Source of the DNA: Chitinophagales bacterium
GTDB lineage: Bacteria; Bacteroidota; Bacteroidia; Chitinophagales; UBA10324
NCBI GenBank assembly: GCA_025056305.1
Contig: JANWWJ010000018.1
Span: 1 to 64,000 of the forward strand
Length of the DNA stretch: 64,000 bases
Direction of reading: 5' to 3'
This document shows, piece after piece, positions 1 through 64,000 of this stretch (position 1 is its first letter; each line of letters opens with the position of its first letter). Made by a program: the position numbers and the translations under genes. The notes under the pieces were generated by a model. It saw only the letters and a program-made list of their open reading frames with translations. It was not told the DNA's origin and did not search any database.

Positions 1-12
1 AAGGAATTGGCG

Positions 13-94
13 CCTCCCCTTTCAGGGGGGTGAGGAAAAAAAACGACCAAGAGGGGGTAAAAAAGGATTTGAGGGGGAAAAAGCTAGAACAAGG
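13..94. repeat. G-run-rich left-edge tract with a CCCC-TTTCA-GGGG hairpin
   Basis: This non-coding stretch holds a short inverted repeat (CCCC, spacer TTTCA, GGGG, near 16-28) and then runs of five to six G separated by A-rich spacers, with AGAGGGGGTAAAAAAGG echoed by TGAGGGGGAAAAAG. No reading frame is convincing. Similar C-rich/G-rich palindromes occur between genes in other Bacteroidota, so it may be a REP-like element, but one copy is not proof. Confidence 0.25.
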
Positions 95-111
95 GCCGTT
101 CCCCGAAAACA

Positions 112-141
112 GCAAAGGCGACCCTTTCGGATCGCCTTTGC
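112..141 (-). terminator. Hairpin terminator after the SprB-repeat gene
   Basis: A perfect 10-bp inverted repeat (GCAAAGGCGA at 112-121 and TCGCCTTTGC at 132-141) encloses a 10-nt loop. It lies 21 nt beyond the stop codon of the minus-strand gene ending at 163. On the minus strand it is followed by TGTTTTC, a weak U tract, which fits an intrinsic terminator for that gene. Confidence 0.6.
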
Positions 142-162
142 CTTGATCTGTTATCTAACCGC

Positions 163-3100
163 TTAGCGCTGCACCACCAGCTGGCGCGTAACCGTGCTGT
201 TGCCGCTCACCAGCTTCACCACATACGTGCCGCTGGCCAATCCGGCAGGCAGGGTTAGCGTCGTTTGTAGCAGGCCGCCTTCGCTGTTCACCACCGTGCG
301 CACCACTTCCTGACCCGGCAATGTGCTCACCGTAATCGTTGCCGGCCCATCGCCGCTCACTTGCGCGCTCACCATCACTTGTCCGCCCTGGGTCGGATTC
401 GGATACAGCGACAGGCTCACCGCGCGCAGGTCCTCCAGCCGGCATGAAGTGGTAATCACCTCCGGCGCCGATTCCGTCGAGCAGCCGAAAGAGTTGGTCA
501 CCACCACCGTGTAGCTGCCCGTAGAGGTAACCGTAATCTTGCGCTGCGTTACGCCCGGCATCAGCACGCCGTCCTTGTACCACTGATACGTGTAGGGCGA
601 AGCAGCACCGCCATTGCCCCGCAACTGAATCGAACCTCCGGCCACGCACAGGTCGGTAGTGCCCGACAGATTGATCACCGATGCCGGCGGGCTCGGGTTG
701 CGGTTGATGTTTACTGAATTCGACGTGGCCGTGCAGCTTCCGTTGCTGACCACCACATAGAAGGTACCCTTCTTCGTAGTCGTGTAGGTCGGATCGGTTG
801 CCCCGGCCTGCGCATTGGCGCCTCGGTACCACTGATAGGTGTACGGACCCGAACCGGAAACCGACGAGCTCAGCAATACCGGAACACCATGGCATACCGT
901 CATGGATCCCGACGGACTCACCGAAACCGTCACATCGTTTTCATCCACGCTGCCGCTGCAGTTATCATCCACTCCGTTGGAGCACACTTCGGCAGCTCCG
1001 GGGTTGATGGCCGCATTGCCATCATTGCAATCGGTGTTATCGGCCACATAGCCACTGGGAGCTACGCAGGCCATCGTGCTTGTGGAAGCATCGCCATAGC
1101 CATCGGCATCGGCATCGGCATACCAATTCGTTGCCGTAGCCAGGTTAATCAAAGTCACGCTAAGCTGACTGGTGCACCCATTTGCGTCTGTAACCGTTAA
1201 CGTATAAGTGCCGGCAGCCAAACCTGTTCGGTCTTCTGTGGTGGCACCGTCATTCCACAAATAATTATAGGGCGGCGTTCCGCCACTAACCGTCACATCA
1301 ATACTACCGTCATTGGCTAAATCACAGCTCACATCACTGTGCGTCTCACTCAGGCTAAGCGCCGCCGGCTCATTGACGGTGGCACTTGCCGAAGCACTGC
1401 AGCCGTTTGCATCGTAAACAGTAACGGTGTAGGTGCCGGCCGCAAGGCCGCTTAAATCTTGCGTGGTGGCACCGTTCGACCAAACGTAAACATAGCCTTC
1501 ATCTGCTGTAATGAATGCTACCGTAAGGTCGTCAATGGCCAAACCGTGGTCATTTCCGATATCATTGATGTCGGTCCAACGTAACCATATAGTTTGACCT
1601 ACCGGAATGTTTACATTAAAGCTGTGCGAAAGAATGCTGTAATTCCCGAAAGCATTTCCGTCCAGAGCCGAAGCCGCTGCGTTGTTCACCAGACTGACGA
1701 AATCCAAAGCATTCTCATCGGTCCATGTACCGCTGATTAGGTCTGTTGCATTGAGCTGCCAACTGAACTCGAGCGTATGCGCACTGGTGTTTCCTCCGCA
1801 GCGCCATTGCTCACCCCGATAACTTACCTGAATTCCTTTTACCGGTACCCCATAGGTATTGGTCAACGCAACTCCGTAATGAATTGTACCGGTGGAGCCG
1901 CTGGCTATCGAGCCCAGGGCACGTTCGCTCGAAGTGCCGGTGCCGAAACTGTATAGCGCACCCGTATTCGAGGTGCCATCACCCGCATTGATGGTTACGC
2001 GATTGCTGTACCATCCCGGCAACGTACTGTTGTCTGCCCATGGATGGCCCGTGCCGCTCGTAACCAGACTGTTGAAGTTTTCACTTACAGACGGAAGGGG
2101 CGAAGGAGTGCCTCCCGACACCATGAGGTCTATGGAACCATCATTGCCTCCATTGCAGTTCACATCATCGACTACGAATGTCAGATTGAACGCAGCAGGC
2201 TCACCCACCAAAACCGGCTTTGTGGCCGTGCACCCTAAAAAGTCCGTTACCGTCACGATGTAAAGACCTGCACTCAGCCCACTGATATCTTCCGAAGTGG
2301 CCCCGTTGCTCCACAGATAGGTGTAGGGCGGTGTAGCCCCGCTCACGTTCAGGTCGATGCTCCCGTCATTGCCTCCGGGACAGCTCGCATTCGACACGGT
2401 TGTAGTTAAAGAAAAGGCCGCAGGTTGACTGATCGTAACACTGCCCGTGGCCTGGCAACTGGCATTGTCTGTCACGGTAACTGTGTACGTGCCGGCTACC
2501 AGTCCGCTGAGGTCTTCTGTCGTTGCTCCATTGCTCCAGGAATAGGTGTAGGGCGAAACGCCGCCCACGACCGTGAGATTAACACTTCCATTGCTGCCCC
2601 CCGGGCAGGTAACATCGCTCGTGCTGAACGACAGCGAAAATCCTCCGGGCTGATCCACATAAAAACTCTGGCTGGCCGTGCAGCCCACCGCATCCGTAAC
2701 CGTAACGGTGTAGGTGCCCATAGTCAGGCCGGAAATGTCTTCCGTGGTCGCCCCGTTCGACCAACTGTACGAGTAGCTGCCTCCTGCACCGGTAAGCGTT
2801 ACAGTGAGGTCATCTACGGCAAGCCCATGGTCGACTCCCGGGTTATCGATATCGCTCCAACGCAACCACAAGACATCTCCCGGAGCGATGGTCAGGGAAT
2901 ACGTGTGGCTGATGCTGGTGCGGTTGGCGGCCAGGTTGCCGTTCAGCGCGCCGGCCGTCCCACTGTTATGAATACTGGCAAAATCCAGCGCATTCACATC
3001 CGTCCACGTCCCCGACGTAATGGAGGAAGCATTCAGTTGATAGGCAAAATCCAGCAGGTTCACCACCCCACTGGCACCGTTGCGCCATTGCTCTCCGGTG

Positions 3101-4305
3101 TACGAAACCGAAACGGTCGTCAGCGTCGAACCCGTCGTGTTCGTAATAGCTACCCCGTAATGAATCGTTCCTGTACTACCGGACGCCAATGAGCCCAGTG
3201 CCCGTTCCGTCGAACTGGTAGATCCGTAGCTGTACAGCGAGCCGGTCGTTGAGGAGCCGTCGTTGGCGGTTATGGTGGTGCGGTTCGAATACCATTGAGC
3301 AAGCGTTACGTTGTTCGTCCAGGTCGGGCTGCCCGAGGATGGCAGTGAATTGAAATTCTGCGAATACATTTGTGTCGGCGGCGGAAACGTCGTGCCGCCG
3401 CTGACCGTAATGTCAATAGCTCCGCTGCTGGGAGCGCTGCAGCTGGCATTGGTCACTGAACCGCTGATGGTGATCGTCGGAACGGTGTAGCTGTAATTCA
3501 CACCACCGTTGCTGTTCAGGTTGATGGTGCACAGGTCGTAATCCGAACCCATGCCCGACAGGCTCACGGTGCTGGAAAACACATAAAAGTTGACGGTGGT
3601 GCCTCCGGGATAGGCACTAATGGTAGCAGTTCCGCTCGCCCCGCTTACCGATGCTTGCACCGCGGTGGAGGTGATCCATCCGTTAATACTCCAGCGTACA
3701 TAAAACTTTTCTTCCGGCGAGGGAACATTACTTAATGAAAATGTCACCGTTACCGGCGCCCCAGGGCACGGGGTGCTGTGACTGACACTGGTAATGGCTA
3801 CTGGAGGGGCACTGGTTTCCATGATGCAGGCTTTGGTGTTTACATACCCCTGATCCCACCAGTTTACCGTATAGTATTTTCCGTTGCTGAACGTGCAGAA
3901 GTTGTCCGAAACAAAGGGCCCGATAAACACATTGTTGGGAATGTTCAGCGTCCACGAGGTAACGCCTCCCCATTTGTTTAACCACGGATTGAATAAAGGA
4001 CCTGAAGTAAACAGAAATCCGTAGGTTCCTCCCACTATGTCGCCCCCGCTGGTGTTGGCATGAAACTTCGTCTGCCAGATGCGCTGGCCCAGCAGCAGGG
4101 GATGAACATCCAGCTGCCCTCCCGCCACCTGATTCGGATTGGCAAACTTGACATTGGTTGGCGGGTTGGCCCAGCCGTTGTATGCCCCGGGCATGTTTAG
4201 CCCCTCTGGGTAGTAAATCTGCGCAACCAGCAGCGATGAAGAAAGCACAGAAGTGGCTCCTGCCGTAACAATGACCAACAGCGTTTTGAGTAAGCTTTTC
4301 TTCAT
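163..4305 (-). CDS. Giant T9SS-secreted SprB-repeat protein (1380 aa)
   Basis: This is a cell-surface or secreted protein with no recognisable enzyme domain. A signal peptide covers about residues 1-29. An unassigned N-terminal domain (about 30-165) is followed by five SprB-type repeats marked by SWSNGATTED and GTYTVTVTDxxGC. Repeats 1 and 4 each contain an inserted ~200-residue domain (about 312-502 and 738-932). Then come a MopE-like segment (DADADGYGD, DNTDCNDGN, VDDNCSGSVDEND), two Ig-like modules with YTYQWY, and a T9SS type A sorting domain (LSLYPNPT start, QLVVQR end). SprB repeats are named after the Flavobacterium gliding adhesin, so adhesion is a family-based inference. A hairpin terminator follows the stop. 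No clear TAnnTTTG box was found upstream. Confidence 0.9.
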   Translation of the reverse strand: MKKSLLKTLLVIVTAGATSVLSSSLLVAQIYYPEGLNMPGAYNGWANPPTNVKFANPNQVAGGQLDVHPLLLGQRIWQTKFHANTSGGDIVGGTYGFLFTSGPLFNPWLNKWGGVTSWTLNIPNNVFIGPFVSDNFCTFSNGKYYTVNWWDQGYVNTKACIMETSAPPVAITSVSHSTPCPGAPVTVTFSLSNVPSPEEKFYVRWSINGWITSTAVQASVSGASGTATISAYPGGTTVNFYVFSSTVSLSGMGSDYDLCTINLNSNGGVNYSYTVPTITISGSVTNASCSAPSSGAIDITVSGGTTFPPPTQMYSQNFNSLPSSGSPTWTNNVTLAQWYSNRTTITANDGSSTTGSLYSYGSTSSTERALGSLASGSTGTIHYGVAITNTTGSTLTTVSVSYTGEQWRNGASGVVNLLDFAYQLNASSITSGTWTDVNALDFASIHNSGTAGALNGNLAANRTSISHTYSLTIAPGDVLWLRWSDIDNPGVDHGLAVDDLTVTLTGAGGSYSYSWSNGATTEDISGLTMGTYTVTVTDAVGCTASQSFYVDQPGGFSLSFSTSDVTCPGGSNGSVNLTVVGGVSPYTYSWSNGATTEDLSGLVAGTYTVTVTDNASCQATGSVTISQPAAFSLTTTVSNASCPGGNDGSIDLNVSGATPPYTYLWSNGATSEDISGLSAGLYIVTVTDFLGCTATKPVLVGEPAAFNLTFVVDDVNCNGGNDGSIDLMVSGGTPSPLPSVSENFNSLVTSGTGHPWADNSTLPGWYSNRVTINAGDGTSNTGALYSFGTGTSSERALGSIASGSTGTIHYGVALTNTYGVPVKGIQVSYRGEQWRCGGNTSAHTLEFSWQLNATDLISGTWTDENALDFVSLVNNAAASALDGNAFGNYSILSHSFNVNIPVGQTIWLRWTDINDIGNDHGLAIDDLTVAFITADEGYVYVWSNGATTQDLSGLAAGTYTVTVYDANGCSASASATVNEPAALSLSETHSDVSCDLANDGSIDVTVSGGTPPYNYLWNDGATTEDRTGLAAGTYTLTVTDANGCTSQLSVTLINLATATNWYADADADGYGDASTSTMACVAPSGYVADNTDCNDGNAAINPGAAEVCSNGVDDNCSGSVDENDVTVSVSPSGSMTVCHGVPVLLSSSVSGSGPYTYQWYRGANAQAGATDPTYTTTKKGTFYVVVSNGSCTATSNSVNINRNPSPPASVINLSGTTDLCVAGGSIQLRGNGGAASPYTYQWYKDGVLMPGVTQRKITVTSTGSYTVVVTNSFGCSTESAPEVITTSCRLEDLRAVSLSLYPNPTQGGQVMVSAQVSGDGPATITVSTLPGQEVVRTVVNSEGGLLQTTLTLPAGLASGTYVVKLVSGNSTVTRQLVVQR

Positions 4306-4491
4306 AGCAGTGAAATTTTTAGTGAGAAAACAGGCTTTGCCTTGACAAAACTCCTAATGTAGCACTAAACATACAAGTAACATAGTGTTACCAGCATGTT
4401 ATTTTTTTTCACAACGGCATGTAAACCGATTTGGCTAAAGCTTAAGCTTCATGGCCTTGGGCAAGCCCTAAAAGGCCGGCAACGGCAAACC

Positions 4492-5190
4492 TTACTTTCC
4501 GAAAAGCTTCTGGATCACCTCATTGGCAGTGGCCTCGGGATTTTGGCGGATTTTCTTTTCTTCCAAACTTAATTGATAAAAAAAGCCATCTAAGGCTTTC
4601 GTCACTACATGATCGGTTAAATTCGGATTTACTTTTTTGACTCCGGGAATCTTATTGTACCGACTAAACACATCCTTCCAATATTTAGTAGCGTGCGACT
4701 TTTTTAATGCCTGATCCACAATGGGCGTGTAGCGTGCCTTCAATTGGGCATAGGTCGCTTTCTTGAAAAACTGTGTAGCCGCATCCGAGCCACCCAACAC
4801 TATGCTTTGCACATCCTGCAACGTCATCTTTTTGATGGCTTCCGTAAATACCGGCAAAGCCTGTGCGGCAGCTTGTTCGGCAGCTCGATTCATGCTTAAG
4901 ATTGCATCGTCCACCAGCTTACTGAAACCCAATTGTCGCAACGTCTGTTCGACTTCCTTGGCTTCCGCAGGCATTAAAATCTTGATGGCTTGGTTCTTTA
5001 AGTAACCATCGGGAGCCGATAACTTTTTTACAGCTTCCCTGCTTGCAAACTCCAACACTTGCTTCAGCGCCTGTGCAGGCTCGTCTCTTTCAACATCAGG
5101 CACCGAGGGGGCAGATGATGTTACCGCATCGGAACAATACAGGCAAAACAAAACGACCAGCCCGTAAAGCGTTACTCTTTGTGTCTGCAT
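4492..5190 (-). CDS. DUF4197 family protein, exported
   Basis: The 232-residue protein starts with MQTQRVTLYGLVVLFCLYC, a signal or lipoprotein leader, followed by an alpha-helical DUF4197 body (LKQVLEFASREAV, QDVQSIVLGGSDAAT, ALDGFFYQLSLEEKKIRQNP near the end). The function of DUF4197 is unknown. The frame stays open upstream to 5457, but that would overlap divergent cinA, and the leader makes ATG 5190 the sensible start. A -7-like box, TAAATTTT on the minus strand at 5197-5204 (one mismatch), sits six nt before this ATG. Confidence 0.8.
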   Translation of the reverse strand: MQTQRVTLYGLVVLFCLYCSDAVTSSAPSVPDVERDEPAQALKQVLEFASREAVKKLSAPDGYLKNQAIKILMPAEAKEVEQTLRQLGFSKLVDDAILSMNRAAEQAAAQALPVFTEAIKKMTLQDVQSIVLGGSDAATQFFKKATYAQLKARYTPIVDQALKKSHATKYWKDVFSRYNKIPGVKKVNPNLTDHVVTKALDGFFYQLSLEEKKIRQNPEATANEVIQKLFGK

Positions 5191-5249
5191 GCAATGAAAA
5201 TTTATGCTAAGAAAATAAAATAGGTCGTTCGGAGGCTTTCCTATTCTCA

Positions 5250-5257
5250 TACTTTTG
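5250..5257 (+). promoter_or_regulatory. -7 box TACTTTTG for cinA
   Basis: This is an exact match to the Bacteroidota -7 consensus TAnnTTTG. It ends six nt before ATG 5264, so the transcript is nearly or fully leaderless. It also covers the alternative TTG start at 5255, which argues against that start. Confidence 0.65.
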
Positions 5258-5263
5258 AACCGC

Positions 5264-6523
5264 ATGATCCAGCGTGCAGTTATCATTACGGTTGGCAATG
5301 AGTTGTTGCGGGGGCAAACCATCGACACAAACAGTGCTTTTTTAGCCCAGCAGTTGGCTGCCGTAGGCCTTGAAGTAAAACTCAAACTTTCGATTGGCGA
5401 TTGTGAAGACGACATCATCAGCGCTCTGGAAACGGCCGAGCAAAACGGTTCGGTCATTGTGCTTAGCGGGGGATTAGGCCCAACCTCCGATGACCGTACT
5501 AAATCGGCCTTGGCCCGCCGCTACGACCGCCCCTTGGTCTTTCATGAGTCGGTCATGCAGGCCGTAGATGCTCACTTCCGCAGACTGGGCCGGCACATGC
5601 CTGAAATAAACCGCAACCAGGCGTTATTGCCCCAGGGCAGCTTGCTCTTGCCTAATGCCCATGGAACCGCTTGGGGCATTTGGATCGAACACGACGGCAA
5701 AGACATCATCGCACTGCCCGGCGTGCCTTTCGAGCTAAAGCCAATGGTCGTTGAGCACCTGATGCCACGATTAAGGCAGAAACTGCAGTTGCCTCCACTT
5801 TTGTATCGTACCCTTCACGTTTATGGCATCGGCGAATCGGCTTTGGCCGAGCGCATTGCCGACATCGAGCACCAGCTTCCCCCACAGCTTTCACTGGCCT
5901 ATTTACCCCATTACTCTGTAGTTCGCTTACGCCTAAATGCCTCCGGCGCCGATCAACAAACCTTGCAGGCCTTATTGGCCGAAGCCGAACAGAAGCTCCT
6001 GCAACGGCTCGGCAATGCCGTTTTCGGCTTTGACGACACTTCTTTGGAAGCAGAATTAGGTAATATGCTGCGGGCCGCAGGTAAATCCGTAGCTACGGCA
6101 GAAAGCTGCACCGGTGGTGCAGTGGCCGCCCGTATTGTAGAAATACCCGGAGCCTCCGATTATTTTATCGGTGGAGTAGTTACCTATTCCAATGAACTCA
6201 AACAACAACTGCTGAACGTCTCGGCTGCAACCTTGCAGCAACACGGCGCCGTTTCAGAGCCTACCGTATTGGAAATGCTTCGTGGCTTGTTTCAACTGTT
6301 TCCCACCGACTACGGCGCTGCTATTTCCGGCATTGCCGGCCCCGATGGTGGCTCCCCGCAAAAACCGGTAGGCACAGTCTGGATTGCCGTCGGCAACCGC
6401 CACCACCATCAGGCACACCGATTCCTGTTTCGCGGGAACCGTACCGACATCATCACCTATGCTGCTCTAAATACCCTGGGTTTACTCCTTCAGTGCGTGC
6501 GTGCCGACCAGCAGCATCCTTAA
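5264..6523 (+). CDS. cinA: CinA: competence/damage-inducible protein with NMN deamidase domain
   Basis: CinA family protein of 419 residues. The N-terminal half is a MoCF-biosynthesis-like fold (VITxGNELLxG-type start, GGLGPTSDD near residues 69-77). The C-terminal PncC domain carries AESCTGG near residue 280 and GIAGPDGGSP, as in nicotinamide-nucleotide amidohydrolases that recycle NMN for NAD. Length matches full-size CinA. ATG 5264 is preferred over TTG 5255 because the -7 box covers the TTG. The downstream E2 gene has its own promoter, so the two are probably separate units. Confidence 0.95.
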   Translation: MIQRAVIITVGNELLRGQTIDTNSAFLAQQLAAVGLEVKLKLSIGDCEDDIISALETAEQNGSVIVLSGGLGPTSDDRTKSALARRYDRPLVFHESVMQAVDAHFRRLGRHMPEINRNQALLPQGSLLLPNAHGTAWGIWIEHDGKDIIALPGVPFELKPMVVEHLMPRLRQKLQLPPLLYRTLHVYGIGESALAERIADIEHQLPPQLSLAYLPHYSVVRLRLNASGADQQTLQALLAEAEQKLLQRLGNAVFGFDDTSLEAELGNMLRAAGKSVATAESCTGGAVAARIVEIPGASDYFIGGVVTYSNELKQQLLNVSAATLQQHGAVSEPTVLEMLRGLFQLFPTDYGAAISGIAGPDGGSPQKPVGTVWIAVGNRHHHQAHRFLFRGNRTDIITYAALNTLGLLLQCVRADQQHP

Positions 6524-6546
6524 GCTTTCGAATGCAAGGCAGCAGT

Positions 6547-6554
6547 TACTTTTG
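6547..6554 (+). promoter_or_regulatory. -7 box TACTTTTG for the E2 gene
   Basis: Exact TAnnTTTG match ending 17 nt before ATG 6572, in the 48-nt gap after cinA. Confidence 0.65.
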
Positions 6555-6571
6555 AGCCACAATACCTGCCG

Positions 6572-7882
6572 ATGGCCGAAGTAGAACTGATCATGCCCAA
6601 AATGGGCGAAAGCATCATGGAAGCCACCATCCTCAAATGGCTCAAGAAAGAAGGGGATCCCGTCAGGGTCGATGAACCGGTGGTGGAAATTGCTACCGAC
6701 AAGGTGGACAGTGAAGTGCCCTCGCCCTATGCCGGCGTCATTACAAAAATTCTGTACAAAGTCAACGACGTCGTGCCCGTGGGTAAACCCATTGCCATCA
6801 TAGCCACCACAGAGGAAAAAGAAGTTGCCCCTACGGTTGAAGTTCCTTTCGTTCCCCAAGCCACACCGGAACCGAAATCGGAAATAAAGCCGGCAACGGT
6901 GTCCGCACCGCCAGCAGGCAATGGCGGCCGCTTCTATTCGCCCCTCGTGCTGAACATCGCGCGCAGCGAAGGCATTTCCATGGCTGAGCTGGAGCATATT
7001 CCCGGAACCGGCGAAGGCGGCAGGGTTACCAAAAAGGATATTCTCAATTATATTAAAAATAAAAATGCATCTGCGCCTCAGGAGGCTCCTGCCGTGTCGG
7101 CAGCTCCGGTCGTTCGGGAAGAGCCCACCTTGCTCCCACCAGCTCCGGAGCAAAGCACAGGAGAGCCTTCGGAGCAGGTGGAAATTATCGAAATGGATCG
7201 CGTGCGTCGGCTCATTGCCGAGCACATGGTCCACAGCAAACGCACCGCCCCGCACGTAACCAGTTTCGTAGAAGCCGATGTCACCAACTTGGTGTTGTGG
7301 AGAGAAAAAGTAAAAGAGGCATTTGAAACTCGGGAAGGGGAAAAACTCACCTTTACCCCCCTGTTCATCGAAGCCATCGTCAAGGCCATTAAGGATTTTC
7401 CGCTCATCAACGCTTCGGTAGACGGCACGCGCATCATCCGCAAAAAAGAAATTAATATCGGCATGGCGACGGCCCTACCCAACGGCAACTTGATTGTGCC
7501 CGTCATCAAACATGCCGACCAGCTCAACCTCGTCGGTCTGACCCGTGAGGTGAATGATCTGGCACGTCGGGCACGCGCCCAACAGCTCAAACCCCACGAA
7601 ATCGAAGGCGGTACCTTTACCCTGACCAATGTGGGCATCTTCGGCAACCTCATGGGCACCCCAATCATCAACCAACCGCAGGTCGCCATCCTGGCTACCG
7701 GAGCTATCCGCAAACGGCCGGCCGTGCTCGAAACGCCTCAGGGGGATGTGATCGCCATCCGCCACATGATGTTTCTGTCGTTGAGCTACGACCACCGCAT
7801 CATCGACGGCGCTCTGGGCGGATCCTTCTTGCGGCGCGTGGCCGACTACCTCGAAAACTTCGACGTGAACAGAACTATCTAA
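6572..7882 (+). CDS. 2-oxoacid dehydrogenase E2 (dihydrolipoamide acyltransferase)
   Basis: This is the core acyltransferase of a pyruvate, 2-oxoglutarate or branched-chain dehydrogenase complex, 436 residues. A lipoyl domain occupies about 1-77 with the lipoylated lysine K44 in ATDKVDSEV. An Ala/Pro-rich linker follows, then an E1/E3-binding domain (about 124-162, SPLVLNIARSEGI, GTGEGGRVTKKDIL), a second linker and the catalytic domain with DHRIIDG (H408, D412). There is a single lipoyl domain. No E1 or E3 gene is adjacent, so the substrate is undecided; the short GESIMEATI lipoyl motif resembles branched-chain or 2-oxoglutarate type E2s. Confidence 0.93.
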   Translation: MAEVELIMPKMGESIMEATILKWLKKEGDPVRVDEPVVEIATDKVDSEVPSPYAGVITKILYKVNDVVPVGKPIAIIATTEEKEVAPTVEVPFVPQATPEPKSEIKPATVSAPPAGNGGRFYSPLVLNIARSEGISMAELEHIPGTGEGGRVTKKDILNYIKNKNASAPQEAPAVSAAPVVREEPTLLPPAPEQSTGEPSEQVEIIEMDRVRRLIAEHMVHSKRTAPHVTSFVEADVTNLVLWREKVKEAFETREGEKLTFTPLFIEAIVKAIKDFPLINASVDGTRIIRKKEINIGMATALPNGNLIVPVIKHADQLNLVGLTREVNDLARRARAQQLKPHEIEGGTFTLTNVGIFGNLMGTPIINQPQVAILATGAIRKRPAVLETPQGDVIAIRHMMFLSLSYDHRIIDGALGGSFLRRVADYLENFDVNRTI

Positions 7883-7883
7883 T

Positions 7884-7907
7884 TTCTGCTGATTACAGAA
7901 TTTTTCA
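7884..7907 (+). terminator. Weak hairpin with T-tract after the E2 gene
   Basis: TTCTG (7884-7888) and CAGAA (7896-7900) can pair around a 7-nt loop and are followed by TTTTT. The stem is only five base pairs, so this is a weak intrinsic terminator candidate. Confidence 0.3.
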
Positions 7908-7931
7908 TAAATAAAAAAACAATAAAAGCAC

Positions 7932-8360
7932 ATGAATGCTTATTATATCTTCAACGAAGCCCACTCCGGTTGGCGATGGATCGTCTTGGCTCTGGGTGCT
8001 GTTGTGCTGATCCAGCATTTGCTGGGCTGGATCAATGGAAACCATTTTCGAAAAATGGAAAACCGAATGAGCCTGTGGTTTCTGATCGCCACCGATATTC
8101 AGTTGGTGCTCGGCTTGATTTTGTATGTGGTGCTGTCGCCATTCACGCGGCCCCTGTTTGCCGGCGAGGATTTCATGAGCGATGACCTGAAGCGCTTTTA
8201 TACCATAGAACACCCCATCTTGATGCTGGCCGCCATCGCATTGGTGCACATAGGCCGGGCACGCCAGAAAAGTCATGAAGCTTCCCATGCCAAATTCCGC
8301 ATCGGCACCATCTTCTATGGCCTTGCCCTGGTGGTGATGTTAGTCGGCATTCGCTGGTAA
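7932..8360 (+). CDS. Small four-helix membrane protein, 'HSGWRW' family
   Basis: A 142-residue integral membrane protein with about four hydrophobic helices (around 15-30, 50-70, 92-107 and 122-140). It begins MNAYYIFNEAHSGWRW; the HSGxRW motif and conserved-looking histidines (EHPILM, LVHIGRAR) resemble a small Bacteroidota family sometimes annotated as cytochrome b-like. Haem binding is only a family-based guess. The gene lies 49 nt after the E2 gene and ends one nt before the convergent Nudix gene. No exact -7 box is visible, so it may be read through from E2. Confidence 0.75.
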   Translation: MNAYYIFNEAHSGWRWIVLALGAVVLIQHLLGWINGNHFRKMENRMSLWFLIATDIQLVLGLILYVVLSPFTRPLFAGEDFMSDDLKRFYTIEHPILMLAAIALVHIGRARQKSHEASHAKFRIGTIFYGLALVVMLVGIRW

Positions 8361-8361
8361 G

Positions 8362-8967
8362 CTACACGTGCTGCCACACCCAGCGAAGCAGCGGATAACT
8401 GCCGTGGAGCCGTTCGGTTACTTCGTCGCGGTTGTACCACCCAACATCAGAAATTCCTTCTTGCATTTGTGGCACCAGCTCATCCTGGTTGGCTCGCATC
8501 AAATACCACCAGGTTTTTTTCAGCGACCAATTAGAATTCTCATAATAAATGTGTGCGGTGTGAGATTGTTCTGGATGGCGCAATGTTATCCGGCGAATCA
8601 CCGCTACGTGCCGCAAGCCGGTTTCTTCCCTGACTTCCCGTAGGGCCGCCTGCCGGCGGCTTTCTCCGGCATCGATCTTTCCTTTGGGAAAGTCCCATCG
8701 TCCTTTACGAAAAATGAGTAAAATCTTGCCTTTGTCATTTTGTACCACACCTCCGGCGGCTCGAACCAGAGTAAATTGTTTTAAAAACTTTCGAATCAGA
8801 TGCTTCGTGCCGTAAACCAGCACTTTTTTTTCGGGCGCCAACAGCTGGGGTAGGGAAGTGATTTGAAGTGTTTGGACCGATATGCTGGCATCAAAACCGG
8901 TTAAAGTTTTTTCATTGGGCTTTTCGGTCAGCCATAATTCTGCCTGGCCAAAAAAGAGGCGTAGCAT
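8362..8967 (-). CDS. Nudix hydrolase (MutT family)
   Basis: A 201-residue protein with a complete Nudix box, GKIDAGESRRQAALREVREE followed by TG (the GX5EX7REUXEEXGU pattern), which binds the metal and cleaves nucleoside-diphosphate-linked substrates. About 70 N-terminal residues precede the Nudix fold and are unassigned. The reading frame opens at a GTG at 8985, but a one-mismatch -7 box (CATCTTTG on the minus strand, 8973-8980) overlaps that region, so ATG 8967 (MLRLFFGQAELWL) with a five-nt leader is chosen. It is divergent from pyrE. Confidence 0.88.
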   Translation of the reverse strand: MLRLFFGQAELWLTEKPNEKTLTGFDASISVQTLQITSLPQLLAPEKKVLVYGTKHLIRKFLKQFTLVRAAGGVVQNDKGKILLIFRKGRWDFPKGKIDAGESRRQAALREVREETGLRHVAVIRRITLRHPEQSHTAHIYYENSNWSLKKTWWYLMRANQDELVPQMQEGISDVGWYNRDEVTERLHGSYPLLRWVWQHV

Positions 8968-8995
8968 TTGTGCAAAGATGGGCACAACAGGCCGC

Positions 8996-9003
8996 TATCT
9001 TTG
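8996..9003 (+). promoter_or_regulatory. -7 box TATCTTTG for pyrE
   Basis: Exact TAnnTTTG match ending seven nt before ATG 9011. It faces the Nudix promoter box across only 15 nt. Confidence 0.65.
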
Positions 9004-9010
9004 ACCAATC

Positions 9011-9661
9011 ATGCTTTTTGATTCATCCATAGCGCAACAGGTAGCAGAAAAATTGCTTCAGGTAGAAGCTTTACGCATCAACGTGAAACAGCCGTTTCGC
9101 TGGTCAGCAGGTTGGTGGGCGCCTGTCTATTGCGATAATCGTCGGACGCTTTCTTTTCCCGATGTGCGCACTTTCCTGAGAGATCAATTTGTTGCATTGA
9201 TTCGCCGCCATTTTCCTGCAGTGCAAAGCATTGCAGCCGTGGCTACTGCCGGCATTGCCCACGGAGTTTTGATTGCCGACGTGTTGCATCTGCCTTTTTG
9301 CTATGTGCGGCCTAAACCCAAAGAACATGGCCTGCAGCAACAAATAGAAGGTATTCTCGAGGCAGGCAGCCGTGTAGTAGTGGTGGAAGATTTGCTCTCC
9401 ACAGGCAGCAGCAGTGCCCAAGTGATTGATGTGCTCGTCAACGCCGGTGCACACGTTGAGGGATTGGTGGCCATCTTTGATTATGATTTTGAGCAGGCGC
9501 ACAAAACGTTACAGCAAAAGGAATGTGTGTATTTCACACTAAGCAATCTGGGTGCGTTGTTGCAGGCCGCACGTCACCATCACAGACTCACCGACGAAGA
9601 ATGGGCCATCATCAAAGGCTGGCAGCAACAACCCGACCGATGGCTGCCTGATTACTCCTGA
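9011..9661 (+). CDS. pyrE: Orotate phosphoribosyltransferase
   Basis: PyrE makes orotidine 5'-phosphate from orotate and PRPP, the fifth step of UMP synthesis. The 216-residue protein has the PRPP-binding motif VVVVEDLLSTGSSS at 122-135 and the usual FRWSAGWWAPVYCDNR orotate-site region near 29-44; the family's dimer-loop RPKPKEHG lies at 100-107. Length is normal. It is a stand-alone gene here; pyrB and pyrR sit 34 kb away in the same window. It converges on the gene ending at 9664 with two nt between the stops. Confidence 0.94.
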   Translation: MLFDSSIAQQVAEKLLQVEALRINVKQPFRWSAGWWAPVYCDNRRTLSFPDVRTFLRDQFVALIRRHFPAVQSIAAVATAGIAHGVLIADVLHLPFCYVRPKPKEHGLQQQIEGILEAGSRVVVVEDLLSTGSSSAQVIDVLVNAGAHVEGLVAIFDYDFEQAHKTLQQKECVYFTLSNLGALLQAARHHHRLTDEEWAIIKGWQQQPDRWLPDYS

Positions 9662-9663
9662 AC

Positions 9664-11244
9664 CTATGGAACCACCAGGCGCTTGGTCAACCGTCGATCG
9701 CCGGTATCTAACGATATGAAATACAGCCCCGGCGGCCAGCCGGTAATATCCAACACGTGACGGTGCAGGCCTGGCTGCATATGCATGCGTTGCAAGGGTT
9801 GGGCCAGGCGGCCCGACAGGTCATAAACATACAGCCGAACATCACTGGTGCGCGGTAAAAAGAAGGAAAGTGCAGTTTTGTCGCGAGCCGGATTTGGGTA
9901 TGGGTCATACAACTGCGGCGTGCTTACCGCCGTTTCGATTTCATCGACACCGATGGGTACAGGCTCCCACGTGGTGTCGAACACGACGAATTCATCACCG
10001 GGACGGTAAAATACCAGCTGCATAAAATATTTAAACATTTCATCAAATGATGATTCGCCATAACTGACGTTGTGGCCGTTGTAAAACGGATTGTTGACAG
10101 TGTTATCGTAAGTGGCTTCTGCTTTGATGACCGTTCCTTTAGGCAATATGACAAAATGATTGAATTGATAAAGAAACTGCCAGTTAAATTTCCAATTGGG
10201 GACATAACTTAAGGGAATGGAGTCGCCTGATGGTGTCTGCGCCCAGATGCGAAACGATTTGCCGAATAAATGCATGTGCGGCGCAATGGCAAACAAGGAA
10301 AAAGTGCTGTCAATGGGATACTCTGAATGAAAGGTGACTACCATGTCTTTGGGGATGAAAAACACGGGCTCGACAATGTAGTTTTCACCCACACGCTTGT
10401 TTTTGACCGGCCTGAAATCATCGTAATCGGCAAAAAACAGATTTACGCTTGATTGATCATAAGCTGGCGTCAGCGTAGGTGCATAATGCACCTGAATGAC
10501 CACATGCGTGCCGGCTTTGAATTTTAGACCCGTACCTTCAGGAAAGAAGCGTGGCGTCATTCCCGGCCCGTACAAGCCGATGAAAGTTACGTTTGCGCCT
10601 TCACCGGCCCCACCAAACGAAGGGTAACCATATTCAGGGGTAAGCTTATCTAATGAATCAGCACTGCCATCAGTGCATAAGTACATGAATACGTGGTGTA
10701 CTATGGACGGATTCCCCGGTACAAATTCAACAGCACGCAGTTGTTTATCTTCTGAAGTGTAGGAGGGCAACACAAAAACCTGGTAACGATCTTGATTGTC
10801 ACCTGGAATGTAGAACGGCACTTTCATGGTCAGCGTCAAGTCGGGAGTTCCTAACACGGAACCTGCCGGGAATTCCGGTGGCGGTGGGGCTTGCGAGGTG
10901 TCGCCGGCCGGATGACCATTGTTGATCCAGGTGGTAATGAGGTCAATTTCTTGCTCGGGGAGAATACGTTCGTTTAGGTATCTGACGTAATGGGGGTCTG
11001 CGGGCCATGGCGGCATAGTGCGGGATTGAAGTGCAGCAGGAATTGAATAAAACGATGGGCTCTGTGTCAATACCGTATAACCCATTGCGTTTAAATAGGA
11101 TTCTCCGATTTGGCCAGGCCGATGGCAACTGGCGCATTCTCGGTAAAATATGGGAGCCACATCAGCCCAAACTGGGGCTTGCGCATCAAGCACTTTGCCC
11201 CACATTACACTGCACAGACCTAAAATCAACAAACGTGCTTTCAT
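9664..11244 (-). CDS. Secreted haem-containing, PHM-like copper monooxygenase protein with T9SS tail
   Basis: The 526-residue exported protein has a signal peptide (MKARLLILGLCSVMWG...DAQ), then a c-type haem motif CASCH at 37-41 with TMPPW downstream as a likely axial-methionine region. The following domain resembles copper type II ascorbate-dependent monooxygenases, with His-rich motifs HHVFMYLCTDG, GTHVVIQVHY and APHMHLFGKSF. It ends in a T9SS type A sorting domain (YPNPARDKTALSF, RLVVP). The substrate is unknown. ATG 11244 is chosen because the -7 box at 11265-11272 lies within the extra upstream frame. It is divergent from a cytochrome c lipoprotein, a likely redox partner. Confidence 0.82.
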   Translation of the reverse strand: MKARLLILGLCSVMWGKVLDAQAPVWADVAPIFYRECASCHRPGQIGESYLNAMGYTVLTQSPSFYSIPAALQSRTMPPWPADPHYVRYLNERILPEQEIDLITTWINNGHPAGDTSQAPPPPEFPAGSVLGTPDLTLTMKVPFYIPGDNQDRYQVFVLPSYTSEDKQLRAVEFVPGNPSIVHHVFMYLCTDGSADSLDKLTPEYGYPSFGGAGEGANVTFIGLYGPGMTPRFFPEGTGLKFKAGTHVVIQVHYAPTLTPAYDQSSVNLFFADYDDFRPVKNKRVGENYIVEPVFFIPKDMVVTFHSEYPIDSTFSLFAIAPHMHLFGKSFRIWAQTPSGDSIPLSYVPNWKFNWQFLYQFNHFVILPKGTVIKAEATYDNTVNNPFYNGHNVSYGESSFDEMFKYFMQLVFYRPGDEFVVFDTTWEPVPIGVDEIETAVSTPQLYDPYPNPARDKTALSFFLPRTSDVRLYVYDLSGRLAQPLQRMHMQPGLHRHVLDITGWPPGLYFISLDTGDRRLTKRLVVP

Positions 11245-11264
11245 TGCCCTTAGCCCTGTAAAAA

Positions 11265-11272
11265 CAAAATTA
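11265..11272 (-). promoter_or_regulatory. -7 box TAATTTTG for the haem/copper protein
   Basis: Exact TAnnTTTG match on the minus strand, ending 20 nt before ATG 11244. Confidence 0.6.
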
Positions 11273-11359
11273 GGGCACAAACACCAAGAAGTTTATGGAA
11301 TGAATAAACAAGGCATGTAAAATTGTCCGCCGCAACGCTCTGCAAGGGGCGAGCCAACT

Positions 11360-11367
11360 TAGTTTTG
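11360..11367 (+). promoter_or_regulatory. -7 box TAGTTTTG for the cytochrome c lipoprotein
   Basis: Exact TAnnTTTG match ending 21 nt before ATG 11389. It lies inside the open frame that extends to 11323, which argues for the later start. Confidence 0.6.
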
Positions 11368-11388
11368 TTTTTTTGGAACTCCCCAGTA

Positions 11389-11826
11389 ATGCACAAGTAC
11401 CTGGTGTTGATGGCGTTCGTTTTGGTCGCGTTGCTGCCAGCATGTAGCCCTAAGAAAAAGCAGTCGGAGCCTGCTATTTTGGAAAATACTTTAAGGAACT
11501 TTCCTGATGTTTACCCGGAGCCGCTCAACGAACTACGCGCCGAACGAGGGAAAGTCATTTATCAGAATAAATGCACGACGTGTCATGATCTGGATCGAAA
11601 AATAATTGGGCCACCCCTGCGAGGCGTAACTCAGCGGCGCACTTATAATTGGTTGATGAATATGATCCTCTACCCTGATCAGTGGGTAAAAACAGATTCC
11701 ATTGCACGCGCCCTGCACAAAGAGTATAATTATGTTCAAATGATTATTCCGGATGGCATCACGGAAGATCAGGCCATGGCCGTGGTCGATTACCTCAGGT
11801 TAGAAAGCCAGAAGGGAGCGCCTTAG
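11389..11826 (+). CDS. Cytochrome c lipoprotein
   Basis: A 145-residue mono-haem cytochrome c. The leader MHKYLVLMAFVLVALLPAC ends in a lipobox with the lipidated cysteine at residue 19, so the protein should be membrane-anchored in the periplasm. The haem motif CTTCH is at 62-66, followed by IGPPLRGV, the usual distal motif, and a methionine-containing region (QMIIPDGITEDQ) before the C-terminal helix VVDYLRLES. The start is set by the lipoprotein leader and by the -7 box. It probably carries electrons to or from the divergent haem/copper protein, though that is inferred from position only. Confidence 0.88.
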   Translation: MHKYLVLMAFVLVALLPACSPKKKQSEPAILENTLRNFPDVYPEPLNELRAERGKVIYQNKCTTCHDLDRKIIGPPLRGVTQRRTYNWLMNMILYPDQWVKTDSIARALHKEYNYVQMIIPDGITEDQAMAVVDYLRLESQKGAP

Positions 11827-13263
11827 CTTCTTATGGCTCTTAAAGGTTCATAGTCACATTTCTCATCGCCTTTGTTTTCCGTTTTGTCCAGATTTGAAGA
11901 AGCTAACTGGTCTTTTGTAGCCGTTATACTTTCAACTTATTTTTTTGGATTAGATACCGAAACAACAAGCTTTTTAAGTTGAGACCTTTATAGTCACTGC
12001 TTAAGGCCAGGCATAGGCCACTTACAAACAAAATAGTTTTACCGATGCACGATGCAATAAGAACCAAGTACTTATAGTTTAAGAATAACAGTAAAAGGTT
12101 AATCAAATAATAAAGGGAAAATTTTTATATGAATTCGTGCTGTAAGATCTGCTCTTAACGTTTGAAAAACCAGGGCATTAAGTAAGGTGCTTGGTTTCCT
12201 GTTTTGAGGATGATGCTCAAAGAGGCAGTGTTTTGTCACCAATGTGGATCTCTACTGAGGATTGCAGGCCTAAATGCGTCTTCAACATGAGCCGTGCATT
12301 AGTGGTGAGGCATACCTGCAGTTTTTTGAGTTGATCTGGCATCAAAGGCGCACGAAGTGGAGGAAAAATTTTAACAGACAAAGTTGGCAAAAGGCCCATG
12401 GCCAGCCCGCTATGTTACTCATCAGGTTATATGTGAAATGCAAGCTTTAGGGAGGAGAATTTCCGCAAGAGACAACTGTCAAATGCAAGTGGCTTTCAGG
12501 CGGTAGGCCTGAACCATTTGCCTCAAAACTTGGGTTATCTGTTCCTCAACTCTAATGGCGTGGAATGTTATTAAGCTAGCATCATCGTGTAAAATTGGTG
12601 ACACTATTACCCGAAATCGGCATATTTATTCCCTTTGGTCAACACTTTCTATTAGGATTTGTAAATACGAAATAATTGTTAGTCGTATTAAAATTGCATA
12701 GTAAATTCCTTGAATACGTCCCAACAGCTTATAGCGTTGTTCGAATAGGTTGATTGGAGATTAAAAATTTATTGTTCACCTTACTTGCAAGCATGAGGAA
12801 ATGCGAAGTCTATATATTTTGAATATGTGAGTAGAGTTTCGAATCGCCATACAAGAACTGTAAAGCCCTTGGGACAGATAACACCAATGCACTTTTTGGG
12901 GATATTCCCTCGTGTAGCTATGTGGGTATGACGTGGCCCTTGTATTCTTAGAACAGCCGGTAGGAATATGGGTAGAAAATCTGTAAATGCAGATAATTCA
13001 CATCTTAGTACTTAATATGTGATCTTTGGAAAATAGCGTAAATTCTTGATGAACGTATAGTGACTCGTGGTCTTTGGTTTGCGGCTCTTGTTCTATATTC
13101 ATAAAGATTATTCTTGAAACGTTTGCGCAATTACTCAATTTCATTTTATTTAATAAAAACAAAAGCTTTACGGGCACTCGGTAACTTACTTTTAACGAAA
13201 ATGTGTGCTGGATTTTATTTTTTCTTATAGCGATTTTCAGGCACATTTGTTAACTTAGAACCA
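11827..13263. other. AT-rich 1.4-kb gap without a recognisable gene
   Basis: No reading frame here looks like a known protein. The longest open stretches are 60-83 codons on the minus strand (11924-12106, 12217-12399, 12998-13246), have no homologous feel and no exact promoter box. The sequence is clearly richer in A+T than its surroundings. I saw no tRNA, no CxxC-type motif and no good terminator. It could be decayed genes or an uncharacterised regulatory or RNA region. Confidence 0.5.
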
Positions 13264-15300
13264 ATGTCCAGGTTAGTTCAGTGTATTTTGTTTCTATCGA
13301 TGCCCGGTATAGGTTTCAGCCAAATACCGGACAGCGTAAACCTTGCATCATCAGTCAGCGCGTTTGACACGGCCCGTGTGCATTGGTTACTTCAAATGGC
13401 CGAGCAGATGCTCGATGAAAATCCGGATCAAGCGCATCGGTTGATTGAAGAGGCTGTGCAGGTGGCTACGAAGCATCATATGATATCAGCCATGGCAGAA
13501 GCAGAGTTATTGACCGGGGATTACCTGAAACGAAACAGCCAATGTGAGAAGGCTTTGGAACGCTATGAACGTGCCCGTATGCTGTTTGTGCAAGCCGGAG
13601 AAGAGCAGGCTGCCATGCAAAGCATCAACCGCATGGCGGCTTGCAACATAGATCTGGGGCACTTGGATGAGGCACTGCGGCAGGTGAATTGGGCGCTCGG
13701 GTTGGGGCATCTTCACAACAACAAAGCAGTCATAGGTCGGTCGCTTACGCTTAAGGCAATTATATACCGCCAGCGCGGTGAAGTTGAGTTTGCCCTGCAG
13801 CATTTCTTGGAAGCACTGCAGATTGCTGAACTGCTTCAAGAAACAAAATTGCTCAGCACCATTTATAGCAACTTAGGGGCTTTGTTTCTCGATGCCGACG
13901 ATCTAAACAATGCACGCAAGTATTTGATGTTGGCAGCCCACTATCGACAACAAGAAAACGATCGAAATGGATTGGCTAAGGTGTATAGCAGCCTGGGGGT
14001 GTTGTTTCGTCGGCAAGACAGCCTGCAGCAAGCGCAAGAATACTACCTCAAGGCCCTGGGGCTTTTTCGTGAGCTAAGCAACCGCGGTGGTATGGCCCTA
14101 GCGCTTCAGAATTTGGGCGTTATCTATAGAAGTTTAAATCAGCCGCACGTGGCTTTAAACCACCACGAGCAGGCCTTGGCCATTCGAAAGGAATTAGGCG
14201 ATCGCAGAGGTGCTGCCGTAGGACATTACAACATAGCTCTAACTTATTTGGACGTGCGTAATGCTGAGCAGGCGCTACATCATTTACACGAAAGTGAAAG
14301 GCTGGCCCGACAAATGGATATGCGCGACCTTTTGGCGCTAATCCCGGAGGCACGTGCGGAAGCGCAGGCTTTAGCTGGAAATCAGAAGGCTGCTATTGAG
14401 GAGCTGCGCACTGCCTTGCAGCACAGGGACAGTCTGTACAACCTGGACCGCTTGCGGCAGTTTGATGAGTTGCATGCAAAATATGAAACGGAAAAAAAAG
14501 ACAAGGAGCTATTGCAACAGCGGCTGGAACTCGAAAAGAAAAATGCACAGCTGCATCGTCAACGCTTGACCAATTACTTGCTGTATGGTGGACTCTCGGC
14601 ATTCGTGCTGATTGCTGGACTTACGGTTGCTATGCTGCGCCAGCGTCAAAAACTGGAACGCGAGCGGGCCGTCGAACAAACGCGTAGAAGCATTGCCCGC
14701 GACCTGCACGACGACATCGGTGCCACGCTTAGTACGGTGACCATTTTCAGCTCGCTGGCTTTGAAAAAGCTCGAAAGTGATGCTTCGGCGGTAAGCCAAC
14801 TTTTGCAACGCATCCGAACAGTTTCGGAGAAGATGATGTCGGACATGTCGGACGTCATTTGGTTGATCAAGCCGGAAAACGACTCGTCAGAGAAACTTTC
14901 CGAACGAATCCGGGCGCTGGCACATCAGTTGTTGACCCCTGCACAGATCGAATATCAACTCGATTTGGAAGCAGCAGATTCCCGATTGCCGATGAAGGCC
15001 AGAAGAAACATTTACTTAATCATTAAGGAAGGGTTGGCTAACGTTGCCAAGCACAGCCAGGCTCGGAATGTTCAGGTTTTGTTAAAAGAGCAGTCGGGTA
15101 AGTTACTATTACGTATTGTGGATAACGGTAAGGGACTGAATGGTGCCTCAGCGACGGGTTCCCGCTATCTTGGCGGCAACGGGTTGGGACACATGAAACA
15201 GCGTGCAGAACAGTTGGGGGGTATTTTGCACGCCCGAGGCAACGAACCCAGCGGCACCATCATTGAGGCCGTGTTTGACCTTTCAGCGATAGGTACTTAA
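13264..15300 (+). CDS. TPR-containing sensor histidine kinase (HisKA_3 type)
   Basis: A 678-residue two-component sensor. After a signal peptide (cut near GFSQ) comes a periplasmic array of tetratricopeptide repeats (about 30-395, e.g. YSNLGALFLDADDLNNARKY), a coiled coil (about 395-435), one transmembrane helix (about 437-460) and a HisKA_3 dimerisation domain with the phosphorylated histidine H482 in ARDLHDDIGATLS. The ATPase domain follows (EGLANVAKHSQA as the N box, IVDNGKGL as the G box). The architecture is common in Bacteroidota. A one-mismatch -7 box TAACTTAG (13251-13258) ends five nt before the ATG. The response regulator starts five nt after its stop. Confidence 0.93.
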   Translation: MSRLVQCILFLSMPGIGFSQIPDSVNLASSVSAFDTARVHWLLQMAEQMLDENPDQAHRLIEEAVQVATKHHMISAMAEAELLTGDYLKRNSQCEKALERYERARMLFVQAGEEQAAMQSINRMAACNIDLGHLDEALRQVNWALGLGHLHNNKAVIGRSLTLKAIIYRQRGEVEFALQHFLEALQIAELLQETKLLSTIYSNLGALFLDADDLNNARKYLMLAAHYRQQENDRNGLAKVYSSLGVLFRRQDSLQQAQEYYLKALGLFRELSNRGGMALALQNLGVIYRSLNQPHVALNHHEQALAIRKELGDRRGAAVGHYNIALTYLDVRNAEQALHHLHESERLARQMDMRDLLALIPEARAEAQALAGNQKAAIEELRTALQHRDSLYNLDRLRQFDELHAKYETEKKDKELLQQRLELEKKNAQLHRQRLTNYLLYGGLSAFVLIAGLTVAMLRQRQKLERERAVEQTRRSIARDLHDDIGATLSTVTIFSSLALKKLESDASAVSQLLQRIRTVSEKMMSDMSDVIWLIKPENDSSEKLSERIRALAHQLLTPAQIEYQLDLEAADSRLPMKARRNIYLIIKEGLANVAKHSQARNVQVLLKEQSGKLLLRIVDNGKGLNGASATGSRYLGGNGLGHMKQRAEQLGGILHARGNEPSGTIIEAVFDLSAIGT

Positions 15301-15304
15301 TGCC

Positions 15305-15958
15305 ATGGCGGAGGAACCTCACAGCCCCTTACGCATCTGCATTTTTGACGACAGTGAGCTGCGTTGCGAAGCCTTGACTCTGCTATTAGAAGCGGAGGGC
15401 CGTTTTGTCGTCGTAGGAGCTTATGGGAATTGTGCTCAAGTCGTAACACTGATGGAGCAACTGCGCCCTGATGTGGTGTTGATGGACATTGAGATGCCGC
15501 ATCCGGATGGGCTTACCGGACTTCGGCTGATAAAAAAGCATTTTCCTCACATCAAAGTCATCATGCAAACCATTCATGAGGAAGATGAAAATATTTTTAT
15601 GGCTGTATGCTATGGAGCCGACGGATACATATTAAAAAAAACATTGCCTGAGCAGCTGCTGGAAGCAATTTTTGAAGTATTGCAAGGCGGCGCCCCTATG
15701 TCACCCTACATTGCAAGACGCATCATGAAAATGCTCAGTGGTGAAGTTCGCGTGATCGTCCCCGATTTCAATCTTACAAAAAGGGAATGTGAAATATTAG
15801 AACTGTTGGCTAAAGGCCAGACTTATAAAGAGGTTGCCGAACGGTTGCACATCAGTTATAATACCGTCAATGCACATGTGCGCAACATATACGAAAAATT
15901 GCAAGTTCATTCGATTGCCGAAGCCATAGATCGGCTTCGCCAATTAGGAAGAAGATAG
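15305..15958 (+). CDS. NarL/LuxR-type response regulator
   Basis: A 217-residue DNA-binding response regulator. The receiver domain (about 9-130) has the acidic pair FDDSE and the phospho-acceptor D61 in VVLMDIEMPHPDG, with lysine in LKKTLP. The C-terminal LuxR-type helix-turn-helix (about 155-215) reads NLTKRECEILELLAKGQTYK then NTVNAHVRNIYEKL. It starts four nt after the kinase stop, so the two form one operon and a cognate pair. Targets are unknown; no paired site is visible upstream of the operon. Confidence 0.94.
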   Translation: MAEEPHSPLRICIFDDSELRCEALTLLLEAEGRFVVVGAYGNCAQVVTLMEQLRPDVVLMDIEMPHPDGLTGLRLIKKHFPHIKVIMQTIHEEDENIFMAVCYGADGYILKKTLPEQLLEAIFEVLQGGAPMSPYIARRIMKMLSGEVRVIVPDFNLTKRECEILELLAKGQTYKEVAERLHISYNTVNAHVRNIYEKLQVHSIAEAIDRLRQLGRR

Positions 15959-15966
15959 GCAGGGGA

Positions 15967-16203
15967 TCAGATCGTTCGGTGTGAGCCGTCGCAGAAGGGC
16001 TTTCGGTTGGTATGCTTACAAAGGCACCATGCCACCTTTCGTGCTTCATTGATGGAAATTTCCACAGGAGTAAATGGAGTTGTTCGGTGCGAGCCATCGC
16101 AAAAGGGCTGGCTTTTGCTTAAGCCACAAGCGCACCAGTAATATGTTCCCGGGTGCATTTCCATAACGATGGGCATCGTTCCGGCAATGTTGGGTTTTTC
16201 CAT
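15967..16203 (-). CDS. Double CDGSH iron-sulfur domain protein
   Basis: A 78-residue protein with two CDGSH motifs: C24-x-C26 with CDGSH at 35-39, and C60-x-C62 with CDGSH at 71-75. Each is expected to bind a 2Fe-2S cluster through three cysteines and a histidine, as in the MitoNEET family. The redox or Fe-S transfer role is inferred from the family. A longer frame starts at a TTG at 16227, but that codon lies inside the -7 box at 16225-16232, so ATG 16203 is the start. It is divergent from the prolyl oligopeptidase gene. Confidence 0.9.
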   Translation of the reverse strand: MEKPNIAGTMPIVMEMHPGTYYWCACGLSKSQPFCDGSHRTTPFTPVEISINEARKVAWCLCKHTNRKPFCDGSHRTI

Positions 16204-16224
16204 GGGTTTGAGTTGAGCGACGAA

Positions 16225-16232
16225 CAAAGTTA
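16225..16232 (-). promoter_or_regulatory. -7 box TAACTTTG for the CDGSH gene
   Basis: Exact TAnnTTTG match on the minus strand, ending 21 nt before ATG 16203. Confidence 0.6.
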
Positions 16233-16299
16233 CGCGGCGGTGCGCAATGCATTTGCCAGGTGTTCGACCCGAGCGACCAACGGTCTTTTCCTGACCTGT

Positions 16300-16307
16300 T
16301 ATCTTTA
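16300..16307 (+). promoter_or_regulatory. Near-consensus -7 box TATCTTTA for the prolyl oligopeptidase
   Basis: One mismatch (final A for G) to TAnnTTTG, ending 19 nt before ATG 16327. Confidence 0.4.
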
Positions 16308-16326
16308 TGCCAAGCCAGAAAAATCA

Positions 16327-18432
16327 ATGCGAAGTCATTTGCTCGTTTCCTTGCTTGTGATGGGCCACGGTCTGCTCATGGCTCAGGAATTGAATTATCC
16401 CCAAACCCGAAAAACCGATGTGGTGGATTACTATTTCGGTACTGCCGTTCCCGATCCGTACCGATGGTTAGAAGACGATCATGCTTCTGAAACCAAGGCA
16501 TGGGTACAAGAACAAAACCGGGTCACATTCGCATATCTGAGTAAGATTCCGTACCGCGATCGCATCCGTCAACGCATCACTGAATTATATAACTATCCCA
16601 GAATGTCTGTTCCTTTTCGCGCGGGTAAATACTATTTCTATACCCGTAATGATGGCCTGCAACCGCAAAGTGTCTATTTCATCCAGCAAGGGCTTGACGG
16701 AGAACCAAAGGTTTTCATTGATCCAAATGCTATGAATCCTCAAGGAACTACAGCCGTCAGTTTGAGTGGATTTTCCAAAGACCGGCGCTATGTGTGCTAT
16801 AACGTTAGTGAAAGCGGCAGCGACTGGCAAACCATGTATGTTAAAGAGGTGGCGAGCGGAACTGTCTTGTCTGATGAGCTTCGATGGATCAAATTCTCTG
16901 GTGCGGCCTGGTATCGCAATGGCTTTTTTTATAGCGGATATCAGCGCCCACCTAAAGATCAGGAGCTAAAGGGTCAAAATAGATTCCAGCGCATCTATTA
17001 CCACAAGTTGGGCACACCTCAGTCAGAAGACATGGTTGTGTGGGAAGACCGCGAGCGCCCCCTGCGTTATGTGCAGGCTCAAGTCACCGATGACGAGCGC
17101 TATCTAGTCATTTACATCAGCGAAGGCACCGACGGCATCGAGTTGTGGTATATGGATTTGCGCAACAAGCATGCCGGCTTCCGACGCATCTTTGAAGGAT
17201 TTCAATACAATTATGAAGTCATCGATAACGAAGGCGATGAGCTGCTGGTGCTTACCAATCATGGCGCCAAAAACTATCGGGTAATAGCCCTTCATCCGGA
17301 ACGACCTCAAGAAACGATCAGGGATGTTATTGCGGAACGATCAGAGTTGCTGCAGAGCGTGCAAGCCACCGGTGGCAAATTGTTTGCGACTTATTTGAAA
17401 GATGCGAGCTCACAGGTGATCCAATTTGCCCGTAGCGGAGAACAAGAGCGGGTAATTTCCTTGCCTTTACTGGGAACAGTGAGCGGATTTGTCGGAGAGA
17501 AAGATGACACGGTGGTGTTTTACTCTTTAACTTCCTTTACCACACCAGCTACCATTTATCAGTACAATATCCGCACAGGTGAATCCAAGCTGTATCGTCG
17601 GCCAGAGGTCAAATTCAATCCGGATCAATATGTAACGCAGCAGGTTTTTTATACTTCAAAAGACGGGACACGGGTACCGATGTTTTTGGTATATAAAAAA
17701 GGCCTAAAGAAAAACGGTCGCAATCCCACCTTGCTCTACGGCTATGGTGGCTTCAACATAGCCCTGACACCCTCTTTCAGCCCCTCGCGAATGGCGCTGC
17801 TGGAGCAGGGTGCCGTTTTTGCTATGGCCAATCTACGCGGCGGCAGTGAGTACGGGGAAGCGTGGCATGAGGCCGGCATGTTGTTGAAAAAACAAAATGT
17901 CTTTGACGACTTTATTGCGGCTGCCGAATATTTAATACGTGAGCGCTACACCTCAAGTGCGTATTTGGCCATTATGGGTCGATCCAATGGTGGGTTGTTG
18001 GTGGGAGCGGTCATGAATCAACGGCCCGATTTGTTCGCAGTGGCTTTTCCGGGTGTAGGGGTGATGGATATGCTGCGCTTTCACAAATTCACCGTGGGTT
18101 GGGGATGGGTGGTGGAATACGGATCCAGTGAAGACTCAATACATTTCCGAAATCTATATTCGTATTCTCCCCTGCATAATCTTAGAAAAGGAGTGTGCTA
18201 TCCTGCTACGTTGGTCACTACAGCCGACCATGACGATCGTGTAGTGCCGGCGCACTCATTTAAATATATAGCCACGCTTCAGGAGGTTCAATCGTGCAAT
18301 CGCCCGGTATTGATTCGTATTGATGTTCAAGCCGGGCATGGCGGCGGGCGACCTGTGCAGAAAGTCATTGATGAGGATGCCGACATATATGCTTTCATGT
18401 TTTGGAACATGGGCATACGCCAATGGAAATAA
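16327..18432 (+). CDS. Prolyl oligopeptidase (S9A), exported
   Basis: A 701-residue serine peptidase that should cut short peptides after proline. A signal peptide (MRSHLLVSLLVMGHGLLMAQ) places it in the periplasm. The N-terminal half is the seven-bladed propeller, preceded by the typical YPQTRKTDVVDYYFGTAVPD and YRWLEDD. The alpha/beta-hydrolase domain has the nucleophile S553 in MGRSNGGLL, the acid in DHDDRVVP (634-641) and the histidine in AGHGGG. Length matches the family. The frame continues upstream to 16153, but the signal peptide and the -7-like box at 16300 fix the start. Confidence 0.94.
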   Translation: MRSHLLVSLLVMGHGLLMAQELNYPQTRKTDVVDYYFGTAVPDPYRWLEDDHASETKAWVQEQNRVTFAYLSKIPYRDRIRQRITELYNYPRMSVPFRAGKYYFYTRNDGLQPQSVYFIQQGLDGEPKVFIDPNAMNPQGTTAVSLSGFSKDRRYVCYNVSESGSDWQTMYVKEVASGTVLSDELRWIKFSGAAWYRNGFFYSGYQRPPKDQELKGQNRFQRIYYHKLGTPQSEDMVVWEDRERPLRYVQAQVTDDERYLVIYISEGTDGIELWYMDLRNKHAGFRRIFEGFQYNYEVIDNEGDELLVLTNHGAKNYRVIALHPERPQETIRDVIAERSELLQSVQATGGKLFATYLKDASSQVIQFARSGEQERVISLPLLGTVSGFVGEKDDTVVFYSLTSFTTPATIYQYNIRTGESKLYRRPEVKFNPDQYVTQQVFYTSKDGTRVPMFLVYKKGLKKNGRNPTLLYGYGGFNIALTPSFSPSRMALLEQGAVFAMANLRGGSEYGEAWHEAGMLLKKQNVFDDFIAAAEYLIRERYTSSAYLAIMGRSNGGLLVGAVMNQRPDLFAVAFPGVGVMDMLRFHKFTVGWGWVVEYGSSEDSIHFRNLYSYSPLHNLRKGVCYPATLVTTADHDDRVVPAHSFKYIATLQEVQSCNRPVLIRIDVQAGHGGGRPVQKVIDEDADIYAFMFWNMGIRQWK

Positions 18433-18441
18433 GGCTGGGGG

Positions 18442-19755
18442 TTAACAGGCATCGGTCGCAATGCGCGTGGGCGAAGAGTGTTGGTAGCGCCGAATCACTG
18501 AACTTGGGGGATTGAAATAGCCGAATGCAAGCTGAGGAAATTCCTGGCGTATTCGTTGCAATAATTTTTTCATACCCAAAGCAGGGCCGGTTTCTTTCAG
18601 TTGAACTTTTTGCAAATACCAATCCGGATCGATGTTGAAATTCCGCCATTGAATCATCTTCAGGCCTGTTGTGCGGATCAGGTGGTGCAAAGCATGGTAT
18701 TCTGCTTCGGCGTCGGTAAGGCCTGGCAACACGAAGTAGTTGAGGGAAGTCCAGCCTCCATAGCGATGCACAATACGCAATGTTTCCACCACGTCGTCAA
18801 AACAATAGTTGTTCGGACGGTAGTATGCTTCGTACAGCCATCGCTGAGCACTGTTCATGCTGACGCGAATGCTGTTGAGTCCGGCTTCACATAAAGCGGC
18901 CACGGCCTCCGGCATGCTGCCATTGGTGTTGAGGTTGATGACTCCCCGGCTTGTTCGTTTGCGGATTTCTTTGATGCTTTCGCGGATGACTTCCCACATG
19001 AGCAGGGGCTCCCCCTCACAACCCTGGCCAAAACTGACCACCGCACATGGGGCATGCTGGAGATGAGAAACAGCTATTGCGGTAATTTCCTCGATGGTAG
19101 GTTTGAAATTGAGCCGCTGCTGACTCGCGGTTATGGTTTCTTGCTCGGGCTGAAAAGAGATGCAGCCAATACAGTTGCTGTTGCAGGCCGGTGAAACCGG
19201 TAAGGGGGCTTCATAGCGGCCCATAAAAAAGTTGCGTGCTGCCGGGCAACAATAGCGCGAAACGCAATTGTCGGCCAGATGGATAACTAATCGGTTATTG
19301 GGCTGTGCTTTTTTCCATCGCCGAATACCTTGCTGAATGGCAACCTTATCAAAGCCGTACGGATCTTGCCGGCGGTCAGGGTCTATGCGAATGGCCGGCA
19401 CATAGAAGTGCCTGCGCCGCCAGCCAACAGCACCATAGGCGAAGAGGGGAAGCACCGGCGCATCAGGTTCGCGCAAATACGACGACAAGTAAAAAAGCGT
19501 ATGTGCGGGTGCCACATGGGCAGCCACGGCAAATCCTTTTTCACAAATGCGGAACTGACCGGTTTGCGGATCCAGCCCAATTGGGCGCCGACCGGGCAGC
19601 ATAAACAAATCGCTGCCCTCCGGCAATGGGATAAGTTCATCGGCAGCAATTGCGACGGCATCGAAACCCGAGCGGCCCGTCATGAGCAGAGTGCGGTCTT
19701 CGCGGATTTCACCTTGTTCCGAAGCATAAACCAAATAAGGCAGGGCGTTGCTCAT
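18442..19755 (-). CDS. Radical SAM protein of unknown substrate
   Basis: A 437-residue radical S-adenosylmethionine enzyme with the cluster motif C191-x3-C195-x2-C198 in ACNSNCIGCIS, followed by SFGQGCEGEPLL (the GGE-like SAM-binding strand) and INLNTNGS. About 185 residues before the motif include a possible second metal site, ADNCVSRYCCPAAR. The reaction is not evident. The frame is open to 19917 but would run through the divergent promoter; ATG 19755 follows the exact -7 box at 19779-19786. It ends nine nt from the convergent peptidase gene. Confidence 0.85.
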   Translation of the reverse strand: MSNALPYLVYASEQGEIREDRTLLMTGRSGFDAVAIAADELIPLPEGSDLFMLPGRRPIGLDPQTGQFRICEKGFAVAAHVAPAHTLFYLSSYLREPDAPVLPLFAYGAVGWRRRHFYVPAIRIDPDRRQDPYGFDKVAIQQGIRRWKKAQPNNRLVIHLADNCVSRYCCPAARNFFMGRYEAPLPVSPACNSNCIGCISFQPEQETITASQQRLNFKPTIEEITAIAVSHLQHAPCAVVSFGQGCEGEPLLMWEVIRESIKEIRKRTSRGVINLNTNGSMPEAVAALCEAGLNSIRVSMNSAQRWLYEAYYRPNNYCFDDVVETLRIVHRYGGWTSLNYFVLPGLTDAEAEYHALHHLIRTTGLKMIQWRNFNIDPDWYLQKVQLKETGPALGMKKLLQRIRQEFPQLAFGYFNPPSSVIRRYQHSSPTRIATDAC

Positions 19756-19778
19756 GGCGCTGCAGGTGAGGCAAGCAT

Positions 19779-19786
19779 CAAAAGTA
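19779..19786 (-). promoter_or_regulatory. -7 box TACTTTTG for the radical SAM gene
   Basis: Exact TAnnTTTG match on the minus strand, ending 23 nt before ATG 19755. Confidence 0.6.
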
Positions 19787-19825
19787 GTCGATGCAAGCCT
19801 TTGGGAAAGAACAGGCGTGCGGCGA

Positions 19826-19833
19826 TAACTTTG
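19826..19833 (+). promoter_or_regulatory. -7 box TAACTTTG for the lipoprotein gene
   Basis: Exact TAnnTTTG match ending only four nt before ATG 19838, which predicts a leaderless mRNA. Confidence 0.65.
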
Positions 19834-19837
19834 AGGT

Positions 19838-20518
19838 ATGCGTTGGCTGCACGTCGCCATAGGAACGGTGGTGTTGTTGGCTTCCTGCAAACAAAGCCAC
19901 ATGGATCCTTTAGCCATCGACCGAAGTTATTTCCCCTTAAGCACGGGGCGGTATTGGATTTATGATGTCGATTCTATTGGATACTGGGGTTTTGCCGATT
20001 CGGTGATTATTTCATCATATCAAATTAGAGAAGATATTGATTCATTTTTTATCGATGAAACTGGTGGGCAGACTTATCGAATCGTTCGTAGTTTTCGAAG
20101 AAGCGAAGCAGATCCCTGGATTGCCACGGATGTATGGTCAGCCAACTATACAGCATCCACGGCAGAAAAAGTGGAGGAAAACCTGAGGTTTATCAAGCAG
20201 GTTTATCCGATTGCCGAGGGCAGAAAATGGTATGGGAACGCCTACATACAAACAGACAGTCCCTTGGTTTATCTGTCAGATTGGCTTTATCGTTATCGCG
20301 ACGTCCATCGGCCTTTTTCACTGGATGGGTTGCAGTTCGATTCTACCATAACGGTTATTCAAAAGGACCTACAAAACATCATCGAGCAGATTTATTATGA
20401 AGAAAAATATGCTCGAGGGGTAGGGCTCATTCGCAAGATTGAAAAGAACATCAGTACCCAGCCCGGAAAACCCTGGGATGGATTTGAAATCACCTACCGC
20501 CTGCGCGCGTATCAATGA
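19838..20518 (+). CDS. Hypothetical lipoprotein
   Basis: A 226-residue protein I do not recognise. The leader MRWLHVAIGTVVLLASC has a clean lipobox (lipidated C17), so it is probably anchored in the membrane. The body begins with YFPLSTGRYWIYDVDS, which resembles short Bacteroidota lipoproteins with a hydrophilic beta-rich fold. It has no sorting domain. It overlaps the end of the convergent S8 peptidase gene by seven nt. Confidence 0.75.
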   Translation: MRWLHVAIGTVVLLASCKQSHMDPLAIDRSYFPLSTGRYWIYDVDSIGYWGFADSVIISSYQIREDIDSFFIDETGGQTYRIVRSFRRSEADPWIATDVWSANYTASTAEKVEENLRFIKQVYPIAEGRKWYGNAYIQTDSPLVYLSDWLYRYRDVHRPFSLDGLQFDSTITVIQKDLQNIIEQIYYEEKYARGVGLIRKIEKNISTQPGKPWDGFEITYRLRAYQ

Positions 20519-22200
20519 CGCGTGGATTGTTTGATGAGCCGCAAAAGCTGAACGTGGCCTGCTCGTTGCAGGCGCAGTAAATAAGGCCCGTTTGCGGCGG
20601 TTTGCAAGGCATGAACGGGCAGGTAATTGAAGCCGGCTGCCAGGGAAAACTCAGCGGCGTAAATTTTTCTTCCGGTAATATCGTAAATTTCCATATTCAT
20701 GTCGAAAGCAGCTGTATCGTAGCTGAGTATACCGAAAGACGTGCTGAAGGGATTCGGATAGAGGAGGGGCTGATTGAGCTGCAAGGAGGCAGGCGCTTGT
20801 CCTGAAAGGATAAGGTCGGCTACAGCGAAGTTGGGCACCCCAAAGCCAAAGGAATCGTCGGGAGCAAAGGAGCGGCTGGCCGAGCGGCGGATGGCGTCCA
20901 GGATGACAGGTGGAGGAAGGTGGCGGTGTTTTTGCCAAAGGCAAGCGACCAAGCCAGCAACGATAGGATTGCTGAACGAGGTGCCGCTGCCTCGGTAAGT
21001 GATGCTGTTGGTACCGTTGAGCGAGGGGTCTTGCAAGGCCGGATCGATGACGCGCGTTTTGATGCCTAAGGCAACCACATCGGGTTTTATTCGGCCATCG
21101 GCAGTGGGGCCGCGAGAGCTGAAGGCGGTAATCGTGGCTGTGGAGTCGGTCGCTCCTACTGTAAGAATGCCGTCGGCATCGGCAGGAGCAGTGATGTAAT
21201 GCCAAGGATCTAACCCACTATTCCCGGCACTGCTGCACACGATCATGCCTCGCGTTGCGGCGATGCTTGCTGCGCGGCTCGAAAGAGCAGTTTGGCCATT
21301 CATGTCGGCATAAGAATAATCAAAAGCGGGATCGTCAAAAAGGCTGTAGCCTAAGGAAGACGAGATGATGTCCGCGCCCAAGCTGTCAGCCCGTTCGGCT
21401 GCTACAGCCCAATTGTGTTCCTCAATGGGGTATTCGGAATAAACATCTTCGGTTAAGAAAAGGTACACAGAGGCTTCAGGGGCTGTGCCGGTCATGACGT
21501 TGGGCAAGAATGCAGAAATAGTTGAGAGCACACTTGTTCCGTGAGTCGATCGGATATAGACGGAATCATTGCCATCTACGAAATTCCATGTGCCCAAAAC
21601 TTTTTGGTAGGCAAACAAAGAATCAAAAACGTCGAGGTATGGTGTATTGTACCAACCGGCATCCATCAGAGCGATGTGGATGTCGCGTCCCCGATAACCT
21701 GCCTGGTGCAGCACGTGACCATGCAACATGTGCAGTTGATGCCAGGCTAAGCCATAGGTATCGCTAGACCATGAAGAAGTGCTGTGCGGAAGTTTAGGTT
21801 CACTGGAGCGTGTTTTTTTTCGAGCTGCTATAGGTTGAGCGGAAACCACAAAAGGCAGAGCACGTACGGCAGCCAAAGCCATGGAGTCATCCGTTTCGAT
21901 GCAGACGGTGTTTAGCCACTTGCTGGCATAGCCCAGTCGGACACCCGTTTGGGCAATCTGCGCCAAATAATGGGGGTTGACGGGCAAGTCCAATTCATCA
22001 ATAGGAATGTTGTAGCGTTGACGACGCTCTAATGCTCGGCTCGATAAATATTGCTCTGGTTGGGTCAAACTATAGGGGCTATCGTTTTTGTCCGCTAATT
22101 GAACAATATAGTGACGATATGAAGAGGTCTGCGCATGGATTTGTTCAATCCACCAATAAAAAAAAATTAATGCTCCCAAACTTTTCAGCCAGGTGTGCAT
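20512..22200 (-). CDS. Subtilisin-like S8 peptidase with T9SS sorting domain
   Basis: A 562-residue secreted serine protease. A signal peptide (MHTWLKSLGALIFFYWWIEQ...) and a propeptide-like region precede the catalytic domain, which shows the triad: Asp in IALMDAGW, His in THGTSVLSTI and Ser in RGSGTSFSNPIVAG. The C-terminus is a T9SS type A sorting domain (QPLLYPNPFSTSFG, GFNYLPV, RLIKQS). A longer frame runs to 22395 but lacks a leader; ATG 22200 sits four nt after an exact -7 box. Confidence 0.92.
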   Translation of the reverse strand: MHTWLKSLGALIFFYWWIEQIHAQTSSYRHYIVQLADKNDSPYSLTQPEQYLSSRALERRQRYNIPIDELDLPVNPHYLAQIAQTGVRLGYASKWLNTVCIETDDSMALAAVRALPFVVSAQPIAARKKTRSSEPKLPHSTSSWSSDTYGLAWHQLHMLHGHVLHQAGYRGRDIHIALMDAGWYNTPYLDVFDSLFAYQKVLGTWNFVDGNDSVYIRSTHGTSVLSTISAFLPNVMTGTAPEASVYLFLTEDVYSEYPIEEHNWAVAAERADSLGADIISSSLGYSLFDDPAFDYSYADMNGQTALSSRAASIAATRGMIVCSSAGNSGLDPWHYITAPADADGILTVGATDSTATITAFSSRGPTADGRIKPDVVALGIKTRVIDPALQDPSLNGTNSITYRGSGTSFSNPIVAGLVACLWQKHRHLPPPVILDAIRRSASRSFAPDDSFGFGVPNFAVADLILSGQAPASLQLNQPLLYPNPFSTSFGILSYDTAAFDMNMEIYDITGRKIYAAEFSLAAGFNYLPVHALQTAANGPYLLRLQRAGHVQLLRLIKQSTRH

Positions 22201-22204
22201 GCCG

Positions 22205-22212
22205 CAAACATA
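22205..22212 (-). promoter_or_regulatory. -7 box TATGTTTG for the S8 peptidase
   Basis: Exact TAnnTTTG match on the minus strand, four nt from ATG 22200, which predicts a leaderless mRNA. Confidence 0.65.
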
Positions 22213-22290
22213 ATTCACGATGCGGCAGGTTCTTATGGCCAGATGGTTGTTTAGTTGGACGGTTGTAACTTCAAAACAGAAATTGACGCC

Positions 22291-24123
22291 ATGATCCGGT
22301 TGTTCATTTGGATTTGTGCATTGATGGCTGGCAGTGTGGTTTTGTGGGCCCAACAATCTTTTCGCGTGCCGCTCGGAGCCACCTGGACTGACCAACTTGG
22401 AGGTGAAGATTGGTTTCCCTCATTGGTTCGGTACCAACAAATCAACGACGAAGCAGGCAGTAGTGATGCCTTGACGATGCTTAAAGCAGAAGCGGAGCGG
22501 CGCTGGCCTTTGCGCGATAAGTTTTTAGCAGAGCCCCGGAACACTTTGGACAGTCTTTATGTGTGGAAGGGATTTCAAGGAAATGTCATGGGCAACAGTG
22601 TGCCCAACGATAACGACATAGCCGTAAGCACGACAGGCTACCTCATTTCCGTAATGAATACCTCAATATTTCGGTATGATCTCAATAAGGATTCGGCTCT
22701 GGGCAGTATTTCCTTACACTATTTTGCATCGCCTCTGGGCATCAACGCAGCCAAATATGATCCAAAAGTTATATACGATCCGATAGCCAATCGCTTCATC
22801 ATCGCTTTTCTAGCCGGCTTCCAGAGCGACAACACGCACATCATCCTGGCTTTTTCTTCATCCGATCATCCCAATGATCCGTGGTATTTGTATCGCCTGC
22901 CGGGCAATCCACTCAATGATGGTTTATGGAGTGATTTTCCCATGTTTGCCCTCACGGAACACGAGTTGTTCTTCACCATCAATCATTTGATGGACGACAG
23001 CTCGTGGCAGACGGGATGGCGGCGGACAGTTATCTGGCAAATTCGTAAAGCCGACGGTTATGCCGGCGATACATTATTAGCTGTGCTTCACGACACTATT
23101 CAATATCAGGGGCGACTGATACGCAATCTCTGTCCGGTGAAGGGAAGCACCGGATTTTACGGAAGAGAAATGTATTTCTTAAGTCAACGGAATATGGATG
23201 TGGTGAACGATACGTTCTTTCTGGTTCGCATCACCGATACCATTGGCTCTCCGCAAATGCAATTACAGGTGTGGGCTATTAAAAGTCCGAGCTCATATTT
23301 TTTCCCGGTTAACGCCGTGCAGCCCCATGTAACCAAACTGGCAACCAACGATTCGCGGGTTTTGGGTGCAGTATATCACGCTGGCACCATTCAGTTTGTT
23401 GGCAACACGACGGATACGGCCACGGGGCGCAGTGCGTTTTATCACGGCGTGCTTCGGGGGGTGCCCGACTCAATGGAACTTGACTTTCGCATCATCGGAC
23501 ACAGCGACTTGAGTTTTGGTTATCCTAACCTTGCCTACGTTGGAGATGGCAGTCCTGATGATCAACGATGCGTGATCATTGTGTTGCGGAGCTCTTCGAC
23601 CGTATTTCCCGGCTTTAGTGTTATGCTAACCGACGGGCAAGGACAATATTCTGCGTTGACTTCGGTGATCAATGGCCAAAGTTATCATTACGTGATTGCC
23701 GGCACCCAGCGATGGGGAGACTACACAGGTGCGCAGCGCAACTACGTCACCGGTGATCGTGTATGGGTGAATGGATCGTTTGCGACAATTTCCCACAAGA
23801 TCAATACCTGGATTGCGGATATCGGCTTAGAGCCGCCGGCCTCAGGTGTGCCGGCAAGTGCGGCAGCACAAACGCAGATTAAGATTTTGCCCAATCCTGC
23901 GCATGAGTTGTTGAACGTGTGGGTGGAATTGGATCGCCCTCAGCGTGCAGCATTTGAGTTGGTAAGTGCCGACGGGCGTTTCTATCGCCTGCTTTTGGAC
24001 GAGTATTTAAGGCCAGGCCGAAATGAGTTTTCATGTTCGGTCAGGCCTTTGCCTGCGGGAACCTACATTTTGCGGATCCGCACCCAGCATCAGGTTTTGG
24101 CTGAGAAGTTGATCGTAAAATAG
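22291..24123 (+). CDS. Large T9SS-secreted protein of unknown function
   Basis: A 610-residue protein with a signal peptide (MIRLFIWICALMAGSVVLWAQ) and a T9SS type A sorting domain at the end (IKILPNPAHELLNVW, GTYILRIRTQ, KLIVK). The middle reads like a beta-propeller or beta-sandwich (DIAVSTTGYLISVMNTSIF, RWGDYTGAQRNYV) but I cannot name a family. ATG 22291 is used because the leader begins there; the frame continues to 22255 without a hydrophobic leader. A poor box, TAACTTCA, lies near 22266. Confidence 0.82.
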   Translation: MIRLFIWICALMAGSVVLWAQQSFRVPLGATWTDQLGGEDWFPSLVRYQQINDEAGSSDALTMLKAEAERRWPLRDKFLAEPRNTLDSLYVWKGFQGNVMGNSVPNDNDIAVSTTGYLISVMNTSIFRYDLNKDSALGSISLHYFASPLGINAAKYDPKVIYDPIANRFIIAFLAGFQSDNTHIILAFSSSDHPNDPWYLYRLPGNPLNDGLWSDFPMFALTEHELFFTINHLMDDSSWQTGWRRTVIWQIRKADGYAGDTLLAVLHDTIQYQGRLIRNLCPVKGSTGFYGREMYFLSQRNMDVVNDTFFLVRITDTIGSPQMQLQVWAIKSPSSYFFPVNAVQPHVTKLATNDSRVLGAVYHAGTIQFVGNTTDTATGRSAFYHGVLRGVPDSMELDFRIIGHSDLSFGYPNLAYVGDGSPDDQRCVIIVLRSSSTVFPGFSVMLTDGQGQYSALTSVINGQSYHYVIAGTQRWGDYTGAQRNYVTGDRVWVNGSFATISHKINTWIADIGLEPPASGVPASAAAQTQIKILPNPAHELLNVWVELDRPQRAAFELVSADGRFYRLLLDEYLRPGRNEFSCSVRPLPAGTYILRIRTQHQVLAEKLIVK

Positions 24124-24125
24124 AA

Positions 24126-25355
24126 TTAAGCCGCAGCGATTTGAAAGCCGAGAATCCGGAGGTCATCCCAGAAAGAAGGATATGATTTGGTAACGACATT
24201 GGGATCATCGACGGTCACGGTCTGGCAACGCAGGCAAAGAGGAGCCAACGCCAGGGCCAAGCGGTGGTCCCTGTAGGTGCGGAAGCAGGGGTGCTCAGCG
24301 ACAAAGTTGCCGCGCAGGCTGATCTTTTCGCCATCACCTTCAAGGGTGATGTTGCATTTGCGCAACTCTGTGGCAAATGCTTCGGCACGGTTACTTTCCT
24401 TGTACATCAGATGATGTAAGCCAGTGAAATCGGTTGGTTGCGACAGACCGGCAGCCGTTGCAAACAGGGCGGGAGCCAGGTCGGGGTGATCGGAGAGGTA
24501 AAACGACAGCAGGGGTTTTGTAGGAGGTTCATGGGTTTTTCTGATCCGTAATCCTCTGCTTTCTTGTTCCGTTTGAACACCAAAGAGCTGCATGAAACAA
24601 GCTATAGCCGAATCACCCTGTATTGAGTTCAGCGAGAGCTGAGGGATGAGTACGTCTGCTTTTGAAGCCAGAGCAGCTATTTCAAACAAGTACGAAGCGG
24701 AACTCCAATCCGGCTCTATAAAGAAATCTTTAATATGATATTGCTGATGGGGGACGGTAAAAGTCAGGTTTTCTTGATGCACTTCCACGCCGAATTGATG
24801 CATCAGCTTTATGGTCATGTCGATGTAGGGGGCTGAAATGGGAGGCTGGCGAAGGTTCAGGATCAGGCCATCCGGCATGTTGGGAGCGATAAGCAGCAGT
24901 GCAGAAACGAACTGACTGCTGATGCGTGCGTTGACGGTTACGGATCCGCCGCGCAGGCGGCGACCACGGATGCGCAAAGGAGGAAAGCCCTTTTTGCCGG
25001 CGTAAGTAATGTCGGCTCCCAAGGCTTGCAAGGCCTCTACCAAATCGCCTATGGGACGCTCCAGCATGCGTGGGGTACCGGTGAGCAGATGATCTCCTGG
25101 TTGCATGGCCAGGTAGGCCGTCAAAAACCGAAAGACAGTGCCTGCATCACGTGCATCGATGGTGGGCTCAAGATGGTCAAGCAGCTTTTTAAGCAAAACA
25201 CTATCACCGGCATCGGGAAAATTGTCTAAATGAGCAGAAGTTCCGGCCAGGGCCTGCATCAGGAGAACCCGGTTGGCTATGCTTTTCGACCCGCGTAGCC
25301 ATATCGTTCCTTGAACTGCACCTTCAGGGCGCTGAATGCGCAGGCTGTGGCTCAT
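24126..25355 (-). CDS. aroA: 3-phosphoshikimate 1-carboxyvinyltransferase (EPSP synthase)
   Basis: AroA joins shikimate 3-phosphate and phosphoenolpyruvate, step six of the shikimate pathway. The 409-residue protein has the substrate-binding GSKSIANRVLLMQALAGTSA near residues 22-41, the DAGTVFRFLTAYLA motif, and YRDHRLALALAPL near the C-terminus. It is the last gene of the aromatic operon; its ATG overlaps the aroB stop by four nt (ATGA). The sequence is divergent enough that some usual residues vary (GSKS in place of GDKS), but the fold motifs are complete. Confidence 0.94.
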   Translation of the reverse strand: MSHSLRIQRPEGAVQGTIWLRGSKSIANRVLLMQALAGTSAHLDNFPDAGDSVLLKKLLDHLEPTIDARDAGTVFRFLTAYLAMQPGDHLLTGTPRMLERPIGDLVEALQALGADITYAGKKGFPPLRIRGRRLRGGSVTVNARISSQFVSALLLIAPNMPDGLILNLRQPPISAPYIDMTIKLMHQFGVEVHQENLTFTVPHQQYHIKDFFIEPDWSSASYLFEIAALASKADVLIPQLSLNSIQGDSAIACFMQLFGVQTEQESRGLRIRKTHEPPTKPLLSFYLSDHPDLAPALFATAAGLSQPTDFTGLHHLMYKESNRAEAFATELRKCNITLEGDGEKISLRGNFVAEHPCFRTYRDHRLALALAPLCLRCQTVTVDDPNVVTKSYPSFWDDLRILGFQIAAA

Positions 25356-26428
25356 TCTGAAGGCTGGGACTGTGGCGGAGCAATCAAAAATTGCAATGCT
25401 TCAATGATGGTTTGCTCCGGCACGCTGACATCAATTACGGGCTTGCCGGCTTTTCGCAACAACACGAATCTTACTTGGCCGTCGCGGTTCTTTTTATCCT
25501 GACGTAGAAAGCCCAGCACTTCTGGGATGTCTGCTTCGCCGATGAGAGGGTCAGGAAAATGCCGGCGTAGCAAAGCCACGGCTTGCTCGAAGGTTTTTGA
25601 TTTCAGACCACAACAGTGATGGCTTAAGTAAAGTTCGGCAATCATGCCTGCGGCAACACAAAAGCCGTGCAAGGGGTTGGTACGCCGGTGAAGCAACAAT
25701 CCCTCAATGGCATGCCCTAAGGTGTGCCCGAAATTGAGCACCTTCCGTTCGTGCCGCTCGTAAGGATCAGCCTCTGTGACCTTGAGTTTGGCTTTCACTG
25801 AACGTAGGATATAGGGTGTCCAGTCGGTTTGCTCGACGTCGTCAATATCGTGCAGTCGCTGCAACGCTTTTTTCCCGTGCAGCAAGGCATGCTTGATGAT
25901 TTCGGCAAAGCCGCTACGCAACTGTTCGGCGGGCAAGGTCTTAAGGAACTGGTGGTCATTGATGACAGCCACCGGGAATGCGAACACGCCTATCTGGTTT
26001 TTATAGTGCATGAAGTCCACACCCAGCTTTCCACCGTAGGCGGCGTCGGCCTGAGCCAGCAGGGTGGTGGGCATGTGCAGAAATGCTATGCCGCGCTTAT
26101 AGGTGGCGGCGGCAAAACCTCCCAGGTCACAAATCATACCTCCGCCCAGATTCACCAACAAAGCATGACGGTCAGCTCCTTTGAGGGTAAGTTGTTGCCA
26201 GATGTATTCGGCAGCCTGGAGGGTCTTATGCTGCTCACCGGCATAAACCTTTATCTCGTGTAATGGCCATTCGGCAGGCCAGTCTTGCAACAGCGCAGGG
26301 AGGCAGTGGGCCGAGGTGTTATCGTCGGTTAGCACAAACAACTTGCTATAGGACTGCCGCTGCAGCCAATGCTGCAGAAGTTCTGAAGCAGGGCCAAACA
26401 GGTAATTTGGTTTTCGGAATGGAATCAT
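25352..26428 (-). CDS. aroB: 3-dehydroquinate synthase
   Basis: AroB turns DAHP into 3-dehydroquinate using NAD and a divalent metal. The 358-residue protein carries NLGGGMICDLGGFAAATYKR, PTTLLAQADAAYGGK, RSGFAEIIKHALL and the metal-binding NFGHTLGHAIEG. ATG 26428 (MIPFRKPNYLFG) is preferred to 26449. A one-mismatch -7 box (TATCATTG on the minus strand, 26434-26441) ends five nt before it, so aroB may have its own promoter inside the operon. The gap to the upstream gene is 25 nt; overlap with aroA is four nt. Confidence 0.94.
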   Translation of the reverse strand: MIPFRKPNYLFGPASELLQHWLQRQSYSKLFVLTDDNTSAHCLPALLQDWPAEWPLHEIKVYAGEQHKTLQAAEYIWQQLTLKGADRHALLVNLGGGMICDLGGFAAATYKRGIAFLHMPTTLLAQADAAYGGKLGVDFMHYKNQIGVFAFPVAVINDHQFLKTLPAEQLRSGFAEIIKHALLHGKKALQRLHDIDDVEQTDWTPYILRSVKAKLKVTEADPYERHERKVLNFGHTLGHAIEGLLLHRRTNPLHGFCVAAGMIAELYLSHHCCGLKSKTFEQAVALLRRHFPDPLIGEADIPEVLGFLRQDKKNRDGQVRFVLLRKAGKPVIDVSVPEQTIIEALQFLIAPPQSQPSE

Positions 26429-26453
26429 GGCTGCAATGATAGCAGGCAAAAGG

Positions 26454-27563
26454 CTAAACTTTTACCTGTTCGGGTTGGTTCATCACCTGCTCCTGGGTGC
26501 GGATGGACTCTTCGTGAATCAATTCATAAATTTTTTTGATAAACTCTTTGTTCAAATCCAGTTGTTCAGCCAGATGCTGGACGCGGTTAAGAATTTCCTC
26601 CCAACGTTTTCGTTGAAAGACGACGACATGGTTTTCTTTTTTCCATTCACCGATCTGACGCGAGAGCTGCATGCGGCGGGCTAATTGTTCCACTAATTCA
26701 TCGTCAACTTCGTTGATGGCGCCCCGCAGCTCTTTGAGGCGCGATTGCCCATCGTCGGTCAGTGGCCTGCGAATCACCAGCTGTGATACGATTTCATAGA
26801 GTCGTTCGGGGGTAACCTGTTGTCGGGCATCGCTAAGGGCACGCAATGGATCGTGATGGGTTTCGATCATGAGTCCGTCGTAGTGGAGGTCCATGGCGCG
26901 TTGGGCTACATGGAAAGTAAGGCGGGTGTTGCCGCAAATATGGCTGGGATCACAAATGAGTGGAATGCCGGGGATCATGGTTTTGAGTTCCAGGGCAAAA
27001 TCCCATTGGGGCTGGTTTCGGTAGGCAGTGACCTGATAGGAATGAAACCCCCGGTGTATGGTTGCCAGCTTGCGCACCCCGGCGCGGTTAATGCGCTCCA
27101 AGGCCCCGATCCATAGCTGCAGATCAGGATAAGCCGGATTTTTTACCAACACCGGCACATCCGTGCCTCGAAGGGCTTCGGCCAGCTCCTGGACGGAAAA
27201 GGGGTTGACGGTGGTTCGGGCTCCGATCCACAGCAGGTCAATACCAGCCTTCAGGGCTTTTTCGACATGCATGGGCATGGCTACTTCGGTGGTCAGCAAT
27301 GCGCCGGTTTCTTCTTTTACGCGTTTCATCCAGTCCAAGCCAATGACGCCCACACCTTCGAAAGTGCCAGGACGCGTGCGGGGCTTCCAGAGGCCTGCGC
27401 GGAAGATGAAACGATTAAAGTATGAGCGGATACCGCGGGCTGTGCGCAGCAGCTGTTCCTCCGATTCAGCGCTGCAAGGCCCGGCAATAAGCAAGGGACG
27501 TTCAAAGCCCGGCAGCCATTGCTCCATGGGGATAAGATCCAGCTCCAGTTTTATCGATTTCAT
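26454..27563 (-). CDS. Bifunctional DAHP synthase / chorismate mutase
   Basis: A 369-residue fusion. The N-terminal domain (about 1-265) is a class I DAHP synthase of the KDO8P-synthase-like group, with LLIAGPCSAESEEQL, FRAGLWKPRTRPGTFEG and ICDPSHICGNT; it condenses PEP and erythrose 4-phosphate. The C-terminal domain (about 275-355) is an AroQ-type chorismate mutase, with LRGAINEVDDELVEQLARRM and KRWEEIL. It thus links entry and branch point of the pathway, usually allowing feedback control. ATG 27563 overlaps the pheA stop by four nt (ATGA); the longer frame to 27674 lies inside pheA. Confidence 0.93.
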   Translation of the reverse strand: MKSIKLELDLIPMEQWLPGFERPLLIAGPCSAESEEQLLRTARGIRSYFNRFIFRAGLWKPRTRPGTFEGVGVIGLDWMKRVKEETGALLTTEVAMPMHVEKALKAGIDLLWIGARTTVNPFSVQELAEALRGTDVPVLVKNPAYPDLQLWIGALERINRAGVRKLATIHRGFHSYQVTAYRNQPQWDFALELKTMIPGIPLICDPSHICGNTRLTFHVAQRAMDLHYDGLMIETHHDPLRALSDARQQVTPERLYEIVSQLVIRRPLTDDGQSRLKELRGAINEVDDELVEQLARRMQLSRQIGEWKKENHVVVFQRKRWEEILNRVQHLAEQLDLNKEFIKKIYELIHEESIRTQEQVMNQPEQVKV

Positions 27564-28399
27564 AGAAGTGCGTTGGTCAAAGTTCCTTTTCGGTAAGTAC
27601 CCAACAATGAAAAACTGAATGTTTGCCTCACGGCCACAGCCATGGCTTGGCTGAAGGCTTGTTGGTCGGTCCATTCCAGATCCACCAAAAAGGTGTATTG
27701 GTCGGGCTGCCCGATGATGGGTACCGATTGAATTTTGCTGATAGCAACCTCATGCTGGCTGAAGGCATCTACGATGCGTTTCAAGCTTTGGGGGGAATGG
27801 TCTAACTGAAAGCTGATGGAGGCTTTGTTGGCGTCAGCTATTTCATGCGCATGGTGGGATAAGATCAAAAACCGCGTGTAGTTGCGGCGATGGGTTTCGA
27901 CATGATGTTGCAAGATCTTCAGTCCAAAATATTGTGCGGTCTGAGGGCCTGCCACGACGGCGACATGGTTCAGCTGTTGATTGACCAGAATGCGAGCACA
28001 TTCAGCGGTATCGTTTTGCGCTACGATGCGAATGCCCCTAAGGCTGAGTAGATAATCTTCGCATTGGCGCAAGGCCATGGGGTGGGAGTGGATTTCGGTA
28101 ATCTGCGACCAAGAGGCGTTGGGCAAGGCTAACACATGCAAAGCAATTTGCATATATACTTCGCCTACAATGCGGAGTCGCGCTTCGTGAATGATGTTGT
28201 AATTGGTCAGAATACTGCCGGCTATGGAATTTTCAATAGCCATGACGCAGAAGTCTGCCGAGCCCTCCAAGACTTTTTCGCACGATTGACGAAACGTGGC
28301 ACACGGAATGATTGCGACGTCAGGGCCAAAGAATTTTCGGGCCGCTACGTCATGGAAAGAAGATTCAATACCCTGGATGGCGATGCGAGGCACGGTCAC
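27560..28399 (-). CDS. pheA: Prephenate dehydratase with ACT domain
   Basis: PheA makes phenylpyruvate from prephenate for phenylalanine synthesis. The catalytic domain begins VPRIAIQGIESSFHD and includes VMAIENSIAGSI and the substrate-site NDTAECARIL. The C-terminal ACT domain (ISFQLDHSPQSLKRIVDAFS, KIQSVPI) senses phenylalanine. The frame opens at ATG 28465, but an exact -7 box at 28424-28431 falls within that extension, whose residues do not resemble the family. I therefore use GTG 28399 (279 aa); GTG 28393 is equally possible. It is the first gene of the aromatic operon. Confidence 0.88.
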   Translation of the reverse strand: MTVPRIAIQGIESSFHDVAARKFFGPDVAIIPCATFRQSCEKVLEGSADFCVMAIENSIAGSILTNYNIIHEARLRIVGEVYMQIALHVLALPNASWSQITEIHSHPMALRQCEDYLLSLRGIRIVAQNDTAECARILVNQQLNHVAVVAGPQTAQYFGLKILQHHVETHRRNYTRFLILSHHAHEIADANKASISFQLDHSPQSLKRIVDAFSQHEVAISKIQSVPIIGQPDQYTFLVDLEWTDQQAFSQAMAVAVRQTFSFSLLGTYRKGTLTNALL

Positions 28400-28423
28400 G
28401 GAAGTGGGTATAAGCTGCCGTTT

Positions 28424-28431
28424 CAAAGTTA
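28424..28431 (-). promoter_or_regulatory. -7 box TAACTTTG for the aromatic operon
   Basis: Exact TAnnTTTG match on the minus strand, 24 nt from GTG 28399. It lies inside the longer pheA frame and so argues for a later start. It should drive pheA, the DAHP synthase fusion, aroB and aroA. Confidence 0.6.
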
Positions 28432-28500
28432 GTGTGGCCGCTGTCACAAGGACAGCAGAACACATTAAAATTTTTTCCTAACAACAGTTAGTTAGCCTGG

Positions 28501-31329
28501 TTAGTAAATAACGACCCTTTCTTGGTGCTGCCATTCAGCAGTGCGGCAATCCAACAGATAGATGCCGGAGGCCATGGAAGGCAAGTGCCACAGGAAGTTA
28601 TGGCTTCCGGGCTGCAGTTGCGTTCGGTGTATCGCCACAACCTGACCTGAGGAGGAGATCAAACGCAACACGCATTCCGTTTGGCGGGGTACATCGTAGC
28701 TGACTTGAAGAAATTCACGTGTTGGGTTTGGAGCTAATTTCATCTGCCATTGGCCTTCGGCGGTATGTATTAAAAAAGTACGCATGCTTTCATCGCTGAA
28801 GTATGGGGTGTTTTTAACCCATGCACGCAGGCGGTAACACGTTACACTGTCGAAGGTGCTGGCATCGTGATTGATGAGGAGATAGTAGGTTTTCTTTTTA
28901 TTGTGGTTGTACACCAATGTTTGCCCACCTGCAGCGTCGGCGTAGGAAGTGGCCAGAACTGTGCCACTGGAATTATACAACGTCATGGTATAGTTTTTCG
29001 TCATGTCGGTAAGGCGAATTTTTAGGTTGGTGTGGGGAGCTGAGGTTTTGATCTTGTACCAGTCTTGGTCGGCACCGGTGGCGATGGCTGCTGTATAACC
29101 ATAAATTGTGGTATCCGTGGTTGCGGTAAGGGAATAGGCTGTCGAGCTAGATTCATTCGGTTCGAATTCATCACGACAGTTGGTAGCGATGTTGAAGCGC
29201 ATCAGCCAGGCATCGGTGTTGCCGGAGTAAGTAGGTTGCCACACATCGGGTCTGGAATAGATGCTTGCCGTAGAGGTACCCACCATATAAATGAGTTGAT
29301 CAGGTCCTGCAGTAATGTCTTCCATCCGGTCGTCACCTAAGCCGCCGAGGTAGCTGCCGTAGGTAAGAGTTCCCTGAAGCGAGTCGAAGACGGCAAAGCA
29401 GCCTTCGTTGGTATTGCCGTACCGGTGTTTTTGAAAAGCACTTGGTGTAGATATGCTGTCGTTACTGGAGGCGGTGCCGCTCACATAGATGTTTCGGTTG
29501 CCGTCCCAGTCAATGCCGGTGAGCTGATCGTCCCGTCCCCCGCCGTAATAAGAGCCCCAAATGCGCTGTCCGTTGTAACTGAATTTGGCAACAAAGCCAT
29601 CATATGTATAACTTCCATTAGGCAATTTTTTGCTATTTATATTTTTTTGATATGATCCAGCGGTGCCAAAAACGCCGGCGCTGTTGGTATAACCACAGAC
29701 ATAGATGTGTGCTTTTTTATTGCAGAAGACGCCACGGCCATGGTCGTCGCCGGTACCTCCGTAATAGGTCACCCAAAGCTGATTGCCTGTAGAATCGAGT
29801 TTAGCCACAAAGGCATCTTCAATACCTCCGTGTGCCACCTGATGTGCGCCGGGGGTGGAAAAGCCTGAGGTACTTTCGGTCGTACCCACTACATAAACGT
29901 TGCCGGACTGATCCAATGCAATGCTGTGGGCACGGTCCTGGCCTGGTCCACCAACATAGGCCGACCAAGATGGCCAGCCGTTGGGGGAAAACTTAACTAC
30001 AAAGGCATCGCCATTCCCCTCATAATAGCTGGAGTTTTTATTACTGATTTTCAGGCTATCGCTTCCAGTGTAGCCACAGGCGTAGATGTTGGCCTTATCA
30101 TCGCAAACGGCAGTACGAACATGTTCAGAGGAAAACTTTCCCAGTAACGTACACCACGATAAGACCCCATCTTTGTTAAACTTAGCAATGCAAATGTCTC
30201 CCAACCCTCCGCCTTGTGTTTGGTATGCTCCGGGAGTCGTTATTTGATTTCCGCTTTGGCTTTTGCCCAACAAGATGACGTTGTTGTTTTTGTCGGTGGT
30301 AGTTCCATAACCGATTTCGTCATTGGTACCTCCAAAGTAAGTAGCCCATTCCATTTTGCCAACGCTTTTGAACTTGGCAAGATACATATCGTCGTTTCCT
30401 TTATATGTAACCTGGTGCGCTCCTGAGGTAGCAATGTTGGTGCTGCTGGCTGTGCTGCCCGCAATAATCAGCTTATCCTGTTTGTCTGTAGCTACTTCTC
30501 CAATGCTTTCGCTTTGGCTACCACCGTATAATGTGCCCCACAACAGATTGGGATCTATAAGGACATCGTCTGATGTTGTGGCTAGCTTAAAGGAAGTGAC
30601 ATCGCCTACACGGCAACGAGCAACATCCACGGGCTGAAGATCACGAACCCGAAAAGCCCGAGGAGCTGTTTCCTTAACCCATCCTACATGATTTGAGATG
30701 GTGCAGGCGCCGACCTCATCCAATGAAATATGGGTTGCGCCGCTATATTTCAAACGAATCAGGCCTGCATCAGCGCCAGAGCGAACATAACATGAATAGC
30801 GGATCGGCGAAATGGAATCCTGATCATCATAATCAAATATTAAATCAATGCCTGGGTAAATGTTTTTGTAAATGAGCTGTTGCCATACCGAAGCCTGTAT
30901 TGGTCTATCTACGCCTGCCGGGGGGGTGTAAAAGTGCAATTTAACTGCTGCGGGCTTGGTTGCGATGAGTACCGGCTGGGGATGGCCGCCAACGAACGTT
31001 ACATCTACCCGGTTGGCAGTGATGGTGGTTTCATACCATTCATCTTCATGCCCGGTCGTACCGGGGCCTGCAAACAGATTTTGCCTCGGGTGCCGCTCAA
31101 TGTGTAACCATTCGTAGGAAAAGCCATTTTTCCGGAACTGCATTTTAAAGTTGCCCGCATTGAATAAATAAAGGACATCTGTGTTGGCTTGTCCGTGTTG
31201 ATTGACGACTTGTCCTTCGTTTTTGATAAACCCGGGAATCGTAATGTTAAAAAACGCAGCCGACTGGGCAGAAACCGATAAAGACAGAACGCAGCACAAA
31301 AAAATAGCCGCCAAAGATTGTAGTACCAT
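28501..31329 (-). CDS. T9SS-secreted SBBP-repeat protein
   Basis: A 942-residue exported protein. After a signal peptide (MVLQSLAAIFLCCVLSLSVSAQ) comes an N-terminal domain starting FIKNEGQV, common in front of SBBP repeats. Repeats of about 50-60 residues follow, with the pattern DAFVAKF...W.SYYGGxxDD and GNVYVVGTT..STPGAHQ, which predicts a beta-propeller. A pre-peptidase-like jelly roll (DEFEPNESSSTAYSL, DQDWYKI) and a T9SS type A tail (KLAPNPTREFLQVSY, RVVIY) end the protein. Role unknown. The TTG at 31347 lies inside the -7 box, so ATG 31329 is used. Confidence 0.88.
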   Translation of the reverse strand: MVLQSLAAIFLCCVLSLSVSAQSAAFFNITIPGFIKNEGQVVNQHGQANTDVLYLFNAGNFKMQFRKNGFSYEWLHIERHPRQNLFAGPGTTGHEDEWYETTITANRVDVTFVGGHPQPVLIATKPAAVKLHFYTPPAGVDRPIQASVWQQLIYKNIYPGIDLIFDYDDQDSISPIRYSCYVRSGADAGLIRLKYSGATHISLDEVGACTISNHVGWVKETAPRAFRVRDLQPVDVARCRVGDVTSFKLATTSDDVLIDPNLLWGTLYGGSQSESIGEVATDKQDKLIIAGSTASSTNIATSGAHQVTYKGNDDMYLAKFKSVGKMEWATYFGGTNDEIGYGTTTDKNNNVILLGKSQSGNQITTPGAYQTQGGGLGDICIAKFNKDGVLSWCTLLGKFSSEHVRTAVCDDKANIYACGYTGSDSLKISNKNSSYYEGNGDAFVVKFSPNGWPSWSAYVGGPGQDRAHSIALDQSGNVYVVGTTESTSGFSTPGAHQVAHGGIEDAFVAKLDSTGNQLWVTYYGGTGDDHGRGVFCNKKAHIYVCGYTNSAGVFGTAGSYQKNINSKKLPNGSYTYDGFVAKFSYNGQRIWGSYYGGGRDDQLTGIDWDGNRNIYVSGTASSNDSISTPSAFQKHRYGNTNEGCFAVFDSLQGTLTYGSYLGGLGDDRMEDITAGPDQLIYMVGTSTASIYSRPDVWQPTYSGNTDAWLMRFNIATNCRDEFEPNESSSTAYSLTATTDTTIYGYTAAIATGADQDWYKIKTSAPHTNLKIRLTDMTKNYTMTLYNSSGTVLATSYADAAGGQTLVYNHNKKKTYYLLINHDASTFDSVTCYRLRAWVKNTPYFSDESMRTFLIHTAEGQWQMKLAPNPTREFLQVSYDVPRQTECVLRLISSSGQVVAIHRTQLQPGSHNFLWHLPSMASGIYLLDCRTAEWQHQERVVIY

Positions 31330-31344
31330 ATACCAGTTTTTAAA

Positions 31345-31352
31345 CAAACATA
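31345..31352 (-). promoter_or_regulatory. -7 box TATGTTTG for the SBBP-repeat gene
   Basis: Exact TAnnTTTG match on the minus strand, 15 nt from ATG 31329. Confidence 0.6.
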
Positions 31353-31410
31353 CATATTTTCATCAATGGAACTGGAAATTTCCAGCATGGCAGGCTTGGC
31401 ATGTACTGTC

Positions 31411-31418
31411 TAATTTTG
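31411..31418 (+). promoter_or_regulatory. -7 box TAATTTTG for the Rieske oxygenase
   Basis: Exact TAnnTTTG match ending 16 nt before ATG 31435. Confidence 0.6.
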
Positions 31419-31434
31419 CCTTGTGGCAGCACAC

Positions 31435-32535
31435 ATGAGTTTAGAATTAAACATTCATACCGACATTCGGCGGGCCAGCACTCCCAGCAGTGAGCTTTAC
31501 ACCAGTCCTTCAGTCTTTGAAGCAATGAAGGATCGAATTTTTGCAGCAAGCTGGCAGTTTGCTGCTTTGGAGCGCGATTTAAAGGCTCCGGGACAAACGT
31601 GGCCGTTCACGCTGCTGCCCGGGTTTTTGGATGAACCGTTATTATTCACTCGGGACTATGACGACCAGCTGCATTGCTTAAGTAATGTGTGTACGCACCG
31701 AGGAAATCTTGTGTGCGAACAGGGAGGAATTGAAAAGCAGCTTCGGTGTCGGTATCACGGCAGGCGTTTTGACCTTCGGGGACGTATGCTGGGTATGCCG
31801 GAATTTGAAGGGGTGGTGGATTTCCCTTCAGAATCTGACCACTTGCCGCAGGTTGCTTTTGAACGATGGGGCGGCATGCTTTTCGTATCGTTGAAACCTT
31901 CCTTTTCCTTTGCTGAGGCTTTTGCACCCATGCAACAGCGCTTGCATTGGCTCGACGTGGGTTCTTTTCGCTTCAGTCCGGAGCATTCCAAAGATTATCT
32001 GATCCAAGCCAACTGGGCCCTTTATTGCGAGAACTATCTGGAAGGGTTTCACATACCTTATGTACATGCCTCACTGAATGCCGTGCTTGATTATGGTAAT
32101 TATACCACAGAGACCTATCGGTACAGCAACCTGCAGTTGGGATATGCTAAAGATGGTGAACTGAGTTTTCAGCTGCCTGCCTCATCACCAGATTATGGAA
32201 AGCGCATTGGAGCTTATTACTATTGGATCTTTCCAAACCTGATGTTCAACTTTTATCCTTGGGGCTTAAGTGTGAATGTGGTAAAACCGATTACGGTCAG
32301 TCAGACCCGGGTGACCTTCCTCACTTTTGTGGCAGATGAACAACTTTTTGAAAGCGGTACTGTAGCCATGATCGACCGTGTAGAACGGGAAGATGAAGCG
32401 GTGGTTGAAAATGTGCAACGGGGTGTGCGATCGCGCCTCTACCGAAAAGGTCGTTATAGTCCGCGCCGTGAACAGGGAACCCATCATTTTCACCTTTTGC
32501 TGGCTGAATTCCTGTCTTCTAAAAACGAAGTGTAA
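31435..32535 (+). CDS. Rieske 2Fe-2S aromatic-ring-hydroxylating oxygenase, alpha subunit type
   Basis: A 366-residue non-haem iron oxygenase subunit. The Rieske cluster motif is C86-x-H88 and C105-x2-H108 (VCTHRGN, CRYHGR). The mononuclear iron site is NYLEGFHIPYVHASL with H206 and H211, and a distal acidic ligand should lie further on. Such enzymes need a reductase partner, which is not adjacent. The substrate is unknown; choline-monooxygenase-like members are the closest by feel. GTG 31423 is possible, but ATG 31435 fits better. It overlaps the convergent beta-barrel gene by 17 nt. Confidence 0.9.
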   Translation: MSLELNIHTDIRRASTPSSELYTSPSVFEAMKDRIFAASWQFAALERDLKAPGQTWPFTLLPGFLDEPLLFTRDYDDQLHCLSNVCTHRGNLVCEQGGIEKQLRCRYHGRRFDLRGRMLGMPEFEGVVDFPSESDHLPQVAFERWGGMLFVSLKPSFSFAEAFAPMQQRLHWLDVGSFRFSPEHSKDYLIQANWALYCENYLEGFHIPYVHASLNAVLDYGNYTTETYRYSNLQLGYAKDGELSFQLPASSPDYGKRIGAYYYWIFPNLMFNFYPWGLSVNVVKPITVSQTRVTFLTFVADEQLFESGTVAMIDRVEREDEAVVENVQRGVRSRLYRKGRYSPRREQGTHHFHLLLAEFLSSKNEV

Positions 32536-33298
32536 TAAAAAGCAGCGGATAAACCGGTGTAAAGCCAAAATACTTTCGTTGCTGCCAGGTAGAGTTCACA
32601 AACTGGCTGCTGTTAGAACCCAGTGTTACTGAGTTAAAGTCTACATCTCCACCGACATTCGTGTACTGAAAAGCAGAGCCGACTTCCAGTCCGGCTGCGA
32701 AGTTTCTGGTGAAGTAATACTGCACCCCTGCAAAGGCGCCAACACCTATGGAAGTGCCCCCCGGGATAACGGTAGTTTTGTACGTCTCTACACGGGCTGT
32801 ATCGTTAAGCTGTTCCGTCAATTCATATTCGGTAAACGTCCAATTGCCATAGACGGTGATTGGCAGTTCGAGGCCACCAAAAAACGATAAGTGCTCATCG
32901 AAAAAAGTCCATTGCACTCCAGGAGCAATCTTGTAAGATACTTGGTCGTATTGGCGACTGGTCAAGGCATGAACACCGGAAACGGTATCTACCGATTCGA
33001 CCTTATCCCGGAGCATGCGTTGTACGTAGATTGCTTTGAGGCGTAAAGCGACCCGAGGCTCAAAGAAAAATTTGAAGGCCAATCCTGCTGCCAGACTTTG
33101 GTCTTCAAAAGTTCCACCCACCAGCACTGCATCGCGCTCGGCATCTTCTACGATGGCATGTGTCTCGGGAAAGGTTAAGAAAGGAGTGATTTCAATCCGG
33201 TCGTATCCACCGTAGCGGGTAAAAGTAGGGCAGTTGGCTTGGCCCCAGGCGATAAATGGTAAAGTCACCCAGAAAAGAAAAAAAATCGCATGTTTCAT
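32519..33298 (-). CDS. Outer membrane beta-barrel protein
   Basis: A 259-residue exported protein (signal MKHAIFFLFWVTLPFIAWGQ) with alternating amphipathic strands and aromatic C-terminus LLFITLRF, typical of small outer-membrane barrels in Bacteroidota. Motifs such as SIGVGAFAGVQYYFTRNFAA are in keeping with an OmpA-barrel or outer membrane beta-barrel family. Its role is unknown. It overlaps the convergent Rieske gene by 17 nt at its 3' end. Confidence 0.85.
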   Translation of the reverse strand: MKHAIFFLFWVTLPFIAWGQANCPTFTRYGGYDRIEITPFLTFPETHAIVEDAERDAVLVGGTFEDQSLAAGLAFKFFFEPRVALRLKAIYVQRMLRDKVESVDTVSGVHALTSRQYDQVSYKIAPGVQWTFFDEHLSFFGGLELPITVYGNWTFTEYELTEQLNDTARVETYKTTVIPGGTSIGVGAFAGVQYYFTRNFAAGLEVGSAFQYTNVGGDVDFNSVTLGSNSSQFVNSTWQQRKYFGFTPVYPLLFITLRF

Positions 33299-33424
33299 GA
33301 GCCACTCAAGCAGGAAAAAACAAATGGTTTAATGGTTGTAAAGTTCTGTAAAACTTTTAAGATGCTTGCTTGTATTAACCAGGTGTTGCAAGGCTAAGTT
33401 TTATTGATTTTTCGTTTCTGTGGC

Positions 33425-33432
33425 TATGTTTG
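33425..33432 (+). promoter_or_regulatory. -7 box TATGTTTG for the PspC gene
   Basis: Exact TAnnTTTG match ending 12 nt before ATG 33445. Confidence 0.65.
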
Positions 33433-33444
33433 TGTACCAGAATT

Positions 33445-33627
33445 ATGGCCCGCAAACTCTATAAAGGATCCGAACGCAAACTGTTCGGAGTATGTAGCGG
33501 TTTAGGTGAATATTTCAATGTGGATCCAACCTTGGTACGAGCTGGTTTTGTAATAGCCTTTCTGCTTTTTGGAAGCGGCTTACTGTTATATCTGATTTTG
33601 GCCATATTGATGCCTGAAAAACCGTAA
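33445..33627 (+). CDS. PspC domain protein
   Basis: A 60-residue protein that is almost entirely a PspC domain (MARKLYKGSERKLFGVCSGL, NVDPTLVRAGF, one membrane helix around 36-56). PspC is linked to phage-shock envelope stress in Proteobacteria, while stand-alone copies are common in Bacteroidota. The upstream frame to 33430 begins inside the -7 box, so ATG 33445 is the start. The next gene begins 14 nt downstream. Confidence 0.9.
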   Translation: MARKLYKGSERKLFGVCSGLGEYFNVDPTLVRAGFVIAFLLFGSGLLLYLILAILMPEKP

Positions 33628-33641
33628 CCCTTATTTTAGTC

Positions 33642-34826
33642 ATGCGCATGAGGTGTTTGTCATTACGCCTGGTTACGCTGGTTTTTATGCTGTACGTATG
33701 CCTCTGTCATGGCCATGCGCAGCCGTGCAGCGATTTGTTCATCAGCGAATATATTGAAGGCACCAGCTTTAATAAAGCCATTGAAATCTACAATCCTACC
33801 ACCGGTACCCTTACCTTGGACGGCTATCGGCTTTATACGTTTAATAATGGCAGTCCCGTGGCATTGTTTACGCACGCTTTACATGGGCAGTTAGGGCCTG
33901 GACAAGTTTATGTCGTCTGCCATCCTCAAGCTGATTCTCTTGGAATTAAAATCAAGGCCGACACCATAAGTCTGGTGTGCAATTGGAACGGCAACGATGC
34001 GGTGGCGCTGGTAAACACCTACACCGGCGATACCATAGACGTCATTGGAGTAATTGGCGAAGACCCAGGCACATCCTGGCCCGTGGACGTAGGAAGCACA
34101 CAAAACAGCACCTTGGTTCGTAAGTCCTTTGTTCAGGCAGGAACGACAAACTGGGCTCAGGCACAAAACGAATATTGGGCATATGGGCAAAACAATTTTT
34201 CATATTTAGGTTTTCACATCATGGACCCTTGTCCCGTAGTGCCCCCCTCTATTCTTTTTCTTTCCGATACAGTCATCGTTTCTGAAAACGTCGGGATGGC
34301 GATGCTTACGGTTGGTATCGTTAATCCCGACAATGATCCTACCGGTTTTTCAATTCAAGCCAGCGGGGGCTCGGCAAGTGTGGGTGATGATTATAGTTTG
34401 CCTCCTTATCTGGCTTTTCCGGCTGGTTCTTCACAGCCCTTGCAGGTGGGCGTGACGATAGTGAATGATAACATCGTGGAAGCAGACGAAACAGCGGTTT
34501 TGGAGCTGGTTAGCCCCACCAATGGAGCCTCAGTGATCGGAGGATCTGTGCTGCTGATCATCCAAGACGACGATGCATTGAGTTCTGCGCCACCGCAACT
34601 CGGCGATTTTCAGGTTCAGTATTTAGACGGGACAGGTCAATATCGCATATCAACGCCGGAAGCTGGAAGGCTATGGGTTTTTGGTGTAGCTGGGAATTTG
34701 TTAATTCAGAAGGATTTACCTAAAGGCACACATACGATAAATCTTAATTCATTGACTGCCGGCAGTTATTTTTTGTTTTGGTCCGCCTCAGCCTGCTGTC
34801 AAGTCAGACACCTGGTTGTTTTTTAA
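33642..34826 (+). CDS. Secreted lamin-tail / Calx-beta protein
   Basis: A 394-residue exported protein (signal MRMRCLSLRLVTLVFMLYVC...). The first domain (about 28-185) is a lamin-tail domain (CSDLFISEYIEGTSFNKAIE), the second (about 200-310) a Calx-beta domain (SVGDDYSLPPYLAFPAGSSQ, VEADETAVLEL), and the end is a short, weak T9SS-like tail (GTHTINLNSLTAGSYFLFW, HLVVF). It lacks the YPNP start of a full sorting domain. A one-mismatch box TATTTTAG (33632-33639) lies two nt before the ATG, otherwise it is co-transcribed with the PspC gene. Confidence 0.82.
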   Translation: MRMRCLSLRLVTLVFMLYVCLCHGHAQPCSDLFISEYIEGTSFNKAIEIYNPTTGTLTLDGYRLYTFNNGSPVALFTHALHGQLGPGQVYVVCHPQADSLGIKIKADTISLVCNWNGNDAVALVNTYTGDTIDVIGVIGEDPGTSWPVDVGSTQNSTLVRKSFVQAGTTNWAQAQNEYWAYGQNNFSYLGFHIMDPCPVVPPSILFLSDTVIVSENVGMAMLTVGIVNPDNDPTGFSIQASGGSASVGDDYSLPPYLAFPAGSSQPLQVGVTIVNDNIVEADETAVLELVSPTNGASVIGGSVLLIIQDDDALSSAPPQLGDFQVQYLDGTGQYRISTPEAGRLWVFGVAGNLLIQKDLPKGTHTINLNSLTAGSYFLFWSASACCQVRHLVVF

Positions 34827-34860
34827 GCAGCAGCGGGGCCAAAGGGCACACGGAAGCATT

Positions 34861-36540
34861 GTGAACAGCAGCAAAATATCGCCGTCAGCGCTTACGGAAA
34901 TCATCAGTGAATTAAGGACCAAGCTGCATGACTTTTCACGGGCGGCAACTTTAAGGAAAGAAGAATTGCTGAAGCAGCTGCTGCAGAAACATGTCCGCTC
35001 ACCACAATTACTTGCCAGGTTATATCGACTTTGTTCTTTCCTTTTAGCATACCCCGCCGATCAAAAGCAGTATAGGTTGGCGCTGCAGTTGATTCACCAT
35101 TTGCAAGCACAGGTCCAGCAGCTGCCCAAGGTGGCCAGTTTGCGATTGGAGAACAGCGCACTTCCCGGTACTGCTTGTAACGTTAGTCTGAGTTTGCATT
35201 TAACCAAGGTGTTGAAGGAGGCTTTGGGGCCCGCCTTAAATATATTTTCTATTGATGCAACGGCTGAGGAGTTAGAGGCGGTATTGGCAGCCGTGTTGCC
35301 GCCCCTGGCGAAACCGGCGATCGTGGATCAACACCTGACGGCAGCGGAGCTTCGTCGGCTTTTGCTGCACAACCGAAAAGATGTTTTGGTTCAGCTTATT
35401 CGGTGGTTTGATGCATGCGTACTGACTGAGGAAGTCAAAGAATCGTTGTGGCAAAAATTGAAGGTGTATGTGCGCTTTGTTGTTCCGTCTGCTGACCCTC
35501 AGCATGATGGTCTTTTCGACCCGACTTACATACAGACGGGACGCTTAAAAAAACCGATACGCGTGCGCATCACGGCTGGACCTATGCTTCGGGAAGAAAA
35601 GCTCAGCGCTGCTCAACGCGCGGCCCTTTTGTTACGAGCCCGTCTGGCTTTGGCTGCGCGCCAGCGGGAGACCGATCCCATTACTTATGCCGATGAACGA
35701 TGCGTTCGTATGTTTCGGGCAGACAGAGGTTTTTATATAGCTCTTTTTTCTATGCTACCCGTCTTTCGTTTGCCTTTGGAAACCTATGTAGGCTACTTGA
35801 TCTTCAAACATGGCTTGCCCATTGCCTATGGAGGCTGTTGGATGTTTCATTTCCGCGCACGCACCGGCATCCACGTCTTCGAGGAGTTTCGCGGTGGTGA
35901 ATCCCTTTATGCTTTTGCTCAGGTGTTGCGGTTGTATCATCAATGCTTTGGCATCACCCAATTTTTTGCTGACTCTTTTCAACTGGGGAAGAACAATGAA
36001 GAAGGCATTCGATCGGGGGCTTATTGGTTTTATCATCGGCTTGGCTTTCGGCCTGTGGACCAGCGACTCAGAAAGCAGGCTGAGCGAGAAGCACAATTGT
36101 TAAAAAAGCAACCAGGGCATCGGACGCCGGACTCTCTTTTGCGTGCTTTCGCTGCCGGCCCAGTAGAGCTGCTGTTGGACCGGAAAAAGACATCGCCCGA
36201 TCCCCTTTGCATAAGTGAATATTTCTTGAAGTGTTGGTTGAAAGGCAGCTTTCACTACAGGTTATTTTCGCTTATTGACTTCGTCAATGTTTCTGTTGGC
36301 ATACGGGAACTGCATTACTGGAGTGCGGATGAACGCCATGCTGTACTAAAACTAATCCCCTTGCTCCATGTCACGGAATGGTCAGGCTTTTCGCAGAAGG
36401 ACAGGAGGCAGATTTTGAACCTTTTGCGTATGAAAGGCGGTGCCGATGAAACGGCATTTGTGCGCGCTACTCAGAAGAGCGAGGTGTGGGAGCGCTGGCT
36501 TATGGCACTAACTGTAAGAAGATCCGATGGGCTTGCCTGA
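34861..36540 (+). CDS. Uncharacterised protein with GNAT-like core
   Basis: A 559-residue cytoplasmic protein I cannot name. The N-terminal half (1-300) is alpha-helical with Leu-rich stretches. A core at about 318-400 reads LPIAYGGCWMFHFRARTGIH, FRGGESLYAFAQVLRLYHQ and NNEEGIRSGAYWFYHRLGF, which resembles an acetyltransferase-like fold with the terminal YRLGFRP-type strand. GTG 34861 is used since the frame from 34816 starts inside the upstream gene; both are unproven. The 3' end overlaps typA by 33 nt. It could be an acyltransferase, but no catalytic residue is certain. Confidence 0.7.
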   Translation: MNSSKISPSALTEIISELRTKLHDFSRAATLRKEELLKQLLQKHVRSPQLLARLYRLCSFLLAYPADQKQYRLALQLIHHLQAQVQQLPKVASLRLENSALPGTACNVSLSLHLTKVLKEALGPALNIFSIDATAEELEAVLAAVLPPLAKPAIVDQHLTAAELRRLLLHNRKDVLVQLIRWFDACVLTEEVKESLWQKLKVYVRFVVPSADPQHDGLFDPTYIQTGRLKKPIRVRITAGPMLREEKLSAAQRAALLLRARLALAARQRETDPITYADERCVRMFRADRGFYIALFSMLPVFRLPLETYVGYLIFKHGLPIAYGGCWMFHFRARTGIHVFEEFRGGESLYAFAQVLRLYHQCFGITQFFADSFQLGKNNEEGIRSGAYWFYHRLGFRPVDQRLRKQAEREAQLLKKQPGHRTPDSLLRAFAAGPVELLLDRKKTSPDPLCISEYFLKCWLKGSFHYRLFSLIDFVNVSVGIRELHYWSADERHAVLKLIPLLHVTEWSGFSQKDRRQILNLLRMKGGADETAFVRATQKSEVWERWLMALTVRRSDGLA

Positions 36541-38385
36541 AGCTTGAAGATTTTTCAATTGGCGCTCCCGCTCCTGCGCTGTCAAAAATTTCTTACGCAG
36601 CCGGATGTGGCTTGGTGTTATTTCTACCAGTTCATCTTCAGCAATAAACTCCAGGCATTCTTCCAGACTCATCTGTTTTTTGGACGACAGCCGCACCGGT
36701 TCTTCACTGCCAGAGGCGCGCATGTTGTTCAGCTTTTTAGTCTTGACCACGTTTACGAGCAAATCGCCGGCGCGAATGTGCTCGCCCACGATTTGCCCTT
36801 CGTACACCTCGTCGCCCGGCTCGACAAAGAAAGCACCACGATCTTGCAGGTGCTCCAAAGCGTATGCTGTTACTCTGCCGGATTCTTTGGCAATAAGAAC
36901 ACCGGTCATGCGGCTCTGCAACGGTCCTTTCCATGGCACATAACGAAGGAAACGATGTGAGAGGACGCAATCGCCACCTGTGGCCATAAGCAACTGGTTA
37001 CGCAGACCAATCAATCCGCGTGAGGGTACCAAGAAACGAAGCAGCTGTCGGTTACCTCGGGCATCCACTGCCTGAAGTTCACCTTTTCGTACCGCAACCA
37101 TGTCGATGACTTTGCCGCTGTGCTCAGCCGGCACTTGGGCGATGAATTCTTCGGCGGGTTCAAGCAGTAGGCCGTCATGCATTCGCGTCAGCACTTGGGG
37201 TTGTGCGACCTGAAATTCATAACCTTCACGCCTCATGGTTTCAATGAGCACTGAGAGATGCAGCACGCCACGTCCATGGACCACAAAAGCGTCGGGCGTC
37301 TCGGAGGGCTGAACACGAAGGGCCAGATTTTTTTCCGTTTCTTTTTCCAGCCGCTCACGTAAATGACGCGAAGTGAGAAAACGACCGTCTCTGCCGCAGA
37401 AAGGGGAGTTGTTTACTGTAAACAACATAGAGATGGTCGGCTGTTCGATCACCAATGGCGGCAAGGCTTCTGGACTCATTGCCTCTGCGAGCGTGTCACC
37501 GATTTCAAAATCGTCCATGCCGCTAACTGCGCAGAGGTCACCACAGAAGACCGTGTTTACCGATTGACGGTCGAGGCCTTCAAAGGTGTACAAGTTGCGA
37601 ACCACGGCAGGCAAGCTGGCGGACCCATTGCTCCGTACTACACAAAGCTGCATACCTGTTTGCAGGCTGCCACGACTGACCCGTCCAATGGCAAGACGCC
37701 CTTCATATGGTGAATAATCGATATTCGTTATTTGCAATTGGAAACCTCCCTTTTTGTTTTCCGGCGGAGGAATATGGTGCACTATGGTCTCCAACAGGGG
37801 AACGAGGTTGGGGGCAGGCTTTTTCCAATCGGCACTCATCCAGCCTTGCCGGGCTGAACCAAACAATACGGGAAAGTTCAGCTGCTCCTCTGAGGCTCCT
37901 AACTGACAGAATAGATCAAAAACCTGCTCGTGAACCCAATCGGGCTGGCTGTCGGCTTTATCTACTTTGTTGATGACCACTATGGCGTGCTTGTTTTGCT
38001 CAAGGGCCTTTTGCAAGACAAACCGTGTCTGCGGCATAGGCCCTTCAGTGGCATCGACCAGCAATAAGGTGCCATCGGCCATGTGGAGCACGCGTTCCAC
38101 TTCCCCACTGAAGTCGGCATGACCAGGGGTATCGATAATGTTGATCTTGATGCCGTGGTAGCGAACAGAAACGTTCTTGGCCAGAATCGTGATGCCTCGT
38201 TCACGTTCGAGCGGATTGTTGTCGAGGATCAAGTCCGGTACCTGCTGGTTTGAACGAAACAAATGGCACTGCCGTAAAATGGCATCCACCAAGGTGGTTT
38301 TTCCGTGGTCCACATGGGCAATGATGGCCACGTTGCGGATCGGAGCAAAGTCAAGGGAAGTCGGACGTGGAGGAGGAGTCACCAT
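36508..38385 (-). CDS. typA: Translational GTPase TypA/BipA
   Basis: TypA is a ribosome-binding GTPase active under stress and in 50S assembly. The 625-residue protein has the G1 motif AHVDHGKTTL, the G3 motif DTPGHADF, the G4 motif NKVDKADSQP, and the family-specific C-terminal region (RGLIGLRNQLL). Length is normal, with a few extra N-terminal residues (MVTPPPRPTSLDFAP). It is the last gene of the comEC operon; its ATG overlaps the enoyl-CoA hydratase gene by seven nt. The 3' end overlaps the convergent unknown gene by 33 nt. Confidence 0.96.
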   Translation of the reverse strand: MVTPPPRPTSLDFAPIRNVAIIAHVDHGKTTLVDAILRQCHLFRSNQQVPDLILDNNPLERERGITILAKNVSVRYHGIKINIIDTPGHADFSGEVERVLHMADGTLLLVDATEGPMPQTRFVLQKALEQNKHAIVVINKVDKADSQPDWVHEQVFDLFCQLGASEEQLNFPVLFGSARQGWMSADWKKPAPNLVPLLETIVHHIPPPENKKGGFQLQITNIDYSPYEGRLAIGRVSRGSLQTGMQLCVVRSNGSASLPAVVRNLYTFEGLDRQSVNTVFCGDLCAVSGMDDFEIGDTLAEAMSPEALPPLVIEQPTISMLFTVNNSPFCGRDGRFLTSRHLRERLEKETEKNLALRVQPSETPDAFVVHGRGVLHLSVLIETMRREGYEFQVAQPQVLTRMHDGLLLEPAEEFIAQVPAEHSGKVIDMVAVRKGELQAVDARGNRQLLRFLVPSRGLIGLRNQLLMATGGDCVLSHRFLRYVPWKGPLQSRMTGVLIAKESGRVTAYALEHLQDRGAFFVEPGDEVYEGQIVGEHIRAGDLLVNVVKTKKLNNMRASGSEEPVRLSSKKQMSLEECLEFIAEDELVEITPSHIRLRKKFLTAQERERQLKNLQASGKPIGSSYS

Positions 38386-39161
38386 TTCGGAGACTGACGA
38401 TTAAGAAATGCCGCTATGCCTTTGCGAAAATCATCGGTGGACCGCATGAAGGCGTTACGCTGCGCGGCATATTCCCAGGCGGCGAACAGGTCCAGCGTAG
38501 GCAGTTTCCACAAAAGCTCTTTGGTGAGTTGGAGCGATTGCGCAGAACAATTTTCAATGAGTTGGTCAGTAAAGGCTTCCACTCGTTGCTGCAATTGATT
38601 GGCTTCCACCACTTCATAGATAAGGTGGGCGTCTCGGGCTTCGTAGGCAGTCAGCAGGCGGCCGGTAAGCAGCAAGTCGCGGGCAACGGCTCCTGTGGTA
38701 CGGCGCAGCAACAACACACTCACCAGCGCGGGCACAAAGCCTATGCGTACCTCTGTATATCCAAAACGGGCTTCGGGAACGGCAAAGGCGAAATCGCAGG
38801 CGGTGACCAGGCCGCAGCCTCCAGCGATGGCATGGCCCTGTACCTGTGCGACAATGACCTTCGGACAGGTATAAAAGGCACGCAACATTTCTTCAAACTT
38901 CCGACTGTCCGCCAAATTTTCTTCATATGAAAAATTTTGTAACTGTTGCAAATAAGCTATGTCGGCACCCGCACTAAAGACATCGCCTTCAGCCTGCAGT
39001 ATAATCACTTTTACGTCTGCTCGTTCAGCTGCTTCCTGCACGGCTTTCGTCAGGGCTTGTACTACCTGGGGCGAAAGAGCGTTTTTCTTTTCCGCTCGGC
39101 TGAGGGTGATGTAGGCTTTGCGCCGCTCCGTATGCACACGCACATTTTCGGTAAGAGTCAT
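38379..39161 (-). CDS. Enoyl-CoA hydratase/isomerase family protein
   Basis: A 260-residue crotonase-fold protein. The acyl-CoA oxyanion-hole motifs are seen as FSAGADIAYLQQLQ and GHAIAGGCGLVTACDFAFAV. One of the two catalytic glutamates expected for hydratases is suggested in RFGYTEVRIGF. The substrate is unknown. The ATG overlaps the comEC stop by four nt and its end overlaps typA by seven nt, so it is transcribed between them despite an unrelated role. Confidence 0.9.
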   Translation of the reverse strand: MTLTENVRVHTERRKAYITLSRAEKKNALSPQVVQALTKAVQEAAERADVKVIILQAEGDVFSAGADIAYLQQLQNFSYEENLADSRKFEEMLRAFYTCPKVIVAQVQGHAIAGGCGLVTACDFAFAVPEARFGYTEVRIGFVPALVSVLLLRRTTGAVARDLLLTGRLLTAYEARDAHLIYEVVEANQLQQRVEAFTDQLIENCSAQSLQLTKELLWKLPTLDLFAAWEYAAQRNAFMRSTDDFRKGIAAFLNRQSPKW

Positions 39162-41296
39162 AGATGAGTCGCAAAAATAGACTCCGTAGGGGACAACCGA
39201 ACACGCACGGCTTGATGACGTGTATGCAAAAAATCAATATGCTGCTGTCGGCACCATTGCTTGAGTGCCCGAAGCACAGGTAAGCTCACGTTGCCATCGG
39301 CAACAATCACTTTGGGATTTAATCTTTGAAGTGGGGCAAGGAGCTCTTGATCTTGTACGCCGGCAACAATCAAGAAATCGAGATCAGGAAGTGCTTTTAG
39401 CTGAGGAAGCTTTTGATACGGAGTGACCACCAGACCAGTTATGCCAGGATGTTGGATGAACCCTTGGTGGAAAGCCAGGCCATATCGGTAGCCGCTAAGC
39501 AGGTGAAACTGCTCCAACGACAACATTTCGGGAGCTGAGCGGGCTTGTAACCGATGGATTTTCGCTAAATAATATTCGTCAGATGCTAATGCCGGTGCAG
39601 CAGATTGAAGCCTGAGGATGTGCCTTCCCATGTTGAAATCGATACAACTTTTTTTTCTTAATGAATAAACTATAATCTCATTGGTACGGTACCGGTTTAG
39701 CGCGCGAGCGGTACTGATGGCGGCTGTGAGCGCTACACAAACCAGGGCAGCTATCATCCATTTTCCTTTTTTGACATGCATGAATGATATGAAAGCAATC
39801 GCTGCCATGGTTATCAACAGTGTTTCGGCAAACGAGAAATGTGGAATTACCCAAACAGAGGCGGGCAGTAGCGAAAGGCTGTATATGAATTCGTTCAACA
39901 GCCACGCCGTCAGTTGGGCCGCTTGGCCAAGCATCGGGGCAAGTACGGGTATGGGTTCAAGCAAAATCAACAGCAGACTTAAATGCAAAAGCAAGGCCGC
40001 CAGAGGTATAACGACAATGTTGGCCAGGACAAATAAGAGCGGGAACTGATGAAAATGGTGCAAGGTGAGCGGTAGCGTGCCTACTTGGGCCGCTAAAGTG
40101 ACTGAAGTTGTTTTCCATACGTAATCGGTGAGCTTGCTGGTACGCGCAAGCAGGCGATTCAATTCGGCGTACAGTAAAAAGATACCTCCCACAGCCGCAT
40201 AGCTTAATTGCAATCCGACGTCCATGATGGTGCAAGGCTCTAAGAGAAGAATGATCAGCGCTGATGCGGCGAGAAGGTTAAACGGGTTGATGTTTCGTTG
40301 GCTCAATTTTCCCAACAACAGCAAGCTGAACATGGTACTGGCACGCCAAACCGAAGCCGGCATGCCACATATTAAGGCAAATAGCCAGATGACCAGCAGA
40401 ACCACGCCGGCCTGCACGAGCCGGCCCCACCATCGTTGTCCGAACACACGCAACAGCATCAATAACGATGCATATAGAATTCCTACATGCATGCCACTTA
40501 CGGCAAGAATATGGATTACGCCCACATCGGCATAAGCTTGTTTAAGCTCAAACTCCATGTTGGCGCGGTAGCCAACACTCAAAGCCTGAATGACGCTTGC
40601 TTCGCGCGGCCAGGGGACGTAACGCTCTACCGCATGCAGGGCCTTGTTTCGTAAGTCATAAATCAACTTCCAGAGGGCATGCTGGTGTGAAAAGGGCAAC
40701 GCGTGCCAGTCTTGCTGTTTTAGTCGGGCAATCAGATAAATCTCTTGTGCCGATAAATATTTTCTGTAATTAAAGGCCATAGGGTTGCGAGCGCCCTCAG
40801 GAACCTTGAACCGGTTTTTGATGACTATATATTGCCCGTAGGTAAGCCGTTCAGCGTTTGAATCCCGATCCAGAATAATCTGCGTTCGGCCAGTAGTCCT
40901 GATCCAGGCTGCCTGACGGTAAAGGGCCATTACCTCACCTGTTGTGACGATGGTAGTTGCCCGCATCACAGGTGGCTCAGTAATATGTATCAGGGCTGCA
41001 TCTGCCTGAAAGAGGTGCCTTTGAAAGTAATAAGGATGCCTTCGGTCATCGGCGAGTTGTGCAATGAGATTGCCGCATCCCACAGCACTCAGGTGAATGG
41101 CTAACCCCAGCCATGGTAAAAACGAAAACCTTTGAATGGGGCGACGCAGCATGGCCATGTGAATTAGGATGGCCACAGCTACCAACAAGAATGCCACCAA
41201 CGGTGGAAGGGCTATGCCGGCACCGACATATAATAAAATTCCCGTCACCAAGGCTATGATAGGCCGGACGAGCGGTACAGTCGCCCAATAATTCAC
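39158..41296 (-). CDS. comEC: ComEC/Rec2-family DNA-uptake channel protein
   Basis: A 712-residue polytopic membrane protein with the ComEC signature HILAVSGMHVGILYA and the competence domain (about 225-500), preceded by a DUF4131-like region. It should form the inner-membrane channel for single-stranded DNA in transformation. The C-terminal part (about 525-712) lacks the HxHxDH metal motif of the usual metallo-beta-lactamase domain, a trait I associate with many Bacteroidota ComECs. The start is GTG 41296. A one-mismatch box TAATTTTC on the minus strand (41301-41308) lies four nt away. It heads the operon with the hydratase gene and typA. Confidence 0.88.
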   Translation of the reverse strand: MNYWATVPLVRPIIALVTGILLYVGAGIALPPLVAFLLVAVAILIHMAMLRRPIQRFSFLPWLGLAIHLSAVGCGNLIAQLADDRRHPYYFQRHLFQADAALIHITEPPVMRATTIVTTGEVMALYRQAAWIRTTGRTQIILDRDSNAERLTYGQYIVIKNRFKVPEGARNPMAFNYRKYLSAQEIYLIARLKQQDWHALPFSHQHALWKLIYDLRNKALHAVERYVPWPREASVIQALSVGYRANMEFELKQAYADVGVIHILAVSGMHVGILYASLLMLLRVFGQRWWGRLVQAGVVLLVIWLFALICGMPASVWRASTMFSLLLLGKLSQRNINPFNLLAASALIILLLEPCTIMDVGLQLSYAAVGGIFLLYAELNRLLARTSKLTDYVWKTTSVTLAAQVGTLPLTLHHFHQFPLLFVLANIVVIPLAALLLHLSLLLILLEPIPVLAPMLGQAAQLTAWLLNEFIYSLSLLPASVWVIPHFSFAETLLITMAAIAFISFMHVKKGKWMIAALVCVALTAAISTARALNRYRTNEIIVYSLRKKSCIDFNMGRHILRLQSAAPALASDEYYLAKIHRLQARSAPEMLSLEQFHLLSGYRYGLAFHQGFIQHPGITGLVVTPYQKLPQLKALPDLDFLIVAGVQDQELLAPLQRLNPKVIVADGNVSLPVLRALKQWCRQQHIDFLHTRHQAVRVRLSPTESIFATHL

Positions 41297-41327
41297 CGAA
41301 GAAAATTACGCAGGCAGAGGCTACCAG

Positions 41328-43220
41328 TCAATACGAGACTACCAAAAGCCCCTGCAACGAAGTGGTAGCAGTTTTGCAGCGCAACAAATACAATCCTGGT
41401 GAAATTGTCGAGACGTTAATTTTTACGGGAGCGCTTAGGTTAACCGATTCCGAAAATATTCGTTCGTTGTTGAGGGAAAAAACCTCCAGGATTGCGTCCG
41501 TATCGGGAAGAGGAGGAGGCACAAGCCAGGCGAAGTTGTGAGCAGGATTAGGAAACATCTGCAAGCGGGCATTTGCCTGCGCTGGTTGCGGACAAGACGT
41601 CAGGATTTCATTGGCCGGTACTTCAACGTACACAATTTGATTCACCTTGCCACTGTTGCACGGATCGGGAAAGCCATAGCTTAAGGAAATGCCGGCACAG
41701 AAATCTTTTTGATAGATCAGGCGAATATTGAAATCGTTACTCCGACTGACCTTAGCATAGATCGCTTCGGCATTCACCTCGGGCACGACCGAGTAAGGAT
41801 AGCTCCAGTTTTGGCCACCATATGTTGAACCAATCACATATGTGTGGCGAACCGACTTCCCATCACTATCTCGACCCAGTTCATTGATCGCACTAAAGGA
41901 AAGCCACAAGTTGCCTTGCGCATCTGTGCCGGCCGATGGGTGGGTGGCCAGCCCGCTGTTAAAAAATCCGAGCGGTCCTATTGCTAACGAGTCATCGCCG
42001 GTCATATCTACGGCCCCGGTAATTAGTTTCATAGGTTGATTCAGCATCGTGGTATTCCAATACAAAATGCCGTTGGCATATGGATTAAAGTTGAAGGTAT
42101 TGTCAGTTGAATCTGCGTTAAAAATCTGAGCGTAGCCTGCCCACACGTGCACGATGCCACCCTTATCGATCAGTACGGCTAATGATCCATCATTGGTATC
42201 AAGCCATTCGGCTATTCCGTCGCCGTTTACATCAGTAATCTGATCGTAGAATCGATCGATGGGGAAATGTTGAACGATGATTTTATTCCATGTCAAACCG
42301 TTGTCAGGAGAAAGGGCCAAGATCAAGTCGTTTCCATAACCTCCAACCACAATAGCTACATTATTCTGATAGGCATCGATAGCATAATTGTCCGGTCGAA
42401 TACGAGCAAACTGGGTGCTGTCGAAGGCTGCGATGAGCACATTTGTCTTGTCCCAGCTTGCACCATTGTCTTTAGAGCGGTAATACAACAAGGCACCGTC
42501 CAACCCTTTGAATTTTGTTCCACCCTGTTGTCGGGGCAGGGTCAAGGCCACGGCGTGCAAATATCGATTACCGAAGATGTTGTCCCCTCTGACGATGCGG
42601 GGCCACCACACGCGATGTCCTTCTGGGCCGGCAAATGGGCTGAGGTATTCAACCCACGTCCCACTCACTACCGGCGCCCTGACGGTTTTTTGAATTACTC
42701 CCAAGGTAAGGTTGTGAGCTAAAATCAGCTCACTTTGGTTGTCGTGGGTAATGATAATGTTTGGCCAACCGGTGGCAAAACTCTCCAGACGTTGCTGTGG
42801 GAAATTCTGCCAAACGCTATTATAGAAATAATTATAACCTGTGCCGCGTTTGGAGAGCTGCGGGTCAAGTTCAGGAACAAAGTTCCATACTGCAAACAAG
42901 CGTCCGTCAGTCTCATTGCGCCAGAATGCTTGTGCTACTGAAGCATTTGTTTGCAGGTCGAAGTAGGTGTAGCCGATGTCAACAGTGGTAAACCCTCGAG
43001 TTTGCGCCTGCGGTATCGTTGCTGCTTCCGCTGGGGCTGGCTCGATTTGATGTGGATAGCTTGCTTCCGGCGGCGGAGCCTCGACGAAAAACGGCATCTG
43101 GTTTAGAGGCGGTACCTTAGGTGATTGAAATTGTTCTGCAACCTGTTGCCACGGCTGTGCGGCAGCCGAAAGGGCAGACCAAAAGATCATTATTCCGGCA
43201 AAACGCAGAAGAAGTAGCAT
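41328..43220 (-). CDS. Large T9SS-secreted protein of unknown function
   Basis: A 630-residue exported protein (signal MLLLLRFAGIMIFWSALSAA). The body looks like a beta-propeller with Asp-box-like SxDxGxxW stretches (YRSKDNGASWDKTNVLIAAF, LSPDNGLTWNKIIV) similar to BNR/sialidase-type repeats. A T9SS type A tail follows (LQMFPNPAHNFAWLV, LLVVSY). No catalytic site is evident. The TTG at 43235 lies inside the -7 box, so ATG 43220 is the start. The stop lies 31 nt upstream of comEC, so the two may be transcribed together. Confidence 0.85.
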   Translation of the reverse strand: MLLLLRFAGIMIFWSALSAAAQPWQQVAEQFQSPKVPPLNQMPFFVEAPPPEASYPHQIEPAPAEAATIPQAQTRGFTTVDIGYTYFDLQTNASVAQAFWRNETDGRLFAVWNFVPELDPQLSKRGTGYNYFYNSVWQNFPQQRLESFATGWPNIIITHDNQSELILAHNLTLGVIQKTVRAPVVSGTWVEYLSPFAGPEGHRVWWPRIVRGDNIFGNRYLHAVALTLPRQQGGTKFKGLDGALLYYRSKDNGASWDKTNVLIAAFDSTQFARIRPDNYAIDAYQNNVAIVVGGYGNDLILALSPDNGLTWNKIIVQHFPIDRFYDQITDVNGDGIAEWLDTNDGSLAVLIDKGGIVHVWAGYAQIFNADSTDNTFNFNPYANGILYWNTTMLNQPMKLITGAVDMTGDDSLAIGPLGFFNSGLATHPSAGTDAQGNLWLSFSAINELGRDSDGKSVRHTYVIGSTYGGQNWSYPYSVVPEVNAEAIYAKVSRSNDFNIRLIYQKDFCAGISLSYGFPDPCNSGKVNQIVYVEVPANEILTSCPQPAQANARLQMFPNPAHNFAWLVPPPLPDTDAILEVFSLNNERIFSESVNLSAPVKINVSTISPGLYLLRCKTATTSLQGLLVVSY

Positions 43221-43232
43221 CTGAGGGTGGTG

Positions 43233-43240
43233 CAAATGTA
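43233..43240 (-). promoter_or_regulatory. -7 box TACATTTG for the BNR-like T9SS gene
   Basis: Exact TAnnTTTG match on the minus strand, 12 nt from ATG 43220. Confidence 0.65.
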
Positions 43241-43312
43241 AGTTGCAGAAGCAGCAAGATTATGAATTGCCTGATCAAAAGGAAACCGACAGAGGGCTCA
43301 CCGTCCGACTGT

Positions 43313-43320
43313 TATTTTTG
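43313..43320 (+). promoter_or_regulatory. -7 box TATTTTTG for pyrR-pyrB
   Basis: Exact TAnnTTTG match ending 12 nt before ATG 43333. It lies inside the longer upstream frame and sets the start of pyrR. Confidence 0.65.
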
Positions 43321-43332
43321 CTGCCACACTCC

Positions 43333-43878
43333 ATGCTGCAGCCACGATTGGTTTTGGATAAACGAAAATTGCAGCTCACGTTAGAGCGGCTCTGTTATCA
43401 GCTTATAGAAAACCATCATGATTTTTCTGAAACAGTTTTAATTGGCATACAGCCCCGAGGCATCCACCTGAGCGGCAGGCTGGTTAAAAAACTGGAAGAA
43501 ATTCTGGGTTTTCCGCCCGCATACGGCTTGTTGGATCCCACTTTTTACCGCGACGATTTTCGCGCCGGCACCAAAAAGTTTTCGCCGAAAACCACCGACC
43601 TTCCCGTCAGCATTGAAGGCAAAAAAATTGTTTTGATTGATGATGTCCTGTTTTCGGGCCGTACAGTGCGTGCAGCTTTGGATGCGTTGATTGACTTTGG
43701 GCGGCCGCAAAAAGTAGAATTGCTCGTACTGATCGACCGGCGCTTCACACGCCAGCTCCCAATACAACCGGACTATGTGGGTTTGGCGGTGGATTCATTT
43801 CCCTCCGAAAAAGTCACCGTGCAGTGGGAACACCTCAACGGCGACGATCAAATCTGGATTACGCCTCTGGCCAGCTGA
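43333..43878 (+). CDS. pyrR: Pyrimidine operon regulator / uracil phosphoribosyltransferase PyrR
   Basis: A 181-residue PyrR-family protein. It has the PRPP loop IVLIDDVLFSGRTVRAALDA, the IGIQPRGIHLSGRL motif and RRFTRQLPIQPDYVG near the end. In other bacteria PyrR binds RNA to attenuate pyr genes and can make UMP from uracil. I saw no attenuator before it. The stop overlaps pyrB as TGATG. The start is set by the -7 box at 43313-43320; the frame extends to 43243 but that region lacks family similarity. Confidence 0.92.
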   Translation: MLQPRLVLDKRKLQLTLERLCYQLIENHHDFSETVLIGIQPRGIHLSGRLVKKLEEILGFPPAYGLLDPTFYRDDFRAGTKKFSPKTTDLPVSIEGKKIVLIDDVLFSGRTVRAALDALIDFGRPQKVELLVLIDRRFTRQLPIQPDYVGLAVDSFPSEKVTVQWEHLNGDDQIWITPLAS

Positions 43879-44807
43879 TGACCGAGTTTGGATTGCGTCA
43901 CCTGTTAACCATCCGGGAACTGGATCGGCTGCACATCGAACAGATCCTTTCAACTGCCGAAGATTTTTTGCCTGTACTGGAGCGCCCTATCAAACAGGTG
44001 CCCAGTTTGCGCCACATTACGGTGCTCCATCTTTTTTATGAAAGCTCTACCCGAACACGCATATCCTTTGAACTGGCGGCCCGACGACTTTCAGCTCAGG
44101 TAGTCAACTTTTCGGTTGCCGGTTCTTCCGTGGCCAAAGGAGAATCGTTGTTAGACACTGCCCGCAATATACAGGCCATGAAAGTAGATCTGGTCGTAAT
44201 CCGACATCACTCCAGTGGTGCAGCTCACTTTTTAAGCCAACACCTTCATGCTGGTATTATCAATGCCGGTGATGGGGTTAATGAGCACCCTACACAGGCA
44301 TTGCTTGACGCTTTTACGCTGCGACGCAGCTTTGCAAAATTAGAAGGGTTGAAGATTGCACTGATCGGCGATATCCTACATTCGCGTGTGGCCCGTTCCA
44401 ACATATACTGCCTTACTCGATTGGGGGCGCAAGTTTGCGTTTGTGGTCCGCCTTCGCTCATCCCTGTACACATAGAAGCGCTTGGAGCTAAAGTCACTTA
44501 CGATGTGGTGGAAGCCCTGCGGTGGTGTGACGTTGCCTACGTGCTTCGCATTCAACTGGAGCGGCAGCACGTAGGGTATTTTCCGTCGCTACAAGAATAT
44601 GCGGATTGGTATGGCGTCCATGAGCAGGCGATAAAACAAGCCGGCCGGAGGGTGCCAATCATGCATCCGGGTCCGGTAAACCGCGGCGTAGAACTGACTG
44701 CCGAGCTGGCGGACAGTTCCCAATCGCTCATTCTGCAACAGGTTACCTACGGAGTTGCTGTGCGAATGGCCGTATTGTACCTCTTGGCACAACAAGTACA
44801 GGCCTGA
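43878..44807 (+). CDS. pyrB: Aspartate carbamoyltransferase catalytic subunit
   Basis: PyrB joins carbamoyl phosphate and aspartate, the first committed step of pyrimidine synthesis. The 309-residue protein carries FYESSTRTRISFE (carbamoyl-phosphate site), VIRHHSSGAAH, EHPTQALLDAFTLRR and MHPGPVNRGVE. Length matches catalytic chains that work without PyrI. The ATG shares one nt with the pyrR stop, giving tight coupling. The tmRNA gene follows 25 nt downstream with its own promoter. Confidence 0.96.
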   Translation: MTEFGLRHLLTIRELDRLHIEQILSTAEDFLPVLERPIKQVPSLRHITVLHLFYESSTRTRISFELAARRLSAQVVNFSVAGSSVAKGESLLDTARNIQAMKVDLVVIRHHSSGAAHFLSQHLHAGIINAGDGVNEHPTQALLDAFTLRRSFAKLEGLKIALIGDILHSRVARSNIYCLTRLGAQVCVCGPPSLIPVHIEALGAKVTYDVVEALRWCDVAYVLRIQLERQHVGYFPSLQEYADWYGVHEQAIKQAGRRVPIMHPGPVNRGVELTAELADSSQSLILQQVTYGVAVRMAVLYLLAQQVQA

Positions 44808-44816
44808 TTTTTGCTT

Positions 44817-44824
44817 TAGCTTTG
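44817..44824 (+). promoter_or_regulatory. -7 box TAGCTTTG for ssrA
   Basis: Exact TAnnTTTG match ending eight nt before the predicted mature 5' end of tmRNA at 44833. Since the 5' end can be read from the RNA fold, this calibrates the distance from box to transcription start in this genome. Confidence 0.7.
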
Positions 44825-44832
44825 CGGTTAGC

Positions 44833-45195
44833 GGGGCTGACCGGAATTGACAGCAATGTTCTTTGAATGTAAGCATGCCGAGCATTGGAAGTCACGCTCG
44901 TAAATCTTCAACTTCCGACGCCATAATTGGCAACTCTTACGCTTTGGCTGCTTAATCGTCCAGGACGGTTAACAGCCGGTTCCCGGTAGGCGATGCGCTG
45001 CAGCCTGCCAGCGGAGCCTCATCAGGCAGCGCTGGTTGCCTGCTGCCGGTTGCAGGCAATGAGACAATTACACCGGATCGGTTGCAGCAGTGGCTGTTGC
45101 GCGCCAGGCTGTAGCTTAAACCCAAAGCGCAACTAAGCATGTAGAAAGCATTCAATGGCATTGACTGGACCAGGGTTCGATTCCCTGCAGCTCCA
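44833..45195 (+). ncRNA. ssrA: Transfer-messenger RNA (tmRNA)
   Basis: tmRNA rescues stalled ribosomes and tags their products. The 5' GGGGCTG pairs with 3' CAGCTCC. The T arm GGTTCGATTCC and the conserved CTAAGCATGTAGA (45133-45145) are present, as in E. coli. The tag frame ends in codons for YALAA and TAA (44938-44955). Comparing the layout with E. coli, where ATAGTC precedes the resume codon, ATAATT precedes GGC 44929, giving tag GNSYALAA. This fits the family pattern GE(N/T)NYALAA of other Bacteroidota. The region between tag and CTAAGCATG has space for pseudoknots. The 3' CCA is not encoded. It ends five nt before the convergent GH31 gene. Confidence 0.93.
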
Positions 45196-45199
45196 CTGG

Positions 45200-47644
45200 T
45201 TAGCGGTAAATCTGTAGCGAAACAGGCTTGCGGCGATAGGTAAGGAATATTTGAAGCAAGCGTTGGTCAGCATCCCATATCCAATCCTTCTTTACGGATC
45301 GGCCGTCGGCAAGCACGCGTCGGGGAGGGCGGTTAAGCCCATATATGCGGAGCGTAAACCACATTGTGTCGGACATACCAACATAGGCGCCACCATCGTC
45401 CTCGATCGTTATGTGCAACTGGCCATCAAGCGGGCTTGCCTGAAAACGAAACAAACGATATTGCCGGTTTTCCCAGCTTAGATTGGTTCGTCCGTCATCT
45501 TGATAGAGTTCACAAGAACTAAAGCCATCGTCAAAATAGTAGTCGATCATAAGCTTATTTGCATGATATGAGCTGGTATTTTTCATGGGAAAGGCCATAG
45601 GAAGGAAGCTTCCGGCACGGATGTACACCGGAAAGTCGGAAATAGAGAGGGATGGGTTAATCCATTTTTCCCCCTCAACGGCTTCTGAAGAAAATAGAGG
45701 ATACCAGGACCCTTTGGGTAAGTAAAGCCGGCGTTGCTGGGTGCCTGCTTGAAGGACAGGAGCGACGAGTATGGCGTCGCCGAAAAAGTACTGGTCAGCG
45801 ATGCTCGAGGCCGTTGAATCGTCGAATGAAGCATAACACAGGGGCCGCATGATCGGATCTCCGTGCTGCATGTGCTGGTAGCAGAGGTGGTATAAATAAG
45901 GAAGCAATGCATAACGCAATTCGTAATATTTTCTTAGAACAGATTTGTACGGCTCCGAATAGAAAACGGGCTCGGAAGGAATGCTTTTTACTGTGGGAAC
46001 CAATTCTTCCAGGGCTGTTCCATGAGGGCGCAACACAGGAGTGAATACGGCAAATTGCACCCAGCGGGTAAATAATTCGGGATCGTAATCGCCCATGGCA
46101 AACCCGCCGGCATCGGCATGAATGAAGGGAATACCGCACAGGCTCAAGCTAAGCAAGATGGGCAACTGAGCACGTAAGCCGCTCCAACTGCGGCTCACAT
46201 CGCCGGACCAGGGAAACACACTGTATCGCTGGCTGCCGGCATAACCAGCCCGATTCAGATGGAAAAGTCGTGTGTGCGGATACTTGGTGTGATAGAATTC
46301 ATATAGCATGCGGCTCCACCAATGGCCGTACAAGTTGTGCACTTCGTCGGCGGAAAAAAGGCGCGTAAAGCCCAAGTCCTGAAGATTGTGATATAAATTG
46401 CTCGGATGTTTTTCGGGTTCGCCTAAATCGCCCCACCATCCAGCCACACCGTTCTGAATTTGCTTATCATAGAAATTCAAAAACCATTGTTGGGCATCGT
46501 TACGAAACAAGTCCAACAAGCCGGCATGGCCGAAATAAAAATCAGTAAGCAGGATAGGATGGCCAGTGCTATCTACAGCCTGGTATGGAAGGGACGCCGC
46601 GTAATTGACAGAATTTTTCACCACGAAGGGTTCCGTGATGAGAACCGTATGTATGCCCTGTCGAGCAAAATTGGCAATCATGCCGGCAGGGTCGGGCCAA
46701 CGCTGCGGATTCATCCAATCCAAATTGCCAAGGGTGCGCTGTATGCTGTCGCCAAACCAGAACAGATCAAAAATGATGGCATCAAAAGGAAAGTTTTCTT
46801 GCTGCATCCGGCGCACCACATCCTCTGCTTGCGTGCGGCTCTGATAACCAAAACGACTCACCAGAGCGCCCAAGGCCCACATGGGGGGAAGAGGCTGTCT
46901 GCCGGTTAATTCGGTGTATTTGCGGGTCAACTCTTGAAGACTGCGTCCCAAAAGCACATAAAAGTTCAGTTGACCACTGCTGAAGGTGACATCCATGAAT
47001 TGGTGGTTAGAATGGCCAACATCAGCTATGCCTCGGGAAACGTTGTCAAAAAACAAAGCGTAACCTCGGTCGGAAAAAAATACGGGCACAGAAAAGTTCA
47101 GATTGACGGCCCCTTCTGCGTACCCGTAGTGAGGTTGATTGTAAAGCTCAAGCCGGTAGCCTCGCCGATTGAGAGGTATAGCTCGTCCTCCGGCACCAAA
47201 GATTTGTTCCTTATGCTGCATCCGAAAACGAAAGCCGCGCTGGCCCCCAATGGCAATAGGTTCAGGTAAGACGAAACGGATTCCTTTTGAGCTGGAAACC
47301 CACCGGTGTGTGTCGGAAAAAACCAAGTGCCATTCCCCGAGAGTCGCTATGATATCAGTATTGAGATGAAACGATATGGGTAATCGCCGCGGAGGAAGAA
47401 TCACGGCATCAGAAGGAAGCTCACTCGGCCAGGGCACCCGTGGTTGATATACCACTTTGAGCACGTCTGAGGCGGGCGAGGAAAAAAGCCATTCGGCTTC
47501 TGATGTGTTTATCGCTACGACGGTTGCGGAATCTACATCAGTCGGGCAACAGGTCACTACCTGGGCAATTGCTCCGAAATGAAAGACTGCAATGGCAATT
47601 GAACTATAAAACCGCTTTGGCGCACCGATGTTGAGCTTAAACAT
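45200..47644 (-). CDS. Glycoside hydrolase family 31 enzyme
   Basis: An 814-residue GH31 protein, probably an alpha-glucosidase or alpha-xylosidase. The catalytic nucleophile is D406 in GWWGDLGEPE, and the acid/base lies in the FPWSGDVSRSWSGL region. It has a likely N-terminal signal sequence (MFKLNIGAPKRFYSSIAIAV, ending near AQ) and so acts in the periplasm or outside. N-terminal beta-sandwich, barrel and C-terminal beta domains all appear present. The substrate is not evident. No SusCD pair is adjacent. A one-mismatch box (CAGCTTTG, minus strand, 47714-47721) lies 69 nt upstream. Confidence 0.92.
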   Translation of the reverse strand: MFKLNIGAPKRFYSSIAIAVFHFGAIAQVVTCCPTDVDSATVVAINTSEAEWLFSSPASDVLKVVYQPRVPWPSELPSDAVILPPRRLPISFHLNTDIIATLGEWHLVFSDTHRWVSSSKGIRFVLPEPIAIGGQRGFRFRMQHKEQIFGAGGRAIPLNRRGYRLELYNQPHYGYAEGAVNLNFSVPVFFSDRGYALFFDNVSRGIADVGHSNHQFMDVTFSSGQLNFYVLLGRSLQELTRKYTELTGRQPLPPMWALGALVSRFGYQSRTQAEDVVRRMQQENFPFDAIIFDLFWFGDSIQRTLGNLDWMNPQRWPDPAGMIANFARQGIHTVLITEPFVVKNSVNYAASLPYQAVDSTGHPILLTDFYFGHAGLLDLFRNDAQQWFLNFYDKQIQNGVAGWWGDLGEPEKHPSNLYHNLQDLGFTRLFSADEVHNLYGHWWSRMLYEFYHTKYPHTRLFHLNRAGYAGSQRYSVFPWSGDVSRSWSGLRAQLPILLSLSLCGIPFIHADAGGFAMGDYDPELFTRWVQFAVFTPVLRPHGTALEELVPTVKSIPSEPVFYSEPYKSVLRKYYELRYALLPYLYHLCYQHMQHGDPIMRPLCYASFDDSTASSIADQYFFGDAILVAPVLQAGTQQRRLYLPKGSWYPLFSSEAVEGEKWINPSLSISDFPVYIRAGSFLPMAFPMKNTSSYHANKLMIDYYFDDGFSSCELYQDDGRTNLSWENRQYRLFRFQASPLDGQLHITIEDDGGAYVGMSDTMWFTLRIYGLNRPPRRVLADGRSVKKDWIWDADQRLLQIFLTYRRKPVSLQIYR

Positions 47645-47735
47645 GGTTTGAAAATATCGTTAAGTATTTAGGAATCTTCTGATGCCTGAATCATGTCGAA
47701 AAACTGAAGCCGACAAAGCTGCCTAATTTAGCCGC

Positions 47736-47743
47736 CATCTTTG
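47736..47743 (+). promoter_or_regulatory. Near-consensus -7 box CATCTTTG for the thiolase
   Basis: One mismatch (C for T at the first position) to TAnnTTTG, ending 18 nt before ATG 47762. Confidence 0.4.
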
Positions 47744-47761
47744 CATCCTGTTGTCTGAGTC

Positions 47762-48940
47762 ATGAAAGCCGCCTATCTGATGAGCATAGCCCGCACGCCC
47801 ATAGGTAGCCTGGGCGGGAGTCTGGCCTCACTTTCTGCCACCGAGCTGGGAGCTATTGCAGTGCGTGGTGCTTTGGAACGTTCCGGTTTAGATCCCAAAG
47901 ATGTGCAGGAGGTGTACATGGGGAATGTGCTGAGTGCCAACCTGGGCCAAGCGCCGGCCCAGCAAGTATCCATTGCCGCCGGCATTCCTACGCACGTGCC
48001 GTGTACTACCGTGAACAAAGTATGTGCTTCAGGTATGAAAGCCATCATGCTCGGAGCCCAAAGTATTATGATGGGTTTAAGCGATGTGGTGGTATGCGGG
48101 GGTATGGAAAGCATGAGCAATGCACCCTATTATGTCCCCAAAGCACGGTTCGGCTATCGTTACGGAAACGCTGAATTTATTGATGCCATCGTACGCGACG
48201 GCTTACAAGACCCGTACAGCCTGAAAATGATGGGCCATGCAGGAGAGCTGTGTGCGCGCACCTATCAAATCAGCCGAGAGCAGCAGGATGATTATGCGCG
48301 CATGTCGTACGAGCGTGCCCAACAGGCCATGCGTGCCGGCTTCTTTCGCGACGAAATTGTACCAATCGAAGTGACTTCGGGAAAAGAAAAAGTATTGATT
48401 ACCGATGATGAGGAACCGGCAAAGGTCAAGTTTGACAAAATACCTACCCTCAAGCCGGCGTTTGAGAAAGAGGGCACCATCACTGCTGCCAATGCTTCCA
48501 AAATCAACGATGGAGCTGCAGCCGTGGTGCTGGTCAGCAGCGACATGTTGAGTAAACTCAGCCGCAAGCCATTGGCTCGCATCTTGGGCTTTGCCGATGC
48601 TTCTCAAGACCCCGATTGGTTTACCACTACCCCGGCCGTAGCTATGCCCAAAGCCATGAAGATGGCTGGTCTTAAGCCTGAAGATGCTGACTTATATGAA
48701 ATCAATGAAGCATTTTCTGTAGTAGCCCTTATCAATGCTCGCTTGCTCAACATCGATGCCGACAGGCTCAACGTGTTTGGCGGAGCTGTTGCATTGGGCC
48801 ATCCCATCGGCGCTTCCGGTGCCCGCATCATCGTTACCTTGACCAATGCACTACGGCACAAGGGGAAACATATTGGATTGGCAGGCATTTGTAATGGGGG
48901 AGGCGGGGCCAGTGCTTTGGTGCTCGAAAGCACCAGTTGA
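47762..48940 (+). CDS. Acetyl-CoA C-acetyltransferase (thiolase)
   Basis: A 392-residue thiolase that condenses or cleaves acetoacetyl-CoA. The acyl-accepting cysteine is C88 in VNKVCASGMKAI. The C-terminal half has GGAVALGHPIGASGAR (catalytic histidine) and GICNGGGGASALVLE (second cysteine). Length is typical of biosynthetic or degradative thiolases. The following gene starts six nt after its stop, so they are probably co-transcribed. Confidence 0.95.
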   Translation: MKAAYLMSIARTPIGSLGGSLASLSATELGAIAVRGALERSGLDPKDVQEVYMGNVLSANLGQAPAQQVSIAAGIPTHVPCTTVNKVCASGMKAIMLGAQSIMMGLSDVVVCGGMESMSNAPYYVPKARFGYRYGNAEFIDAIVRDGLQDPYSLKMMGHAGELCARTYQISREQQDDYARMSYERAQQAMRAGFFRDEIVPIEVTSGKEKVLITDDEEPAKVKFDKIPTLKPAFEKEGTITAANASKINDGAAAVVLVSSDMLSKLSRKPLARILGFADASQDPDWFTTTPAVAMPKAMKMAGLKPEDADLYEINEAFSVVALINARLLNIDADRLNVFGGAVALGHPIGASGARIIVTLTNALRHKGKHIGLAGICNGGGGASALVLESTS

Positions 48941-48946
48941 TGCCGC

Positions 48947-49903
48947 ATGCGGAATTTGGCCGGTCTTTCATTTCGTGAACTTGCCGTAAAGCATAGGGTA
49001 TGGTTATTGTCTTTTGCTCTGTGCTCGGTTTGCTTTAAAGCTCATGCCCAACTCATCGATACTTCTTCGCTTTCTGTGCGGCTGTCCGCTCTTGAAGACA
49101 GCTTACGCCCCCTTGCCGATTCCATGGTGTTGGCTGCGGATCAGCTTACGCGCCAAAATGCCTGTTATGCCTTCATTCCTATGCTGGTGCGCGCCCTCAA
49201 ACATGAAGGGTCGTTTCAGTATCCTTTTTCCAGATTAAGAACCGTATCAATTCTTTATGCCGAAGACAAAAGCTTCCGCATCTTCAGTTGGGCCGTTCGT
49301 TTCGATGATGAAACATACCGATACTACGGAGCTATTCAGTTAAACGAGCCACAACTCCGATTGTTTCCCCTTTACGATGCCCGATCGCTGATTCGGCGCT
49401 TAGCCGATACGGTTACCGACCATCGCCGCTGGCCCGGAGCGCTGTACTACAACTTGAAATCGTTTACGACAGCAGGGGGTAAAACATATCATTTGCTTTT
49501 CGGATGGGACGGACACACCGCCCAAAGCAACCGCAAATTCATAGAGGTATTGACTTTTTCACGGGGAAAACCGGTGTTCGGAGCATCCATATTCGATTTT
49601 GGGCCTCAGGACCCCCGAAATCGTATTAAACGTTTTTTCATAGAATATAAAGAAAATGCCTCTGTAACCCTCAATTATGATGCCGACCTGAACATGATTG
49701 TTTTTGACCATCTGCAACCCGAAACACCCCAGCTTAAAGGCGACTATCGCTATTATATTCCCGATGGTACATACGAGGGATTTCAATGGCAGGGAAACAA
49801 ACTGCGCTATCTCAGTGAAGTGTTTACCACCACCCAGGCCGAACCGCCTTTTGAACGTCCGATAGACTTCAGCAAAAGAAGGAAATGGTATGAACCCAAA
49901 TGA
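48947..49903 (+). CDS. Hypothetical exported protein
   Basis: A 318-residue protein I do not recognise. A signal peptide with a long n-region covers about 1-35 (hydrophobic core VWLLSFALCSVCF, cleavage after AHAQ). The rest has RFDDETYRYYGAIQLNEPQL and HLLFGWDGHTAQSNRKFIEV and ends with RPIDFSKRRKWYEPK. It lacks a T9SS tail. It starts six nt after the thiolase stop. Confidence 0.78.
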   Translation: MRNLAGLSFRELAVKHRVWLLSFALCSVCFKAHAQLIDTSSLSVRLSALEDSLRPLADSMVLAADQLTRQNACYAFIPMLVRALKHEGSFQYPFSRLRTVSILYAEDKSFRIFSWAVRFDDETYRYYGAIQLNEPQLRLFPLYDARSLIRRLADTVTDHRRWPGALYYNLKSFTTAGGKTYHLLFGWDGHTAQSNRKFIEVLTFSRGKPVFGASIFDFGPQDPRNRIKRFFIEYKENASVTLNYDADLNMIVFDHLQPETPQLKGDYRYYIPDGTYEGFQWQGNKLRYLSEVFTTTQAEPPFERPIDFSKRRKWYEPK

Positions 49904-49976
49904 TTCTGGATGCCTGAGTCTTATCCTGGCAACAGGGATTTACTGTTAGCTTGTTTTTCTTACACGTTTTTTCGAT

Positions 49977-51335
49977 ATGTCCCGGGAGTTATACGTTCGA
50001 AATTCACCCAAGCTCATCCGTGCATGGGCCATGTATGATTGGGCCAACTCGGTGTATTCGCTTACCATTGCTACAGCCATTTTTCCCATATACTATTCGG
50101 AAATCACTTCTGCCATCAATAACGGCATTGTGCACATCTTGGGCAGGCAATACACCAACGATGCCTTGTATTCATACACCGTTTCTGCTTCCTTTCTGGC
50201 TGTAGCCGTGCTGTCGCCTTTGCTGGCTCCGTTGGCCGATCAGCAACGAAACAAGCTGGCATTCCTTCAATTTTTCTGCTATTTGGGTGCGCTTAGTTGC
50301 GGCCTCCTCTTTTTTTTTCAAGGTAGTAACCTTGGTTGGGGCTTAGGGTGTTTTGGCTTGGCTTCTTTCGGTTTTGCCTCAAGTCTGGTTTACTACAATG
50401 CTTTCTTGAAAGACATTGCGGATGAGCGATTTCATGACCGCATCAGTGCCTGGGGTTACTCATTAGGTTACGCCGGTAGCGTAATCTTACTCATACTGAA
50501 TTTGCTTTTGATTCTGCGTCATGACTGGTTTGGCCTTGCGGATTCGAGCCAAGCCACGCGTATCAGCTTTATCGCAGTGGGCGTGTGGTGGGTATTGTTT
50601 GCACAGATTCCTTTCTATGCGTTGAGGCGTTTTCAACAACACAGCACACACCATCGACCCGGCACCAAACTCTTGACGGCAGGTTACCGGCGGCTTCGTC
50701 ATGTGTACAATGAAGTGAAAAAACACCCGGAATTAAGACGATACTTAATTGCTTTTTTCTTTTTCAATGCCGGCGTGCAGACGGTAATGTATTTAGCTTC
50801 ACTATACGGGGCCGAAATCATTTTTCGGGACGATCCTCAGGGCACGGTCAAGCTCATCGGTTGTGTCTTGGCCATCCAGTTGATTGCCATAGGCGGCGCC
50901 CAGTTGTTCTGGCGTCTATCTGCTCGCAAGGGCAATGCGCCGGCCCTTTTGATTGCCATCATCCTGTGGATGTGTATTTCGGCATTTGCCTATTTTATTA
51001 ATACCGAATATGAATTTTACGCGGTTGCCGTTTTGGTGGGTTTGGTCATGGGGGGAACACAGGCCTTGGCGCGCTCTACTTATGCCAAGCTGATCCCCAC
51101 GCGCAGCGATTCAGCTTCTTTCTTTAGTTTTTTTGATGCTACAGAAAAAATCGCCACCGTAGCCGGTACAGCTTTGTTTGGCCTGGTAGCCGACTTTAGC
51201 GGTGAGCTGCGCAATGTTTCTTGGATGCTGTTTTTATTGTTTGCATCAGGAGGTCTGCTTTTGTGGCCGCTGCAGCGGGTATCTGTGTTGCGCCCGCTTG
51301 GCAAAACAGCGCTGCAACAACCATCGATTACATGA
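49977..51335 (+). CDS. MFS transporter, UMF1 (Atg22-like) family
   Basis: A 452-residue membrane protein with about 11-12 helices. The N-terminal motif RAWAMYDWANSVYSLTIATA is characteristic of the UMF1 / Atg22-like major-facilitator group, as is GYSLGYAGSV near the middle. Substrates are unknown in bacteria; yeast Atg22 exports amino acids from the vacuole. No clear -7 box is visible in the 73-nt gap before it. Confidence 0.9.
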   Translation: MSRELYVRNSPKLIRAWAMYDWANSVYSLTIATAIFPIYYSEITSAINNGIVHILGRQYTNDALYSYTVSASFLAVAVLSPLLAPLADQQRNKLAFLQFFCYLGALSCGLLFFFQGSNLGWGLGCFGLASFGFASSLVYYNAFLKDIADERFHDRISAWGYSLGYAGSVILLILNLLLILRHDWFGLADSSQATRISFIAVGVWWVLFAQIPFYALRRFQQHSTHHRPGTKLLTAGYRRLRHVYNEVKKHPELRRYLIAFFFFNAGVQTVMYLASLYGAEIIFRDDPQGTVKLIGCVLAIQLIAIGGAQLFWRLSARKGNAPALLIAIILWMCISAFAYFINTEYEFYAVAVLVGLVMGGTQALARSTYAKLIPTRSDSASFFSFFDATEKIATVAGTALFGLVADFSGELRNVSWMLFLLFASGGLLLWPLQRVSVLRPLGKTALQQPSIT

Positions 51336-51357
51336 GGAGTGTTGACGACAGGGCTGT

Positions 51358-51365
51358 TAACTTCG
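51358..51365 (+). promoter_or_regulatory. Near-consensus -7 box TAACTTCG for the LutA-like gene
   Basis: One mismatch (C for T) to TAnnTTTG, ending 10 nt before ATG 51376. Confidence 0.35.
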
Positions 51366-51375
51366 TCGCCGGTAC

Positions 51376-52098
51376 ATGAAGCGCGTCCATTTATTTATTC
51401 CTTGCTTCATAGATCAGCTTTTTCCGCAGACGGCCTTTAATACCGTGAAGGTGTTGCGAAAAGCAGGATGTGAAGTGATCTACAACGCGGAACAAACCTG
51501 TTGCGGCCAACCTGCATTTAATGCTGGATTTTGGGAAGAAGCCCGGCCGGTATGCGAAAAATTTATTCACGACATGGAAGATGCCGACTACGTAGTGGGG
51601 CCCAGCGGCAGTTGTGTGGGTTTTGTGCGGAATTACTATCCTCTGTTGTTTCAAAACTCTGCCTTGCACAACGAATGCCGTCAGTTGGGGCGCCGCCTGT
51701 ATGAGCTGTCGGAGTTTCTGGTGGATGTGCTGCAGGTAACCGACTTTGGTGCGCGCCTTCACGGCGTTGCCACATATCACGATGCATGTGGAGCCTTGCG
51801 CGAATGTGGCATCCGCGATGCGCCCCGTCGGCTGCTATCCCGGGTTGAAGGGTTGGAGTTGCGCGAAATGCAGGACCGCGACAGTTGCTGTGGTTTCGGA
51901 GGAACTTTTGCCGTCAAATTCGATGAAATATCGGCAGCCATGGCGTACCAGAAAATGCAACAGGTTGCTCTTACCGAAGCCCAATACCTCATCTCGACCG
52001 ACTATTCCTGCCTCATGCACCTCGATAGTTATTTCAAAAAACAAGAGAGCAAAGTACAGGTGATGCACCTGGCCGATGTGTTGGCTTCCGGCTGGTAA
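51376..52098 (+). CDS. LutA/YkgE-family Fe-S protein
   Basis: A 240-residue protein with two cysteine-rich CCG domains (EQTCCGQPAFNAG near 36-48 and DSCCGFGGTFAVK near 174-186), with extra cysteines in GPSGSCVGF and YHDACGALRECG. The family includes LutA of L-lactate oxidation and subunits of heterodisulfide-reductase-like complexes. Partners LutB and LutC are not adjacent, so lactate oxidation is only one possibility. It converges on the DUF2490 gene, with three nt between the stops. Confidence 0.88.
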   Translation: MKRVHLFIPCFIDQLFPQTAFNTVKVLRKAGCEVIYNAEQTCCGQPAFNAGFWEEARPVCEKFIHDMEDADYVVGPSGSCVGFVRNYYPLLFQNSALHNECRQLGRRLYELSEFLVDVLQVTDFGARLHGVATYHDACGALRECGIRDAPRRLLSRVEGLELREMQDRDSCCGFGGTFAVKFDEISAAMAYQKMQQVALTEAQYLISTDYSCLMHLDSYFKKQESKVQVMHLADVLASGW

Positions 52099-52101
52099 CG
52101 C

Positions 52102-52773
52102 TTACAAGTCCAAGTCATAATTGATCAAAAGGCACAGCGCCTGAAAGCGCGGCGATTGGGTAAACTCGTATTCGTATTGCAGATGGGCACTGAGCTCATG
52201 CTGTTTGTTGATGCGAAAATCAGTGCCGGCCATGATGCGGATTTCATCGAACTGATCGCCTGTATGGTTAAAAATATGATAGAATAACTCTATATGAAGA
52301 TTGGGTCGCCATGTTTTGTTGAGGCGGTAGGTTATCCCTGGACGGGTTCGGATGTAACTTAAGTCAGGCCCTTTACGAAATTCATGCTGCAGGCGGATTC
52401 GTGCTGCCAGTTCTATTTTTCCTGGCCGCCAACGTACATTGGTTTCTTCATAAATGCGGTGGCTGATGCCCCAGGGTCGGATCAGCAATCGGTAGTGCAG
52501 GCCGGTGGTCAGGTGTTCAGTGGGATGATATCGGCCGCCCAAATCGGTGAACAGAACGCGAAGGGCCTGAGAATAGTCGCGCAGGCGCAGCTCTTCTTTC
52601 AGCCGCAGGCTCCAGCGCGAGTTGAGTTGTTTACCGATCGTAATGCTGGACCATGTTTGAAAGTCCGTTTGTGCACAACACAGAAGGGGGTGTAGCAAAA
52701 GCCAAACGATTGCCCACGATTGCCTCAGACGAATACGCACGCACCTAAGCTGAAGCTGGCAGCAGCGGGACAT
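52102..52773 (-). CDS. DUF2490 outer membrane protein
   Basis: A 223-residue exported protein (signal ends near LLCCAQ) matching the DUF2490 pattern: TDFQTWSSITIGKQLNSRWS, a run of alternating strands, and YEFTQSPRF. DUF2490 proteins are predicted outer-membrane barrels of unknown role. ATG 52773 is used (the codon at 52779 is TTG). It starts about 30 nt after the DUF4956 gene and is probably the last gene of the VTC operon. Confidence 0.83.
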   Translation of the reverse strand: MSRCCQLQLRCVRIRLRQSWAIVWLLLHPLLCCAQTDFQTWSSITIGKQLNSRWSLRLKEELRLRDYSQALRVLFTDLGGRYHPTEHLTTGLHYRLLIRPWGISHRIYEETNVRWRPGKIELAARIRLQHEFRKGPDLSYIRTRPGITYRLNKTWRPNLHIELFYHIFNHTGDQFDEIRIMAGTDFRINKQHELSAHLQYEYEFTQSPRFQALCLLINYDLDL

Positions 52774-52803
52774 AAACAATAGCGCGTCGGGAAGCAGCGC
52801 AAA

Positions 52804-53415
52804 TTATTCGTAATAGAAAATGCGAATACGAGCAATATCGCGCATAAAATCAATGCGCCCGACTTCCACACGGTGTACATTCAATCCCGTTCGTTGCCGC
52901 ACATCGGCCAGCAGTTTATCATAATTCTCTGGCCTGATGTTTTCAATTTTTTCGTATAAGATTATCTTGCTGGAGGCATGCCTGACCAACCATACCCGTT
53001 CCATGATGAACGTCATAACCACGACAACGATGTTGGCCAGCACCACCTCAAGAATGCTTACGTGGTCAGTGCTCAAGGCATTTATGACCGCAATGCTGAT
53101 CACCAGAAACAGATAGGTCATGTCCATGACCGCCACGTTCATGGTTCGGTAACGCAAAATGGAAAACACTGCAAAGAGCCCGAAGGCAACACCCAACTGG
53201 AGCTGGGTGTTTTTCAACATATAACATAAAACAAATATTATGATGTTGAATAGAAAATAGGTGAAAAAATAGTCTTTGTTTTTATGCACCGGATAGTAAA
53301 TCCAGCGGATGATGATGTACGCAATCAGCAGATTAAAGGAAAAGCGGAGGAGGAATGCTGCCAGCGCAGCTGAGTTGATTAAGGGAGGGAGCTCAAAGGT
53401 TTGCAGCAGGTTCAT
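52804..53415 (-). CDS. DUF4956 membrane protein
   Basis: A 203-residue integral membrane protein with about four helices (around 20-40, 50-70, 72-92, 105-150) and a basic, soluble C-terminal end with KIENIRPENYDKLLADVRQR. DUF4956 proteins are repeatedly found next to VTC domain proteins, as here, and are thought to form part of a membrane partner. ATG 53415 (MNLLQTFELPPL) is preferred to 53430. It overlaps the VTC gene by 23 nt. Confidence 0.86.
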   Translation of the reverse strand: MNLLQTFELPPLINSAALAAFLLRFSFNLLIAYIIIRWIYYPVHKNKDYFFTYFLFNIIIFVLCYMLKNTQLQLGVAFGLFAVFSILRYRTMNVAVMDMTYLFLVISIAVINALSTDHVSILEVVLANIVVVVMTFIMERVWLVRHASSKIILYEKIENIRPENYDKLLADVRQRTGLNVHRVEVGRIDFMRDIARIRIFYYE

Positions 53416-54199
53416 AAGGTAAAGAGCCATTTAGTAGCCTGCGAAAATAGAGCAGGCGAGGTTTGAAACGATTGTGTTTCACCCACGGATGTGTTAGCAC
53501 GATACCCATGCAGTACTTGCTGAACGTAACCGGGAATATGCGTTGATGGAGCATGAGGGCGCGAAAGGGGGAATGATATGCCGGCTGCTGTTGCTTTACT
53601 TCAGCAACCACAAGTTGCGGAACCGGCAAAATCCTGTCGCCCGCTTGGTAGCTGAGATCATAGTCCAAGGTAATGCGTTCAGTGTGGTCAATGCTTATGA
53701 GCGTAATTCGATTAAAGAAGGTATATAAAGAGGGCACCAAACGATCCGTTTCTTTCACTTCCTGATGTGCCAAGAAAGCTTTCTGCGAGTTCGTGAGCCA
53801 AGTAGTCAGCTGCTCTGCCGGCATACGCACTTTCGTAGTCAAGCCTTTGTTTAGCTTTTTCTTGATTTCTAAAAAGCAATGGCCGGTACTGACGTATTGT
53901 CGAAATCGGATTTTATAGCGGTTGGCCCGATCGTTATGATGCATTAGGTAACAGGTCAGTTCAGGAGTATCGAAGTATAAGTTATTGTAACGACGGCAAC
54001 CAGGGACCACTTCTTTCACTACACGGTAATGACGTCGCAGTTGTTCCAGAAAGGCAGGAAGCTGCTTTAAAAGAAACAGATATTTTTCATCGAACCGGTT
54101 GTGTAAGTGTAAAGTTCCTAATTCCTCCAAAGTGGAGGAAGCGAAACTTTGAATGTGGTTTTCAATCTCGCGCAAATGTGGGTTACTGATGATATTCAT
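53393..54199 (-). CDS. VTC domain protein (polyphosphate-polymerase-like)
   Basis: A 268-residue protein with the VTC (vacuolar transporter chaperone) catalytic-type tunnel fold: NRFDEKYLF, NNLYFDTPELTCY, RYKIRFRQYV, LEIKKKLNKGLTTKVR, ITLDYDLSY and VVAEVKQQQP. In yeast Vtc4 this fold makes polyphosphate from ATP. Whether this bacterial protein does so is inferred from shared basic and acidic positions (RFR, EIKKK, EVKQ). The frame extends to 54238, but ATG 54199 begins the family-like N-terminus. It overlaps the YD-repeat gene by 17 nt and the DUF4956 gene by 23 nt. Confidence 0.88.
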   Translation of the reverse strand: MNIISNPHLREIENHIQSFASSTLEELGTLHLHNRFDEKYLFLLKQLPAFLEQLRRHYRVVKEVVPGCRRYNNLYFDTPELTCYLMHHNDRANRYKIRFRQYVSTGHCFLEIKKKLNKGLTTKVRMPAEQLTTWLTNSQKAFLAHQEVKETDRLVPSLYTFFNRITLISIDHTERITLDYDLSYQAGDRILPVPQLVVAEVKQQQPAYHSPFRALMLHQRIFPVTFSKYCMGIVLTHPWVKHNRFKPRLLYFRRLLNGSLPYEPAANL

Positions 54200-54596
54200 A
54201 AACCATGCGCTTTTGCGATTTGATGCGACCGGCACCATCGGTCACCGTTCGACGGATACGATTGCCCGAAGCGTCGTACTCGTAGGCACGCACCTCGACG
54301 ACACGGCCATCGGCATCGAAGGTTGTTTCACGAATCTTGAGGCCGCGCGCATCATATTCGTAAGCGATGCGCTGTTTTAGCTTTCCTGATTCGTCGTATT
54401 CTGCCTCTTCGATGAGCCATCCCATGGGGTTGTAGGTGCGCTCCGCCAGCAACGTTTCATGACCTTTGGCATGCACCTGATATTCCAATATCCGCCGAAT
54501 AGATCGACGCGTCGTGTCCTGACCGGTCGCTTCATTGATTGCTGAATAGCCGGTCATCAAACACCATGTGGCCAGGGTCAAATACACAAGCTTCAT
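54183..54596 (-). CDS. Exported YD-repeat-like small protein
   Basis: A 137-residue exported protein (signal MKLVYLTLATWCLMTGYSA) with four or five short repeats of the type EYDARGLKIRETTFDADG and YEYDASGNRIRR, as in RHS/YD-repeat proteins. Without the RHS core, it is a small beta-rich protein. Its ATG overlaps the lipoprotein stop by four nt (ATGA) and its end overlaps the VTC gene. Confidence 0.82.
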   Translation of the reverse strand: MKLVYLTLATWCLMTGYSAINEATGQDTTRRSIRRILEYQVHAKGHETLLAERTYNPMGWLIEEAEYDESGKLKQRIAYEYDARGLKIRETTFDADGRVVEVRAYEYDASGNRIRRTVTDGAGRIKSQKRMVYEYHQ

Positions 54597-55000
54597 TTTC
54601 GGATCACCAAGTCAGGCAACTCAACCACCGAGTTGTTACGAACTATTTCAGCCTGCAACAGGACCGGCAACACGCCCGAAGCACAGGTGTCGCATTCGGA
54701 GTAGGCAAATACCGTGTAATGGCCTTTTTTAAGGTATCGGAATTCATAAGTGCCGTCATAACTGGTGCGCACATCTTCGCTGTAAAAAGCGTCGTTACCA
54801 TAAATGAGATATACCCGCTCTTCGGGGGCATAATATTCAGCTACCAGTTGACTGCCGGCATAATCTTGAACGCGCACCTTACCCCGAAGGCTTGAGGTTC
54901 CTCCTTCGCCGGGTTTGGGCTCGCAGGCCAGCCAAGATGCCCAAAGCAGGAACCCCAGCCCGCCTAAGAGCGGGCCGGAGGGACCACAAAGCGGACGCAT
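54593..55000 (-). CDS. Hypothetical lipoprotein in the VTC operon
   Basis: A 135-residue protein with an N-terminal leader (MRPLCGPSGPLLGGLGFLLW) and lipobox WLAC with cysteine at about 26. The body reads like a single carboxypeptidase-regulatory-like beta domain (SLRGKVRVQDYAGS, YDGTYEFRYLKKGHYTVFA). ATG 55000 is used because the codon at 55012 is TTG. It follows the lamin-tail gene by eight nt. Confidence 0.78.
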   Translation of the reverse strand: MRPLCGPSGPLLGGLGFLLWASWLACEPKPGEGGTSSLRGKVRVQDYAGSQLVAEYYAPEERVYLIYGNDAFYSEDVRTSYDGTYEFRYLKKGHYTVFAYSECDTCASGVLPVLLQAEIVRNNSVVELPDLVIRK

Positions 55001-55008
55001 GGCGCTTT

Positions 55009-56280
55009 TCAATGTATTAATTTTTTCGTTATTACTCCGGATGGATGTATGAGCGTACAGAGCAGTGGGGTGAGGGTCATAGGTCGCAGAGGCCGGCGGT
55101 GCTGGCCAGGGTTTAATGTTTCGGCATCCAGCAGGTGGCCCTCTACAGAGTACAGGCGCAACAGTGCAGGAGGCCCCATAGGAACGGTGATAAGCAACAT
55201 GCCTTCAACTACGGTGAGTTGCGCAAGGGGCTGAGGCTCGTCCGTAATGCCGGTTAAGCAATCGGGATCATAAGCATAGCCCGGCGAGCCACCTACGCAT
55301 CCCGCAAACCAGGCCAGCGGGTTGTTGACATTCCACGTAGTGTCGGAAAATTCCAAGGTATAACCACCGCCGTCGGGGGTTTTAGGCCAGTCGCCCGCAT
55401 CGTTGTACACCATAGAAAAGCGCAAGGTTCCGCTATAGTCAAACAACCGGATCAGTTCCCCGTCGTTACTTAAGTTGAAGTCAAAATTTCCGATGCGGTT
55501 GGTCACGTGCGGGTGCATTGCATCGAACAGGGTAGTGTCGCCTACAAGCACCAGCCGACTTTGAGGCGGTAGATGCAGGTTCGCAGGCAGATAAAAGGCA
55601 TTACCTTCTTTACTGTCTTTGAAACTCCACCCGCTCAGGTTGACATAGGAAGGACCTCGGTTATACAGTTCGACCCATTCACCGGCATTAAACAGCGGAT
55701 TAGGATTGTAATTTATTTCAGAAAAGATAATTTGATCGTAACACGGGGCAAAAGGCATGCCGGGCGAGCCAAACATGCAACCCACGAACCAGCTGTTTGG
55801 GTCATTGGGGTTTAGCGTTACGCTGCGCAGCTCAAGGGTGCGGCCGGTTCCATCAGCAGCCGGATGCCAAGGCAGACTATCGGCGTATTCAATGAAAACG
55901 ACCAGATTGCCCTGCGCATCGTACAGACGAATTTGATCCCCGTTGTTGCCCAGCCCGAAGTTGAAGCTGCCAAAAAAATTCGTTACAAACGGATGACGGC
56001 TTTTGAATTTTTGACTATCGTTGACCACAACGATCCGTGCACCCGCCGCCAGTTGAAGTGTTGGAGGAAAAACAAATTGGTTTTGGTTGTTGCCGTCACG
56101 AAACACCCAGTTTGCCAGGGAGACCGAGCTGGTGCCGTAGTTATACAACTCGAACCAGTCGCCAGAGGTAGTTGTGGAGTCGCTGTTAAAATTGATTTCC
56201 GCTACTGCAATCGTTTGGGCAGCAACAGCCGTACTCCAAAGGCTGAACAGAGCTATCCACAGGCCGTGGTTTTTGGTCAT
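55009..56280 (-). CDS. Exported double lamin-tail protein with T9SS-like C-terminus
   Basis: A 423-residue exported protein (signal MTKNHGLWIALFSLWSTAVA). Two lamin-tail (LTD) domains occupy about 25-180 and 185-345; key motifs are VAEINFNSDST, SGDWFELYNYGTSSV, and FSEINYNPNPLFNAGEWVEL. The C-terminal region (about 350-423) resembles a sorting domain (LRLYSVEGHLLDAETLNPGQ, ITKKLIH). In other bacteria lamin-tail domains accompany CotH kinases, VTC and DUF4956 proteins. The codon at 56298 is TTG; the -7 box at 56303-56310 makes ATG 56280 the start. It heads the operon. Confidence 0.86.
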   Translation of the reverse strand: MTKNHGLWIALFSLWSTAVAAQTIAVAEINFNSDSTTTSGDWFELYNYGTSSVSLANWVFRDGNNQNQFVFPPTLQLAAGARIVVVNDSQKFKSRHPFVTNFFGSFNFGLGNNGDQIRLYDAQGNLVVFIEYADSLPWHPAADGTGRTLELRSVTLNPNDPNSWFVGCMFGSPGMPFAPCYDQIIFSEINYNPNPLFNAGEWVELYNRGPSYVNLSGWSFKDSKEGNAFYLPANLHLPPQSRLVLVGDTTLFDAMHPHVTNRIGNFDFNLSNDGELIRLFDYSGTLRFSMVYNDAGDWPKTPDGGGYTLEFSDTTWNVNNPLAWFAGCVGGSPGYAYDPDCLTGITDEPQPLAQLTVVEGMLLITVPMGPPALLRLYSVEGHLLDAETLNPGQHRRPLRPMTLTPLLCTLIHPSGVITKKLIH

Positions 56281-56302
56281 GTATCCGCTGAAAGTCAAAT
56301 GC

Positions 56303-56310
56303 CAAAAGTA
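56303..56310 (-). promoter_or_regulatory. -7 box TACTTTTG for the VTC/lamin-tail operon
   Basis: Exact TAnnTTTG match on the minus strand, 22 nt from ATG 56280. It should drive six genes ending at 52102. Confidence 0.65.
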
Positions 56311-56338
56311 TTGAATTTAACAGCAGCTTAACGTGAAA

Positions 56339-56346
56339 TAGTTTTG
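56339..56346 (+). promoter_or_regulatory. -7 box TAGTTTTG for the HU-CCDC81-like gene
   Basis: Exact TAnnTTTG match ending four nt before ATG 56351, which predicts a leaderless mRNA. Confidence 0.65.
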
Positions 56347-56350
56347 TGAA

Positions 56351-56836
56351 ATGTCTCATGCAGGTTGGCTGTCCCATGCTTTAGAGGAAGGAGTAGTGGT
56401 CGCATTGCCCGGGGTGGGAACCCTCAGAGCCAAACGCCAACCTGCAACGATCCATCCAATCACCCATCAGTTTCATCCGCCGTACCTGAGTGTAGAAATA
56501 AGTGCTGACGTATCGGACGCCGAGGGTCTCTACGCGTGGTTGAGTAGGAGTTTTTTAATCGATTTGGAACAAGCCAGCAACTTATGCAAACATTTAGCAG
56601 AAGCGATCAAAAGTCAACTTTCTGCACAAGGATATGCAGATCTGGATGGCTGGGGCCAATTGAAACGAAATCCGGAAAATGAACTACAATTGGTCATGCA
56701 TCGAACCCTCGTGCCTCGCGATGCATATGGTTTTCCCAAATTTATCATGCCACCGGTTCTGCCGGTGCAGCATTCCTCGGCGTCGGCGTCAACGGTACGA
56801 TCTGCGGCGCGACGTCTTTTCTGGATTCGGTTGTGA
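56351..56836 (+). CDS. HU-CCDC81-like domain protein
   Basis: A 161-residue protein whose N-terminal half fits the prokaryotic HU-CCDC81 domain: EEGVVVALPGVGTLRAKRQP then IHPITHQFHPPYLSVEIS. The second half (FLIDLEQASNLCKHLAEAIK, KRNPENELQLVMHR) fits the second, HU-like unit. In Bacteroidota such proteins often carry a C-terminal SPOR domain, which is absent here. The role may be cell-envelope or nucleoid related. It lies between the VTC operon and the PorP operon. Confidence 0.82.
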   Translation: MSHAGWLSHALEEGVVVALPGVGTLRAKRQPATIHPITHQFHPPYLSVEISADVSDAEGLYAWLSRSFLIDLEQASNLCKHLAEAIKSQLSAQGYADLDGWGQLKRNPENELQLVMHRTLVPRDAYGFPKFIMPPVLPVQHSSASASTVRSAARRLFWIRL

Positions 56837-56842
56837 TTTTTC

Positions 56843-57844
56843 TTAAAAGCGGGGGTTGTACACACGGCCGGAAGAAATGCCGCGCACGGTCCCACGGTAG
56901 GTAAGCGTCAGCTCCAGTGCCCCAAGTCGACTGGGGGCGTCGGCTAACGTGCCGATGTTCAGATCATAACTAAGGCCGACGTGCAAATCATCCATGACGA
57001 GGGCAATAGCCGGAATCAGGGCATCGCCATAACGCAGGTACAAAGCTGCGGCTAAGCCATAATCGCCTGCGAGCAGGGTAGGTAACTCATAATCGAGTCG
57101 AAAACCAACAAGTAATTCTTGAGCGGGGCCTTGAAAGAAGGCGGCCACCGAAGGAGTAAAGTCAATTCCCTTCAACAAAGGATAGGCATACGTGACCGTG
57201 AACACCATTTTGGGATATACCTCCGATTTTGCATGGGAGGAAAATGCCACTCGCGGCTTGTTGAAATGCAGGCAGGCCAATCCCATTTGCAGGTGGGTGG
57301 TATCGCTCAACAAATTATAGACTAATCCTGCCGAAAGGTCGGCATAGCTGGTTTTTTCAAACCCCAGGACTTCCGATTGGGTTCCCTGGAGGAAAAATTC
57401 ATCGGTAGTGATTCGGGCAATATCTAAAGACACATTGGCACTGCCAACAGAAAAACCGCCACCGATGTAGTGCTGAAATGCATCACCAAAATTGTAATGA
57501 AACGATCCTGTGAGGGCGAAGACTGAAGTGGTAAAATTGACTGCTCCCGCTTTGTCGGCAAAACCCGAAAGCGCCAATCCGATGATCTGGTTTTTGTTTT
57601 TGCCGGCCGGGAGAGAAGTACTCAGATAGGTACCCAGTGTTCGGAACGGATCGGTAAGCTGGTGCCACTGACTTCGGTAAACCCCACTGAATTCATAGGT
57701 GCGTTTCTGAAATCCAGCAGCCGCCGGATTTAAGAACACAGGCATCCGTAGGGGTTGGGAAAGGTGAAAATCCTGGGCATAGGCTGGCAGGAAGATCGCC
57801 CACCAAAAGGGCTGCAGAAGAAAAATGCTCCACTTCCGGTTCAT
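56843..57844 (-). CDS. PorP/SprF family type IX secretion system protein
   Basis: A 333-residue outer-membrane barrel protein of the PorP/SprF family. The signature PVFLNPAAAGF, YRSQWHQL and NKNQIIGLALSGFADKAGA is typical. Members support export or anchoring of T9SS type B cargo such as SprB. The ATG overlaps the stop of the type B cargo gene by four nt (ATGA), so the pair is coupled. A longer frame to 57961 lies within that gene. Confidence 0.92.
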   Translation of the reverse strand: MNRKWSIFLLQPFWWAIFLPAYAQDFHLSQPLRMPVFLNPAAAGFQKRTYEFSGVYRSQWHQLTDPFRTLGTYLSTSLPAGKNKNQIIGLALSGFADKAGAVNFTTSVFALTGSFHYNFGDAFQHYIGGGFSVGSANVSLDIARITTDEFFLQGTQSEVLGFEKTSYADLSAGLVYNLLSDTTHLQMGLACLHFNKPRVAFSSHAKSEVYPKMVFTVTYAYPLLKGIDFTPSVAAFFQGPAQELLVGFRLDYELPTLLAGDYGLAAALYLRYGDALIPAIALVMDDLHVGLSYDLNIGTLADAPSRLGALELTLTYRGTVRGISSGRVYNPRF

Positions 57845-60714
57845 CGCAACAGCGTGACGTTTCCAAATCCTTGAATGAGTTCGCCGTTGAGGCAGCGAGC
57901 TTGCCATTCGTATAAATAGGTGCCTGCCGGCATCTCTTGACCATTGTAGCGGCCGTCCCATCCGCGATCCAAGCTATTGGTTTCAAAGATGCGTTTGCCC
58001 CAACGGTCGTAAATGCGGAAAAAGACCAAGTCCTCTACGCCGGTAGTGCGTACATACAAGACATCATTCAATCCGTTGCCGTTAGGGGTAAACACATTAG
58101 GAATAAATATAACTTGTTCAGCGCAGCCCACCCAAACGGTTAAGCTGTCTGTGGCCGTGCATCCTAAACTGTCGGTAACCGTCAACACATAGGTGGTCGT
58201 TTCCAAGAGGTTTACCGTGGGATTTAAGCATTGCGCACACGATAAGCCTGTCGAGGGTTCCCATTGATATGTTCCGGGGCTGGCCAATGCGACAATTTCG
58301 ACATCAACACCAGCTACGGTGTGAAGGTCGGGCCCTGCCCAAACTACCGGAGGGGGCTGAACGATGACGGTAGCGTACAGCGTATCGGCATAGCATGCAT
58401 CACGCACGATTACACTGTAGGTGGTGGTGTTTTGAGGTGCCGCCCACGTATTAGGGCTTTGCGGATTCACTAACGATTCAGAAGGCCACCACAGGTAATC
58501 AAGTCCTCCACCGGCCCAAAGGAAGGCTGAATCGCCCATGCAGATGGTGGTATCTCGACATACAAAAGCCTCCAATGGGGGCTGCACATGGAGCTGTAGC
58601 TGAGCCGTGTCCGTGCAGAAATAAGCATTAGTCACCGTAACCGTGTAAGTAGTTGAAGTGTAGATTACCGCTTGAGGGTTACTGATGAAAGCGTTGGTCA
58701 AGCCGGTTATGGGCTGCCACACGTAGTAGATGCCCCCACTGGCCTCAAGCTGTATGGGTATGCCGGCACACACGATCTCAGGTCCGCTGGCTTCAGCATC
58801 AGGCTTAGGTCTAACATATATGGTATGGGTGGCCATATTTTGACAACCTTTGAAGTCGGTAACTGTAACCGTGTAGGTTGTGGTCTGGTTAGGAGAGGCC
58901 AGGGTGCTGTTGTTCAGGGGTGCACTGAGCCCTGCCGTTGGTTGCCAACTGTAATAAAGACCCCCAACCGCATACATGGGTATGGTGTCGCCAGCACACA
59001 AAGAAGTATCGGCAAAAATGTAAACCTGCGGTAGCGGCAAAACAAACAACACGATGCTGTCTGTTGCACTACAGCCGTAGCTATCGGTTCCGGTTACAAA
59101 GTACCATGTGGTGTCGGATGGATAGGCATAGGGATTAGGGATAAATGGATTGCTTAATCCTGAAACCGGCCACCATTGATAGAAAAGAGCACCTGAGGCA
59201 AACAACTGAGCCGTATCGCCCTGGCACACACTCAGCGACGGCGGACCAGCGTTCACCGAAGGCTGCTGTACGGCTATGGAAATCTGCTCGCTGAACGTGC
59301 AGCCGTTTACCAAAACAGTTAGTACGTAAGAGGCACTCAGCAGCGGTGCAGCTATCGGATTGGCTATGACATCACTGCTCAATCCGGATGCCGGTACCCA
59401 ATGATATTCATCGGCCACTATACTGTTTAGCTGCAGCGATGATCCGGCACAAATAAAGGTATCGGGTGTCAGGATCACATCAGAAACACTTACATATGTG
59501 ATTGTTACAGAGTCAATATTCGAGCATCCATTACTATCTGTGCCGATCAGGACGAGGGTTGAGTTTTGGGTGCCGATAAATTGCGTCCATGCCTGGTCAG
59601 GATCCGAGACCAGATTTGGTGGTGTCCAGAAATATTGTTCGGCCCCGCTGGCCTGCAACCAAAGGGGTATTCCTGCACAGGCAATGGTGTCGTTGCCGGC
59701 AAAAACTAAAGGCTTGGGATTTACTGAAATTTTTATCGAATCAACGACGGTGCACAATCCATCACTGCCGTTTATGATATAGGTGGTAGTGCTGGTGGGG
59801 AAAGCCAGCGTAATTAGGCTATCTGTCTGAGCAAGCCCGTCGGCGGGCGACCAGGAAACTACGGTGACTCCGCTGACCGATAGCACAAGAGTATCACCCA
59901 GACATATTGCCGTGTCTTCGGCCACATTCATGATCGGCAGGTCAACTACTTCAATGGTAACGCTGTCGCTTGCCGAACATCCTAAACTGTCGGTGTAGGT
60001 GTATTTAATTGTAAACGTACCCACACCTGCCGATGGAGGAGAAAAAAGGCCGTCTGTTGACACAGCAGTTCCCCCAAAAGACCCTCCTTCTGGCAGCCCC
60101 CATAGCTGTACCTCTCCTGTATTGACACAGTAAACAGAACTCTGAGCTGTTACTGTGACCTCGGGCAGGGGATTTACGGTAACCAAAATACTGTCTTGTG
60201 CATTGCAACCATTGGTATCTGTGGCTGTAACGACATAAAGCGTGGTCGAAGTCACAAAGCACAAAGGCTGGGCAATATACGGGTTGCTAAGACCGGTTGC
60301 GGGTTGCCAAAGCAGGGTTGCGGAAGTTTGTGCATTCAGGGATATGGTGTCGCCTGAACACAGGCTGATATCGCTTCCCAGATCGAGCATCGGCGGGCAA
60401 TGAACATAGATCATTTGAGAGGCTGTATCCTGAGCACCGCTGCTGTCCGTGACAATGAGCGTCAGCTCCATAAGGCCGCATGCGCTGATCACGTAGCTGA
60501 GGTGAAAAGCGGTTTCAGAAATCAGCTCTTGGTTAAGAAACCAAGATACCCCCAACGGCTCCTGACCTACCGAAACATTTTGCGCGGTTATCAATGCGGG
60601 TGCGCAGAAAACGGAATCGTTTACCGTAAAACCCGCCATCGGTTGTGCCCAACCCGCGGGCAACAACGCAAACCCCTGAAAAAAGACCATCAAGGTCGCT
60701 CGCAGGTCAGCCAT
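57841..60714 (-). CDS. T9SS type B cargo with repeated beta modules (gliding-motility-associated C-terminal domain)
   Basis: A 957-residue exported protein (signal MADLRATLMVFFQGFALLPA). About ten modules of ~80 residues follow, with CAGDTIxL, YxWxPxxGLxNPxIPNP and TTTYxVTVTDxxGC. The end is a type B sorting domain (VFIPNVFTPNGNGLNDVLYV, FRIYDRWGKRIFE, GWDGRYNGQEMPAGTYLY). ATG 60714 follows a one-mismatch box (TAAATTTC, minus strand, 60726-60733). It is followed by PorP/SprF in the same operon. Confidence 0.93.
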   Translation of the reverse strand: MADLRATLMVFFQGFALLPAGWAQPMAGFTVNDSVFCAPALITAQNVSVGQEPLGVSWFLNQELISETAFHLSYVISACGLMELTLIVTDSSGAQDTASQMIYVHCPPMLDLGSDISLCSGDTISLNAQTSATLLWQPATGLSNPYIAQPLCFVTSTTLYVVTATDTNGCNAQDSILVTVNPLPEVTVTAQSSVYCVNTGEVQLWGLPEGGSFGGTAVSTDGLFSPPSAGVGTFTIKYTYTDSLGCSASDSVTIEVVDLPIMNVAEDTAICLGDTLVLSVSGVTVVSWSPADGLAQTDSLITLAFPTSTTTYIINGSDGLCTVVDSIKISVNPKPLVFAGNDTIACAGIPLWLQASGAEQYFWTPPNLVSDPDQAWTQFIGTQNSTLVLIGTDSNGCSNIDSVTITYVSVSDVILTPDTFICAGSSLQLNSIVADEYHWVPASGLSSDVIANPIAAPLLSASYVLTVLVNGCTFSEQISIAVQQPSVNAGPPSLSVCQGDTAQLFASGALFYQWWPVSGLSNPFIPNPYAYPSDTTWYFVTGTDSYGCSATDSIVLFVLPLPQVYIFADTSLCAGDTIPMYAVGGLYYSWQPTAGLSAPLNNSTLASPNQTTTYTVTVTDFKGCQNMATHTIYVRPKPDAEASGPEIVCAGIPIQLEASGGIYYVWQPITGLTNAFISNPQAVIYTSTTYTVTVTNAYFCTDTAQLQLHVQPPLEAFVCRDTTICMGDSAFLWAGGGLDYLWWPSESLVNPQSPNTWAAPQNTTTYSVIVRDACYADTLYATVIVQPPPVVWAGPDLHTVAGVDVEIVALASPGTYQWEPSTGLSCAQCLNPTVNLLETTTYVLTVTDSLGCTATDSLTVWVGCAEQVIFIPNVFTPNGNGLNDVLYVRTTGVEDLVFFRIYDRWGKRIFETNSLDRGWDGRYNGQEMPAGTYLYEWQARCLNGELIQGFGNVTLLR

Positions 60715-60883
60715 AGTAGGTTGCGGAAATTTACGACGACCATTCGACAGCGCGCTGCAAGCCGACGAACACATGGGCTCTTGCGGATGATTCGTCACGG
60801 AAATATGCTAATATTTCTCTATATCAAATTCCTGAAGCTGGTTTTGCACGCCATTGTCTGAAAGGGGTTTTAGTCTTGTCCAC

Positions 60884-60891
60884 TATCTTTG
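60884..60891 (+). promoter_or_regulatory. -7 box TATCTTTG for the YbhB gene
   Basis: Exact TAnnTTTG match ending 19 nt before ATG 60911. Confidence 0.65.
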
Positions 60892-60910
60892 CGCCGCTGT
60901 GGGAAGGAAC

Positions 60911-61357
60911 ATGCTTGCATCGCTGAAGATTACCAGTGAGGCATTCAAGCATAATTCTTTCATTCCGTCGAAATACACTTGCGAAGGAGAAAACATAAAT
61001 CCTTCCTTGATTATCAGCGGTCTGCCCATGCACACCAAAACGCTGGTTTTAATTGTAGAAGATTTAGATGGACCCAAGGGCAGTGTGGTGCATTGGATTG
61101 TGTGGAATATTCCTCCTACCAACAAGATTCTTGCGAACAGTGTACCCGGCGAACAGGGCATCAACGATTTCCGAAAAAGGAAATACCAGGGACCCTGTCC
61201 TTCATCAGGGGTACACCGCTATGCGTTTAAGGTTTATGCATTAGACAATTTTATCAACTTGGATTCTAAAGCAACACGTGCCGAGTTGCAACCCCTACTG
61301 GAGGAGCATGCCATCGGCTATGGTGAAATCATCGGCTTGTATCAGCAGCGCTCTTAG
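60911..61357 (+). CDS. YbhB/YbcL family Raf-kinase-inhibitor-like protein (PEBP)
   Basis: A 148-residue protein of the phosphatidylethanolamine-binding-protein family, with KYTCEGENINPSL, LIVEDLDGPKGSVVHWIVWN, GPCPSSGVHRYAFKVYALD and a ligand pocket histidine in HWIVWN. The natural ligand in bacteria is unclear. ATG 60911 is used because the frame to 60854 overlaps the -7 box. It is divergent from the type B cargo gene. Confidence 0.93.
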   Translation: MLASLKITSEAFKHNSFIPSKYTCEGENINPSLIISGLPMHTKTLVLIVEDLDGPKGSVVHWIVWNIPPTNKILANSVPGEQGINDFRKRKYQGPCPSSGVHRYAFKVYALDNFINLDSKATRAELQPLLEEHAIGYGEIIGLYQQRS

Positions 61358-61582
61358 CAGGAGCTTGTACATAGAGCCGGTCCAGGAAACAAGCGCAGTT
61401 TTCATTTCCCAAAGAGCATAAGAATGCAGTAGCCCGAAAAAAGTGGAAGCAAACAGCCTAACAGTGACAAACTTGTAAGGCAACTTCCAATGACCCCCCT
61501 TGATATTTTGTATGTAAGCCAAGACAGGAGCTATTTCAGTCAACACCCATAGAAGCCGAACTATCGTTCCAACATTTGCTAA
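61358..61582. other. Spacer with nothing recognisable
   Basis: Between the YbhB stop and the small reading frame ending at 61583 I see no gene, RNA motif or exact promoter box. It is the only convergent gap in the window wider than nine nt. Confidence 0.4.
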
Positions 61583-61675
61583 TTACTTCATGGCTTTTTT
61601 GTAAAAAAAACCCGCAGCACCTACTGATACGCCATAAGCCGCATTACCGCTGTTGCTGAGGGATGTCGTATGCAT
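61583..61675 (-). CDS. Possible 30-residue coupled small protein
   Basis: The ATG at 61675 overlaps the TAA of the upstream gene as TAATG and opens a 30-codon frame, beginning MHTTSLSNSG and ending GFFYKKAMK with TAA at 61583. The middle is Gly/Ala-rich with a short hydrophobic patch. It matches no family I know. The same DNA contains a T/A-rich inverted repeat (GGCTTTTTT...AAAAAACCC) that could instead act as a terminator. Coding status is uncertain. Confidence 0.3.
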   Translation of the reverse strand: MHTTSLSNSGNAAYGVSVGAAGFFYKKAMK

Positions 61676-63792
61676 TAAAAACGAAGCCGCAGCTCGGCTT
61701 TGATTTCGCTTTTAACGGGTCCTTCGATTTCGGACAAGCCGCTGCCGATGCGGTCTCGGTTACTGTAGTAGGTTGTGGCCAGACGAACCCACACATCGAG
61801 CGCGCGGCTGAAGCTGTAACGGGCCAGCAAATAACTACGGATGCCTCGATAATAGAAAGCGGGAACAGAATACACATATAAAACGTCGTTTTCATATGCA
61901 TAAATTCTTGCTTCGTAATCGGAAGCATCAAATAGAGCAAATCGTCCAATGAGCTGCAGCGGGCTACCTAATTGTTTCCAGATTACATCTTGATAAATCA
62001 AAACCCCGTTTTGCGCTGGTTGCGGGCTATGGCGGTACCACGAGAATTCCACGCGGCTGCGAAGCACCACAGCTGGGCTTAAGGCATAAGAGCCGTGCAG
62101 TCGGAGCGAACTTCGGGTTTCTTCAGTGAGCAGATCCTGAGGGGATTCCGGCAACGATGCATTCTGCAGTTGATTTTCCCGTCGCCACCGCACATAATAT
62201 TCTGCCTGTTTTGAAGGTTTGTAGGTTAATTGCAACAGGTAGTCCTGTCCGGCACTTGGAGCATCGGTACGATACCGCAACCATGGGTGTTCGTATAGGT
62301 CAGCATAACCACTCAGAGTAAGGGTGGGGAGAAAACGGAAAACCAACCCACCATAAAAGCCGGATTCGTTTTGAGGTAGTGTGCCTTCAGAAAGGGCTGT
62401 AGAAAACAAGGAAGTGTAGTCGCGGCTGTAATTGCGATATAAAGAGACGACGTCGACTCGAGGATGCAGGCTAATCAATAGTCCACTAAGCAAAGCATGA
62501 CCTGATGGAGAACTGTAAGCAGCCTCGCCAAACCAGTTGAAATTTCGGTAGCTCCAATCAAAGTGGAAACCGGCATGCGTTAGTTCGGTTCCTCTGAAGT
62601 AGAAAGACTGGTAAGGTTCATTGCCGTAATGGAAAGGCAAGCTGAATCGAGTGTGTTGTGCACATAGGCCTGCGCTGAAAGTAGGAGAGGAGTATTGCAG
62701 ATGAGCACCGCCAACTTTGATGGTCACGGCATTCCGGTCCGCCAGTTCACTTTCGGTGCGATGAAGACCATCGCCTCCGATGCTAGTGATAATTCGATTT
62801 TCATCAAGTGTGTCGGTGTGCACCAAATTACCATCAGCCTTACGCCATGAGGCATACGAGGTCAGTTGCCAATGGCCAGTTCCCAGGGTCAAAGCAGCGC
62901 CACGCAAAAACTGAAATTCATCAATACTGGTGTAGGGCCAAAGAATCCGACCTCCGTTTTTTACAGCACTGACATAAGAGCTTTTCACCACGCCAAATCC
63001 GGCGCCGGTAATCAGACCTTGCCCGATGTTGACGGCATAGTCGCCGAGTGCAGCAGCGCGAATGATGCTGTTTCCTTTGTAATAAAGGTGAGCACTGTAA
63101 AAATCAAAACCATGGGGTTGTGAACCCTTGAAGAACTCTTCACCCGCATCTTTTTGTGCTGTTATTCCTGCGCTGAACTTGGTGCCGTAGGCATAACGAT
63201 AACGGGTGTATAGGCTGTAGGGACTTCCAAGATATGCTGCTTTTGAGTCGCCCGGTTGGGGGAAGTAACCCCTTTCTTTAGGCATGACATAGGCCGCGCG
63301 CACCAAAAAGGTGGACTGCCCGCCGGTAAGTAGTTCTCGGGCTGATAATTGAGTGTACGTTAGGTCGTCACTAACCCGAACATAAGGCAACAGGCGGCGA
63401 ATGGTGGGTACGTCTAAAAGAGGGACGGCCTGCAGTTCGTAAATAGAGGTGAATGGGCCCAACTGTTGCCGGTACTCCAGCAAAGCGGTTGCCTGCGTCT
63501 CTGAAAGCAATTGCAAGGCCACGAGGTTCTGCACATCTTCTTCATCCGCATGATTGAGATTGATTGGCCTGCGGCGTAAGGCTTGCTCCAGGTCCACCAG
63601 TGTTTCAAAATCAATACTGCGGGCATCATCTCGCCCCAAAAGGTCTTCCAGTAACGTAGTAACTTTTTCATCGCCTGCGTCAGGTTGCTGTCCCCAGGCA
63701 TCGCATAAGCTTAATAACGAGACCAAGACGGTCAGCAACCGAGCCTTAAAAAGATGTTTAATGCTTTGTTTTTTCTTTTTGTGCAAATGCAT
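61675..63792 (-). CDS. Helix-hairpin-helix protein with outer-membrane beta-barrel
   Basis: A 705-residue exported protein. A signal peptide with a basic start (MHLHKKKKQS...SLLSLCDAWGQ) is followed by a tandem helix-hairpin-helix region (about 55-140, PINLNHADEEDVQNLVALQL, LLEYRQQLGPFTSIYELQAV) similar to ComEA. The rest (about 160-705) is a beta-barrel with strands ending LRLRF. Bacteroidota have this architecture, with a suggested DNA-binding or uptake role that is not established. It overlaps the upstream partial gene by 35 nt. Confidence 0.9.
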   Translation of the reverse strand: MHLHKKKKQSIKHLFKARLLTVLVSLLSLCDAWGQQPDAGDEKVTTLLEDLLGRDDARSIDFETLVDLEQALRRRPINLNHADEEDVQNLVALQLLSETQATALLEYRQQLGPFTSIYELQAVPLLDVPTIRRLLPYVRVSDDLTYTQLSARELLTGGQSTFLVRAAYVMPKERGYFPQPGDSKAAYLGSPYSLYTRYRYAYGTKFSAGITAQKDAGEEFFKGSQPHGFDFYSAHLYYKGNSIIRAAALGDYAVNIGQGLITGAGFGVVKSSYVSAVKNGGRILWPYTSIDEFQFLRGAALTLGTGHWQLTSYASWRKADGNLVHTDTLDENRIITSIGGDGLHRTESELADRNAVTIKVGGAHLQYSSPTFSAGLCAQHTRFSLPFHYGNEPYQSFYFRGTELTHAGFHFDWSYRNFNWFGEAAYSSPSGHALLSGLLISLHPRVDVVSLYRNYSRDYTSLFSTALSEGTLPQNESGFYGGLVFRFLPTLTLSGYADLYEHPWLRYRTDAPSAGQDYLLQLTYKPSKQAEYYVRWRRENQLQNASLPESPQDLLTEETRSSLRLHGSYALSPAVVLRSRVEFSWYRHSPQPAQNGVLIYQDVIWKQLGSPLQLIGRFALFDASDYEARIYAYENDVLYVYSVPAFYYRGIRSYLLARYSFSRALDVWVRLATTYYSNRDRIGSGLSEIEGPVKSEIKAELRLRF

Positions 63793-64000
63793 ACACCAAT
63801 GTTGCGCTGGGTCCCGGCCCTAGCAGTTGATGGTATTGCACAGCAAAGTCGAGGCGAAGTGGCCCAGTACGTAATCCGGCGCCGGCACATGCAGTGGCGG
63901 GATTAGTAAACAGACCTGCGCGCAACCACAACACCGGAGCAGCTTGATACTCTACACCCAGCCTGATACGGGCGGGCTGGTCAATATCTTTTTCGACTTC
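63758..64000 (-). CDS. Partial outer-membrane barrel protein (C-terminal 80 residues)
   Basis: The gene runs off the right edge. Eighty C-terminal residues remain, with the repeated-strand pattern RIRLGVEYQAAPVLWLRAGL, FTNPATACAGAGLRTGPLRL and DFAVQYHQLLGPGPSATLVY. The style resembles PorV-like barrels found beside the helix-hairpin-helix gene in Bacteroidota. Stop at 63758-63760, 35 nt inside the next gene. Confidence 0.72.
   Translation of the reverse strand, partial: EVEKDIDQPARIRLGVEYQAAPVLWLRAGLFTNPATACAGAGLRTGPLRLDFAVQYHQLLGPGPSATLVYAFAQKEKTKH

Follow-up and report, generated by a model that had tools for sequence, protein, structure and literature searches.

A conserved six-gene Bacteroidota operon joining a Vtc4-type tunnel domain to DUF4956 as a candidate phosphate-polymer synthesis-and-export system

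The window analyzed in this work is a stretch of 64,000 nucleotides from a Chitinophagales genome. Positions 52102-56280/56298 hold six co-directional minus-strand ORFs that overlap or nearly touch and encode, in operon order, a protein with two lamin-tail domains (LTD), a lipoprotein (LIPO), a YD-repeat protein, a VTC protein, a DUF4956 protein and a DUF2490 protein. Features were assigned as follows.

52102..52779, minus strand: DUF2490 protein, predicted outer-membrane beta-barrel with a signal peptide (Pfam 2.1e-24)
52804..53430, minus strand: DUF4956 inner-membrane protein (Pfam 5.2e-53, model pLDDT 85.7)
53393..54199, minus strand: VTC protein, Vtc4-type triphosphate-tunnel phosphate polymerase domain (Pfam 9.7e-30)
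54183..54596, minus strand: exported YD/RHS-repeat protein (Pfam RHS_repeat, E 3.3e-08)
54593..55012, minus strand: LIPO, with one prealbumin/CarboxypepD_reg-like domain (Cys30/GxGG and CarboxypepD_reg matches)
55009..56280, minus strand: exported protein with two LTDs (Pfam LTD, slot comparison)
56303..56310, minus strand: putative Bacteroidota-type -7 promoter box TACTTTTG, with upstream GTTAAATTC (from sequence; kept in the same-genus genome L031)

Junctions read from the sequence measure -4 or +8 nt for LTD/LIPO, depending on the start codon, -4 nt for LIPO/YD, about -17 nt for YD/VTC, about -20 to -38 nt for VTC/DUF4956 and about +24 to +30 nt for DUF4956/DUF2490. ORFs, junctions and Pfam matches thus agree with the original prediction of six co-directional genes with overlaps or tiny gaps, and the exact -7 box that it placed at 56303-56310 is there: TACTTTTG occupies 56310-56303 exactly, 22 nt upstream of the start codon (ATG at 56280), and is kept together with the upstream GTTAAATTC in L031. 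Support for the putative promoter box comes solely from its conservation in this sister genome. The TAnnTTTG pattern occurs 29 times in the window where 39 are expected, no more than chance would give, and its count was dropped as promoter evidence.

If the operon was real, its order was expected to be conserved across relatives, and genes that were not neighbors in related genomes were to count against it; the six-gene order was found to be kept in the genus, across most of the family and partly in the phylum. The LTD protein (Pfam LTD twice, E 4.5e-35) occupies a slot that in relatives is filled by CotH or CotH+LTD, neighborhood labels for which were assigned with domain-limited profiles and checked by Pfam. 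Two loci (L127 and L128) read CotH(517)-LIPO-YD-VTC-DUF4956-DUF2490, and four (L138, L189, L054 and L099) read CotH+LTD-LIPO-VTC-DUF4956-DUF2490. The T9SS-like tail earlier ascribed to the window LTD protein was not recovered: neither TIGR04183 nor Pfam Por_Secre_tail matched its C terminus, and it is not among the 128 T9SS tails detected in the genome, leaving T9SS export of this protein unsupported. The CotH and CotH+LTD proteins in the same slot of relatives do bear such a tail.

The LIPO ORF begins at a TTG (55012), with the ATG at 55000 the likelier start. Cys30 is invariant in 26 homologues, where it follows a hydrophobic segment and is followed by GxGG, and 22 of these homologues match CarboxypepD_reg. 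The earlier lipoprotein call is, on this alignment, right for the family, while the window protein's own lipobox (WLAC) is non-canonical. The YD protein is the variable part of the operon, with VTC as its neighbor in 12/74 named loci and 6/69 sampled ones; for DUF2490 the figures are 42/74 and 36/69, and LIPO and DUF2490 occur together across loci. HlyD adjoins VTC-DUF4956 in 14 of the 69 sampled loci (confirmed by Pfam in the four checked, one with TolC), and none of these 14 carries LIPO or DUF2490. This mutual exclusion of LIPO plus DUF2490 with a HlyD/TolC-type module points to envelope export. Elsewhere such modules link an exporter in the inner membrane with the cell exterior; the window operon has no HlyD or TolC, and has the lipoprotein and DUF2490 in their place.

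The VTC protein (268 residues) consists of the VTC domain alone, with no SPX domain or transmembrane segment by Pfam or in the model, and matches Vtc4 by profile at 1.4e-12. Its AlphaFold model (pLDDT 91.7) has yeast Vtc4 bound to AppNHp-Mn (3g3r) as top structural match (Z 17.9, rmsd 3.0 A over 213 residues; Foldseek E 3.4e-14), and hydrolases and cyclases of the same superfamily rank below. Equivalents of Vtc4 K200, R264, R266, K281, K294, R361, E426, K428 and K458 are invariant in 52 relatives and that of R373 is kept in 51 of the 52; the window protein has all those tested in it (K200, R264, R266, K281, R361, R373, E426 and K458). Mutation of R264, R266 and E426 has been used to inactivate the yeast VTC complex (PMC9911596), and K458 has been termed catalytic (PMC4641920). 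Along the exit path, the equivalents of R196 and K428 are basic and invariant; the T198 position holds Asp/Glu, where tunnel hydrolases have Glu. The Vtc4 R253 position holds His. Replacement of the ATP-binding residues had been named as grounds for rejecting the original proposal, and that refutation fails because the substrate- and metal-binding residues are invariant. By alignment and model, the protein is a genuine Vtc4-type tunnel domain, which would act as a polymerase. A search of the open literature returned no bacterial VTC with demonstrated activity or export route. A 778-residue "VTC" ORF in L081 probably has an over-extended start. PPK1 is encoded in the genome, so that polyphosphate synthesis need not depend on VTC, and an argument from PPK1 absence was dropped.

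Among 395 phylum genomes, DUF4956 lies within 5 kb of VTC in 64/64 tabulated VTC matches and is immediately adjacent in 61; the two ORFs usually overlap across loci (median gap -4 to -8 nt), and both families are found in the same three of 14 control genomes. From the VTC side the two are inseparable and the pairing is obligate. The converse differs: 29 of 93 DUF4956 matches have no VTC nearby, so that DUF4956 has another partner or role too. One solo DUF4956 (L109) adjoins a phosphate-selective-porin-like (Porin_O_P-like) protein and CotH, and another (L105) has a purple-acid-phosphatase-like gene nearby. In L150 and L162, long DUF4956 ORFs that resembled VTC-DUF4956 fusions proved to be read-through from another frame upstream, with VTC as a separate ORF. 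An alignment that took in distant members of DUF4956 proved too diverse for scanning the genomes. The DUF4956 model has five membrane-type helices and a C-terminal ferredoxin/ACT-like domain, and R93 and R95 of the protein are invariant; compared with the PDB, the helices gave no usable match and the C-terminal domain matched many ferredoxin-like folds uninformatively (Z 4-6). With no detectable structural relative for the membrane part, a channel role is only proposed. A literature search combining DUF4956 and VTC found nothing, and the open literature searched gave no activity for any bacterial VTC-DUF4956 pair.

The original prediction described a system without CotH. This holds for the operon, but not for the genome, which has a single CotH+LTD kinase gene on another contig, nor for relatives, given the occupants of their LTD slot. 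CotH was detected in 38 of 38 VTC-positive against 5 of 23 VTC-negative relatives, and in 55/57 phylum-sample genomes with VTC against 80/338 without it (raw counts in both cases, kinship ignored). It is unlikely that VTC-DUF4956 supplies only a cofactor, a short product (pyro- or tripolyphosphate) that CotH kinases would use as extracytoplasmic phosphate donor in phosphorylating LTD or other proteins of the surface, with no surface polymer accumulating. Spore-coat CotH uses ATP, the window operon has no CotH of its own, and CotH was undetected in some VTC genomes (G292, G359 and the control Bacteroides ihuae), all of which speak against it. The genome-level link and the shared operon slot favor it, as does Bacillus CotH, which is reported to polyphosphorylate the spore-coat protein CotB (PMC7821199).

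Nor is the core undescribed, as had been supposed. CotH, a VTC-type polyphosphate polymerase and a DUF4956-type protein are reported side by side at Pel loci of Firmicutes and bifidobacteria (PMC7112168, PMC12345266), as Gram-positive pel-locus accessory genes (at times with DUF4832); the same three families are adjacent in S. intermedius SIR_1594-1592, where CotH is secreted and the DUF4956-type protein SIR_1592 has four TM segments and is described as MgtC-like with an ACT domain (PMC12345266). MgtC is absent among the 25 Pfam families listed for 65 DUF4956 homologues. The three-gene synteny has been stated not to occur outside the Pel locus (PMC12345266); the Bacteroidota loci described here are such cases. 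The window operon differs from the pel-locus trio in that it is not contiguous with pel genes, has LTD in the CotH slot with CotH elsewhere in the genome, and adds a lipoprotein, a YD protein and a DUF2490 barrel suited to a two-membrane envelope. In S. intermedius, deleting SIR_1592 or the cotH-like SIR_1594 alters Pel amount and aggregation, whereas aggregation is not lost when the VTC-type SIR_1593 is deleted (PMC12345266). These phenotypes, and an ACT-like domain of DUF4956 that could bind a ligand, would suit an accessory module in which VTC-DUF4956 tunes exopolysaccharide production or anchoring and CotH/LTD are matrix proteins. We consider such a module rather improbable: PelG is absent from the window genome, for which Pel linkage was rejected, none of the phylum-sample genomes with VTC exceeds the family cut-off for PelG, and the operon has no polysaccharide genes.

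Least probable, and by our estimate quite improbable, is a tunnel-fold hydrolase or phosphate sensor within a phosphate- or metal-homeostasis unit (degrading imported polyphosphate, for example), to which the many triphosphatases among tunnel enzymes (PMC4641920) and the phosphatase- and porin-like neighbors of solo DUF4956 lend some support, but which conflicts with the invariant K458, R196 and K428 positions and with Vtc4 as nearest fold, and under which the obligate DUF4956 partner and HlyD/TolC alternative are left unexplained by import.

An envelope-spanning phosphate-polymer system, as in the original proposal, remains the best reading, although its core is described and CotH is linked to it. 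We judge the chances evenly divided for a split bacterial VTC-like synthesis-and-export apparatus that feeds phosphate polymer to CotH/LTD surface proteins. Cytoplasmic VTC would polymerize phosphate from ATP by Vtc4 chemistry while docked on inner-membrane DUF4956, which would thread the chain across the inner membrane, as the Vtc1/3/4 transmembrane helices do in yeast. The prealbumin-like lipoprotein and the DUF2490 barrel would make up a module of the outer membrane, standing where other lineages have the HlyD/TolC-type module, and would bring the polymer to the cell surface or anchor it there. At the surface the polymer would serve secreted LTD and CotH(+LTD) proteins, either by donating phosphate to CotH kinases or as a surface polymer that these proteins bind; delivery to the window LTD protein itself we infer.

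If it works in this way, the operon would be the bacterial equivalent of the yeast complex that makes and exports polyphosphate. The eukaryotic VTC complex (Vtc1/Vtc3/Vtc4; PMC9911596) likewise has a Vtc4-type tunnel domain with a conserved active site and a dedicated membrane partner, and coupling of synthesis to translocation would be a shared logic. In the window, however, polymerase and membrane parts lie on separate genes, SPX is missing, DUF4956 shows no detectable relationship to the transmembrane domains of Vtc proteins, and the polymer would have to leave through one or two bacterial membranes. In Bacteroides thetaiotaomicron, too, a DUF4956 gene adjoins a DUF2490 gene (BT3498-BT3499), the two being listed together in an iron-stimulon table that assigns no function and names no VTC neighbor (PMC10434189), the only paper found on BT3497/BT3498.

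VTC proteins are widespread in bacteria, where they carry the annotation of polyphosphate polymerases. This operon connects an enzyme of Vtc4 type with a single obligate membrane partner, with two alternative modules for crossing the envelope and with a secreted kinase family, in an association of CotH, VTC and DUF4956 that extends beyond Pel biofilm loci. A coupled bacterial polyphosphate synthase/exporter, the role of DUF4956 and the extracytoplasmic phosphate source of CotH can now be tested. Tentatively, and with the balance against it, VTC-DUF4956 may be a bacterial polyphosphate synthase-translocase that sends energy-rich phosphate chains out through the envelope, to supply phosphate to secreted kinases of the CotH family and to lamin-tail proteins, with the lipoprotein plus DUF2490 and HlyD plus TolC as two interchangeable ways out. 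If so, it would account for the supply of kinases outside the cytoplasm, where ATP is absent.

The six minus-strand genes of the operon lie where the original prediction had placed them, as borne out by ORFs and sequence, and Pfam supported its family calls (two lamin-tail domains, RHS/YD repeat, VTC, DUF4956 and DUF2490). The genes are joined by overlaps or by gaps of <31 nt. The genome holding the window comprises 2.41 Mb in 44 contigs, and its nearest named relative is SKYG5 (a Chitinophagales bacterium MAG; DUF4956 identity 84%). The -7 box of the operon is exact as claimed, boxes of this type occur across the window at chance frequency, and the operon's own box and GTTAAATTC upstream of it both recur in the sister genome, of the same genus.

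About 33050-34250, plus strand: a second exported lamin-tail protein, not linked to the operon and bearing a single such domain (match at 33717-34052), 402 residues in frame
48947-52098, plus strand: downstream flank, CCG-domain (LdhH/LldE-like) and Atg22-like MFS genes
52102-56280, minus strand: the operon, comprising lamin-tail (LTD), LIPO, YD, VTC, DUF4956 and DUF2490 genes
56351-60798: upstream flank, also present in the sister genome, with an HU-CCDC81-like gene, a PorP/SprF-like gene and a gene for a 985-residue gliding-type repeat protein

The CCG-domain and Atg22-like MFS genes again adjoin the operon, on the opposite strand, in several relatives (loci L031, L036, L037 and L039).

VTC was found in 38 of 61 relatives. 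The neighbourhood on which the original prediction was staked is retained, with the order LTD-LIPO-(YD)-VTC-DUF4956-DUF2490 held throughout the genus and in the bulk of the family, YD being an optional member, and LIPO-VTC-DUF4956-DUF2490 found order-wide, whole or as a subset. Among 395 sampled genomes of the phylum, DUF4956 lay within 5 kb of VTC in 64/64 tabulated strong VTC matches (61 directly adjacent), and 29 of 93 DUF4956 matches had no VTC nearby. The 74 named loci with VTC, a non-independent sample retrieved through similarity to the window's DUF4956, carried DUF4956 (74/74), DUF2490 (42), LIPO (34), CotH (16), YD (12) and LTD (11). Related VTC-DUF4956 pairs at L166, L183 and L201, whose contigs carry the labels Planctomycetota, Euryarchaeota and Aggregatilineales, are possibly mis-binned Bacteroidota or transfers.

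The VTC family profile first matched yeast Vtc4 structures (3g3q, E 1.4e-12), and the AlphaFold model (pLDDT 91.7) best matched Vtc4 with AppNHp-Mn (Z 17.9, rmsd 3.0 A over 213 residues). ATP-binding residues, whose replacement was to count against the original prediction, do not refute it: with Vtc4 numbering carried over via the structural alignment, the equivalents of K200, R264, R266, K281, K294, R361, E426, K428 and K458 show no variation among 52 relatives, and that of R373 is kept in 51/52; the R253 position is His and the T198 position Asp. Mutating R264, R266 and E426 inactivates the yeast complex (PMC9911596); K458 has been termed a catalytic residue, and the hydrolase AtTTM3 can do without the corresponding one (PMC4641920). 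By sequence and model, VTC is a predicted Vtc4-type fold with a conserved active site.

In the DUF4956 model (pLDDT 85.7), five membrane-type helices are combined with a C-terminal domain of ferredoxin/ACT-like type, much like the architecture published for S. intermedius SIR_1592 (four TM plus ACT; PMC12345266). No solved structures resembling the membrane part were found. In yeast, synthesis is coupled to translocation via a basic channel (PMC9911596). From this precedent, the obligate pairing and the gene overlap, we infer that DUF4956 is the translocation partner of VTC.

LIPO is not represented by a dedicated Pfam family, and its label as a lipoprotein proved right, since 26 relatives share an invariant Cys behind a hydrophobic segment, followed by GxGG and one prealbumin/CarboxypepD_reg-like domain. 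LIPO and DUF2490 travel together in the sampled loci. An HlyD-type gene adjoins VTC-DUF4956 in 14/69 sampled loci (with TolC also at one, L048), and LIPO and DUF2490 occur in 0/14 of these. This mutual exclusivity suggests two alternative outward continuations of the inner-membrane path, with lineage effects contributing. DUF4956 genes lacking VTC were also seen close to an HlyD-like gene (L111), a phosphate-selective-porin-like gene (L109) or a phosphatase-like gene (L105). L111 and L112, from two genomes of one family, carry DUF6580, VTC-less DUF4956 and an HlyD-type gene in that order; at L109 (4616-8801), myo-inositol-1-phosphate synthase precedes the VTC-less DUF4956, and genes for a Porin_O_P-like protein (phosphate-selective porin) and for CotH come after it.

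The T9SS-like tail ascribed to the LTD protein was not detected by Pfam, TIGR04183 or a genome tail scan. The supposed lack of CotH holds for the operon itself and not beyond it. A CotH kinase-like protein heads the equivalent operon at L127 (with a T9SS tail) and L128, a CotH+LTD fusion does so at L138, L189, L054 and L099 (T9SS tail over the family cut-off in 3/4), and CotH-type loci L045, L063, L068 and L079 are ordered DUF4956-CotH-VTC. The window genome's sole CotH (920 residues) is fused to LTD on another contig (L204, G000:C31, 4639-7401). CotH was present in 38/38 VTC-positive versus 5/23 VTC-negative relatives (Fisher 2.6e-11), and in 55/57 versus 80/338 genomes of the phylum sample (Fisher 2.8e-27), both uncorrected for shared ancestry. 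Because CotH fills the slot in relatives, a single CotH+LTD lies elsewhere and VTC and CotH are associated at genome level, the operon is more aptly viewed as a variant with CotH acting in trans or dispensable than as a CotH-less system.

The L204 CotH protein comprises LTD, CHB_HEX, CotH and InlB-like domains; an abutting 697-residue gene (2546-4639), which ends in a region similar to a C-terminal domain of gliding-motility type, accompanies it in the sister genome also (L206). A further LTD protein (about 880-897 residues) lies on contig C20. Across the whole 2.4 Mb genome there are 128 matches to T9SS sorting tails; given the genome's small size, the T9SS cargo set looks very large. Among control genomes, Corynebacterium glutamicum and Methanosarcina acetivorans have VTC, DUF4956 and CotH; Bacteroides ihuae has VTC and DUF4956, with CotH not detected.

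Set beside the operon, order, predicted fold and active site, pairing, alternative modules and CotH association established here, a path may be proposed in which VTC would polymerise phosphate from ATP, the polymer would pass through DUF4956, LIPO and DUF2490 would carry or anchor it at the outer membrane, and LTD and CotH(+LTD) would use it at the surface. PPK1 is present in the window genome, and the VTC product would therefore not be all of the cell's polyphosphate but a pool localised apart from the rest.

In streptococci, clostridia and bifidobacteria, pel genes are reported to be accompanied by a trio of CotH, polyphosphate polymerase and DUF4956 (PMC7112168); in S. intermedius two genes of the trio influence Pel and aggregation, and the study that showed this found no such arrangement away from Pel loci (PMC12345266). 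DUF4956 and DUF2490 are adjacent in B. thetaiotaomicron BT3498-99 (PMC10434189). In contrast to the Gram-positive loci, the Bacteroidota arrangement is Pel-independent, since PelG is absent from the window genome and, over cut-off, from every VTC-positive genome of the phylum sample. The operon is real, conserved and coherent; the claim of an undescribed system gives way to the known trio, and what is new, within the open-access literature searched, is the Pel-independent arrangement, a variant of a partly described module.
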